DNA from: Candidatus Rifleibacteriota bacterium
Lineage (GTDB): Bacteria > Muiribacteriota > Ozemobacteria > Ozemobacterales > Ozemobacteraceae
Direction of reading: 5' to 3'
DNA length: 40,698 nucleotides
Assembly (NCBI GenBank): GCA_012517355.1
Contig: JAAYVD010000143.1
Coordinates: forward strand, 1 to 40,698
The notes under the pieces were generated by a model. The model ran no database searches and had not been told where the DNA came from. It saw nothing but the letters and a program-made list of their open reading frames with translations. A program made the position numbers and the translations under genes. Positions within the stretch are counted from its first letter, which is position 1. The number at the start of each line of letters is the position of its first letter. This document shows, piece after piece, positions 1 to 40,698 of the stretch.

Positions 1-258
1 ACAAGTCCTTTTGACCATTTCTCCCGCTCTCGCAGATTTCAAGGTCATCATGGCTGGCCGTATCCCGAAGAGGCTTATCTGAAGGCTGTTCCCGCTAGCG
101 GCAAAAATCCGCGGTTCAGGGGATTCATGCAACAGGCTCTATCGACTTTGCAACGAGCTTGGAATTGGATGGATTTCGATGAAAGCCTCCGGATACGCGG
201 GAAAAGGGATCCAGTGTGTTCAAGTCAATTCTCCCACAAGGCAAAACCCATCTCCTGA
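1..258 (+). CDS. Possible 3' end of an upstream gene (partial)
   Basis: An open frame runs in from the left edge and ends at TGA 256-258, giving 85 visible residues. The composition is plausible for protein (GHHGWPYPEEAYLKAVP, later LQRAWNWMDFDE), and the other two forward frames are interrupted early. No start is visible and I do not recognise a family. It could be the tail of a real gene or chance openness. Confidence 0.3.
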   Translation, partial: TSPFDHFSRSRRFQGHHGWPYPEEAYLKAVPASGKNPRFRGFMQQALSTLQRAWNWMDFDESLRIRGKRDPVCSSQFSHKAKPIS

Positions 259-323
259 ACTCATTGACGACGTTCTCAACAGGTATTCAGGGGTTCTGGA
301 ATTGAAGAAACCTGGCAAAATCC

Positions 324-353
324 TGGTGACGCAGATAGCCAATGTGACATAAT
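324..353 (+). promoter_or_regulatory. Weak sigma-70-like promoter candidate upstream of the 481 operon
   Basis: TGGTGA at 324-329 and CATAAT at 348-353 are 18 bases apart and lie about 130 bases upstream of the ATG at 481. CATAAT matches five of six bases of the -10 consensus, but the -35 match is poor. Assignment is by position and similarity only. Confidence 0.2.
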
Positions 354-480
354 CGAGCGATTGAGCGGAGTTGGCCACGCGGTGCGTGGTTTGCGGAATC
401 AACGTGCGCCCAGCATGGCCGATTCCCCTCATCGCTGGCCTGGGGTGGAGAAACCACCTCACCGAGGAAAGGATGGGCTT

Positions 481-1758
481 ATGTCGAACAATCGCCAAGC
501 CTTGTCGTCCCCGATCTTCGCACAGAGTCTGGGGAATCTGCGGGACATGGGTTTGCCGGAACCGATGGTCGGGGACATCTGCCACCATTTGGCCAAAACC
601 TTTGGAAAGAAACGCGACGTAGGGCGGCTCGACCTCGAAACCGAAGTGTACCGCTGGTTTCGGGAACGAATCCGGGTTGCGTCGATCGTGCCCCCGGAAA
701 ACCCCGACCGGCCGGTGGTCGTTTTCGGGCCCCCTGGGGCCGGAAAATCGACGGTCCTCTTCCAGTTGGCCATGCGGCGCATCGAGTTCTCCATCCATCG
801 GAAGCAAGTAGTGGTTCAGGGCCCCGGCCACGATTCCCCCGAATGGTTGGAATTGGCCGAGGGGTATCGCTCGCTGGTGTCCTGGCGCCCCCTGGCCTCG
901 GTTGTTGATTTTGCCAGGGCGCTGGCCCGGCCGCCCGGCAACGAGTGGCTGTACCTGGAACTCTCCGCCGCTTTGGTCAAGGCCGGGTTGCCCTTCGGGA
1001 AACAGGCCAAAGGGCCCCTCGCACCGGTCGAGAAGGAACCAAAGGCACGGACAGGTAGGGGCAAGGGTGGGAAACCGACGGCCCGACCCCCAGGCGGCAG
1101 CCCGGGCGGCGTTTCGACCGAACTGGGGAGCAGCGGCCAGGCAAATCAAGAACCGGGGCCGGAAGTCACCCCTTGGAACATCCTGGTCCTGCCCGCCCAG
1201 GGGGAGCTGCCCGACTACCGGAAATTTGCGGCCGGGCTCGGTTCCTGGCGCCCGGCAGCCGTCGCCTTCACGGGTTGCGACCGGGCGGAACGGCTGGGTC
1301 CAGCCTTGGCGTTTCTGGTCGAAACCGGCCTTCCCCTCCTCATGACCACCTGTTCGCCCGGCCCGCGGGCGAGCACCGAAACGGGAGACGTGGATTGGCT
1401 GCTGCGCCATGCCGGCCTGTTTGCGGGGGAGGAAACCCTCCATCTCGAGCCGATGGAAAGGCACTATGGGGACATGATGAAAGGTGTGGGCGGGGGGGTG
1501 GTGGGCCATCCCTATTCGATGGCCTGGGGTTTCCTGCCGCCCCAGGTCTTCCGGGATCTGGTCCTGCTTTCCCCGCGGGCGGTGGCAACCGTCTGGGTCG
1601 GGCGAACCGCGGACGAACTGGTGTCTGCCTTCGCCGGCCGATGTTTCGACAACCTGGCCGGTGCCGTGTTGTGGTTCAGTTCCGGGGACCCGGGCGTGGA
1701 AGGGATCAGCCGTGAGGTGGCCGGTGCTTTGCTCGTCAGGCCGTTGGGCGCAAGATGA
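481..1758 (+). CDS. SRP/FlhF-like P-loop NTPase, first gene of the DnaB-N operon
   Basis: A 425-residue cytosolic P-loop protein. Walker A is GPPGAGKST with Lys89 at 743-748. The C-terminal half has VAFTGCDRAERLG followed by a GLPLLMTT segment. This resembles the TKxD base-recognition region and closing strand of SRP-type GTPases such as FlhF and FtsY, but the lysine of TKxD is missing, so nucleotide preference is unclear. A low-complexity Gly/Pro/Lys-rich insert covers roughly residues 174-234. The ATG at 481 was chosen because GAGGAAAGG lies just upstream; an in-frame TTG at 361 lacks such a site. The stop overlaps the next start (ATGA), indicating translational coupling to a DnaB-N-like protein. 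The fold is fairly sure; the SRP-GTPase relationship is inferred from motifs. Confidence 0.7.
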   Translation: MSNNRQALSSPIFAQSLGNLRDMGLPEPMVGDICHHLAKTFGKKRDVGRLDLETEVYRWFRERIRVASIVPPENPDRPVVVFGPPGAGKSTVLFQLAMRRIEFSIHRKQVVVQGPGHDSPEWLELAEGYRSLVSWRPLASVVDFARALARPPGNEWLYLELSAALVKAGLPFGKQAKGPLAPVEKEPKARTGRGKGGKPTARPPGGSPGGVSTELGSSGQANQEPGPEVTPWNILVLPAQGELPDYRKFAAGLGSWRPAAVAFTGCDRAERLGPALAFLVETGLPLLMTTCSPGPRASTETGDVDWLLRHAGLFAGEETLHLEPMERHYGDMMKGVGGGVVGHPYSMAWGFLPPQVFRDLVLLSPRAVATVWVGRTADELVSAFAGRCFDNLAGAVLWFSSGDPGVEGISREVAGALLVRPLGAR

Positions 1759-2234
1759 CCACCCATTTCGGGGCCGGGATGATTCCCTGGCGGCAGGCGC
1801 CCTCGGCATACACCAGGCTGACCGCCTTCCTGGCCCCCGCAGACCCCTCCCGGCCACCCCTCCCTTCGGCCGCCGCTGACCTCGAACCCGCGCTGCTGGG
1901 CCTTCTTCTTGGCGACTGGTCCTCCTGGCGTCGGATTCTCCAGCGCCTCACCCCTGAGGATTTCACCGACTCCCGACACCGCCTGATCTTTCAGGCGGTC
2001 AAAACCCGCTTTGGGAAGGGCCGTAGCGGCATCCCAGCGCCATTTGTCCTTTCAGGCGATTGGCGCGACCTCTGGGGTTCTCCTGAGGAAATGGCTGCCG
2101 TTGGTGGAGAGGAATATCTACGGGAGCTGTCCCAGGTGAACCCGTTGTCCAATAGCGACCGGTTCGTCGATCGGCTCATCCGCGACCTGCAGGCCTTGCG
2201 AAAGGACCGGCCAAACAAGGGGGCAGAGAAATGA
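1755..2234 (+). CDS. Stand-alone DnaB N-terminal-domain-like protein
   Basis: A 159-residue protein whose residues ~38-155 follow the pattern of the DnaB helicase N-terminal domain. It has a hydrophobic LLGLLLGD helix, LTPEDFTDSRHRLIFQAV (DnaB: L.PEDFYDPRHR.IFEAI), a later GGEEYLREL, and a closing arginine-rich helix. The RecA-type helicase domain is absent. In DnaB this domain forms the trimer-of-dimers collar and binds primase and loaders. A free copy could be an adaptor or inhibitor acting on a replicative helicase; that role is inference. The start overlaps the upstream stop as ATGA, and its own stop overlaps the next start in the same way, so three genes are coupled. Confidence 0.75.
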   Translation: MTTHFGAGMIPWRQAPSAYTRLTAFLAPADPSRPPLPSAAADLEPALLGLLLGDWSSWRRILQRLTPEDFTDSRHRLIFQAVKTRFGKGRSGIPAPFVLSGDWRDLWGSPEEMAAVGGEEYLRELSQVNPLSNSDRFVDRLIRDLQALRKDRPNKGAEK

Positions 2235-2995
2235 GAGGGGAAAAGGCATTGACGGCAGTGGGCCGAACCATGACCCCGGGGGCTGCCATGGCCTTGCATC
2301 GCTATGACATCGCCGCCTGCGAGGGTTTTCTCATCCCTGACGTGTTTCGCAGCCTACTCTCGCAGGCCGCGACCGTTACCTGGTATGCCTGGGTTCTTGG
2401 CGGGGGGAAAGACGCGAAGGACCTCTTTGCCGGATATGACGGCTCCAATGTCGGGGGCGGGGTCATCTGGGGTGTCGCCTCGGCAAGCCGTCGCGAATCC
2501 TCGTCGCGCTTGTTCTATCAGGGCCTGGGAGCCCTGGGGGACCGCCTCCCCGAGGAAACCCGAGATGCCATGTCTCTCATTTTGGAAGAAGACTTCCCGG
2601 ATGGCTATGTGGTCTTGAACGCCATTCTGTACCCGCGGCAAGAGCGTCGTTCGCCTCTCCCCCCCCGACCCGAGCACTTGGAGCCTTTCCTGGTTGCCCT
2701 GCGCCTGACCGACCCAAAGGCTGGGCCCGAGATTGCCTCGAATCTGAAACCGGAGGATTTCCACGATTCCCGCCTACGCCACGCCTATGAACGGCTTTCC
2801 AGGGAAGGACCGGGTGCGGTCCCACGGCCTCGAGGGGTGATTCACAAGGCTGGAGAAAAGGCGGAAGATCAGGATTTCCTCAAGGCTCTCCGCTCTTTGG
2901 CCCCTCCAAGTGTTTCGCCGCACATTCTGAAGCGGGCCATCCGCGATCTGAAAGCCTGTCATCGGATCCCCGCCGGGAAGAACCGCGTGAAGTGA
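2231..2995 (+). CDS. Second DnaB-N-like protein with an extra N-terminal region
   Basis: A 254-residue protein, coupled by ATGA overlap to the preceding gene. Residues ~148-190 repeat the DnaB-N signature seen in its neighbour: EHLEPFLVALRL, then NLKPEDFHDSRLRHAYERL. The C-terminus ends with RAIRDLKACHR, equivalent to the neighbour's RLIRDLQALRK. Residues 1-140 include a Gly-rich stretch and an acidic LILEEDFPDGYVVLN segment and match no family I know. No P-loop is present. It is probably a diverged duplicate of the upstream gene with an added domain, and the pair may form a hetero-oligomer with the 481 P-loop protein. Confidence 0.7.
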   Translation: MRGEKALTAVGRTMTPGAAMALHRYDIAACEGFLIPDVFRSLLSQAATVTWYAWVLGGGKDAKDLFAGYDGSNVGGGVIWGVASASRRESSSRLFYQGLGALGDRLPEETRDAMSLILEEDFPDGYVVLNAILYPRQERRSPLPPRPEHLEPFLVALRLTDPKAGPEIASNLKPEDFHDSRLRHAYERLSREGPGAVPRPRGVIHKAGEKAEDQDFLKALRSLAPPSVSPHILKRAIRDLKACHRIPAGKNRVK

Positions 2996-3094
2996 GCCGA
3001 CGGGGGTTATCCCCGCACGAGGACCGCCTTGGGAAAAGGGCTCCCTTTGTGTCTGTCGAAGGGATCGCCCCTGGTTGCGAGGGGGGGGACAAGG

Positions 3095-3733
3095 ATGAAG
3101 AACTCAGGTTCCCAGAAAGGCTTGGCTCCTTTCGTGATGGCCACCCCGGGGCGGAGAATGTGGAGCCTGGGGTTCCGGCCAGAGGCTGACGACCAGCGAA
3201 ATGGAAGGTGGGCCGACAGCGGCACGGATGCCGCGTTTGGGCTGACCCTTACTGGACAGGGGAGCCCGGTGGGCGGGCCTCCACGTGAACCTCCGCCGAA
3301 ACCTGCGCCACAGCCCCTCCCCATGCCCGGTCGAGGGATACCCCGCGCGAGAACCCGCCTGGAGATTCAGCTGCTCCGCCGGCATCTGGGACACCTGACC
3401 AGCCTGCGGCAGGTGTTGAGGAGGGCGCCCCGGTGCCTTGTCTGCCTTGATTCCATTTTGGAGCGGATCCACTGCTGTCTGGGCTTCTCACTACCCTGCG
3501 ATGTCATGGCCCTGGCACCCAACCCAGGCACTGAAGCCACTGGCCTCGATCTCAACGAGGTCATGAGGCAATTCAACCGGCATATCCGGGCGGTCGCCCA
3601 GGCGGTGATCGAACCATGGTTGCAAGCCGCCATGGCCGCCGACTACTGCCGGATCCTGGAGGTGTTCTGGGAATCGGGCATCTGGGTTTCCATGGATCGG
3701 GAACCGGGGGCAAGGGGTGATCACCGACCCTGA
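3095..3733 (+). CDS. Unrecognised protein, about 212 residues
   Basis: An open frame in which the ATG at 3095 follows a GGGGGGGACAAGG purine run acting as ribosome binding site; an in-frame ATG at 3029 would add 22 residues. The first ~90 residues are Gly/Pro-rich and low complexity. The rest looks helical and globular (RTRLEIQLLRRHLGHLTSLRQ, LNEVMRQFNRHIRAVAQAVI). Cys residues cluster in RCLVCLDSILERIHCCLG. No family recognised. The next gene begins 28 bases downstream, so both may share a transcript. Confidence 0.5.
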   Translation: MKNSGSQKGLAPFVMATPGRRMWSLGFRPEADDQRNGRWADSGTDAAFGLTLTGQGSPVGGPPREPPPKPAPQPLPMPGRGIPRARTRLEIQLLRRHLGHLTSLRQVLRRAPRCLVCLDSILERIHCCLGFSLPCDVMALAPNPGTEATGLDLNEVMRQFNRHIRAVAQAVIEPWLQAAMAADYCRILEVFWESGIWVSMDREPGARGDHRP

Positions 3734-3761
3734 ATCGGTTCCACGAAGGAGGTTCTCATCG

Positions 3762-4397
3762 ATGATTCCAATCCTCGATCGCCTTCCCGTCATGCGCAGA
3801 AACTCCTATCAAGCACTCCTTTACCTTCCGCCAATGGAGATCAAATTCTTGGTGGAATCGCGTTTTGGAAAATGCTTTTTTTCAAATGATGAAGATTCCC
3901 TTCCCAAGAAGACCGCCAAGGCCTCGATAAACCGGATTTACGAATACATTGGCATGAAACCCGATCAGAGGTTTACCTCCTTTGTGCTTTGTAATGAAGA
4001 GTTTTCTTCCAATGCATGCGAGGTATTCGGCAGCATTGTTTTGGTCCTAAAAAAGAAGAGAATTGCTCAGGATTCATACTTCTTTAACGGAGATGTGAAA
4101 AACCTGGCCTATAGATTGGTTGGAGGTTTTCCGATCTCAAAGGTCGTCAAGCCAAGAAAGTTGACTGCCCCTGCGGGTCAAATCCTGGCATTGGCCAGGG
4201 AGTGCGTCCGCAAAACCCGTTCATATCCCTCTTCCCCTGACGATGAAAGGCCGTTTCCGTATAGAGTGGGATTGTATTTTGAAATCAGGATGTTTCGGGC
4301 TGTTGTCCCTGAAGACATCAAGCAGATTGTGGTTCCCAAAGGTCTGGCTGATCGTGAACTCAAATTGATCGAGAAATTGGCCTGGCATGGGAAATAG
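3762..4397 (+). CDS. Unrecognised AT-rich gene, 211 residues
   Basis: The ATG at 3762 follows a strong AAGGAGG at 3746-3752. A GTG at 3717 in frame is less likely. Base composition and codon use are clearly more AT-rich than the surrounding genes (many AAA, AAT, TTT and GAT codons), suggesting recent acquisition. The protein is mixed alpha/beta and basic, with ACEVFGSIVLVLKKKRI and a later KVVKPRKLT segment. No signal peptide, membrane helix or catalytic motif that I can name. It is probably intact, because the frame is clean and the start is good. Confidence 0.65.
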   Translation: MIPILDRLPVMRRNSYQALLYLPPMEIKFLVESRFGKCFFSNDEDSLPKKTAKASINRIYEYIGMKPDQRFTSFVLCNEEFSSNACEVFGSIVLVLKKKRIAQDSYFFNGDVKNLAYRLVGGFPISKVVKPRKLTAPAGQILALARECVRKTRSYPSSPDDERPFPYRVGLYFEIRMFRAVVPEDIKQIVVPKGLADRELKLIEKLAWHGK

Positions 4398-4551
4398 TAC
4401 CCGTTCCGTCTTGTGGTGGGGAATCGGGAACACGGGTTAAACAGGTTCGAAAAAAAAATCCTGTTTTCGTAAAAAAACGCTGGGGCAAAAGACAATATAC
4501 AAGGGAAGGCCAAAACTGGAAAAACAGGCGCAACGACGAAAGGAGCAAGTC
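4398..4551. terminator. Intergenic gap with a weak hairpin (4439-4466)
   Basis: AAACAGG at 4439-4445 can pair with CCTGTTT at 4460-4466 around an A-rich 14-base loop. Only four T follow, so this is at best a poor intrinsic terminator. The rest of the gap is A-rich and ends in the AAGGAG of the next gene. Confidence 0.22.
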
Positions 4552-4806
4552 ATGTCGAACTGTCGGTACTGCGGGTCGCTGTCGTTCGGGGCCAATTGCC
4601 CCTTCAGCCCCAACCAGAAACACGAACACCATCAGGATGGTTCCCGGTGCGTGTACTGCGGGAGTTCATCCTACGGCCACAGTTGCCCGCACAGTCCTGA
4701 CGGCAAGCACCGCCATGGTTCCGACGACGAACACTGCGTCTGGTGTGGGTCCGGCTCGGTCGGCAGCGGGTGTCCCCACGCCCCGGGCCGTCGCCACGAA
4801 CGGTAA
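4552..4806 (+). CDS. Small Cys/His protein built of three tandem zinc-finger-like repeats
   Basis: An 84-residue protein made almost entirely of three repeats of about 28 residues. Each has the pattern C-x2-C-G-S-x-S-x-G-x2-C-P-x-[SA]-P-x3-H-x-[HR]: CRYCGSLSFGANCPFSP, CVYCGSSSYGHSCPHSP and CVWCGSGSVGSGCPHAP. Three cysteines plus a His per repeat could bind one zinc each. The family's role is unknown to me; a nucleic-acid or protein-binding metal module is the simplest inference. AAAGGAG lies 9 bases before the ATG. It starts a same-strand series of small genes running to 7620. Confidence 0.75.
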   Translation: MSNCRYCGSLSFGANCPFSPNQKHEHHQDGSRCVYCGSSSYGHSCPHSPDGKHRHGSDDEHCVWCGSGSVGSGCPHAPGRRHER

Positions 4807-4823
4807 GGCCAAGGGGGGCGACG

Positions 4824-5312
4824 ATGACGGGACGGCGGATGAGGGCCAGGAACCCACGCGATAGCAACCGGATCGAGACGAACGGGTTTTCCAACCCCGA
4901 TACGGAGGCTGAGTACCAAAAGGGCAGTGCTGCCTTGCGTTCGCGGCGGGGGGATTGCTGGGGCTGCTCCTTCTATGCCCCGCTCTATGATCACGTGGGG
5001 CTCTGTTGCTGCCGCAAGTCGCGTCATTACCTCGAGACGGTTTTCGAGCTGTTTGTTTGCAAGGACCTCGTTGCGGAGAACTGGGGCTCGCACAGTTTCT
5101 GGGACAACCCCACCGCCCACTTCTACCAGCCCGACCTCGTGAATCATTTCATTGCCCTGTATCAAATGCTTGCCAGGTCGGAAGAGCTCCTCGGTCGTGA
5201 AGACAGGCAAGAAGTCAAAGCAGCCCGGAACTACCTGCTCGCATTGAAAAAAGCCTGGGAAGAAAGTCCTTCCCCTTTCAAGGACCGTTTCCTGTTCGAC
5301 CAGGTCCCCTGA
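4824..5312 (+). CDS. Cys-rich conserved-type protein, first of a tandem pair
   Basis: A 162-residue protein with CWGCSFYAPLYDHVGLCCCRKS, then HYLETVFELFVC, where four or more cysteines could hold a metal or Fe-S site. A helical C-terminal half follows. It is paralogous to the next gene along its whole length: SNPDTEAEY versus SNPDTDAVY, CSFYA in both, ETVFE.F.C in both. The ATG at 4824 has AAGGGGGG upstream. The ATG at 4839 aligns exactly with the paralogue's first residue, so either start is possible. Function unknown. Confidence 0.7.
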   Translation: MTGRRMRARNPRDSNRIETNGFSNPDTEAEYQKGSAALRSRRGDCWGCSFYAPLYDHVGLCCCRKSRHYLETVFELFVCKDLVAENWGSHSFWDNPTAHFYQPDLVNHFIALYQMLARSEELLGREDRQEVKAARNYLLALKKAWEESPSPFKDRFLFDQVP

Positions 5313-5349
5313 GGACTGGTCGCTCCACCCGCCTGGCCAGGAGGCTCTC

Positions 5350-5826
5350 ATGAGTTGGCGAAACCCGAAGGACCGGAATGTTGTCGAGACCGAAAAGTTT
5401 TCCAACCCCGACACCGACGCTGTGTACCGACAGGGGAACCCTCGGATGAGGGATCGAATGTGGGACTGCCTGTGCTGCTCGTTCTATGCCGCGCTCAACG
5501 AGGACTTCGGGGTCTGTTGTTTCCCGAAATCCCAGTATCACCTGGAGACGGTGTTCGAGCATTTCGTCTGTGATGACATCGTGTATGAAAGCTCATCGGA
5601 GCACAGTTTCACCGAAGACCGCGCGCGGCACTTTTCCCATGAGGGCCTGATGGCCCGCCTCATCGGTCTTTATCAGATCCTCGCCCGCTCCCGGGCCAGC
5701 CTCCGGCGGGAAGATCTCCAGGCCTTCCTGGCGGCGGAAGCGTGCCTGCTCGGCCGGAAACGGGCGTGGGAAGAGGATAACCCGACATACGGTGGGCGCC
5801 ATCCCATGTTCGGCAGATTGCGGTAG
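5350..5826 (+). CDS. Cys-rich conserved-type protein, second of a tandem pair
   Basis: A 158-residue protein with CLCCSFYAALNEDFGVCCFP, then HLETVFEHFVCDDIVY and a helical tail (LIGLYQILARSR) that mirrors LYQMLARSEELL in its upstream twin. The conserved CxxCSFYA...G.CC...ETVFE.F.C frame suggests metal binding. CCAGGAGG lies 5 bases before the ATG. The pair is 37 bases apart and looks like an old duplication, since identity is mostly confined to the cysteine core. Function unknown. Confidence 0.7.
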   Translation: MSWRNPKDRNVVETEKFSNPDTDAVYRQGNPRMRDRMWDCLCCSFYAALNEDFGVCCFPKSQYHLETVFEHFVCDDIVYESSSEHSFTEDRARHFSHEGLMARLIGLYQILARSRASLRREDLQAFLAAEACLLGRKRAWEEDNPTYGGRHPMFGRLR

Positions 5827-5837
5827 GGAGGGAAGCC

Positions 5838-6872
5838 ATGTTTCGAAAAGTCGAACTGCCTGCAGGGGTCGCCGGCGAGCTTTTCCTGTGTGGCATGCCG
5901 GGGCGGGGCCATCCCCTGGATACGTTTCTGGCAGAAGTGCGGGCGAAGGCGGTCACCAAGATCGTCTGCCTGGTTTCCCCGACCGAGGTCTCCGATTCCA
6001 GTCCGGCGTATGCCAAGGCCCTGGTCACGGGTTCCCTGCCCTGCCCGGTGGTCTCCTTTCCCATCATCGGGTGGGGTGTGCCCGGCGACCGTGAGGCGTT
6101 TGTCGCCCTGATCGATGACCTGGCCTGTGGCCTGGAGCGAGGGGAGCATCTCTTGGTCCACTGCCTGGTAGGCCGCGGTCGTACGGCGCTCGTCGCGATC
6201 TGTCTCCTGATCCGCCTCGGTGTTCTCTACGCGGAGGCGGTCGCGCTCGTGGCCATCGCCGGCTCGGAAACCGAGTCACCCCAGCAGGTTCAGCTGGTCG
6301 AGTGGTATGCCGGCCAGCGCTCCCAGATGACCGGCCCATGGGGGAACGCCGGCAGTTCTTTTCAGGGGCGGGCCAGCCTGGATGAGGGAACCGCCATGGC
6401 TGGCCGGACGGACGAGAAGGCGCTGTTGGATGGGATCCAGCGGCGCATCCGGGAGATCCAGGAGAAGCGGGCGGAATACCGGGACATCACCATCGTCATC
6501 GGCTCGGAGCAGCCGCCCAGGCAGCCTCACGTCGGCATCTGGTGGCTCCACCAGGGCACCGTTCTCCAGGTATCGGTCGAGGCCGAGGCCTGCACCGACC
6601 CGACCGACCCGCAGTGCGTCGAAGTCGAGCACATCCATACCTGGCCCATCCTGCAAAAACAGCTATCTGCCAGCTTTTCGGAGTTTCTTTCCCTGGGCTA
6701 CCAGGACGTTCCCCGGGGAAGGGTCTGGTATCACCGCGGTTTCCGTCTGTATTCGATCACCTGCAGCCCCATCGTCAAAGCCGACGGGAAAGCGCTTCAG
6801 GCCATCGCCCGGGCGTTCGGAATCCAACAAGCCCGATACAGTGTCGTGGTCGACCCGCAGTATCCCCGGTAA
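5838..6872 (+). CDS. Dual-specificity phosphatase-like domain fused to an unassigned C-terminal domain
   Basis: A 344-residue protein. Residues ~1-165 form a cysteine-phosphatase-like domain with the P-loop HCLVGRGRT (Cys109, Arg115; HCx5R[ST]). The usual PIxDxxVP loop that supplies the general-acid Asp reads PIIGWGVPGD, so the Asp is replaced by Gly; Asp84 five residues later is the only nearby acid. A linker of ~30 residues leads to a C-terminal domain (residues ~210-344). It contains HVGIWWLHQGT, HIHTWPILQKQ and YQDVPRGRVWYHRGFRLY and resembles small stand-alone uncharacterised proteins. An in-frame ATG at 6396 could allow internal initiation of that domain. AGGGAGGG precedes the ATG. Phosphatase activity is uncertain because of the missing acid. 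Confidence 0.72.
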   Translation: MFRKVELPAGVAGELFLCGMPGRGHPLDTFLAEVRAKAVTKIVCLVSPTEVSDSSPAYAKALVTGSLPCPVVSFPIIGWGVPGDREAFVALIDDLACGLERGEHLLVHCLVGRGRTALVAICLLIRLGVLYAEAVALVAIAGSETESPQQVQLVEWYAGQRSQMTGPWGNAGSSFQGRASLDEGTAMAGRTDEKALLDGIQRRIREIQEKRAEYRDITIVIGSEQPPRQPHVGIWWLHQGTVLQVSVEAEACTDPTDPQCVEVEHIHTWPILQKQLSASFSEFLSLGYQDVPRGRVWYHRGFRLYSITCSPIVKADGKALQAIARAFGIQQARYSVVVDPQYPR

Positions 6873-6929
6873 AGGGAAGGGCTTACTGGACCTGGCGGTG
6901 CCGGTTTCATTTGAGGGGGGGGGAGAAAC

Positions 6930-7133
6930 ATGAGAATCGCCGAGTTGATGCTGGTTGGTGCCGGGTCCTCGCTCGGGATTTCGTTTCCCTGGTGGATGTG
7001 GGGCCTGGCGGTTTTCGACATCCTGCTGCGGATTGCGGACGACCACCGCGAATGGCAAAGGGCGCGCCAGGGCCGGATGGCAGTCGACGGGCCGGCGGCC
7101 GGATCCGGGGGCCACGGCGGGAAACAGGAATAG
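6930..7133 (+). CDS. Small single-pass membrane protein
   Basis: A 67-residue protein with a hydrophobic segment at residues ~6-33 (MLVGAGSSLGISFPWWMWGL then AVFDILL), followed by a charged DDHREWQRARQ stretch and a Gly-rich tail. A GAGGGGGGGGGAGAAAC purine run is the ribosome binding site. It lies between the phosphatase fusion and the broken gene in the same direction. No family recognised; it could anchor a partner at the membrane. Confidence 0.55.
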   Translation: MRIAELMLVGAGSSLGISFPWWMWGLAVFDILLRIADDHREWQRARQGRMAVDGPAAGSGGHGGKQE

Positions 7134-7144
7134 GAGGGAAGGCC

Positions 7145-7620
7145 ATGAGCGATGCTGCATTGCGTCGTAACATCACGGAACTCGTCCAGGAGCTATTGCA
7201 CAATCTCCAGGCACAACTTCCTGCCTTGATCGAGCTCTGGAAGAGTGAAAACCAGGGGGGGGGTGGTCGTCTGAAGACCTGATCTACCGCTTCTACAATG
7301 GGTCATTCAAGGCCTACCGCCTCCAAGGGAAAACCCGGACCATCGTCGAGGCCCTGCGACCCCTGATCCCCAAGGGTCTGGCGTTCAACCAGAGGTTCGA
7401 GGAGATCGTGGCTCCGGGAATCGGGGACAAGAAGTGGGAGATGGCGCACAACGAGAACTGGAGTTTTCACACCCGACCATTCGTCGATGCCTACTTCCAT
7501 GCCCAGTTCTTTCTGGCCATGGCGGTCAAATACGGCCGGAAATACCGGTGGCGGAAGCGGGTCCCGAACGTCATCCCCTGCGGGTGGGGCGCCCTGATGT
7601 GCCTCGTCGGAATCTGGTAG
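7145..7620 (+). pseudogene. Conserved-type gene split by a frameshift at nine G (7255-7263)
   Basis: The ATG at 7145 follows AGGAGGGAAGGCC and opens a frame (LIELWKSENQ) that runs through nine consecutive G and stops at 7280-7282. In the -1 frame, reading continues directly as WSSEDLIYRFYNGSFKAYRL, then GLAFNQRFEEIV, NENWSFHTRPFVDAYFHAQF and a C-terminal IPCGWGALMCL, to the stop at 7618-7620. The two halves together make one protein of about 158 residues. It resembles a family of uncharacterised bacterial proteins I recall with the patterns DLIYRFYxxSFKVY and RPIxEAFFHAxxFLEMxxxYGR. One extra G, or a -1 slip on the G run, restores the whole frame. It may be a sequencing error, a phase-variable switch, programmed frameshifting or decay. 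Confidence 0.75.
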
Positions 7621-7857
7621 CGCCTCCCCCTCGGCCGGGGTTGCGCCCGACCCACCCAATCTGGCCGCCCTGGTGGGGGCCTCAGCTTGCGTTGAATGGC
7701 GCGGCAGTGAGTGGTCGTTGCGAAAGATGAAAAAATCGGGCGGTCTGCTTACAACATACGAGTGGAAGGGGAATCGAAGGCAAACCCACCGCACGTGGAA
7801 AGGGTCCGATTCGCAGTCATCCGGGGAACAAGACCCGTGGAAAAGGGAGGAAATGCC

Positions 7858-10248
7858 GTGGCAGAGTCGAGCGATGAAAACAACCAATTCCTGGCCGATG
7901 CCCGCGCCATTTTGAACGGGGCTTTTCCCAAGGGGGAAGGCTTGGTGCCCGGCAGCGTTTCGACCATAGCCCTCGATCCAGGGCTCTCCTGGTTGGAACT
8001 ACGTTTTGTACAACGACTCCTCGAGCGGTTGACCCCACCCAACGGCCGGAACCTGGTCCACGAGATTCTTTCGTTGGGGGGATTTTCCACTCCGGGGGAA
8101 TGGCAGAACAAGATGACCGCCACCCTCCGGTCACTCCGACGTTCCTATCAAGGGTCCAGGTTTCAGGATCTTTTCGAACCGCCTTTCCATATTGCCAACC
8201 TTGCCAAGGCCTTCGAAGAGGAGGAAACGCGGATCACCACGCGGGCGCTGCCTGTCATCCGGCAGGCATTCGAAACACAGATCGCCCGCACCTCTCCGCA
8301 CGGCAGGCCCCCCGATTCCCCCTTCCTCACGCGCCTGGCCCATCTGGTGGAAACCTTCCGGCTGGCCCCCATCGAAACCGAGATCCTGTCCCTGGCCATG
8401 TTGTACTTCTCTCAGAAATCGTTCAGCGAGATCATGGATGCCGTGCCCCATGCCTCGAGACGGGGGAGGTGTGGCCTGCTCGAGCGCTTCGTCCGGTTCA
8501 GTTCCTTTCCCTACCCCATGGTGCTCAACGCGGTGCGCCAGGACGGGACCCTCCGGCGGCTCGGTTTTCTCGAGTCCGACTTCGAGCCGGATTCCGACAT
8601 CTTCGAGTTTCTCTACGGCGTCCGGAGCGAACCCCTGAGCGACCGGTATTTCTTTGCCTGGAAAGGGGCGGTGCTTCCGCTCGATCGCCTCATGATCGCG
8701 CCGGCCGATGTCGAAACCATCAGGTCCGTTCTCGCGAACCGGCAACCAGGGGAAGGGGTCAATTTCCTGCTGGGTGGACCCCCGGGAACCGGGAAGACCG
8801 AAACGGTGCGTTCGCTTGCCCGCGAACTCGGCCTGGTTCTGTATGAGGTCCGGGCCAGCAGCTCCGACAACGACGAGAATGGAAGCGAGGGCCTGATCCG
8901 CATGCGCGGGGTGTGGGCCTGCCAGAATCTCGTGGGCCAGGGGGAGAGTGCCGCCATTTTGATCGACGAGGCCGATGACCTTCTGGGGGGCAGGGGGGGG
9001 CGGCTGCCCTTCGGGTTGCTGATGGGCGGAGGTGGAGCCGTCGGCAAGGCCCTGCTCAATGAAACCCTCGACCGGACCGTCTGCGTGCAGTTCTGGATCG
9101 CCAACCACCTCGAGAACATCGACCCCTCCACCCGGCGCCGGTTTGCCTTCGCCATCCGGTATGATCGCGCCACGGCCGCCGACCGCCAATCGATCTGGAC
9201 CACCGCCTGCGAGCGATACGACCTGACCGGCGTGGTCCCTCCCGAAGCCCAGAGGCGTCTGGCCGGCGTCTACGCGATCGATGCGGGCGGGATCGACTCC
9301 GCCCTGCGCAATATCGCCCATCTGCAGGGGTTGGGCTGGGGCCGCGACCGAATCCTCACCCAGTTGGAACGCTTGCTCGAGGCCCAGGGCAGGTTCGCGC
9401 CGGGCGGAAAAGAGCCGCCCCCCATCGACCTTCGCCCGGAAATCCTCGTCGAGCCAGGCGCTCTGACCATCGAACCCGCGGCCGACCTGGGCACCGTCCT
9501 CGAGATCATCGGCGACCGGTCACGGCCACAGGGGCCTGGCCAGGGTTGCGGGCAGCGGAAGGGGGGCGCGGCCGGCCCCTCCTTTTCCCTGCTCCTGTAT
9601 GGGCCGCCCGGAACGGGCAAGACCCATCTGGCCAGGTATCTGGCCTTTCGACTCGGCCGGCCCATCCACCACAGGACGGCGGCGACGATCCTGGACAAGT
9701 TTGTCGGGGGAACCGAGGAGAACATCCGCCGCGCGTTCCGGGAAGCGGAGCGCGAGGGGGCCGTGCTGTTCTTCGACGAGATCGACGGCCTGTTGCAGAC
9801 CCGGGAACGGGCCAGCCGGTCCTGGGAAGTCACCCAGGTCAACGAGTTGTTGTCGGCGCTGGAGAGCTTCCAGGGGTTGTTCGTGGCTGCCACCAACCAT
9901 GAGGCCATCCTCGACACCGCGGCGCTCCGCCGCTTCCACTTCCAGCTTCGGTTCGGGCCCCTGGGGCCGGCGGGGGTTCTCACCTTCTATCGCACTCTCC
10001 TGCTCCCGATGGCCGAAGGGCCCTTCGGGCGCAGGTCGCGGGCGAATCTGGGCGCCCTCCACGGTCTCGTGCCCGGGGACTTCGCCGCCCTCCGCGACCG
10101 CCTCATCCTGCAAGGCAAGGGCCGCGTTCCCCACGACCAGCTCATCGCAGCGCTGGAGGCGCGGCGTGATGCGCGGCGGGGCCGGCCATCCCCCGGCATC
10201 GGGTTCCTGGCTCCCGACCGGACCACCGGGGCCACCCAGCCAGGCTGA
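7858..10248 (+). CDS. Double-AAA+ ATPase, copy 1
   Basis: A 796-residue cytosolic protein. The N-terminal helical region (~1-290) is shared with the next gene. AAA-1 has GGPPGTGKTE (Lys313) and ILIDEADDLL (Asp370, Glu371). AAA-2 has YGPPGTGKTH (Lys588), LFFDEIDGLL (Asp640, Glu641), then a sensor ATNHEAI and an arginine-rich ALRRF segment. Both ATPase sites look intact. The C-terminal FHFQLRFGPLG matches a bacterial Cdc48-like family with two AAA modules, where partners and substrates are mostly unknown. GTG 7858 was preferred because AGGGAGG sits just upstream; a GTG at 7711 lacks a site. It is followed 47 bases later by its paralogue, and both probably work as a hetero-assembly. Confidence 0.88.
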   Translation: MAESSDENNQFLADARAILNGAFPKGEGLVPGSVSTIALDPGLSWLELRFVQRLLERLTPPNGRNLVHEILSLGGFSTPGEWQNKMTATLRSLRRSYQGSRFQDLFEPPFHIANLAKAFEEEETRITTRALPVIRQAFETQIARTSPHGRPPDSPFLTRLAHLVETFRLAPIETEILSLAMLYFSQKSFSEIMDAVPHASRRGRCGLLERFVRFSSFPYPMVLNAVRQDGTLRRLGFLESDFEPDSDIFEFLYGVRSEPLSDRYFFAWKGAVLPLDRLMIAPADVETIRSVLANRQPGEGVNFLLGGPPGTGKTETVRSLARELGLVLYEVRASSSDNDENGSEGLIRMRGVWACQNLVGQGESAAILIDEADDLLGGRGGRLPFGLLMGGGGAVGKALLNETLDRTVCVQFWIANHLENIDPSTRRRFAFAIRYDRATAADRQSIWTTACERYDLTGVVPPEAQRRLAGVYAIDAGGIDSALRNIAHLQGLGWGRDRILTQLERLLEAQGRFAPGGKEPPPIDLRPEILVEPGALTIEPAADLGTVLEIIGDRSRPQGPGQGCGQRKGGAAGPSFSLLLYGPPGTGKTHLARYLAFRLGRPIHHRTAATILDKFVGGTEENIRRAFREAEREGAVLFFDEIDGLLQTRERASRSWEVTQVNELLSALESFQGLFVAATNHEAILDTAALRRFHFQLRFGPLGPAGVLTFYRTLLLPMAEGPFGRRSRANLGALHGLVPGDFAALRDRLILQGKGRVPHDQLIAALEARRDARRGRPSPGIGFLAPDRTTGATQPG

Positions 10249-10295
10249 AGGCGGCCTTTGCTCACCTCATGGCAGAAACGGAAGGAGGACGAATC

Positions 10296-12737
10296 ATGCG
10301 CGGATCGCGACCACCGGCGAACCCCCACCCGGATCCGACCACCAGGACGGGGGAAGTGGGGGGGGCGCCTCAGCCAAGCGGGCGCCAGGGAGAACGCACC
10401 TCTGCGGACCCCGCCGCGGCTTCTTTCGATTCCAGCTCTGACCCGGGCTTCCGCTGGTTGATCCTGCAATCCCTGCGGATCTGCCTTGGGAAGGTGTCTC
10501 CCCCCTATTCGCCCCGGTTGCCTGGCGGTGTCTTCAACATTCTGGGTTTTCGTCGGGCCGGGCCGTTGAACGCCAAGGTGAAAAAGCTGCTCCATTCCCT
10601 CCCCATCGATCCGAAAGACAGACGCTACAGAACACTCTTCCAGCCGCCATTGCAGGCGGATGATTTCATCAACGCCTTCCTGAGCGGGGACCGGGCCATC
10701 GTCGAACCGATCATGGCTCTGTGGCAGGAAACCGTCGATGCCCAGATCGCAGCCATCGCTCCTGGTGGCAAGCCCCCGGTCTCCCCTTTCCTCGACCGCC
10801 TGGAAACAACTGCCAGCTTGTTCCGGTTGACGCCCGTCGAGCGGGATTCCCTGGCCCTTCTGCTTTTGCAGGTGCTTTTCAAGGATTTCCAATCCCTGGT
10901 CAACGCCATGCCCGGGGGGTGGTCACGACGGATGTGGGGGAACGGCAATGAGCTCGTCTGGTTTTCCCCTCATTCCGAGATGTCGATCATGCAAGCTCTC
11001 GGCCGGTCCGGGCCTTTGCACAGGCTCGGCCTCTGCCAGAGGGACCATGAACTGGCCGGCGAGGTGGTTCAATTCCTGTCGGGTTTGGGTCCGGGACCGC
11101 TCAGCCGACGGTATTTCGACACCTGGTCGGGGAAGGTACTCCCCCTGGCCTGCCTTCCCCTCGCCGAAGGCGATCTTCTGACCATTCGGTCGCTGCTGGC
11201 CAACCGCCGTCCGGACCAGGCGGTCAACATCCTGTTCGGCGGCCCGCCGGGCACCGGCAAGACGGAAACCGTCCGGGCCCTGGCGGCGGACGCCGGCCAC
11301 CCTCTCTATGAAGTCGGGGCCCGTCGGGATGACACCGATGGCTGCCGCGTCTCCCTGTTTCGGGTGCGGGCCATCTGGGCCTGCCAGGCCATCGCGGAAA
11401 CCACCGGCGCCTTCATGCTGGTCGATGAGGCGGATGACCTGCTCGATGCGGGTCGGCCGGGCCGCCTCGGGACGGCCCTGGTGCCGGAGTTGCTCGAACG
11501 AGGCCAAGGCGTTCGGTTCTGGGTTGCCAACCGGCTCGAAGACCTCGACCCCGGCACCCGTCGCCGGTTCGATTTCGCCGTCCGGTTTGAGCGGGCCACC
11601 TTGACCGGGCGTCAGGCCATCTGGGAGAACTGCCGCCAACGGTATGACCTGACCGCCATCATCGGGCCTGAGGACGTTCTGAGGTTGGCGGAGAAGCCGG
11701 GGATCGAGGCCGGCGAGATCGATGCGGCCCTTCGTCATGTGGCCGGTCTTCGCAGGAAGGGATGGACCCGCGCGCGTATCCTGGCCCAGGTCGAACGGTT
11801 GGTCGAGGCCCGGGACCGGTTCGCGGGAAAGGGCGTGGGTTCTTTCCCCAAGCCGGGCCTCTCGGGGGCGACCCTTGCCATCGATTCGTTGAACATCGAG
11901 CCGGCCGAAGATCTGGCAGCTGTCCTGGGCATCGTGGACTCCTGGCGCGAAGGGTGGGTGGGGCTATCCCGCCCCGGATGCATGGAGCGGGCCCGCGAGA
12001 CTTCGCCGGAGGGCAAGCCATTCGGCGAGCGCTTGCCCCCACCGGGTTTGCGCATCCTGCTGGAGGGCCCCCCCGGCACGGGCAAGACGCATTTTGCCGC
12101 GTCTCTGGCTGGTCGTCTCGGCCGACCTCTTCATCACAAGACCGTCACTTCCCTGGTGAGCCGGTGGGTGGGCGAGACCGAAGCCTCGATCAGAGAGGCC
12201 TTCCGAACCGCGGAGGATGAGGGGGCGGTTCTGTTCCTCGACGAGATCGATGGCCTGTTGGCCAGCCGGGAATCCGCCGGGGGGGCCTGGGAGGTGACCC
12301 GGGTGAATGAAATGCTTTCCGCCCTGGAGGCGTTTCCGGGGGTGTTCGTCGCGGCGACGAACCGTGAGGCAGTCCTTGTCACCGCCGCCTTGCGGCGGTT
12401 CACCTTCCGTCTGCGGTTTGGCCCCCTGGGGCCGGCGGCGATGTTCGCCTTCTATCAGGCCCTGCTGCTGCCGTTCGGCGAAGGGCCATTCGGGGAGCGC
12501 GAGGCCAAGGCGCTCCGGGCCATGGCCGGTCTGGTTCCCGGCGACTTCGCCGGCCTGCACCGTTGCCTGGCCTTGCGACCGGGAGGCCGCCTCCGGCATG
12601 CCGAGCTGATCCTGAAGCTGGGCGGGCGGCGAGATGCCCGTCGCGGCGGGCCCCGACCTGCCATCGGCTTCCGGCCTGCCGCGGCGGGGGCGCTTCCCGC
12701 AAGGCGTGGGCGTGATACGGATTGCCGGAGTCCGTGA
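10296..12737 (+). CDS. Double-AAA+ ATPase, copy 2
   Basis: An 813-residue paralogue of the preceding gene. It has a Pro/Gly-rich N-terminal tail, the shared helical region, AAA-1 with GGPPGTGKTE (Lys322) and MLVDEADDLL (Asp377), and AAA-2 with EGPPGTGKTH (Lys597), LFLDEIDGLL (Asp649), ATNREAV and FTFRLRFGPLG. Motif residues are complete in both ATPase modules. The ATG at 10296 follows a strong GAAGGAGGAC; an ATG at 10269 would add nine residues and has no site. Between the two paralogues the AAA-2 modules and the FRLAP/FRLTP helical patch are best conserved, while the extreme N-termini differ. The likely role is ATP-driven remodelling of a protein or complex, substrate unknown. Confidence 0.88.
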   Translation: MRGSRPPANPHPDPTTRTGEVGGAPQPSGRQGERTSADPAAASFDSSSDPGFRWLILQSLRICLGKVSPPYSPRLPGGVFNILGFRRAGPLNAKVKKLLHSLPIDPKDRRYRTLFQPPLQADDFINAFLSGDRAIVEPIMALWQETVDAQIAAIAPGGKPPVSPFLDRLETTASLFRLTPVERDSLALLLLQVLFKDFQSLVNAMPGGWSRRMWGNGNELVWFSPHSEMSIMQALGRSGPLHRLGLCQRDHELAGEVVQFLSGLGPGPLSRRYFDTWSGKVLPLACLPLAEGDLLTIRSLLANRRPDQAVNILFGGPPGTGKTETVRALAADAGHPLYEVGARRDDTDGCRVSLFRVRAIWACQAIAETTGAFMLVDEADDLLDAGRPGRLGTALVPELLERGQGVRFWVANRLEDLDPGTRRRFDFAVRFERATLTGRQAIWENCRQRYDLTAIIGPEDVLRLAEKPGIEAGEIDAALRHVAGLRRKGWTRARILAQVERLVEARDRFAGKGVGSFPKPGLSGATLAIDSLNIEPAEDLAAVLGIVDSWREGWVGLSRPGCMERARETSPEGKPFGERLPPPGLRILLEGPPGTGKTHFAASLAGRLGRPLHHKTVTSLVSRWVGETEASIREAFRTAEDEGAVLFLDEIDGLLASRESAGGAWEVTRVNEMLSALEAFPGVFVAATNREAVLVTAALRRFTFRLRFGPLGPAAMFAFYQALLLPFGEGPFGEREAKALRAMAGLVPGDFAGLHRCLALRPGGRLRHAELILKLGGRRDARRGGPRPAIGFRPAAAGALPARRGRDTDCRSP

Positions 12738-12840
12738 GGCCCGGGCCGTTGCCGCGGGTGGTGTTGCGGCCATCGGATTCCGACCCCCGTTTTCTGGTCT
12801 GACTCAACCGGCATGTTTGTCGTGAAAGGAGCCCAAACGC

Positions 12841-13704
12841 ATGGAAAGACCCTGGCTGTTCATTCTCGAGGATTCGGAGGAGCGGGCGGCGGCGATGACT
12901 CGCCTGCTGTTGGATGCTTACGGCCCAGAGGCCTTTCGGATTTTCCCGACCGCCCGGGAAGGCATCGCCTGGCTGGAAGAGAACTTCGCCGGGCTGGAGG
13001 TGATCTCCCTCGACCACGATCTGGGTGAACCCGGCCCGGGAAAGCCGCGCGAAGACGGGATGCAGGTGGTCCAGTGGCTGGTGGAGGTGGCCCCACCGAT
13101 CGCGCGGATCATCATCCATTCGGCCAACCCGCCCGCGGCAGCGGCGATGGCCAAGCGCCTGGAGTGGGCGGACTTCTTCGTCAAGCAGGTCTTTCCGGAT
13201 TTCACCGTGGCCGGGCCTGACAACCCTTGGTTGCGGCTGGTCGAGGAGTTCCGTGCCAAGCAACGCTGGGAACTTCGCGGACTCACCGAGCCCCCGAGAC
13301 CACCGATGAATCCACGGGATGTCGGCGAAACCCCGCCGAAGGGCGGGCCGATCGACCATCGGACGATCGACGTGGGGGCCACGATCCGGGAGGTCATGTC
13401 GGACCCCTACGCGGTGCATGTCATCACGATGGCCATGGCGGACGAGTCGGCCGGAGTGCCGTTGCGCCCCCCACCCCTGGATGAAGGCCTGGACCTGATG
13501 GCCTGGGGGTGCGAGGGGCAGGAGGAGATGGATATCCGACTCACCCCGGAAGACGCCCCGCCAGAGGGCCTCGCCACGTTCGTCCGGCTTCCCGAAGAGG
13601 CGCAACAGGCCATTCTGCGTCGCGCCTCGTATCTCTACCTCCGGCACTTCCAGTTCAAAGGCCGAAACTGGCTGCGCCTGCGATTCAAACCATCGGTGGA
13701 TTAA
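12841..13704 (+). CDS. Receiver-like protein of the cyclic-phosphate-processing (cREC) type with an unassigned C-terminus
   Basis: A 287-residue protein. Residues 1-125 carry the receiver-fold features typical of the cREC group: acidic FILEDSEE (Glu10, Asp11), ISLDHDLG (Asp58, Asp60), DGMQVVQWL and IIIHSANP. The Ser-Leu-Asp-His-Asp-Leu-Gly and His-Ser-Ala-Asn signatures separate this group from ordinary response regulators. The group has been linked in published comparative genomics to prokaryotic conflict systems. Residues ~150-287 are a separate domain (START-less, no known motif) ending in RNWLRLRFKP. AAAGGAG lies 8 bases before the ATG. It follows the two AAA+ genes by about 100 bases on the same strand and may report or process a signal for them; that is inference. 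Confidence 0.75.
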   Translation: MERPWLFILEDSEERAAAMTRLLLDAYGPEAFRIFPTAREGIAWLEENFAGLEVISLDHDLGEPGPGKPREDGMQVVQWLVEVAPPIARIIIHSANPPAAAAMAKRLEWADFFVKQVFPDFTVAGPDNPWLRLVEEFRAKQRWELRGLTEPPRPPMNPRDVGETPPKGGPIDHRTIDVGATIREVMSDPYAVHVITMAMADESAGVPLRPPPLDEGLDLMAWGCEGQEEMDIRLTPEDAPPEGLATFVRLPEEAQQAILRRASYLYLRHFQFKGRNWLRLRFKPSVD

Positions 13705-13798
13705 AATCGGAATGCCTCACCGGCAGCCGAGGAAAGAAGGGCCGACTGACGTGTTCTCTTCCTGACCTGCCAACCCTTTCTGGTTGAAATTCAGGTGC

Positions 13799-13819
13799 TA
13801 TTTGGATAACATCCAAATA
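13799..13819 (+). terminator. Hairpin closing the AAA+/cREC block
   Basis: TATTTGGAT pairs perfectly with ATCCAAATA across a 3-base loop. A run of six T begins about ten bases after the stem, so it is an imperfect terminator candidate. It sits at the boundary where GC content drops. Confidence 0.35.
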
Positions 13820-13833
13820 TTGGAAACTCTTTT

Positions 13834-13862
13834 TTGAACTTAGGCCAAACGCAAGTAGTAAT
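13834..13862 (+). promoter_or_regulatory. Candidate promoter of the AT-rich island
   Basis: TTGAAC (13834-13839) and AGTAAT (13857-13862) are separated by 17 bases, each matching four of six consensus positions. They lie about 40 bases before the ATG at 13905. Confidence 0.3.
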
Positions 13863-13904
13863 GACGTGATACGGAAAAGATATATAGCTGAAAGGAGTAA
13901 CAAA

Positions 13905-14087
13905 ATGAAATTCTATTGCCCAGAGTGTTCAACGAAATTTCAACCACCTGATGAAATGAAGATTATGAGAGGAACCTTGGTGGCTTCCAAATTGCCGGTG
14001 AATGTCTACGTCTGCAAAAGTTGTTCAAAAATGTGGGAGAGTCGAGATGGAAAGATAATCCTTTACGACATTGATAGTAAAATGTAA
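13905..14087 (+). CDS. Small zinc-ribbon protein
   Basis: A 60-residue protein with two CxxC pairs, FYCPECSTKF near the start and VCKSCSKMW near the end. This is the arrangement of a four-cysteine zinc ribbon. AAAGGAG precedes the ATG. The gene is AT-rich compared with its neighbours. Partner unknown; it may act with the following ORF, which begins within about 20-65 bases. Confidence 0.6.
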   Translation: MKFYCPECSTKFQPPDEMKIMRGTLVASKLPVNVYVCKSCSKMWESRDGKIILYDIDSKM

Positions 14088-14152
14088 CGTGATTGGAGAC
14101 GTGCCATGAAGTTCTTTGACTTCCGAATTCCAAAGTATCGCTACGGATCATT

Positions 14153-14635
14153 TTGCAATTACTTTCCAATGAAAAAGAGTGTTTTTCTTTTGATCTTTCT
14201 AACGATGCTTCCGGATCAATATACCTAGCTATTGGCAACAAAAGGATAGAAATCCGGAAATTAGGATATGGCGATTTCGAGATATCCAAAAAAGAAATTG
14301 GCAATGTTGAAATAGAACTTGATCTTGAAAATTGTTTTCAGGAAATTTCAAAACGACTTTCAGGGTATTTTTTCGATAGAAAGAAAGATTCTGAATATGA
14401 AGATATCAACTTCATCATGATTTCTGGAAAAGTAAGAGGGGATGAAATTCTTTCCATTGGATTTACAGACGTAGTGCTTTACGATTTCAACGGATATTCA
14501 GTAAATGGGCACATTGTTGCCTATTATGAAACTGAGTCATCAGACCATATTGGCATTACAATTTCTATTGACAGTGATGCTCACCCGTGGATTGTCTTTT
14601 GCACCGAAAATGTGGAAATCCCTAGAAAACCATAA
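14153..14635 (+). CDS. AT-rich unrecognised ORF with an unclear 5' end
   Basis: The frame encodes about 160 residues from TTG 14153 (FSFDLSND, YLAIGNKRIEIRKL, VVLYDFNGYSVNGHIV, DAHPWIVFC). No ribosome binding site precedes the TTG. An ATG at 14106 with TTGGAG upstream opens a different frame (MKFFDFRIPKYRYGSF) that stops about 40 codons later, so the gene may be frameshifted near the T-run at 14151-14154. No family recognised. Codon use is strongly AT-rich, suggesting import. Confidence 0.45.
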   Translation: MQLLSNEKECFSFDLSNDASGSIYLAIGNKRIEIRKLGYGDFEISKKEIGNVEIELDLENCFQEISKRLSGYFFDRKKDSEYEDINFIMISGKVRGDEILSIGFTDVVLYDFNGYSVNGHIVAYYETESSDHIGITISIDSDAHPWIVFCTENVEIPRKP

Positions 14636-14690
14636 TGTCGAGCAAGCAGATCGAGCGGAAAATGAAAGCCGGTCATCTGCGGCGTTAGGC
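14634..14690 (+). other. attC-like sequence at the end of the AT-rich island
   Basis: GTTAGGC at 14684-14690 fits the integron R' core GTTRRRY. Just inside it, ATCTGC (14675-14680) pairs with GCAGAT (14646-14651). A matching RYYYAAC core at the left end is not clear. Its position directly after an AT-rich ORF fits a cassette remnant, but no integrase is present in the window. Confidence 0.22.
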
Positions 14691-14837
14691 AAAGAAGGAG
14701 GACTAAACTCAACTGACTTCTTCAAATAAGACGGAACTTTCCGACAAAATTTGATGAATCGAGCCGGTCGATGGAGCGAAAATGGGGGCTCGTTTTCGAT
14801 GATGTTTGATGGTTTGCGTTGATACTGGAGGATAGGC

Positions 14838-17800
14838 ATGGCCCTGTTGGTGCAGAATGCCGCCCGGCTTGACAGCCTGGTTGGGCTGCTCGAGAAAGCG
14901 GTCAGGGAGATTCTACCTGGCCGGGATCTCCTGGCCCCGCTCCGGGTGCTGGTGCCTCATTCGCTGGTCGGCGCCTGGCTGCAGCTGGCGCTGGTGAATG
15001 CCTTCGGGGGACGCCTCGAGGTGGCCCCGGTCGATCCCGAGCGGGGGCTCTGGGACTGCCTGCCGCCCCACGACGGCACAGCCCTGCCCCCCCTGACTGC
15101 CGGCGACACCCGCGATCTCATCCTCGGACTGCTCCTTGGCCCCGATGCCGAGGCCAGATCCTCCCTTGGCCCGTTGTGGGAATACCTGGCAGCGGGGGGA
15201 ACTGCCGCCGGGGCGCTGGTAAGCCTCTTGGATGGCGAAGAGAAGCCTTTCGGGCGAGGAAAGGAAACCCCGGGGCCGAGGGAGGGGAGCCTCGGGCACG
15301 GGGAAGAAAAGCCTCTGAGACGGCCGAGGGAAGACTTGGGGCCGGCGGCGGAAAGCCTCGGGGACGAGGAAGAAAAGCCTCTGAGACGGTCGAGGGAAGA
15401 CTCGGGGCCGGCGGCGGGAAACCTCGGGGGCGGGGACGAATTGCCTCGGGGCCGGCCGAGGGGAGCCTCTGGGTCGAAGCAGGGAAGCTTCAGGGACGGC
15501 GACGATGCCGATCCGTCGAACTGGCGGCGGGCCTGGCAGCTGGCGGACACCCTGGCCCGTCTCTTCCACGAGTATGAATCCCTGCTTCCCCTCGGGGACG
15601 GCGAAGAACCCGGAATCCTCCCCCTGCCTTCGTTGGCGGCCGCCCATCCCCACCACGCCTGGCAAACGACCTTGTACAACCAGTTGTTTCGTGCCGGCGG
15701 CTGGCGTGACCGGCTGCTGCCGGGACGTTTCACCCTTCGCCAGGCGGCCCTCCGGTCCTCCGCCTCCCCGGCCTCGATCCGCGCCGCCGGCCCCGAGGTC
15801 TGGGCCTTCGGCTTCACTGCCATCCGGCCGCTCCTGGGTGATGTCCTGGCCCGGTTGGGCCAGCACCGGGATGCCCGCCTGTTCCTGCTGACCCCGGGCT
15901 CCCATCGGGCCCCCGGCCCCGCGCAGCCCGGAGGCGCCCTTCCGGCCGGCCTGTGGAATGCCGCGGCCCAGTCCACCATCCGGGATCTGCTCGCCCGCAC
16001 GGGTGGCCCGTCCCCCCAGGTCGTCTGGAAGAACCCGCGGGGCCGCCGGCCCCACCGCGCGGACGACTCCTTCCTGCACGCGGCCCAGAACGCCCTGGCC
16101 GGGGATCCCCCGTCCACCCGCCGCCCGCAGGACCCCACCTTGCAGATTCGCTCCTGCCCAGGCCCCCGGCCCGAGGTCGACCTGGTGGCCAGGCTCCTGC
16201 TCGACCGGTTGGCCCAGGGCCCCTGCCCGTTCAATGACATCGGTTTCCTCGTCACCGATCCCGCGCGCCAGGTCCCCGGCCTGGCCGAAGCCTGCCAACG
16301 GCTCGGCATCCCCTTCCAGGTCGTGGGGGGGCCCTCCGGCAGCAGCGGCAGTTACGGGCCGGCGGTCACCGCCCTGTTCGACCTGGCCGCGGAGGGATTC
16401 TCGCGCCGGGCCGTTTTCGAGGTCCTCCACAACCCTTGCTGGCAGGCCGCCGCCGGGGCGACCCCCGACATGGTGCGGGCCTGGCTCGGGTGGGCCCAGA
16501 CCCTCGGCATCTTCCACGGCTTCGACCGGGACGAGAAAAGCCGCCTGTGCCGGCGGGAACAGGACGGCCCCTGCGACGCCTGCCGCACCCCGACCGCCGG
16601 GGAAGCCGGGTTCGCCCCCACCGACCGCCATACCTGGCGGCAAGCCCTGCGCCGGCTCCGGCTCGGTCGCCTGATGGAGATGCGGCCCTGGCAGCCGGCC
16701 GACCCCCTGGCTGCGGTGTTCGCCGGGTGCGTTCCCTACACGGACCAGGTAGCCACCGACGAGCCGTGCCTGACCTCGTTCTCCGTCGGCCTGGAAACCC
16801 TGGCCGCCCAGGTCGCCCGTCTGGCTGATCGGCCGCCCGAAGGTTCGCCCTGCCCGCTCCCCCGATCGCCGGGCTCGCGCCGGTCGTGCCTCGAGTGGAG
16901 CGGGATCCTGGCCGAAGCCTTCGATGCCCTGCTGCGGCCCCGGCCCGACCAGGCCGGGGAAATCCTCCAGCGCAGCGCCGTCTTCGGCGCCCTCGACCAC
17001 CTGCGGGCCCTCGACCCCTTCTTCCCGGACGGCCTTCCCTTCGGCCTGGTCCGGGAGTTCGTGCTGGGGGCGGCGGCCTCCGGGAACCAAGGGAACCCGG
17101 GCGGCCGGCCCTTCTTCGCGGGGGTGACCATCGCCCCGCTGGCCGCGGCGGCGGCCATCCCGTTCGCCGAAACCGTCATCGTCGGCCTCGGAGAGGAACA
17201 GTTCCCTGGAACCACGGGCTGGTCGAGCCTGGACCTGCTGGCCGGCCGCCCCGGCCACCCGCCCGGCCACCCCTTCCAACCCGCCGACCTGCATCGGCTG
17301 GCTTTTCTGACCGCCCTGCAGGCGGCACGGGAGCGGCTCGTGCTGACCTTCAGCCACCTCGACCCGGCGCGGGAGGCGGAGGCCAACCCCGCCGTCGCCC
17401 TCATCCAGTTCCGGGAGTTCCTCGAGGGCCGCGTCCTGCCCGCTGGGAGCCTCTTCCAGGTGGCCGACAGCCGACGGGAACCAGGCTTGGATAGGCCCTT
17501 TCCCTGCCCGGGCCCGGCCGACCGGCACGAGTGGCTGGTCCGGCAGGTGTTGCGGCGGCGTTTCGTGCCGCCCGACGCCACGACGGCGGACCGGATCGAC
17601 CGGGCGCTGGCCGATTTCCAGCGCGGGGGGCTGGATCCTCGCGCGCTCGCCCCCTCCCCCGGCCAACCGGGGAAAGAGGGGCTGCGGATGGGCGTCCGGC
17701 ACCTGGCCGCCTTCCTGCGCGATCCGGCCTCGGCCTTCATCGACTGGCTGGTGCGCGCTTCCGACGACGACGCCGACGAGGAGACCGCCGACCGCCGGGG

Positions 17801-18815
17801 GGCCCCCGTCCGGTCCGACTGGCTGGAGACCCGGGGCGTGCTCACCCGTGCGGTGACCCGGTTCCTGGGCGAGGGCGACCGGCTTCCCCCCGATCTGCGG
17901 TCCGACCCGTCGGCCTACGCCGCCGCCCTCTACGAATGGGAGCAGCACCAATCGCACATGCCCGACGGCGTCTGGGGGGTGCTCGATCGCGCCGCCTTCA
18001 CCCGTGATTTCACGGCCCTGGTCGAGGCCTGCCAAGGGCTTTTGGGGGAACCCGGCGAAGGGCCACGATGGGAAACCCTGATCCTCGGCTCGGGGAGCCG
18101 GATCCCCCGGGGCCGGCAGGTTCCTCCGTTGCCGCTGGCGGTGCGGCCGGCCACGGCCCAGGCGCCGGCTGTCGAGGTGGCCATCCATGGCCGGTTCCAT
18201 CTGGCCAGGGTGACCGACGAGGCCATCCACGTGCCGGTCTTCATCTGGCGGGCGAAACCCGACCGCCATCTGGACAAGGCCCTCCTGCAACCCATCCTGA
18301 CCTACCTGGCCTTCCTGGCCCGGGAAGCCGGGGAGCGTCCGGATGGGGAGTTCACGGTGGGGGGGCGGAAGCTGGTCGTCCACCTCTGTTCCCCGGAGGG
18401 GGTGACCGCCTTCGCCAGCGCCTGGACCCCCGTCGCGGCCCGGAGCCATCTCGAGATGCTGGCGGCGGACTTCCTGGCCCAGGACCGGTTCGAAGACCTC
18501 CGGCTGGAGGTCGCCCAGAAGGTCGCCTGGCCCCCCCCTTCGTCGGGGACTGCCGCCGAGGGTTCCGGGGCTGCCCCGTCGGCCGCCCGGACGCCGGCCG
18601 GGTTCGTCGAGGCCTGGGAGGCCTTCCTCGACCGGGACCGGGGAGGCGACGGGGAGATCCGCTTCCAGTCGGATCTCTTCGAGTCCCTTCCCGACCCGGG
18701 GGTGCCGGCCGACGCGCTGGAGAAGATCCGGCGGCGCCTGGTGCCCCTCTTCCCGCAACCCCTGGCTGACCTTGCTGACCAGGGCGGTCCCGGACAGGAG
18801 GAGAGCGATGCCTGA
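14838..18815 (+). CDS. recC: Exodeoxyribonuclease V subunit gamma (RecC)
   Basis: A 1325-residue RecC-type subunit, which recognises Chi and splits the strands within RecBCD. Family features are the opening LVQNAARLDSLVGLLEKAV and RVLVPHSLVGAWLQLALVNAFG, then FHEYESLLP, and a helicase-like region with FFAGVTIAPLAAAAAIPFAE, VGLGEEQFPG and LVLTFSHLDP. Walker motifs are absent, as expected for RecC. Residues 132-219 are a lineage-specific insert of four 22-residue repeats. A good GGAGGAT precedes the ATG. The stop overlaps the recB start by 8 bases. It is longer than E. coli RecC (about 1120), partly because of the insert. Confidence 0.88.
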   Translation: MALLVQNAARLDSLVGLLEKAVREILPGRDLLAPLRVLVPHSLVGAWLQLALVNAFGGRLEVAPVDPERGLWDCLPPHDGTALPPLTAGDTRDLILGLLLGPDAEARSSLGPLWEYLAAGGTAAGALVSLLDGEEKPFGRGKETPGPREGSLGHGEEKPLRRPREDLGPAAESLGDEEEKPLRRSREDSGPAAGNLGGGDELPRGRPRGASGSKQGSFRDGDDADPSNWRRAWQLADTLARLFHEYESLLPLGDGEEPGILPLPSLAAAHPHHAWQTTLYNQLFRAGGWRDRLLPGRFTLRQAALRSSASPASIRAAGPEVWAFGFTAIRPLLGDVLARLGQHRDARLFLLTPGSHRAPGPAQPGGALPAGLWNAAAQSTIRDLLARTGGPSPQVVWKNPRGRRPHRADDSFLHAAQNALAGDPPSTRRPQDPTLQIRSCPGPRPEVDLVARLLLDRLAQGPCPFNDIGFLVTDPARQVPGLAEACQRLGIPFQVVGGPSGSSGSYGPAVTALFDLAAEGFSRRAVFEVLHNPCWQAAAGATPDMVRAWLGWAQTLGIFHGFDRDEKSRLCRREQDGPCDACRTPTAGEAGFAPTDRHTWRQALRRLRLGRLMEMRPWQPADPLAAVFAGCVPYTDQVATDEPCLTSFSVGLETLAAQVARLADRPPEGSPCPLPRSPGSRRSCLEWSGILAEAFDALLRPRPDQAGEILQRSAVFGALDHLRALDPFFPDGLPFGLVREFVLGAAASGNQGNPGGRPFFAGVTIAPLAAAAAIPFAETVIVGLGEEQFPGTTGWSSLDLLAGRPGHPPGHPFQPADLHRLAFLTALQAARERLVLTFSHLDPAREAEANPAVALIQFREFLEGRVLPAGSLFQVADSRREPGLDRPFPCPGPADRHEWLVRQVLRRRFVPPDATTADRIDRALADFQRGGLDPRALAPSPGQPGKEGLRMGVRHLAAFLRDPASAFIDWLVRASDDDADEETADRRGAPVRSDWLETRGVLTRAVTRFLGEGDRLPPDLRSDPSAYAAALYEWEQHQSHMPDGVWGVLDRAAFTRDFTALVEACQGLLGEPGEGPRWETLILGSGSRIPRGRQVPPLPLAVRPATAQAPAVEVAIHGRFHLARVTDEAIHVPVFIWRAKPDRHLDKALLQPILTYLAFLAREAGERPDGEFTVGGRKLVVHLCSPEGVTAFASAWTPVAARSHLEMLAADFLAQDRFEDLRLEVAQKVAWPPPSSGTAAEGSGAAPSAARTPAGFVEAWEAFLDRDRGGDGEIRFQSDLFESLPDPGVPADALEKIRRRLVPLFPQPLADLADQGGPGQEESDA
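15231..15494 (+). repeat. Four tandem 66-bp repeats inside recC
   Basis: Four units encode DGEEKPFGRGKETPGP..., HGEEKPLRRPREDLGPAAES.., DEEEKPLRRSREDSGPAAGN.. and a diverged GGDELPRGRPRGASGSKQGS... The frame is preserved. Units two and three are most alike. The charged, Gly/Pro-rich sequence is predicted to be disordered. Confidence 0.85.
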
Positions 18816-21800
18816 ACCGCGAAACCCGCCCGTGGCCGAACCTTCCGTCACCATCCTGACCGCGTCGGCGGGGACGGGAAAGACCTTCAATATCATCCAG
18901 ACCGCGCTCGACCTGGTTCTCGACGAGGGAGTTCCGGTGGAGCGTCTGCTGATCGTCACCTACACCGAGCGGGCCGCCGGGGAACTGCGGCGCCGGCTGT
19001 GGGAGAGGCTCAGCCAGCCGCTGGCCGAACCGCCCGGGGATCTCCGCGAGGCCCGCCGCCTGGCCGCGCGGGCGGCCCTCGACCGGGCCGCCATCTCCAC
19101 CATCCACGAGTTCTGTTTCTCGGTGCTGCGGCAATTCGCCTTCGAAGCCGGCGAGCCGTTCGAGCAGCAAGTGGTGGACGGGGACGGCCTGTTCCCCGAT
19201 CTGTTCGACCGCTACGTGGAGGGGCCGATGAAGCGCTTCCTGTTGGAAGAGGGGAACCTCGACCGCTTCGGGACCCTGGCCTTCGCCGCCGATTTCTACC
19301 GGGACCGGGTTGCGGACGGGTTCCGGCATTTCCACCCCGGGGCGGGCCGCCTGTTCCCCGACCCGGAAACGACCCCCGATGCCGACAGCCTGTGCCGTGG
19401 GCTGGTCGATGCCCTGGCCCAGGTCAGCCCGACGGGGAGGAGCCCGGCCGCCCGGGCCGCCCTCGCGCGCTTTCACCAGGCCTGCCGGGACCGGCTGGCC
19501 GACCCGCCGGCGGCCACCCTCGCGGTGACCGCGGGAGAGGGCTCGCCCTGGCAGGGGATCCTGAGCGGGAAGCTGGAGCTGATCAAGGCCGTCGGCAAGG
19601 TCTTCCAGGAGGACGGGCTCGACCCGGCCGCGCTCGAGGCCATGATCCTCGGCCTGTACCTGGAGGTGTCCGCCCCGGAGTTGCGGCTGCAGGCGCGCCT
19701 GATCGTCGACCTGGTCAGGCGGCGGGCGGCGTGGCTCCGCGAGCACGGCGGCATCGATTACCAGGAGATGCTGGCGCGGACGCGGAACGCGCTGGCCGGG
19801 TCCCTTCGTCTGCGGGAACAGGTGCGGCAGCGGTTCCTGGTGGGCCTGGTGGACGAGTTCCAGGACACCGACCCCGTCCAGTGGGACGTCTTCCGGCTCC
19901 TGTTCACCGCCGAGGAGGGCCGGCCAGCGGAGCCGGGCCGCCGCCTGGTGCTGGTGGGCGACCCCAAGCAGGCGATCTACGGGTTCCGCGGGGCCGACGT
20001 GCAGACCTTCGAGCGCGTGGTGGCTGATCTGACGGCTTCCGGCCGGGCCGTTCCCCGGGAGCTGAACCGCACATACCGCTCGACCCCGGGGCTGGTCGCC
20101 AACCTCAACCGGTTGTTCGGCGTGGGCGGGTTCCCGGATGGGTTCCGGCCGGTCGCAGCGGCAGGGGAACCGGCCCCGGTCCTGACCGAAGGGGAGGGGC
20201 CCGACCCCCATCCCCTGCGGGCGGTCGGCTTCACCGTGGAGGGCGCGGGGCCGCGGCGGCAGGCCTGGGCGCAGTTCCTGGCCGGCGAGATCCGCCGCCT
20301 GTTGGCCGCCCCGCCCCTGCTCAGCCGGGGCAAGGAACAGAGACCCCTGCGGGCTGACGACATCTGCATCCTGGTTCGGGGCCGCCCGGACGAACGGGCG
20401 ATCCTGCCCGTCCTCGAAGAGGCGGGCATTCCCTACATCTCCGGCCGGCAAAAGGATCTCTTCCAGACCCGGGAGGCCAGGGAATTCCTGCTCCTGCTGC
20501 AGGCCATCGCCGCGCCGGGAGACGATCACGCGGTCCGCAAGGCGCTCCTGACGAGGTTTTTCGCCATCCCGCCGGCCCTGGTGGAAGGAGTGACCGGCCT
20601 GCCGCCGCGGCATCCGGTGGCCCGGTTGCTGCGCGGGTGGGGCCGGCTGGCCAGGCGCCGGGAGTGGGCCCGGCTGTTCGACCGGATCCTCCAGGAGACG
20701 GGGATCCTGCTGCGTGCCGCCCAGGAACCGGAAGGCGAGGCGCGGGTGACCGCCCTGCAGGACCTGGCGCGGGAGTTGGCGTTGCTGGGCAACGGGCAGG
20801 GGCGCTGCCTGGCCGAGCTGGTGCGCGACCTGGACCGGTTGCAGGGGGCGCGGGCGGTGGCGGACCGGGAGGGCGCGCCCCTGCGCATCGACAGCGAGTT
20901 GCCGCGGGTCTGGGTGATGACCATGCATTCGGCCAAGGGCCTGGAGTTCCCCGTGGTCTTCGTGGCGGGCGGGTTCGGGTCCTCCCCCGGCCGCGGCCTG
21001 CGCCGGTACCATGACGAGGACGGATGCCGGGTTCTCGATCTCTCACCGCTCCACAAAGACCTGGCCGGCGAGGAAGGCAAAGCGGAGGAGATGCGGGTCT
21101 TCTACGTGGCCCTGACCCGCGCGATCTTCCGCCTCTACCTGCCCTGCATCCGGCCCGGGCAGGGCGTCGGTCCGCTGGGCCGGGTGGGGTTGGCCGTCGG
21201 CGCGGCCTGGCCTCCCGGGGCACCGTCGGGCCAGGTTCCTGCGGGGGAGCCTCTGCCGGAGTTCCTGACCATCGACGAGCGGGGACGGGTTCTTGTGGGC
21301 GGCGGCCTGCAGCCACAACCCTCGCCTGGTCCGGTGCCCAGCCCGGGGTGCCCCGAGGGAAAGGGCGCCAGCGATACTCCGGCGGGAGGGGCAGGCCCGG
21401 AAGGGACCATGCTTCCGCCGGTGAGGCTCCCCCCCTTGGCCGAGCCCGGGCCCCGGCATCTCGAGCGGGGTTCCGGGGCGGTTCTGGCGGTTTCCTCGTT
21501 CACCTCGTTGTCGAGGCTGGTGACCGACGAGGAGGAGGCGCCGGCGGAGTTCGAATGTCCCGCCGACGAGGTGGGGGAAGCGGCCGGCCCAGCGGGGACG
21601 GGTGGCGCCATGGTGGTCGGCGCGGAACTGGCGGGAGGAGCCGGGTTTGGCGGCGTCGGGCTGCCGGGCCCCGCTGGGTTGGGTGGTCCTGGGTTGCCGG
21701 GCGGTGCCGGGTTGGAAGGCTCTGGGCTGCCGGGAGGCGTCGGGCTGGACGGTGCTGGGCTGGCCGGCGGCGCCCTGTTGGACGGCGCTGGGCGGCCGGG

Positions 21801-22593
21801 TGGACCGGGGCTGGTCGGGGTTGGGCCGGCCGGCGGCGCCCGGTCAGGCGGCGCGGAACCGCCAGGGGCGGTCATGTTGGACGGTGCCGGGTTGCCGGGG
21901 GGCACGCGGTGTGGCACCCTGTTGCACAAGATTTTCGAGCAGATCGACGATCGCGCGGTGGCGGCCGCGGACGAACCGGGTGCCTTGCTGGCCGAGGGAA
22001 ACCCGACAGGTGGGTTGATCGACCGCTTCCTCCGGCGGTATCCCCTGCGCCGGCATCCGGACCCGGCGGACCGCGGGCGGGTGGCGGGCATCCTCTGGCG
22101 CACCCTGCGCACCCCGCTGCCGGGCCTCGGCCGGCTGTGCGACCTGGAGCGGCACCGGCACGAGGTTCCCTTCTGGATGCCGGCCCCCGGGGCCCGTGCC
22201 AAGGATCTGCTCGGGATGCGGCTGGCGGATGGCTATCTGACCGGCTCCATCGACCTGGTCTTCCCGGTGGGGCAGGATTGGTACCTGGTGGATTTCAAGA
22301 GCAACCGGACTCCCACCGGAGGCTTCGACCCGGAGTCCCTGGAAGCGGTCATGGCCCATCACCATTACGACCTCCAGGCCATGCTGTACGGCCTGGCCTG
22401 GCACCGGCGCGTGGCCGGCTCCCCGGGCGGGGAGCGGGTGGCCGGCGCTTTCTATCTCTTCGGTCGGGGCCTGACGGGCGAGGCGGGCTCGCCCGGCATC
22501 GTCTTCCGGGCCTTTTCCCCGGAGGGCTTTGCCGCCTTCGAACGGGAAAAGCTCCCGGTCCTGCTGGCACGCAGCGGAGAGGAGAGGAAATGA
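18808..22593 (+). CDS. recB: Exodeoxyribonuclease V subunit beta (RecB helicase-nuclease)
   Basis: A 1261-residue UvrD-type helicase with a C-terminal nuclease. It has Walker A ASAGTGKT (Lys25), VDEFQDTDPVQW (Asp349), LVGDPKQAIYGFRGADV and VMTMHSAKGLEFPVVF. Nuclease motifs are LLHKIFEQ (His1040), GSIDLVF (Asp1149) and LVDFKSN (Asp1162, Lys1164), so both activities look intact. Between the helicase and nuclease lies a Gly-rich block of 11-residue repeats. ATG 18808 was chosen because GGAGGAGAGCG precedes it and it overlaps the recC end; an ATG-less extension to 18772 is not needed. RecB drives 3'-5' translocation and cuts both strands in RecBCD. Confidence 0.92.
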   Translation: MPEPRNPPVAEPSVTILTASAGTGKTFNIIQTALDLVLDEGVPVERLLIVTYTERAAGELRRRLWERLSQPLAEPPGDLREARRLAARAALDRAAISTIHEFCFSVLRQFAFEAGEPFEQQVVDGDGLFPDLFDRYVEGPMKRFLLEEGNLDRFGTLAFAADFYRDRVADGFRHFHPGAGRLFPDPETTPDADSLCRGLVDALAQVSPTGRSPAARAALARFHQACRDRLADPPAATLAVTAGEGSPWQGILSGKLELIKAVGKVFQEDGLDPAALEAMILGLYLEVSAPELRLQARLIVDLVRRRAAWLREHGGIDYQEMLARTRNALAGSLRLREQVRQRFLVGLVDEFQDTDPVQWDVFRLLFTAEEGRPAEPGRRLVLVGDPKQAIYGFRGADVQTFERVVADLTASGRAVPRELNRTYRSTPGLVANLNRLFGVGGFPDGFRPVAAAGEPAPVLTEGEGPDPHPLRAVGFTVEGAGPRRQAWAQFLAGEIRRLLAAPPLLSRGKEQRPLRADDICILVRGRPDERAILPVLEEAGIPYISGRQKDLFQTREAREFLLLLQAIAAPGDDHAVRKALLTRFFAIPPALVEGVTGLPPRHPVARLLRGWGRLARRREWARLFDRILQETGILLRAAQEPEGEARVTALQDLARELALLGNGQGRCLAELVRDLDRLQGARAVADREGAPLRIDSELPRVWVMTMHSAKGLEFPVVFVAGGFGSSPGRGLRRYHDEDGCRVLDLSPLHKDLAGEEGKAEEMRVFYVALTRAIFRLYLPCIRPGQGVGPLGRVGLAVGAAWPPGAPSGQVPAGEPLPEFLTIDERGRVLVGGGLQPQPSPGPVPSPGCPEGKGASDTPAGGAGPEGTMLPPVRLPPLAEPGPRHLERGSGAVLAVSSFTSLSRLVTDEEEAPAEFECPADEVGEAAGPAGTGGAMVVGAELAGGAGFGGVGLPGPAGLGGPGLPGGAGLEGSGLPGGVGLDGAGLAGGALLDGAGRPGGPGLVGVGPAGGARSGGAEPPGAVMLDGAGLPGGTRCGTLLHKIFEQIDDRAVAAADEPGALLAEGNPTGGLIDRFLRRYPLRRHPDPADRGRVAGILWRTLRTPLPGLGRLCDLERHRHEVPFWMPAPGARAKDLLGMRLADGYLTGSIDLVFPVGQDWYLVDFKSNRTPTGGFDPESLEAVMAHHHYDLQAMLYGLAWHRRVAGSPGGERVAGAFYLFGRGLTGEAGSPGIVFRAFSPEGFAAFEREKLPVLLARSGEERK
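21616..21912 (+). repeat. Nine tandem 33-bp repeats in the recB linker
   Basis: Nine units of 11 residues follow the plan xGxGLPGGxGL, for example GGPGLPGGAGL, EGSGLPGGVGL, DGAGLAGGALL. They are collagen-like in composition. The frame is kept and the array ends right before the nuclease His motif (LLHKIFEQ). Confidence 0.88.
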
Positions 22594-25088
22594 ACGCACC
22601 GAGGGAAACGACCCGGCCGGCCGTCGCGGACCAGGAACGACATCGCCTGGCGGCCCGCTGGAAGGGGTTGGGTTGGCCGGACGAAGCCCGGTGGCTTCCC
22701 CAAGACCGCCTTCTCTGGGACGCGTTGGCGGCGGGGATCATCTCCTGGCTCGATGCCCAGACCGTCCACGACCTGTTGGAGATGGGTGAGGTGGACCCGC
22801 CGGAAGCGGCCGCGGCCCTGGCCCCCCTTCTGGTGGCGCTGCTGGCCGCCCGCCGGGCGGGGAGCCTGTGCGTCGAGCTGGCCCCGGCCCCGCTGGGGCT
22901 CTGGCTGCCGCCGGGCCCGGAAGGCGGGCCGGCGGGTTGCCTGGCGGCCTTTGACCACTGGCTGGCCCGGGGGGCCTTCGACCGGCTGGTGGCGGCGGAC
23001 GGGCGGGGCGGCTTCCTGCCGCTGGTCCGGCGGGACGGTCGCCTGTACTTCCAGCGGTACGGGGCGGCCGAGGACCGGCTACGGGCGGACCTGCAGCGTC
23101 GCCTGGCGCCGGAGATCGAGGCCGGACACCTGGGCGGCCGGCTGGCGAAAAGCACATTGTCAGATGTTGTACAAGATGTGATGGAGGCTCCCCCAGTGCT
23201 GCCTTCGGGGGAACCTCTCGTCCTGGCCGGCGAGCAGCGGGTCGGCGTCGCCCTGGCCCTGGTGCGGAACTTCACGGTCATCACGGGGGGGCCCGGCACC
23301 GGCAAGACTTCCATCGTCTTCGCGCTGCTGCGGTGCCTGCTGCGGCTCGGCCTCCCGCCGGCGCGGATCGCCCTGGCGGCGCCGACCGGCCGCGCCGCGC
23401 ACCGCCTGGGGGAGTCTCTGCGCGGGCAACTGCATGCCCTGCCGGCCCCCGCCGGCGACGACGGCCTGGTGGCGGACCTGGTCCCGGCCACCCTGCACCG
23501 GCTCCTGGCCTATTCCCCCTGGTCGGGAGGATTCCAGCACGGGTCGGAAAGCCAGCTCGAAACGGATGTGGTCATCGTCGACGAGACCTCGATGGTCGAC
23601 GTGGAACTGATGGCCCAGCTTCTCGAGGCGACCCCGACGGGGGCCAAGGTGATCCTGATCGGGGACGCCTATCAACTTCCGTCGGTGGAGGCGGGGGCCG
23701 TCCTGGCCGACCTGGTGGAAGCCCCGCGGGCCACCTCCTGGGTGCCGGCATGGCGGGAGCGTGTCGTGGGCCTTCTCGGCCGGCACTTTCCCCAGGACCT
23801 TCCCCGGGCGACCGCCGCGGGCGGCGAGCCCAGCCTGATCGAGAACCGGGTGGTGACCCTGGGGCAGTGCCATCGTTCCGTCCCCGGCATCATCGAGCTG
23901 GCCGGTTTCGTCCATCGGTTTCCACCCAGACCGGATGGGAAGTGGGATGCGGGTGCCGTTGCGGGAGCTTCTCCGCTGACCCAAGCCACACGAGATGGGG
24001 AGCGGGCCGCGGACGCCACGGAGGGCGCTCCGTCGCGGCCAACCCTGGACGAATCACCGGAAGGACCGGCCGGACAGAGTCTCCTGGCTCTCTTCGCCTG
24101 GGCCCATGCCTCGCAGGGCCTTCCCCCCATCGAATCGGTCATCGAATCCCCCCTCGTTGCGGTCCCCTCCCTCCCGTTCGGTGCGACAACGCCTGGCGTG
24201 GCTTTCCCGGCCGCCCGCCTGGGGGCCCTGAGTGCCGGTGGCGCTCGCGAACCGGAAGGGACTGGTGCCGATCACGAACCGGAGCAGGCCGAAGCCGATC
24301 ACGCACGGACCGAGGCCGGGGCAGATGACCAACCCGCCGGTGCCGGTCGCGAACCGGCGCGGGCCAGAGCTGAAGCCGGGCGAGGGCGGGCCTGTTGGTT
24401 CCTCGAGATCGGTGGGGTGGGGGAGAAGGACATCGAGCCGGTTCTCCGGGACTGGGTGGACCGGTTCATCCGTCCGCTGCGTCCGGGGGGCGGGGATTTC
24501 CCCGCGGTCACCCGGGACTGCTGCGGGGAGACCCCCTCCCCGGGGGCGATGGCCGATGCCTTCGCCTTCCTGGACCGGGCGAAGATCCTGACCGTTTTCC
24601 GCGACGGGTGGTGCGGCGCCTCCGGGATCAACGCGGCGGTGGGGGAGGCGCTTCGTCAGCGCATGGCGGTGAAGGGCGGCAGCGGCGGCTGGTTTCCTGG
24701 GGCAGCGGTGATGGTGACCCGGAACGAGTACCGGCTGGAGTTGTTCAACGGGGACACCGGCCTCATCCTGCCGGACCAGGACGGTTCGCTGCACGGGGTC
24801 TTTCCGCGCCGGGACGGACCTCTCTGGGTTCCCCTGGGTGAACTGCCCGGCCCGGAACCGGCCTGGGCGGTTACCGTCCACAAGAGCCAGGGCTCGGAAT
24901 TCGCGGAGGTGGTCCTGGTGGTGCCACCGGCCCCGGGCGAAGCGGCGAAGACCCTGCTGACCCGGGAGATCATCTATACGGGCCTCACGCGCGCCAAGCA
25001 GTGGGTGGCGGTGGTCAGCGACCGGTCGACGTTCCTGCACGCCTGTTCCCGCCGGGCCAACCGGGTTTCCGGCCTTTGGAAACGGTAG
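22590..25088 (+). CDS. recD: Exodeoxyribonuclease V subunit alpha (RecD)
   Basis: An 832-residue SF1B 5'-3' helicase. It has Walker A TGGPGTGKTS (Lys239), VIVDETSMVD (Asp331), LIGDAYQLPSVEAG, VTVHKSQGSEF and IYTGLTRAK near the end. The N-terminal ~200 residues are the RecD-specific region that contacts RecC. Between ~residues 450 and 605 it has Ala/Glu-rich inserted sequence, including GADHEPEQAEADHARTEAGA at ~551-601. The start ATG overlaps the recB stop as ATGA. A palindrome TTGTACAA lies in the coding region at 23167-23174, in an AT-rich patch. Confidence 0.92.
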   Translation: MNAPRETTRPAVADQERHRLAARWKGLGWPDEARWLPQDRLLWDALAAGIISWLDAQTVHDLLEMGEVDPPEAAAALAPLLVALLAARRAGSLCVELAPAPLGLWLPPGPEGGPAGCLAAFDHWLARGAFDRLVAADGRGGFLPLVRRDGRLYFQRYGAAEDRLRADLQRRLAPEIEAGHLGGRLAKSTLSDVVQDVMEAPPVLPSGEPLVLAGEQRVGVALALVRNFTVITGGPGTGKTSIVFALLRCLLRLGLPPARIALAAPTGRAAHRLGESLRGQLHALPAPAGDDGLVADLVPATLHRLLAYSPWSGGFQHGSESQLETDVVIVDETSMVDVELMAQLLEATPTGAKVILIGDAYQLPSVEAGAVLADLVEAPRATSWVPAWRERVVGLLGRHFPQDLPRATAAGGEPSLIENRVVTLGQCHRSVPGIIELAGFVHRFPPRPDGKWDAGAVAGASPLTQATRDGERAADATEGAPSRPTLDESPEGPAGQSLLALFAWAHASQGLPPIESVIESPLVAVPSLPFGATTPGVAFPAARLGALSAGGAREPEGTGADHEPEQAEADHARTEAGADDQPAGAGREPARARAEAGRGRACWFLEIGGVGEKDIEPVLRDWVDRFIRPLRPGGGDFPAVTRDCCGETPSPGAMADAFAFLDRAKILTVFRDGWCGASGINAAVGEALRQRMAVKGGSGGWFPGAAVMVTRNEYRLELFNGDTGLILPDQDGSLHGVFPRRDGPLWVPLGELPGPEPAWAVTVHKSQGSEFAEVVLVVPPAPGEAAKTLLTREIIYTGLTRAKQWVAVVSDRSTFLHACSRRANRVSGLWKR

Positions 25089-25159
25089 GCCTGGAGAGGT
25101 TTTGAACCCATTGGTCATTCCCATCATCGGCAGGGATGAGCATCCGGGTTCCCACCGGT

Positions 25160-26443
25160 TCATGACCCTGGTTTTCGCTTGCGCCGGGGCGGCTTCTTGC
25201 GGGCGGGGGCCACGGGGGTGGCTGCCCCGGTCGGTGACGGGCTGGTTGCCGGGCCGGGATGGGGAGCCGGCGGGGGTGGTGCCGGGGAGCGGGTCTTGAA
25301 GCGCCTGGTCACTTCCCCCGTGTGGGGGTCATACCGCAGGAAGAACTGCCGGCAATCGTCCGGATTCCAGCCATAGATCGTGATCTCCAGCCATTCGGGT
25401 CTGCCTTCGGGAACCGGCGGCGCTGGCGGCGGATCGATGATGGACGGGCCGCCGGCCGGGGGCAGGGCGACCTCGTTGACCAGCATGAACCGGTCAAAGA
25501 ACTTCAAAGCCGGAGGGGGAAGGCCAAGATCCTCCACGCGGGGCGGCCGGTTCCGGGAGAGGGGCACCCAGGGGGCCACGTCGGCGACCAGGACGACTTG
25601 GAGATCCAGTTGCTCGGCCAGGGCCCGCAGCTCCATCAGATACGAGACGACGGCGGGGCCGCCTTCCTTCCCCTCGCCCAATCGGGAGACCAGGTGCCGG
25701 ACCCCGTCGATGACGACCAGGGAAATCTGGCGTTCGAAGGCGGAAGTCGTAATCTGGCGGCGGAGACTGTCCAGGTCGAGCGGCGCGTTGAGATCGAGGG
25801 TCAAGGTGCCACAGGCCCCGGGAGGGCAGTGGGGAACGGCCAGGTCGGAGCGAAAGGCATAGGTCGGGTCGGTCATGAGCAGGACGGATCGCCCCCCCGC
25901 GAGGAACTCCTGGGCGATGTGGAACCCGATGATGGGACTGGATCTCCCCCAGAAGTGCCTGACGACCAGGCACGCCCGTCCAAGGCTCCCGAGAAGGGCC
26001 CGGGAGCTTGTCTTGAAGGGGATGCGCCGATCGTCAGGGGCTGCGTCGGTGGTTTCTTCCTCGCGGACGGCCACGCTGAATCGGAGCCCCAGCCTGGCCA
26101 GAAAGCGGTGGAAGCGGTCGAAGACGACGAGGCCCGGCCCGTTCAGCAGGTGTTCCAGGTCCGCGAAGGCCGTGGAGTTCGCACCGGGCTTTCCCTTGGT
26201 CCGGAATCTCTGGGTCACCGATCGAAGGGCGTCGCCGAAAAGTTTGACCTCGGCCCCGGCCAGGGCGCGGTCGAGGACGGCGCGGGCGGTCCGTACGTCC
26301 GTCGGGTTGCTGGAATCCCCATCCGGAATGGCGGTGGGGGCCGTTCCGGCCGGCCCGGATCTGGACGCATTTCCGGTGGGCTTTCCTCTGGGCGGATTCT
26401 TCGGTGTCATGGTCCTCCAATCCAGGTCTGTCGCATCGGTCAT
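25160..26443 (-). CDS. DnaB C-terminal/RecA-fold protein with a degenerate Walker A
   Basis: A 427-residue protein. Residues ~145-370 follow the DnaB helicase core: a P-loop region reading HFWGRSSPIIGFHIA where DnaB has PGMGKTxFxxxIA, LAGGRSVLLMT, a Walker B ISLVVIDGVRHL (Asp246), and a closing LEITIYGWNPDD ... LRYDPHTGEVTRRF (DnaB: a KNR...G ... L.YD..TGRF strand). The Walker A Lys is Arg and GK is lost, so ATP hydrolysis is doubtful. N- and C-terminal ends are Pro/Ala/Lys-rich and disordered. The start at 26443 overlaps the upstream stop; Met12 (26410), with GGAGG just before it, is an alternative start. Confidence 0.68.
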   Translation of the reverse strand: MTDATDLDWRTMTPKNPPRGKPTGNASRSGPAGTAPTAIPDGDSSNPTDVRTARAVLDRALAGAEVKLFGDALRSVTQRFRTKGKPGANSTAFADLEHLLNGPGLVVFDRFHRFLARLGLRFSVAVREEETTDAAPDDRRIPFKTSSRALLGSLGRACLVVRHFWGRSSPIIGFHIAQEFLAGGRSVLLMTDPTYAFRSDLAVPHCPPGACGTLTLDLNAPLDLDSLRRQITTSAFERQISLVVIDGVRHLVSRLGEGKEGGPAVVSYLMELRALAEQLDLQVVLVADVAPWVPLSRNRPPRVEDLGLPPPALKFFDRFMLVNEVALPPAGGPSIIDPPPAPPVPEGRPEWLEITIYGWNPDDCRQFFLRYDPHTGEVTRRFKTRSPAPPPPAPHPGPATSPSPTGAATPVAPARKKPPRRKRKPGS

Positions 26444-26769
26444 CCCACGAAGAGGGCTCGGATGGGAACGGCGTCATCGGTGAGGGAGTCATCGACCCAG
26501 GCCCCCACGCGGATGCAGACATCTCCTGGCAAAGCCGCTTGGATCGTTTCCAGGACTCCTCCGAGCACCGAGAACCCGGTCTGTGCCCTGATCCGAAACA
26601 GCAGCACGCAATCGTGGGGAGTGAATCCCGGATGAAATCCTGTGGGAAGAGGTGAGCCTGGGGTCATCGTCCACTCACGAAGAGCATGGGAGGCTCCCTT
26701 CGCCAGGGTGTCCCAGACATCCTCGAGGGAAACCTCGATCAGTGGCTTTGGATCGTAGGAAAACCCCAT
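26440..26769 (-). CDS. Small unrecognised protein coupled to the DnaB-C-like gene
   Basis: A 109-residue protein opening with MGFSYDPKPLIEVSLEDVW and ending in RALFVG. It has no recognised motif. AGGAGGTCGACCC gives an ideal ribosome binding site before the ATG, and the stop overlaps the next start as ATGA. Coupling suggests it forms a complex with, or controls, the DnaB-C-like protein. Confidence 0.65.
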   Translation of the reverse strand: MGFSYDPKPLIEVSLEDVWDTLAKGASHALREWTMTPGSPLPTGFHPGFTPHDCVLLFRIRAQTGFSVLGGVLETIQAALPGDVCIRVGAWVDDSLTDDAVPIRALFVG

Positions 26770-27128
26770 CGGGTCGACCTCCTGTCTCGAGCGGTTCTTC
26801 CGGCTTGGCCATCTTGGGATTGCCAGGTGGCAAACCCTCCTGTCCTAAAGATACCCGCATAGCTACGCCAAACTGTGGCGGAGCAAGCGAAAACCGGCCG
26901 AACTTCAAACGGCGGAATTCCGTATGAAGAGCATCACCCGGAGGCATTCGTTCATGGGAATTCCGGAATCAGGATCCCGTCCCCGGAAACAGCCCCCGCA
27001 GAAGAGCCGACGGACTGCGTCAGAACGTGGCGCGGCCCACGGGAACGGAGCGGGGGGGGGGAACGCCCGGAGTCCGGCAAATCGCCCGGTTGGCGGACCG
27101 GAAAGGAAACGCAGGGAAGGGTCCGTCG
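26770..27128. other. Intergenic gap with dyad element A
   Basis: About 360 bases between the 26769 operon and the WYL gene that converges on it from the right. Apart from the dyad element and the ribosome binding site, I see no supportable gene. GC-rich stretches with runs of G occur at 27051-27060. Confidence 0.5.
26851..26886 (-). promoter_or_regulatory. Dyad element, copy A, upstream of the 26769 operon
   Basis: This contains CTACGCCAA at 26863-26871, then GGCGGA at 26877-26882, with a CGCC-N7-GGCG dyad. It lies about 82 bases before the ATG at 26769. It aligns closely with copy B (29324-29358), including the ACCCGC to the left. It is likely an operator or promoter element read by a shared regulator. 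Confidence 0.5.
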
Positions 27129-28058
27129 CTACTTCTTCGGCTTGGCCGGGGTGGGGGGCGCGTAGCGCTCGGCGGCCTCGCGCAGGATGTCCCGGATCTC
27201 GACGGCCAGCCAGGCGGGCTCCAGCACCTTCACCGAGAAACCGTACATGAGGATGCGTTGCTGGAGCTCGAAGTTGGGGATGACCTCCAGCTCGATGACG
27301 CACTCCTCCTTGTCCTCCCGGAGGATGCGCTGGGAGGCGTGCAGGGGCTGGGACTTCAGATAGACGGCCTGGTCCTGGTCGAAGGCCAGGACGATGCGCT
27401 CGGGGTCCTCGTCGGAATGGTAGACGCCGATGGTTTTGTCGAAGATCGCGGCGGGGTTGGTGCCGGCGGGAATGGTGAAGCGTTCCCGCAGCACTTTCAG
27501 GTCCGACATGCGGTCCAGGCCGTAGGAATAGAGTTTCTCGCCGGGTTCGAAGGCGCTGACCAGATACCAGCGGCCCAGGTATTCCCGCAGCAGCAGAGGG
27601 GCGACCTTCACCTCGCGGGGCTTGTCCTTGAGGAAGCCGCGGTGGGTAAAGGTGACCCAGGCCTTGGTGCGGATGGCGGTCAGCAGCCGGGGGATGAACT
27701 CCTGTCCCGCGAGGGTGCCCGAGGTGCCGAACGACAGGCAGGCCAGGGCCGCCTTCCCCGCCGAGACGCTTTCGAAGAGCATCTGGCCCAGGCAGGTGAG
27801 CTCGAGGAACCGCAGGAAATGGTTGGGGTTCACGGTGTTCGCTTCGTCGATGTAGTAGCCGTTCGTGGCGCGGTCCCAGGTGATGCCGATCCCGAAGGTG
27901 TCGCGCAGGGCCTCGAGGTCGCGTTGGATGGTCCGGACCGAACTGTCGATGCGGCTGTTCCTCAGAAACTGCGCGATGGTCTCGAGCGAGGGGAACCGGT
28001 CCCCGAGAATTTTCGTGAGAATCAACGAGTAGCGTCGAAACACCTGCGGTCCGGCCAT
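27129..28058 (-). CDS. WYL-domain transcriptional regulator, copy 1
   Basis: A 309-residue protein with an N-terminal helix-turn-helix region (SVRTIQRDLEALRDTFGI), a central WYL domain (REYLGRWYLVSAFEP with KLYSYGLDRM) and a C-terminal WCX-type extension (NFELQQRILMYGFSVKVLEP). WYL regulators bind DNA and often a ligand through the WYL domain, and several control defence loci. ATG 28058 was chosen because GGGAGGG lies 9 bases upstream; an ATG at 28106 would add 16 residues. A TATACT lies about 34 bases upstream of the start. It is paralogous to the next upstream gene. Confidence 0.9.
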   Translation of the reverse strand: MAGPQVFRRYSLILTKILGDRFPSLETIAQFLRNSRIDSSVRTIQRDLEALRDTFGIGITWDRATNGYYIDEANTVNPNHFLRFLELTCLGQMLFESVSAGKAALACLSFGTSGTLAGQEFIPRLLTAIRTKAWVTFTHRGFLKDKPREVKVAPLLLREYLGRWYLVSAFEPGEKLYSYGLDRMSDLKVLRERFTIPAGTNPAAIFDKTIGVYHSDEDPERIVLAFDQDQAVYLKSQPLHASQRILREDKEECVIELEVIPNFELQQRILMYGFSVKVLEPAWLAVEIRDILREAAERYAPPTPAKPKK

Positions 28059-28301
28059 ACGGAAAAGCCCTCCCTGTTTTTGTGTGATCCGAGTATACCG
28101 CAACACCCAGGGTGGGGGGGCGACGGCAGCGGGGATTGGCCGAGAAGCTTGCCTCCTCGCTGGAAGGGGTGTGCCGCTCCAGGTTCCCGAGCCCCTGGGA
28201 ACGGTCGCCCTCAGGCTCTTGCTCCAACGCGAGGAAGCACGGGCTGGGTGCCCTTCCCACAGACTCGCGGCGGTGATCGCGGGTGAGAGGGATGGGGGGG
28301 G

Positions 28302-29207
28302 CTACCGGTAGAGGGCCAGGGCGTCTTCGAGGGTGTTCCTGATCAGGATGGCCAGGCTGGCGGGCTCCCGGACGGTGACCCCGTCGCCGAACATGAGGAT
28401 CCGCTGGACCAGTTCATGGGTGGGGATCACCACCAGTTCGATGAGGCAGTCCTCCCCGTCCTCGCGCAGAACCCTCTGTGATGGGTGCCATGGCAAGGTC
28501 TTGACATACTTCCCCTGGTTCTGGCGGAAGGCCAGCAACACCCGCTGCGGAGGCTCGTCGGCATGGGTGACCCCGATGACCTGGGCAAAGATGGCCGCGG
28601 GGTCCACGTCCGGGGGACGGACGAAATGTGCCTCCTGCGCCACGAGGCCCGTCATCCGATCGAGGCCGAAGGAATAGAGCTTTCGGTGCGGGAGGAAGCT
28701 GCCCACCAGATACCAGCGTCCCAGGTATTCCCGGAGCAGCAGGGGAGCAAGGGGGCCGACCGCCTTGGCTTCCTCTTCGAAGAAGTTCTTGTAGGAAAAC
28801 GACACCAGCCGGTGGGAACGGATGGCTTCCAGCAGGGGGCGTAGCCATTGGCTGCCCGCGGGGTCGCCCGCGGTGCCGAACGACAGGTGCTGCAGGGCCT
28901 TCTTCCCCTCGGCCACCGTGTCGTGGAGGAGGTCCGCTGTGCAGGTCAACTGCAGGAACCGCAGGAAGACGTCGGCGTTGATGCTCTGCTCGCGGTCGAA
29001 GAAGTAGCCGCGTTTCAGGTGATCGTAGGCGATCTTGATCTGGAACAGGTGCTCCATCCCGGCCAGGTCCCGCTGCAGGGTGCGGCCCGAGCACTCGAAC
29101 CCGTTCCGCTCCAGGAACCCCTTGATCGCGGCGAACGTGGGGAAGTGGTCCACCATGACCTTCTCCATGATAAGGGAAAACCTCCGCAGGGCCAGCGTCT
29201 TGGACAT
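28302..29207 (-). CDS. WYL-domain transcriptional regulator, copy 2
   Basis: A 301-residue protein with an N-terminal helix-turn-helix (RTLQRDLAGMEHLFQIKI), a WYL domain (REYLGRWYLVGSFLPHRKLY) and a WCX-type C-terminus (HELVQRILMFGDGVTVREP). The region sequence closely parallels copy 1, showing duplication. AAAGGAG lies 9 bases before the ATG at 29207; an ATG at 29303 is less likely. Dyad element B is about 120 bases upstream, so autoregulation is plausible. The gap to copy 1 is about 240 bases, so separate promoters are possible. Confidence 0.9.
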   Translation of the reverse strand: MSKTLALRRFSLIMEKVMVDHFPTFAAIKGFLERNGFECSGRTLQRDLAGMEHLFQIKIAYDHLKRGYFFDREQSINADVFLRFLQLTCTADLLHDTVAEGKKALQHLSFGTAGDPAGSQWLRPLLEAIRSHRLVSFSYKNFFEEEAKAVGPLAPLLLREYLGRWYLVGSFLPHRKLYSFGLDRMTGLVAQEAHFVRPPDVDPAAIFAQVIGVTHADEPPQRVLLAFRQNQGKYVKTLPWHPSQRVLREDGEDCLIELVVIPTHELVQRILMFGDGVTVREPASLAILIRNTLEDALALYR

Positions 29208-29323
29208 GGCTTCCGCTCCTTTCGAGCCGGGGGCAACACGGCACATCCGCCCGGATGGCCCGAGCCGTGGCCGGCCTGGCGGCGGCCATGGGCTTTTCCC
29301 CATCGGAACTCTCTCTCGACCAT

Positions 29324-29358
29324 AGACCCGCGACTACGCCAACCCGCGGCGGAACCAA
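29324..29358 (-). promoter_or_regulatory. Dyad element, copy B, upstream of WYL copy 2
   Basis: CTACGCCAA at 29334-29342 and GGCGGA at 29348-29353 match copy A with only a few substitutions. Each copy keeps the ACCCGC on its left. The element lies about 117 bases before the ATG at 29207. Confidence 0.5.
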
Positions 29359-29479
29359 AAAATCTCTATCCCAACGGACGAAATCAAGGAGAAGCATCAA
29401 CCATCCTATTCGGGGCATCATGCCTGGGGAGCCGCTTCCGGGCTTCCGGCTTCTCCTACCGGGGCCAGTTCTCTTCCCG

Positions 29480-29567
29480 GGGACATGATCGGTCCTGCCG
29501 GGGTCCTGATACCGATTCCTGGAAGCGCAGGCGACGAGAGTGGTTTCTGAGTTCGGTATCATGTCCC
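29480..29567. repeat. Nested inverted repeat in the gap
   Basis: GGGACATGAT (29480-29489) and TGATACCGA (29507-29515) together are complementary to the contiguous arm TCGGTATCATGTCCC (29553-29567). This suggests that one arm gained an insertion. No adjacent transposase is seen. Confidence 0.55.
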
Positions 29568-30252
29568 TGGAAACCCGAACGCCCCGCCCGTGTCCCCGGT
29601 CTTCGGCCGATTTTTGGCCAGAACCCGATGAACAGGGTCCAGGCGCGCTGCGCGGGAGATCCGTTCGATGGGGCCGCTCATGTCGTTCATCCTACAACCA
29701 AGGGTGCAGCCCCCGCCAGACCTCGTCGAAGGCGACGATCATGGCAAACGGTGACGGAGGAACAGAAATCCCCGGTTTTCATGAACCCAAGGAGAGCGTG
29801 GCCGTTCTATTCCGATCGTTCCTGGGAAGGAACGAGACGGGGCCAGGCCCCATGCAGGCTGCCGGGGTGGAACACGATCTTGCCGTCGCGCAGGTCGGTT
29901 CCCTGGCTTTCCCCGCCGTCCCGCACAGGTTCACCGGCCCGGGGAAACCGACATTTCCCAGCCTGTTCCCCGGGCCTCCGGTCAACGGGGGCGCACCCGG
30001 CCTGGATCGGTTCCTTCCAGGTTCGCCCGCCCCTAAAGCCCGGGGCGGAGGGCCGTCGAAGGCCGACAGAACCCGCCCGGCCTGGGGATGTCTGGGGCTG
30101 GAGGCCGCGCCCAGCAGGCGGAGGGCCTCTCCCAGGCATGCGGTGAGTGCCGTGTGAAGGCGGAATTACGCCGTTGGTTCCCCCTTATCCGCGTCCATAC
30201 GCCTCGTACCGCATGCCCGTCCGGGGCTTCGAACGGTCACGCGGACAAACGG

Positions 30253-33200
30253 CTAGGAATGGGCCTCTTCCTTCAGCAGCGCCAGCAGTTCCTCGGGAGA
30301 GATCCGGGCGGCGAGGTCGGCGCCTTCGAGGAGCCCGTCGGCCAGGTCGCGCTTGCGCGAATGGAGCTGGACGATCTTCTCCTCGATCGTGCCGGTGGTG
30401 ATCAGCCGGTAGACGGTCACCGGGCGCTGCTGGCCGATGCGATGCGCCCGATCCGAGGCCTGGTCCTCGACCGCCGGGTTCCACCAGGGATCGAGGTGGA
30501 TCACGTAATCGGCGGCGGTCAGGTTCAACCCCAGGCCGCCGGCTTTGAGGCTGATCAGAAACAGGTCGCCCGTCCCCGCCTGGAAGGCATCGACCGCCTT
30601 CTGTCGCAGCCTGGGGGGGGTGCCGCCGTCCAGATACTGGTAGGCGATGTTCTTCCGCTCCAGGAGTTCCCGGACGATGGCGAGGTGATCGACGAACTGG
30701 CTGAACACCAGCGCCTTGTGGCGGTTTTCCAGGAGCTCGTCGACGACCTCCTCGAACAGCGCGAGTTTCGACGAGGCGATCCCGCCAGGGGAAGGTCCGT
30801 CGCCGGCCAGGTGCGGATCGGGAATGGCGAGGCGCGGATGGCAGCAGAGCCGGCGCAGCCTCGTGATCTCGGCCAGGATGCGGATGGGCAGGGCTTCGCC
30901 CGCTTCACGCGCGTCGGCGAGTTTTTCCACCGCCCGGCGGCGCATCGATTCGTACAGCGCGCGCTCCTCCCCGCTCAAATCCACCTGCAGGGTGATCTCG
31001 GTGCGCGGCGGCAGCTCCTCGAGCACCTGGCTCTTGGTCCGCCGCAGGATGAACGGCTGGATCAGGCGTTTCAAGCGGCTTTGCGCCTGCCGGTCGCCGT
31101 ATTTCTGGATCGGGATCGCGAAGCGCTGGTTGAACCGCTCCATCGAACCGAGAAACCCGGGGTTGAGGAAACGGAACAGGTTCCACAGTTCCCCGAGGTG
31201 GTTCTCGACGGGGGTGCCGGTCATCAGCAGCCGGAAGGCGCCCCTCAGGTTCATGGCCGCCTGCGACCGTTGGGTCAACCGGTTCTTGATCGATTGTCCC
31301 TCGTCGAGCACGATGGTCCGCCACTCCCGGGAAGCCAGCAGGTCGCCCTCCAGTTGCAACAGGCTGTAGCTGCAGATCAGCAGGTCATAGGCCGCGAGGG
31401 ACGCGACGGTCTCCTTCCGGTCGCCCGGGCCGAACACCACCGGATGCAGGGTCGGGGCGAATCTCCGGGTCTCCGACAGCCAGTTCAGGCAGACCGAGGT
31501 CGGGGCGATCACGAGCGCCGGGCCGTCCTTGCCCCGGGCGACGAGCAGGGCCAGCGCCTCGAGGGTCTTGCCGAGACCCATGTCGTCGGCCAGGCAGACG
31601 CCGGCGCCCCAATGCGCCATCCGGCTGAGCCACTGGAAGGCTTCGACCTGGTAGTCACGCAGGTCCGCCGCCAGCGTCGAAGGCACCGGGAAGGTCATCC
31701 CCATGGCCTCGTGAAAGCCCTGGATGGAGTCTTTCCAGGCCTCGGGCAGGCTCAGCCCTTCGCCCTCGAAACAATCCTGCGCGGCCAGGAAAGCCAGCCG
31801 GTTGAGCCGGACACCGCTTCCGTCGCCTTCCGAGAAGGCGCGGAGATCCTCCAGCCGCCGCCGGAATTCCTTGTTCAGGGCGAGGTAGCGGTCCGGGGTC
31901 AGGCGGACGAACCGGCCGGGGGAGTTTTCGACGGCTTCCAGAAGCTGTTTGAGGCTCAGGACCAGGTCCTCGTCGACGGCGATCTCCCCATCGACCTGCA
32001 GCCAGTCCTGATCGGAGCTCAGGCGCAGGCGGAGCTTGTCGAATCCGGGTTCGGAGACCCGCTTCCAGTTCGCCTTTTCCGGCCAGTGGACGAGGACGTC
32101 CGGGGGCAGGTCCGGCAGCAGGAGAACCAGCTCGAAGGCGGTTTCGAGATCGTCGTAACAGGCCTCGAACCCGGGTGCGGCGAGATCCTGGGCCATGGGC
32201 AACGTCATCGACAGGGCTTCGGCATCGGCGGCTTCGCGGGCGAGGTCGCGGGAGACGTGCAGGCGCTTGCCCCTGACCTCGGCGATGATCTCCTGGCCAC
32301 CGCTGCCCGGGTGGAAGCGCGGGCCGTCCTCGCCGAAGGGCTGGACGAAGAGTTGGGCGCGCAACCCGGGCCCGGCCGGGGAAAGGAACAGGCGCAGCCG
32401 GGGATCGGCGGGGATCGTCTCGGCCCCGGCGATGGCTTCGTCCGCCCCGAGTTCCGCATGGGTGGCAATCAGGCCGGAAAGACCGGCGACCGTTTTCAAC
32501 AGGGCCTCCCTGGCCTCCTTTGGAAAGACCGGACCGGTCCTCAACGCCGCCATCAGCTTCAACTGCTCCGGGGAAAAACGGTACAGGCCGAACTTCCGGG
32601 GACCGAGTTGCTTGACCAGATAGGGAAGGCCATCGAGGCTTTCGGGCTCGACCGACAGCTTCACCCCGTTCGCCACCGGTTGCATCCTCAGGATCGGCGC
32701 GGGTCGCTCGAAGGTCACCGGGGCCTGGGGATCACCGTCGAGGAAGACCCGGGGATGGGTCGTCAGGGCGCAGAGGACGGCGAAGGTGCTCTCCGCATAG
32801 GCGCCACGGGCAGATTGGGAGGTCGAAAGGATGGAGAACGCTTGCTTGTCCGCTTCCTCGAGATACTCGGGCCACCCTTCCTCATTTGGCTTGGGATAGG
32901 AACGCAGGGGTTTGCAGGAGAGCCATTGCCCGCGCTTCCCCAGCGATTGCTCCAGCGGCATGACGTACCCACCCATGTGCGTTTCCTCCCCCCAGTGGAA
33001 AGCCCAGCAGAGCCGCTTGTCCCGGCGCGGCGTGGCCGCCGGCTCGTCAGACCGGGCGGGGGTCAGGCCTTGCAGAGCGGAAAGGGCGATCTCCCAGGGC
33101 TGCTTGCGTCGCAGCCAGGCATGCAGGAAGGCGACACTCGAATCATCGGGATCGCCGACGGTGGGGCTTTCCGGGGGTGGCCCGGATGGGGAGGTCATGG

Positions 33201-34476
33201 CGGCGAATTCCTTGGCGAGCCAGGGAAACAGGCGGGAAGCCTCGTCTGACAGTCCCATCACGCGACCCCGTCGGGCGGGTTCCTTCCCCTCACCCGTCCA
33301 ATGGCGCCTCAGCGCTCCAAGAAGCAGAATGACGGGGCTCGTCGGGGACGGGTCCTCTTCCGCAGCGAAGGCCTCCCGAACCTCCCGGGGGCCCCCCTGG
33401 TAATACTGGATGACTCCGGACAGGCAGCAGAACGCATCTGGGAAGTCAGAGAGCCCTTGGGTCGCGGCCTGCCGACACAAGGTCGCCGCCTTGGCCAGCG
33501 ATTCGGCTGACCCATTCTTCAGCAGGGTGAAAATGTAGAACACCCCTGAGAGGCCATGAAAGAAGCTGTTCCGCTTTCCCGTGCTCTTGCGCAGGGCTTT
33601 CAAGGCGATCTCGAACCGGTCCAGGGCTTCGCCGGTCCTCCCGTCGACGGCCAGCAGCATCGCCTGCAGACCACCCAGCTCAGGATGTTTCCCGGGATCA
33701 TGGCCGGTGACGAACTCCCGCACCCGCTTCCAATGCCCGCGACAGAACTCCCGCTCGCAGTAGGGGGCGAAATCCTGGACGAAAAACCCGACGAAATCCC
33801 CCACGGAAAAGGCGTCGAACGGCGCGAGGAACTCGTGGCAGGCGCGCCCGGTCAGCAGGGACAGGGCCGAAAACTGGCCGAGCAGAAGGGATCGGCGAGG
33901 CGGAGGAAACGTTTGATGCCAATCCGGCCGATGGGACTGTTCGAGGAGGGCTTGGGGCGGAAAGGTCTCCTCCGGGAAGCCGCCGAATCGCCAGGAAAGG
34001 ATGGCATGATTCATCTCCTGGAGGTTTCCGTCGTAGAAAGCCCTGCGATACACGGCTTGGGCATCCAACCACTTGGGGGCACCAACGCTCAGCCCGCTCT
34101 GGAAGGAGAAGTTGAAGGCGAACCCCCGAAGGAGTGGCTGGACGGTCGCGAAGAGGCCCTGGGATTCGAGCTCCAGCAAGGGGATTTCTGCCAGCTCCGG
34201 CACGATCCGGACCATGCGGTCATTCCAACGGGAGGTCACGACGGTCACCCATCCCTGGGAGTGAAGGGCGTCGATCGACTTCTGGAGCCGGTCGGGGTCG
34301 CTCCGGCGGTCGAGGGACCGCAGGGCGGACCCCGACAGTTGCAGGCAGAGCCGGGAGATGGAAACCGGGATGTAGAGGTAGGACAGGCATTGCAGAATCA
34401 GCTGGTGATCTGGGTCCAGGGCGCGAAACTGCTTCTCCCGGGCTCGAAAGTCGGCGTTGATCAGGGGCTTGCTCAT
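30253..34476 (-). CDS. SNF2-family helicase with a long N-terminal extension
   Basis: A 1407-residue protein. The C-terminal third carries SNF2 motifs: CLADDMGLGKTLEAL (Lys970), IAPTSVCLNWL, LDEGQSIKN (Asp1058, Glu1059; Gly in place of the usual Ala), MTGTPVENHLGELW, ALVFSQFVDHL, LKAGGLGLNLTAAD and ASDRAHRIGQQRPV. The first ~900 residues are unlike typical helicase cores and look mainly helical, with a SWIM-less, repeat-like TPR-type region. SNF2 ATPases translocate on dsDNA and strip or remodel bound proteins. ATG 34476 was chosen because MSKPLINADFRAR begins a plausible domain and no good ribosome site lies further upstream. It is divergent from the radical SAM gene. Confidence 0.88.
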   Translation of the reverse strand: MSKPLINADFRAREKQFRALDPDHQLILQCLSYLYIPVSISRLCLQLSGSALRSLDRRSDPDRLQKSIDALHSQGWVTVVTSRWNDRMVRIVPELAEIPLLELESQGLFATVQPLLRGFAFNFSFQSGLSVGAPKWLDAQAVYRRAFYDGNLQEMNHAILSWRFGGFPEETFPPQALLEQSHRPDWHQTFPPPRRSLLLGQFSALSLLTGRACHEFLAPFDAFSVGDFVGFFVQDFAPYCEREFCRGHWKRVREFVTGHDPGKHPELGGLQAMLLAVDGRTGEALDRFEIALKALRKSTGKRNSFFHGLSGVFYIFTLLKNGSAESLAKAATLCRQAATQGLSDFPDAFCCLSGVIQYYQGGPREVREAFAAEEDPSPTSPVILLLGALRRHWTGEGKEPARRGRVMGLSDEASRLFPWLAKEFAAMTSPSGPPPESPTVGDPDDSSVAFLHAWLRRKQPWEIALSALQGLTPARSDEPAATPRRDKRLCWAFHWGEETHMGGYVMPLEQSLGKRGQWLSCKPLRSYPKPNEEGWPEYLEEADKQAFSILSTSQSARGAYAESTFAVLCALTTHPRVFLDGDPQAPVTFERPAPILRMQPVANGVKLSVEPESLDGLPYLVKQLGPRKFGLYRFSPEQLKLMAALRTGPVFPKEAREALLKTVAGLSGLIATHAELGADEAIAGAETIPADPRLRLFLSPAGPGLRAQLFVQPFGEDGPRFHPGSGGQEIIAEVRGKRLHVSRDLAREAADAEALSMTLPMAQDLAAPGFEACYDDLETAFELVLLLPDLPPDVLVHWPEKANWKRVSEPGFDKLRLRLSSDQDWLQVDGEIAVDEDLVLSLKQLLEAVENSPGRFVRLTPDRYLALNKEFRRRLEDLRAFSEGDGSGVRLNRLAFLAAQDCFEGEGLSLPEAWKDSIQGFHEAMGMTFPVPSTLAADLRDYQVEAFQWLSRMAHWGAGVCLADDMGLGKTLEALALLVARGKDGPALVIAPTSVCLNWLSETRRFAPTLHPVVFGPGDRKETVASLAAYDLLICSYSLLQLEGDLLASREWRTIVLDEGQSIKNRLTQRSQAAMNLRGAFRLLMTGTPVENHLGELWNLFRFLNPGFLGSMERFNQRFAIPIQKYGDRQAQSRLKRLIQPFILRRTKSQVLEELPPRTEITLQVDLSGEERALYESMRRRAVEKLADAREAGEALPIRILAEITRLRRLCCHPRLAIPDPHLAGDGPSPGGIASSKLALFEEVVDELLENRHKALVFSQFVDHLAIVRELLERKNIAYQYLDGGTPPRLRQKAVDAFQAGTGDLFLISLKAGGLGLNLTAADYVIHLDPWWNPAVEDQASDRAHRIGQQRPVTVYRLITTGTIEEKIVQLHSRKRDLADGLLEGADLAARISPEELLALLKEEAHS

Positions 34477-34913
34477 GACCGGGCGAGTATACCTCCTCTT
34501 CGCCCGGGATGGAAACCCGGGAAAATGAGGCCCCCACATCACCCTCGGGGTGCGGGATGGTTCCGTGGCCCCGGTTCCGGCGTAAGCGTCCAATGGCCGT
34601 TCAGGAAGGCCTGGGGTGGTCGAAGCTCAGACCGGCGTGCCGAAGGTTTCGATCCCGTGCCGGCGACCCGGGTCCGTCAACGCGGCCGCCCATCTCCCGA
34701 CCACCGGTTCCGGGCCTTCCGACCCCCATTGCCGCTCCCCGGGAAAAGTGGTCGGTTCCCGGCGGAGCAGGTGGCCGGCAACCTTCCCCCGCCCATTCCT
34801 TCGTGTCCACGGGCAAGGAGCGGCCGGAAGGGCGGCGTGGTATCATTTTTGGGGGCCGGATTTCGGCAAGGCCCTGAAGTTGGACAAAGCTCCCCTGGCA
34901 AGGAACGACCAGA
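34477..34913. other. Divergent intergenic region between the SNF2 and radical SAM genes
   Basis: About 440 bases. On the minus strand TATACT at 34486-34491 lies nine bases before the SNF2 ATG, so the transcript would be nearly leaderless if that is the -10 box. A TATCAT is seen at 34841-34846 in the plus direction, about 70 bases before the 34914 ATG, with no convincing -35 box. Confidence 0.35.
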
Positions 34914-36503
34914 ATGACCGTCAGACTGCTGTTGTCCTCTGTCTTCAAGCCGTTCGGCGTCGACGACGAGTACGGCGTGAAGGAGAACGTCTGCGAATTG
35001 ATGCACAACCAGGTCACCCGCCTGCAGGGGGTGTTCTCGGTGCGGTCGCACAATCGCAGTTTCGGGCTGTCGTTCATCGCCGAGAACCTGCAGGTGCCGA
35101 CCACCGTGCTCGACTTCCCGACGCAGGACGAGTTCGTGCGCGAACTGGGGCGCTACGCCTACACGCACGTCGGCATCAGCTTCATCGTGCCCAACGTCGA
35201 CAAGGCGCGGCGGCTGTGCGAACTGACGCGGCGGCACGCGCCGCAGGCGAAGATCATCCTGGGCGGGCACGGGGCGACGGTGCCCGGCATCAAGGAACTG
35301 ACAGGAGCCGACGAGGTCTGCGTCGGGGAAGGCATCTCCTGGCTGCGGCGGTATTTCGGGGAGCCGGTCGACGCCCCGCTGCGGCACCCGGTCATGCCGA
35401 TCGACTGCTGGCGCGAACTCATGGGCATCGAGGTGCCCCACCCGAAGGCCCTGCTGGTGCCGGGGGTGGGCTGTGCCAACAAATGTTTCTTCTGTTGTAC
35501 CAGCCACTTCTTCGACGGCTACAAGCCATTCTTCCCGACGGTCGAGGCCCTGTTCGCGGAGATGGAGCGCATCGCCGACGCCCTGGGCACGCGCCACTTC
35601 TTCGTCATGGACGAGAACTTCCTCGACGACCCGAAACGGGTGGCGCGTCTGCTCGAACTGATGGAGCAGAACGGTCGACGGTTCGTGCTCGACATCTTCA
35701 GCTCGCTCCGGGCCATCGCCCAGTACGACCCGATGACGCTGGTGCGCCTGGGCCTGCAATTCATCTGGATCGGGGTCGAAAGCAAGCGGGCCCTGTTCGA
35801 CAAGGTGCAGGGCCTCGACCCCGCGGCGATCATCGGACGCCTGCGGCGACACGGGCTGTCGGTGCTGGCCTCCACCATCCTGTTCCTCGACCACCACGAC
35901 GAACAGACCCTGTGGGAGGACGTCGACTACACGATCGGCTTGCAGCCCGATTTCATCCAGTTCATGGAGTTGGCGCCGTTTCCCGGAACGGCCCTGTACC
36001 GGCGGTTGGAACAGGAACGTCGCCTCGACCCCGACCCCACCTGGCGCGAGTGCCACGGCCAGGACCGCATCTGGTTCGACCACCCCCGGTTCTCCCGGGC
36101 CGACAGCCGGAAGATCCTCGACCGCGCCTTCGAGCTCGACTACCAGCGCCTCGGGCCCAGCCTGCTGCGCGCCGCCGAAACCCGGCTCCACGGCCTCGAC
36201 CTGATCAGGCCCACCGATGACGCCTTCCTGGCCGGCCGGTTCGCCGACCTGCGCCGGTTCGCCGAGGAGATGAAACCCCTGCTGTGGGCGTTCGTCACCC
36301 TGGCGCCCAACGAGGTCGTGCGGGCAAAGGCCCGCGACGTGCTGCGGCAGTACGGCGAACGCCTCGGTCCCTTCAGCCTTTCCGACCGCGCCCAGATGGG
36401 CCTGGTCAACCTGGCCGCCCGCATCAACGCCCGCCGCTACCGGCACGGCCGCAACATCCACCAGCCCCCGACCTACCTCGACCGCTACCGATGGGCCACC
36501 TGA
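34914..36503 (+). CDS. B12-binding radical SAM enzyme
   Basis: A 529-residue protein. The N-terminal half has a B12-binding-like Rossmann region (IILGGHGATVPGIKEL). The radical SAM cluster motif is CANKCFFC (Cys187, Cys191, Cys194; Cx3Cx2C), coordinating a [4Fe-4S] cluster and SAM. Downstream, FFVMDENFLDDPKR and GLQFIWIGVES are typical of the barrel. The C-terminus has an Arg-rich helical tail. The substrate is not inferable from sequence. AAGGAACGACCAG precedes the ATG. The stop overlaps the start of the next gene, and the megasynthase follows, so a lipid or polyketide tailoring role is plausible. Confidence 0.85.
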   Translation: MTVRLLLSSVFKPFGVDDEYGVKENVCELMHNQVTRLQGVFSVRSHNRSFGLSFIAENLQVPTTVLDFPTQDEFVRELGRYAYTHVGISFIVPNVDKARRLCELTRRHAPQAKIILGGHGATVPGIKELTGADEVCVGEGISWLRRYFGEPVDAPLRHPVMPIDCWRELMGIEVPHPKALLVPGVGCANKCFFCCTSHFFDGYKPFFPTVEALFAEMERIADALGTRHFFVMDENFLDDPKRVARLLELMEQNGRRFVLDIFSSLRAIAQYDPMTLVRLGLQFIWIGVESKRALFDKVQGLDPAAIIGRLRRHGLSVLASTILFLDHHDEQTLWEDVDYTIGLQPDFIQFMELAPFPGTALYRRLEQERRLDPDPTWRECHGQDRIWFDHPRFSRADSRKILDRAFELDYQRLGPSLLRAAETRLHGLDLIRPTDDAFLAGRFADLRRFAEEMKPLLWAFVTLAPNEVVRAKARDVLRQYGERLGPFSLSDRAQMGLVNLAARINARRYRHGRNIHQPPTYLDRYRWAT

Positions 36504-37093
36504 AACCGCCGCCCCGGCGCGTGGCGGCCACCGGCAAGCGCCGGAAGACCACGCCAACGACGGTGGGGGAACCGGCATCGTGTCGGTCGGGTCTGCCATC
36601 GCCATTCCACCCCGGGACGGTCGCCCGGCGACCGTTGCAGAAAGCAGTCCGGTCCTATGTGGAGGAGGCCCGGCGTGTGTTCGCCGTTCCCCGGCCAGAC
36701 CATTTCACCAACCACCTGCATTGCTGCGAGTGCGCCGAGCACGACGAGACCCTGCGTCAGGCCGACCTCGAGACCATCGGGCTGAAGGAACTCGGCAACG
36801 CCGGCGGGGATCCCCTGTGCTTCTGTTCCGACGAGGGGAAACGCTACCTCATGCCCGCCCTCATCCGGCTGTGCCTGGAAACCATGGACGGGGAGTTCTA
36901 CCTCGCACAGTTCCTGTTCCACCTGATGGCCGACGGTGGCGGCAATTCCCTCTTCAAGAGTTGTTCCGTGGCCCAGCGGGAGTTCCTCGCGCGCGTCCTT
37001 GGTTTCGTGGTCCTGACCTGGCCAGCCGAACTGGAACAGTCCGGCTGCCTCGAGGACCTCTGGCAAGCCATGGCCATCTGGGGAAAGGCCTGA
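36491..37093 (+). CDS. Conserved-type Cys-rich protein between the radical SAM enzyme and the synthase
   Basis: About 200 residues from ATG 36491, which overlaps the upstream stop by 13 bases. The first ~50 residues are basic and low complexity, so the true start may be further in. The core has HLHCCECAEHDETLRQADLE, then TIGLKELGNAGGDPLCFCSD and EGKRYLMPALIRLCLET. This resembles a family of uncharacterised bacterial proteins that share CxECxxHDETL and DPLCF motifs. No reaction can be assigned. It lies two bases before the synthase start and is probably cotranscribed. Confidence 0.65.
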   Translation: MGHLKPPPRRVAATGKRRKTTPTTVGEPASCRSGLPSPFHPGTVARRPLQKAVRSYVEEARRVFAVPRPDHFTNHLHCCECAEHDETLRQADLETIGLKELGNAGGDPLCFCSDEGKRYLMPALIRLCLETMDGEFYLAQFLFHLMADGGGNSLFKSCSVAQREFLARVLGFVVLTWPAELEQSGCLEDLWQAMAIWGKA

Positions 37094-37094
37094 G

Positions 37095-40000
37095 ATGAGC
37101 CGGCCCGCCTTCCCCCGCTGGTCCGTCGCCATTCCCGGCCCGCGCGCCACTCCCGGCGCGCTCGCCGCCATCGGGCAGGCGGGCGCCGGCTGCCTGCTCG
37201 ACTTCCACGCCCCGGTCGCCGGCCAGGTGCGGGAAGCCGCCGGCCGGCTGGCCGGCCGGCTGACCATCCGCCTGTTCGAACCGTCGGCGGAGGCGCTGGC
37301 CGAGGTGGTCGGCCAGGGGCCGCGCTGGGAACGGGTGTTCCTGGAAGTCCCCGTCGCCCTCGGGGAGGAGGCCCGCCTGCTGGCCGCGGCCCGGATCCCG
37401 CTCGGGCTGGTGGTGACCGGGCCGGCCGACCTGTTCCGGCTGCGGGCCCGTTTCCCTGGCGCGGACTCGGCGGCCGGAACCGGCTCGGCGGCCGGAGCGA
37501 ACCCGTCGGCCGGAGCCGGCAGGCCCGGCCCGCAAGGCTGGGGAAATCCCGGCCTCGACGATGGCTGGCCGGTCATCGCGCGCGGCAACGAGGCGGGCGG
37601 GTTCGTCGGGCCGCTGGGAACCTTCGTCCTCTTCCAACTGATGGCACGCCGGTGGCGCCGGCCCTTCCTGCTCGAGGGCGGCCTGGGCTGGTCCGGGGCG
37701 GTGGCGGCGGTGCGGGAAGGGGCGGCCGGCGTGGTGTTCGGGGCCGCGGTCCACCCGCTGCTGGGGGCCGCCCCGTGGCTGGACGACCTGCTGCTGGGCG
37801 CCGAGCCGCGGGAGCCCTTCCTGGTCACCGACCGGCGCGGACGGGGATTCCGGTTCTTGACCCCGACGCCGCTCAATCCCACGGACGCCCGCCGCCTGAT
37901 CGCCGACGAGGAGCCCCGGGACTGGCCCGCCGTGCTGCCGGCCGGCCTCCTGCCGTGTGGCCAGGACCTCACGCTGGCGCCCGGGCTGCTCCGCCGTTTC
38001 GGCGCACTTGGCGACCTTGTACAAGACATCTCCAGAATGGTTGAACCCGACAGCTCACCCGACGGAGTTTGGTCATGTGTCCCCGAAACTCCAAGTCCTT
38101 CTGGAGCCCGAGAGGGAATTCTGTCATGTGTCCCCGAAATTCCGGATGGGTCGGGATTGGGGCGGTTCGCGGCGGCGCTGGGCGGGGGGCGGGGGATCAT
38201 CCAGGGGCCGATGGCGCGGATCAGCGAGAGCGTGGCCTTCCTTCGGGTGGTGGCGGAGGCGGGCGGGGTGCCGGTACTGGCCTTCGGCAGCCGCGACGGG
38301 GAAGAGTGCCGGCGGTTGCTGCGGGAGGCCCGGTCGGCCGGGGTGCGGGTGGGTGTCGGGGTGATCGGGCTCGACCTGCAGCGCGACCTGGTGGAGCGGC
38401 AGCGCGCGGTGTTGCGGGAGATGCCGCCCTGGTTCGTGCTGGTGGCCGCGCCCCGTCCCGACCTGGTCGCCGCCCTTCTGGCCGACGGGCACCTGGTGCT
38501 GGCGCACGCCTTCGAACCGCGCCTGTTCGCCGCCCTCGCCGAAACGGGCTGCCGGTGGTTCATCCTGGAGGGAGGCGAATCGGGGGGCCACATCGGCCGG
38601 CTGTCGAGCCTCGTCCTGTGGCAGCGCATCCTCGAAGACCTGCCGACGCTCGACCCGGGTGGGCAGGCGCGGCTGGTGTTCGCGGGGGGCATCGCCTCGC
38701 GGGAGGGGGCCCGGTTCGTCGCCCGTCTCGTTGAGGCGCAGGGCCTGGCCGGCCGGCTCGACTGGGCCATGCAGTTGGGCACCGCCTACCTGGCCACGCG
38801 CGAGATCGTCGAGACCGGGGCGATGGGCCGCAACTACCGCAACCAGGTGATCAACGGCGAGGAGACGCGCGTCACCGGCGAGACCGTCAAGCTTCGGGCC
38901 CGCCAGGTGGCCACCCCCTTCGTCGACCGGATCCTCGCCCGCGAAGAGGACTGGCTCCGGGAGGAACTGCCCCTGCCGCGCCGCCGCGACCTGTTCGAGC
39001 AGGAGAACATGGGCAACCTCGCCCGGGCGGTTTCGTCTCCCGAAGGCGAGGACGGCTGCTTCCTGGCCGGCGAGGCGGTGGCTCTGACCAAAGAAGTCAC
39101 CACCATCGCCGAGGTGCACGATCGCCTCGTCGGCTGGGGGAGCGAAGGCCCGGCGGTCGGGGAAAGGCCTGCGGTGACGGCCGCTCCCACCAGGGGGAGC
39201 CGACGGGAAATCGGAATCGGCGAAACGCCAGGGGAGCCGATGGCGGTCATCCCGACCCGCCCGGGCCGTCGGCATGACGGAGGGCCCGCGGAGGCCTTTC
39301 CCGGCCAGGCGCGGGGTGGCTGTGATGGTGCGCCTGCGGAGGTCGGTCCCGGACACGCCTCGGCTGGCCGGGCTGATGGGGCGCCCATTGAGGCTGGTCC
39401 CGGCCAGACGCCGGGCGGCCCGTGGCCCCGGCTGGAGCCGATCGCCATCATCGGGGTGGGGTGCGTGTTCCCCGGCTCCCCCGACCCGGCCGCCTATTTC
39501 CGCAACATTGTGCAAGGTCGGTGCTTTGTACAAACCCTGCCGACCGACCGGCTCGATCCCGAGATCTGGTACGACCCGGACCGCACGGCGCCCGTGGGCA
39601 CCTACACCCGGGTCGGGGCCTGGGTCGACGGGTTCGTCTTCGATCCGGTGCCGTTCCGCATCCCGCCGCGGGTGGCCGCGCGGCTCGACCTGACCCAGCG
39701 GTTCGCCCTGGTGGCCGCCCGGCAGGCCCTGGACAGCGCCGGCCTGCTGACGCGCGCCTTCGACCGGGAGCGGGCGGCGGTCATCGTCGGCAACAGCATG
39801 GGGGGGGCGGCCAGCGTCGACAACCTGCGCGCCATCCACCTCCACGAATTCCTGGCCGCCGGCCGCCGCGCCGGCCTGCTGCCCGACGATCCCGACCTGA
39901 TCCGCCGCTACCGCGAGCTCATCGGGCCCGCCCCGATCACCGAGGACAGCCTGCCGGGCGAGCTGTCGAGCCTGGTGGCGGGCCGGATCAACGCCGTCTT

Positions 40001-40698
40001 CGACCTGCACGGGCCCAACTTCACCATCGACGCCGCCTGCGGTTCCGGGCTGGCGGCGGTCATCGCCGGGGTCAACGCGCTGCACCTCGGCCAGGTCGAC
40101 CTGGTGGTGGCGGGCGGGGCCGACACGCAGATGGATCCCGGCTCGTTCGTCAAGTTCGCCAAGGTGACCGCCCTGTCGGCGACCGGCTCCTTCCCCTTCG
40201 ATGCCCGCGGCGACGGGTTCGTGATGGGCGAGGGGGCGGGCATGGTCGTCCTCAAGCGGCTGTCCGACGCCCGCCGCGACGGCGACCCGGTACTCGCCCT
40301 GCTGCTCGGGGTCGGCCAGTCGAGCGACGGGCGGGGGAAAGGCATCACCGCGCCCAACCCCGATGGCCAGCGGCGGGCCCTGGCCCGCGCCTGGGCCGAC
40401 GCAGGACGCGACCCGCGCGCCGCCGCCTTCTTCGAAGCGCACGGCACCGGCACCGTGGTCGGCGACACGATCGAACTGAACACCCTGGCGGGTTTCCTGC
40501 GCGAGGCCGGCGGGGGGAAGGCCGGGCCCGCCGGGCTCCTCTCGGAAATCGCCCGCCCGTCGGACCGCCCGCCGTCCGGTTCCCCATCACCGGGTGGGTT
40601 CCTCGCCGCCGACCACGACCCACCGTGGGCCTCCAAGGACCTTCCGGGGCCGGCCACGACCGGGGAAGCCCCGGCCGCCCTCCCTGCCCTCCCCGCCG
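37095..40698 (+). CDS. PfaA-like megasynthase: two nitronate-monooxygenase-like domains then a ketosynthase (3' end beyond window)
   Basis: Open from ATG 37095 to the window end, 1201 codons visible. The first barrel-like domain (~1-300) has ARGNEAGGFVG where NMO enzymes have EAGGH, so its His is Phe. A linker follows, then a second NMO-like domain (~350-690) with IQGPMARISE, EGGESGGHIG, VFAGGIASREG and a C-terminal NLARAVSS. A repeat-rich linker leads to a KS domain with IAIIGVGCVFPGS, DAACGSGLAAV (Cys982) and EAHGTGTVVGD (His1116). NMO-type flavoproteins act as enoyl reductases in PUFA synthases such as PfaD. Tandem copies at the N-terminus of a KS protein are unusual. AT and ACP domains would lie outside the window. 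Confidence 0.82.
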   Translation, partial: MSRPAFPRWSVAIPGPRATPGALAAIGQAGAGCLLDFHAPVAGQVREAAGRLAGRLTIRLFEPSAEALAEVVGQGPRWERVFLEVPVALGEEARLLAAARIPLGLVVTGPADLFRLRARFPGADSAAGTGSAAGANPSAGAGRPGPQGWGNPGLDDGWPVIARGNEAGGFVGPLGTFVLFQLMARRWRRPFLLEGGLGWSGAVAAVREGAAGVVFGAAVHPLLGAAPWLDDLLLGAEPREPFLVTDRRGRGFRFLTPTPLNPTDARRLIADEEPRDWPAVLPAGLLPCGQDLTLAPGLLRRFGALGDLVQDISRMVEPDSSPDGVWSCVPETPSPSGAREGILSCVPEIPDGSGLGRFAAALGGGRGIIQGPMARISESVAFLRVVAEAGGVPVLAFGSRDGEECRRLLREARSAGVRVGVGVIGLDLQRDLVERQRAVLREMPPWFVLVAAPRPDLVAALLADGHLVLAHAFEPRLFAALAETGCRWFILEGGESGGHIGRLSSLVLWQRILEDLPTLDPGGQARLVFAGGIASREGARFVARLVEAQGLAGRLDWAMQLGTAYLATREIVETGAMGRNYRNQVINGEETRVTGETVKLRARQVATPFVDRILAREEDWLREELPLPRRRDLFEQENMGNLARAVSSPEGEDGCFLAGEAVALTKEVTTIAEVHDRLVGWGSEGPAVGERPAVTAAPTRGSRREIGIGETPGEPMAVIPTRPGRRHDGGPAEAFPGQARGGCDGAPAEVGPGHASAGRADGAPIEAGPGQTPGGPWPRLEPIAIIGVGCVFPGSPDPAAYFRNIVQGRCFVQTLPTDRLDPEIWYDPDRTAPVGTYTRVGAWVDGFVFDPVPFRIPPRVAARLDLTQRFALVAARQALDSAGLLTRAFDRERAAVIVGNSMGGAASVDNLRAIHLHEFLAAGRRAGLLPDDPDLIRRYRELIGPAPITEDSLPGELSSLVAGRINAVFDLHGPNFTIDAACGSGLAAVIAGVNALHLGQVDLVVAGGADTQMDPGSFVKFAKVTALSATGSFPFDARGDGFVMGEGAGMVVLKRLSDARRDGDPVLALLLGVGQSSDGRGKGITAPNPDGQRRALARAWADAGRDPRAAAFFEAHGTGTVVGDTIELNTLAGFLREAGGGKAGPAGLLSEIARPSDRPPSGSPSPGGFLAADHDPPWASKDLPGPATTGEAPAALPALPA
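37467..37520 (+). repeat. Three tandem 18-bp repeats in the synthase
   Basis: Units TCGGCGGCCGGAACCGGC and its two variants encode SAAGTG, SAAGAN and PSAGAG. The frame is kept. Confidence 0.75.
38072..38139 (+). repeat. 17-bp direct repeat inside the synthase, 51 bp apart
   Basis: GTCATGTGTCCCCGAAA occurs at 38072-38088 and 38123-38139. The patch (~38015-38150) is less GC-rich than its surroundings, begins near a TTGTACAA palindrome, and remains in frame. This suggests a small inserted sequence retained in the NMO linker. Confidence 0.7.
39276..39425 (+). repeat. Three 48-51-bp repeats before the ketosynthase
   Basis: Units encode DGGPAEAFPGQARGGC, DGAPAEVGPGHASAGRA and DGAPIEAGPGQTPGGPW. 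They fill the linker just before the KS domain. Confidence 0.75.

Follow-up and report, generated by a model that had tools for sequence, protein, structure and literature searches.

Within the window (the whole 40,698-nucleotide stretch of DNA that was analysed), we found a cassette of about 13 small and large genes, all on the plus strand and centred on two p97-like motors. Closely packed plus-strand open reading frames (ORFs) span 361-13704, and GC3 of the coding type was seen over 4552-13704, which bore out the claim of a first-pass annotation that ten tightly ordered, same-strand genes lie between 4552 and 13704. Most of its domain calls also held, namely the Cys-repeat protein (4552), the Cys-rich pair (4824, 5350), the phosphatase fusion (5838), the double-AAA+ ATPases (7711, 10269), the cREC protein (12841) and a membrane peptide. 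Its start at 4552 did not stand, and it had missed one gene (7144-7620): the cassette extends upstream to at least 481, adding an SRP-GTPase-like protein, two DnaB-N proteins and the 3029 and 3717 proteins, because relatives of 481-1758, 1755, 2231 and 3717 sit in the same clusters of related genomes.

The first upstream gene (481-1758, +; the ATG at 481 is the presumed start inside ORF 361-1758) encodes an SRP54/FlhF-type NTPase-like protein whose P-loop is kept and whose later G motifs are, as judged by eye, degenerate. Its relative on contig C132 of genome G003 (L133:3187-5043; 31% identity over 417 aa, 5e-55) carries both SRP54 (1e-6) and DnaB-N (2e-8) domains, such that a DnaB-N domain of the type encoded by 1755-2234 (+; DnaB helicase N-terminal domain without the helicase core, Pfam DnaB 2e-11) is there fused behind the SRP-like domain, in one protein rather than the window's separate genes. 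The protein of 2231-2995 (+) joins the C-terminal domain of 481-1758 to a DnaB-N-like domain (33% over 214 aa to L133:1671-2405). At 3029-3733 (+), the C-terminal half of the product matches L018:7101-7520 (32% over 142 aa, 8e-9), which adjoins another double-AAA+ gene in G000:C81, and the 3717-4397 (+) protein shows 29-36% identity to proteins of G004:C339 and G003:C132 (3e-25 and 3e-36, respectively), its family being conserved in clusters of two other genera.

Next come three Cys-rich proteins. The product of 4552-4806 (+), which is probably zinc-binding, consists of three CxxCGSxSxGxxCPxSPxxxHxH repeats with His as well as Cys; it is 58% identical to a G014:C161 protein and 51% to one of G003:C132, and relatives lie beside double-AAA+ genes in loci L053 (6e-27) and L048 (2e-13). 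The products of 4824-5312 (+) and 5350-5826 (+) are paralogs with 49% identity, and no relative of 4824 was found elsewhere; no fold assignment was obtained for the two paralogs, nor for 3029 and 3717.

The 5838-6872 (+) gene encodes an R-P/DSP phosphatase fusion, with the phosphatase at about residues 1-165 and another domain at about 200-344. The N-terminal part matches dual-specificity/R-P phosphatases weakly, at the cut-off (Pfam CDKN3, 3.5e-4), with an intact HCX5R motif and 42% identity to a G003:C132 protein. The C-terminal domain (35% to G014:C161, 55% to G003:C116) has no Pfam assignment, its predicted model is unusable (pLDDT 47, the alignment being too shallow), and its family overlaps a double-AAA+ gene in Desulfuromusa (L067). 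The small protein of 6930-7133 (+) has one likely membrane segment, in keeping with the membrane peptide of the first-pass annotation, and is 51% identical over 47 aa to L013:9442-9720 of G014:C161.

The overlooked 7144-7620 (+) is a single gene of a family ("7408") conserved in relatives (45% over 114 aa to L133:15944-16447), with its frame broken at a run of nine G at 7255-7263; over 7255-7596, homologs from G003 and G014 match a different frame from that of the gene's start. This run may reflect phase variation, decay or an assembly error, and because the gene is frameshifted, both it and the cassette copy here may be decaying or misassembled. A second run of nine G lies at 6915-6923. Phase variation at such tracts found no statistical backing, with 3 G/C runs of at least nine against 1.2 expected under a second-order Markov model (not significant).

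At the downstream end, 12841-13704 (+) encodes a cREC receiver-like domain (PF20274, 3e-16; 60.2 bits against a gathering score of 27) with its conserved acidic residues, followed by a C-terminal domain. The receiver part is 50% identical to a G003:C132 protein and the C-terminal part 45% to one of G004:C339, and in G014:C146 a cREC and a 7408 domain form one polypeptide (L128:9738-10631). The window's cassette itself yielded no enzyme that consumes NAD or ADP-ribose.

The genes recC, recB and recD that follow (14838-25088; recC and recB by scan, recD read from its ORF) lie outside the cassette, and the GC of 1-14.8 kb is below theirs. Within the same genus, about 5 kb of contig precedes the G001 copy of recB, and G002 gives weak matches only, so that no empty site could be read. 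Between the helicase and nuclease parts of RecB (18772-22593) lies a long repetitive segment, over 100 residues in length, that is rich in Gly, Pro and Ala. Farther on, 25160-26443 (-) is a possible degenerate DnaB_C-like gene (hhalign 82%, E 1e-5 to the relatives' DnaB_C proteins) with a DnaB-like core in which Walker A is not conserved, followed by two WYL regulators, 27129-28106 (-; Pfam WYL 7e-9, WCX 2e-12) and 28302-29303 (-; 60% identical to a subfamily member beside the double-AAA+ gene of G000:C136). The WYL genes lie 13-16 kb downstream of the cassette, past recBCD, and the membership of all three genes is uncertain; together with a long SNF2 helicase (30253-34593) they adjoin one another and possibly form a second conflict-type cluster. 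At the window's edge, a fused nitronate-monooxygenase-like and ketoacyl synthase protein (37095-40698, running off the end) perhaps belongs to polyunsaturated-fatty-acid synthesis.

The double-AAA+ motor

The two large ATPase genes, 7711-10248 (+; true start probably downstream) and 10269-12737 (+), are paralogs (46%) with two Pfam AAA domains each (5e-38, 1e-35). The best solved relatives of this motor (hereafter dAAA) by sequence are VAT, Cdc48 and p97 (1e-54), and its predicted model (pLDDT 82.7) matches their fold over about 540-600 aligned columns. Across 55 dAAA sequences there is little or no variation at the Walker A, Walker B, sensor and arginine-finger positions. The motor has four intact ATPase sites, and F, Y or W occupies the usual D2 pore-loop place in the host-family copies. 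The motor thus shows the tandem pair of classical AAA modules, with ATPase motifs intact, that is a feature of the Cdc48/p97 family, whose double rings hold a key place in eukaryotic and archaeal protein quality control. It appears to be of the Cdc48/p97-like double-ring type, and it is spread over many phyla.

The N-terminal region is predicted to be helical and of its own type; matches to Cdc48/p97 cover the D1-D2 part only, and a Cdc48-type N-domain is absent by both sequence and fold comparison. The motor scores 71 bits against the CDC48 NCBIfam cut-off of 802.65. Among defence models the second AAA domain scores best with IetA (2e-38), and the AAA proteins reach 124.8 bits against the IetA equivalog cut-off of 510. 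Membership of either IetAS or the Cdc48 family proper was rejected on these scores.

The dAAA family is widespread and usually single, with relatives in Pseudomonadota, Campylobacterota, Nitrospirota, Fibrobacterota, Lentisphaerota, Kiritimatiellota, Myxococcota and Thermodesulfobacteriota. In a tree of 92 dAAA proteins (built by a quick method with a midpoint root), all nine host-family copies fall in one clade (SH-aLRT 99), within which the copies with cREC, Cys-repeat or phosphatase partners form one subclade (99) across four genera. The pair from G000:C136 and G003:C142 stands apart from this subclade and has FtsZ-like partners instead.

Partners of the motor in related and distant bacteria

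Among 40 genomes of the phylum, full-length dAAA matches occurred in four (G000, G003, G004 and G014), each of a different genus. The Cys-repeat family of 4552 was found in exactly the same four (in G004 as a weak match with a stop codon), and cREC above its cut-off in the same four plus one more, with the co-occurring families largely on common contigs. The coincidence of dAAA and Cys-repeat has a chance of 1 in 91,390 if presence is independent and the genomes unrelated, a figure that kinship makes a rough guide. Two further genomes from the genus of G000 (G001, G002) and one from that of G014 (G007) have no dAAA, Cys-repeat or cREC.

A single contig, G003:C132, carries relatives of no fewer than nine cassette genes: dAAA, two cREC, two R-P phosphatases, Cys-repeat, 3717, two 7408-family copies, the SRP54/DnaB-N fusion and a 2231 relative, along with DnaB_C, MoxR, DUF2201 vWA and PcfJ-like proteins and a short one whose likeness to FtsZ is confined to the FtsZ C-terminal domain. 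It also encodes a divergent S-adenosylmethionine synthetase and a PPDK/PEP-utiliser protein (L133:6632-7717, L015:798-2525), possible look-alikes of core enzymes. G004:C339 carries two dAAA, two cREC, 3717, the 12841 C-terminal domain and a DnaB-N fusion, and G014:C161 carries dAAA, Cys-repeat, the 6930 and 7408 families, the 5838 C-terminal domain, DnaB_C and an FtsZ-like protein. R-P phosphatases, cREC, Cys-repeat and other families recur in four genera as a patchy, reshuffled set whose order and content vary from cluster to cluster; several clusters have few of the families, and the dAAA copies of G000:C136, G003:C142 and G000:C81 have no cREC or Cys-repeat nearby.

For more distant bacteria, we counted neighbours within 10 kb of 65 named dAAA loci: WYL in 37, DUF2779 in 9, RtcR-like or sigma-54 activators in 6, Sir2 and ADP-ribosylglycohydrolase in 5 each, R-P phosphatase in 4, FtsZ-like and Cys-repeat in 2 each, and the 5838 C-terminal domain in 1. 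Not one of these neighbour types lay near any of 15 non-dAAA control loci. The MoxR profile was unspecific, matching other AAA proteins and one control locus, and was left out of these counts. These 65 loci had been picked by similarity, so a sample of 300 genomes was added from Burkholderiales, the order that includes Rhodoferax; 27 of them (9%) carried dAAA. Of the 31 loci examined there, WYL lay near 10, DUF2779 near 8 and an FtsZ-like gene within 320 bp in 3 (two being near-identical copies in one genome), while cREC, R-P phosphatase and Cys-repeat neighbours were found at none.

Across both sets (65 named and 31 Burkholderiales loci), cREC was never found beside the motor outside the host's family, and phosphatase and Cys-repeat associations there are few. 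The pieces that do cross phyla are the Cys-repeat family beside dAAA in Rhodoferax and Rhodanobacteraceae, the 5838 C-terminal domain in Desulfuromusa, and R-P phosphatases in Rhodobacterales relatives, Campylobacteraceae and a Sphaerotilus plasmid. The last reads WYL, dAAA, Sir2, MavL macrodomain, R-P phosphatase, two further genes, MoxR and DUF2201, beside BREX-2 genes; the Rhodobacterales locus reads dAAA, WYL, a fusion of R-P phosphatase and ADP-ribosylglycohydrolase, PDDEXK and UvrD. On a Rhodoferax antarcticus plasmid we observed a macrodomain, FtsZ-like, dAAA, DUF2779 and WYL. From these named-locus, Burkholderiales and plasmid neighbours, adjacency of dAAA to ADP-ribose chemistry is recurrent and not universal. 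Genome-level presence of the phosphatase was uninformative, as PTP-SAK occurred in 9 of 14 control genomes as well as in 24 of 50 with dAAA; we therefore counted local adjacency alone and dropped the R-P phosphatase as a general dAAA partner.

Genes for dAAA occur on 16 plasmids. We also observed relatives on viral contigs of 345-561 kb (L147, L152, L155, L157, L159, L160), which may be counter-defence or the viruses' own machinery. RtcR-like or other sigma-54 activators were seen near dAAA in L013, L015, L032, L034, L038, L053, L069 and L087, and the true RtcR sensor domain in L069 (5e-81) suggests regulation by RNA-end signals in some loci.

Host-family FtsZ-like proteins lack the GGGTGTG loop, having LGCEVAT, LDGSASP or LGSTIST instead; the loop is kept in those of Rhodoferax L048 and plasmid L178, and the host's ordinary FtsZ is encoded elsewhere. 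Two short proteins that resemble the FtsZ C-terminal domain only (L015:4331-4699 and L130:10127-10468; hhalign E 6e-5), each in a cREC cluster, might bind or cap FtsZ. One FtsZ-like protein 317 bp from dAAA (L227:543-1757, in G221:C26) is extended at its N-terminus by a segment that looks, on visual inspection, like the FtsK gamma DNA-binding domain.

The first-pass annotation had proposed that recurrent clustering of the AAA+ genes with 12841-, 5838- and 4824-type genes across distant genera would support a system. Within the host's family the expected recurrence is seen, with dAAA, Cys-repeat and (plus one genome) cREC in the same four of 40 genomes, of four genera; farther afield the picture is mixed, with WYL, DUF2779 and FtsZ-like recurring and cREC, R-P phosphatase and Cys-repeat absent from the 31 Burkholderiales loci. 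Gene content differs in every cluster, and we discarded a fixed ten-gene system. Because recurrence in the host's family is accompanied by mixed distant partners, some crossing phyla, the module idea appears partly supported, as a functional neighbourhood on one conserved motor with swappable partners.

Known systems and alternative explanations

No scanned cassette protein resembles a named defence family strongly over its full length: in PADLOC-DB 2023 the AAA proteins gave partial matches only, and 5838 and 12841, among the proteins scanned, gave none. The ADP-ribosylglycohydrolase/R-P/WYL immune systems (Iyer et al. 2022, PMC9503650) are alike in placing R-P phosphatase, WYL, vWA, nucleases and helicases around a variable core; genes of this type are present in dAAA loci L056, L066, L074 and L082, and an R-P superfamily phosphatase with its catalytic Cys is present in 5838. 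However, the text of that paper names no AAA+ or AAA ATPase, and the window's cassette adds cREC, Cys-repeat and DnaB-N/SRP-like proteins and has no ADP-ribosylglycohydrolase among its scanned proteins (one adjoins dAAA in L056 and G003:C142). Described cREC systems share the domain with the conserved acidic residues seen in 12841, but place it beside NAD-processing enzymes and RNA ligases, with hydrolysis of cyclic phosphates as a prediction (PMC7824862); here cREC goes with a double-AAA+ motor, and the domains fused to it or lying next to it have no assignment. The likeness to IetAS lies in the IetA match, but IetA models span 262-395 positions and match one AAA core, far under the NCBIfam cut-off, and Pfam detected no protease domain (IetS) among cassette proteins. 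Cdc48/p97/VAT share two AAA domains, D1-D2 order, fold and an aromatic D2 pore-loop residue, whereas this motor is bacterial, with another N-terminal region and scores below the family cut-off. MoxR-vWA ternary and related conflict systems (PMC7159879) likewise include dead cell-division enzymes, and G003:C132 has MoxR and DUF2201/vWA genes, but the window is without that pair and its motor is classical AAA.

Since the defining features of IetAS, the Cdc48 family and the ADP-ribosylglycohydrolase systems were looked for and fell short, we treat the cassette as standing outside the named systems and as a lineage-specific form of known conflict-system kinds. Within open-access papers and PADLOC-DB 2023 we met no named system with this set, in line with the first-pass statement, and the family of dAAA loci is apparently undescribed.

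We weighed three other accounts. The double ring could belong to a cellular remodelling or checkpoint module that disassembles or quality-controls division and replication assemblies, rather than to defence: an FtsZ-like gene is the closest partner in several unrelated dAAA lineages, lies directly upstream in Rhodoferax and within 320 bp in three Burkholderiales loci, some FtsZ-like proteins have intact GTP-binding loops, and DnaB-type and SRP-type domains recur in the clusters. Patchiness within genera, fast divergence, plasmid carriage and WYL, Sir2, PDDEXK and BREX neighbours suit conflict systems better, and we consider this account unlikely. We regard as similarly improbable that the cassette is a remnant or cargo of a large plasmid- or jumbo-phage-like element whose replication, partition and counter-defence genes have been misread as a system. 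DnaB, MoxR/vWA, S-adenosylmethionine synthetase, PcfJ-like and FtsZ-like genes in related clusters, the motors on large viral contigs and plasmids, and the GC drop before recBCD all favour it; yet no capsid, tail, terminase or conjugation genes were found among the scanned cassette and fetched-cluster proteins, ten scanned proteins have no structural PHROG match, and the window runs on into recBCD. A phage origin was further weakened by a search of 50,697 phage records, in which AAA gave a single partial match and cREC 12841 none.

That there is no functional unit at all, and that these are unrelated accessory genes whose common families reflect the gene pool of this bacterial family, is an account we give little credence. 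The variable order and content, the clusters with few families and the dAAA copies C136, C142 and C81 without nearby cREC and Cys-repeat speak for it, but the cREC, Cys and phosphatase partners track one dAAA subclade over four genera, and same-strand packing, the cREC-7408 fusion and the cross-phylum repeats of dAAA with Cys-repeat and 5838 C-terminal families speak against it.

A candidate conflict system and its proposed mechanism

Our preferred reading, to which we assign a rough probability of 0.45, is that the cassette is a lineage-specific, expanded member of a conflict (probably anti-phage) locus family with a Cdc48/p97-like double-ring AAA+ motor at its core. Because this motor is found again with several of its partners in distant bacteria, beside known defence genes, the cassette is probably an immune-type system that has been elaborated locally and is as yet undescribed; on the best reading the system would touch ADP-ribose or cyclic-phosphate chemistry. 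In the proposed mechanism, the two dAAA paralogs would assemble into a single double ring and draw proteins that have been captured or chemically modified through its D2 pore. The R-P phosphatase and cREC would strip targets or signals of phosphate monoesters and cyclic phosphates of ADP-ribose or nucleotides, phosphate and cyclic-phosphate removal in ADP-ribose or RNA-end chemistry having been predicted for both families (PMC9503650, PMC7824862). The Cys-repeat and small partners would act as zinc-bound adaptors or substrate-delivery factors. The SRP-GTPase-like and DnaB-N proteins, joined in sister clusters by pseudo-FtsZ and DnaB_C, would serve as baits through their likeness to host machines targeted by phages. 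A decoy role has been proposed for inactive cell-division enzymes in other conflict systems (PMC7159879), and by analogy the pseudoenzymes described here may be read in the same way. We are least sure of the bait and chemistry steps.

A bolder possibility, which we hold to be doubtful, is a new immune class in which a p97-like unfoldase, look-alike baits of host machines (pseudo-FtsZ, DnaB-N, SRP-GTPase-like) and erasers of ADP-ribose or cyclic phosphates work together either to seize and dismantle phage proteins or to rescue host proteins that have been modified.

The four genera and several reshuffled clusters of the host's family show partner swapping around one motor. Under the preferred conflict-locus reading, this widespread bacterial relative of Cdc48/p97, for which the defence library we tested has no system model, would link p97-type unfolding to bacterial conflict and offer a testable family.
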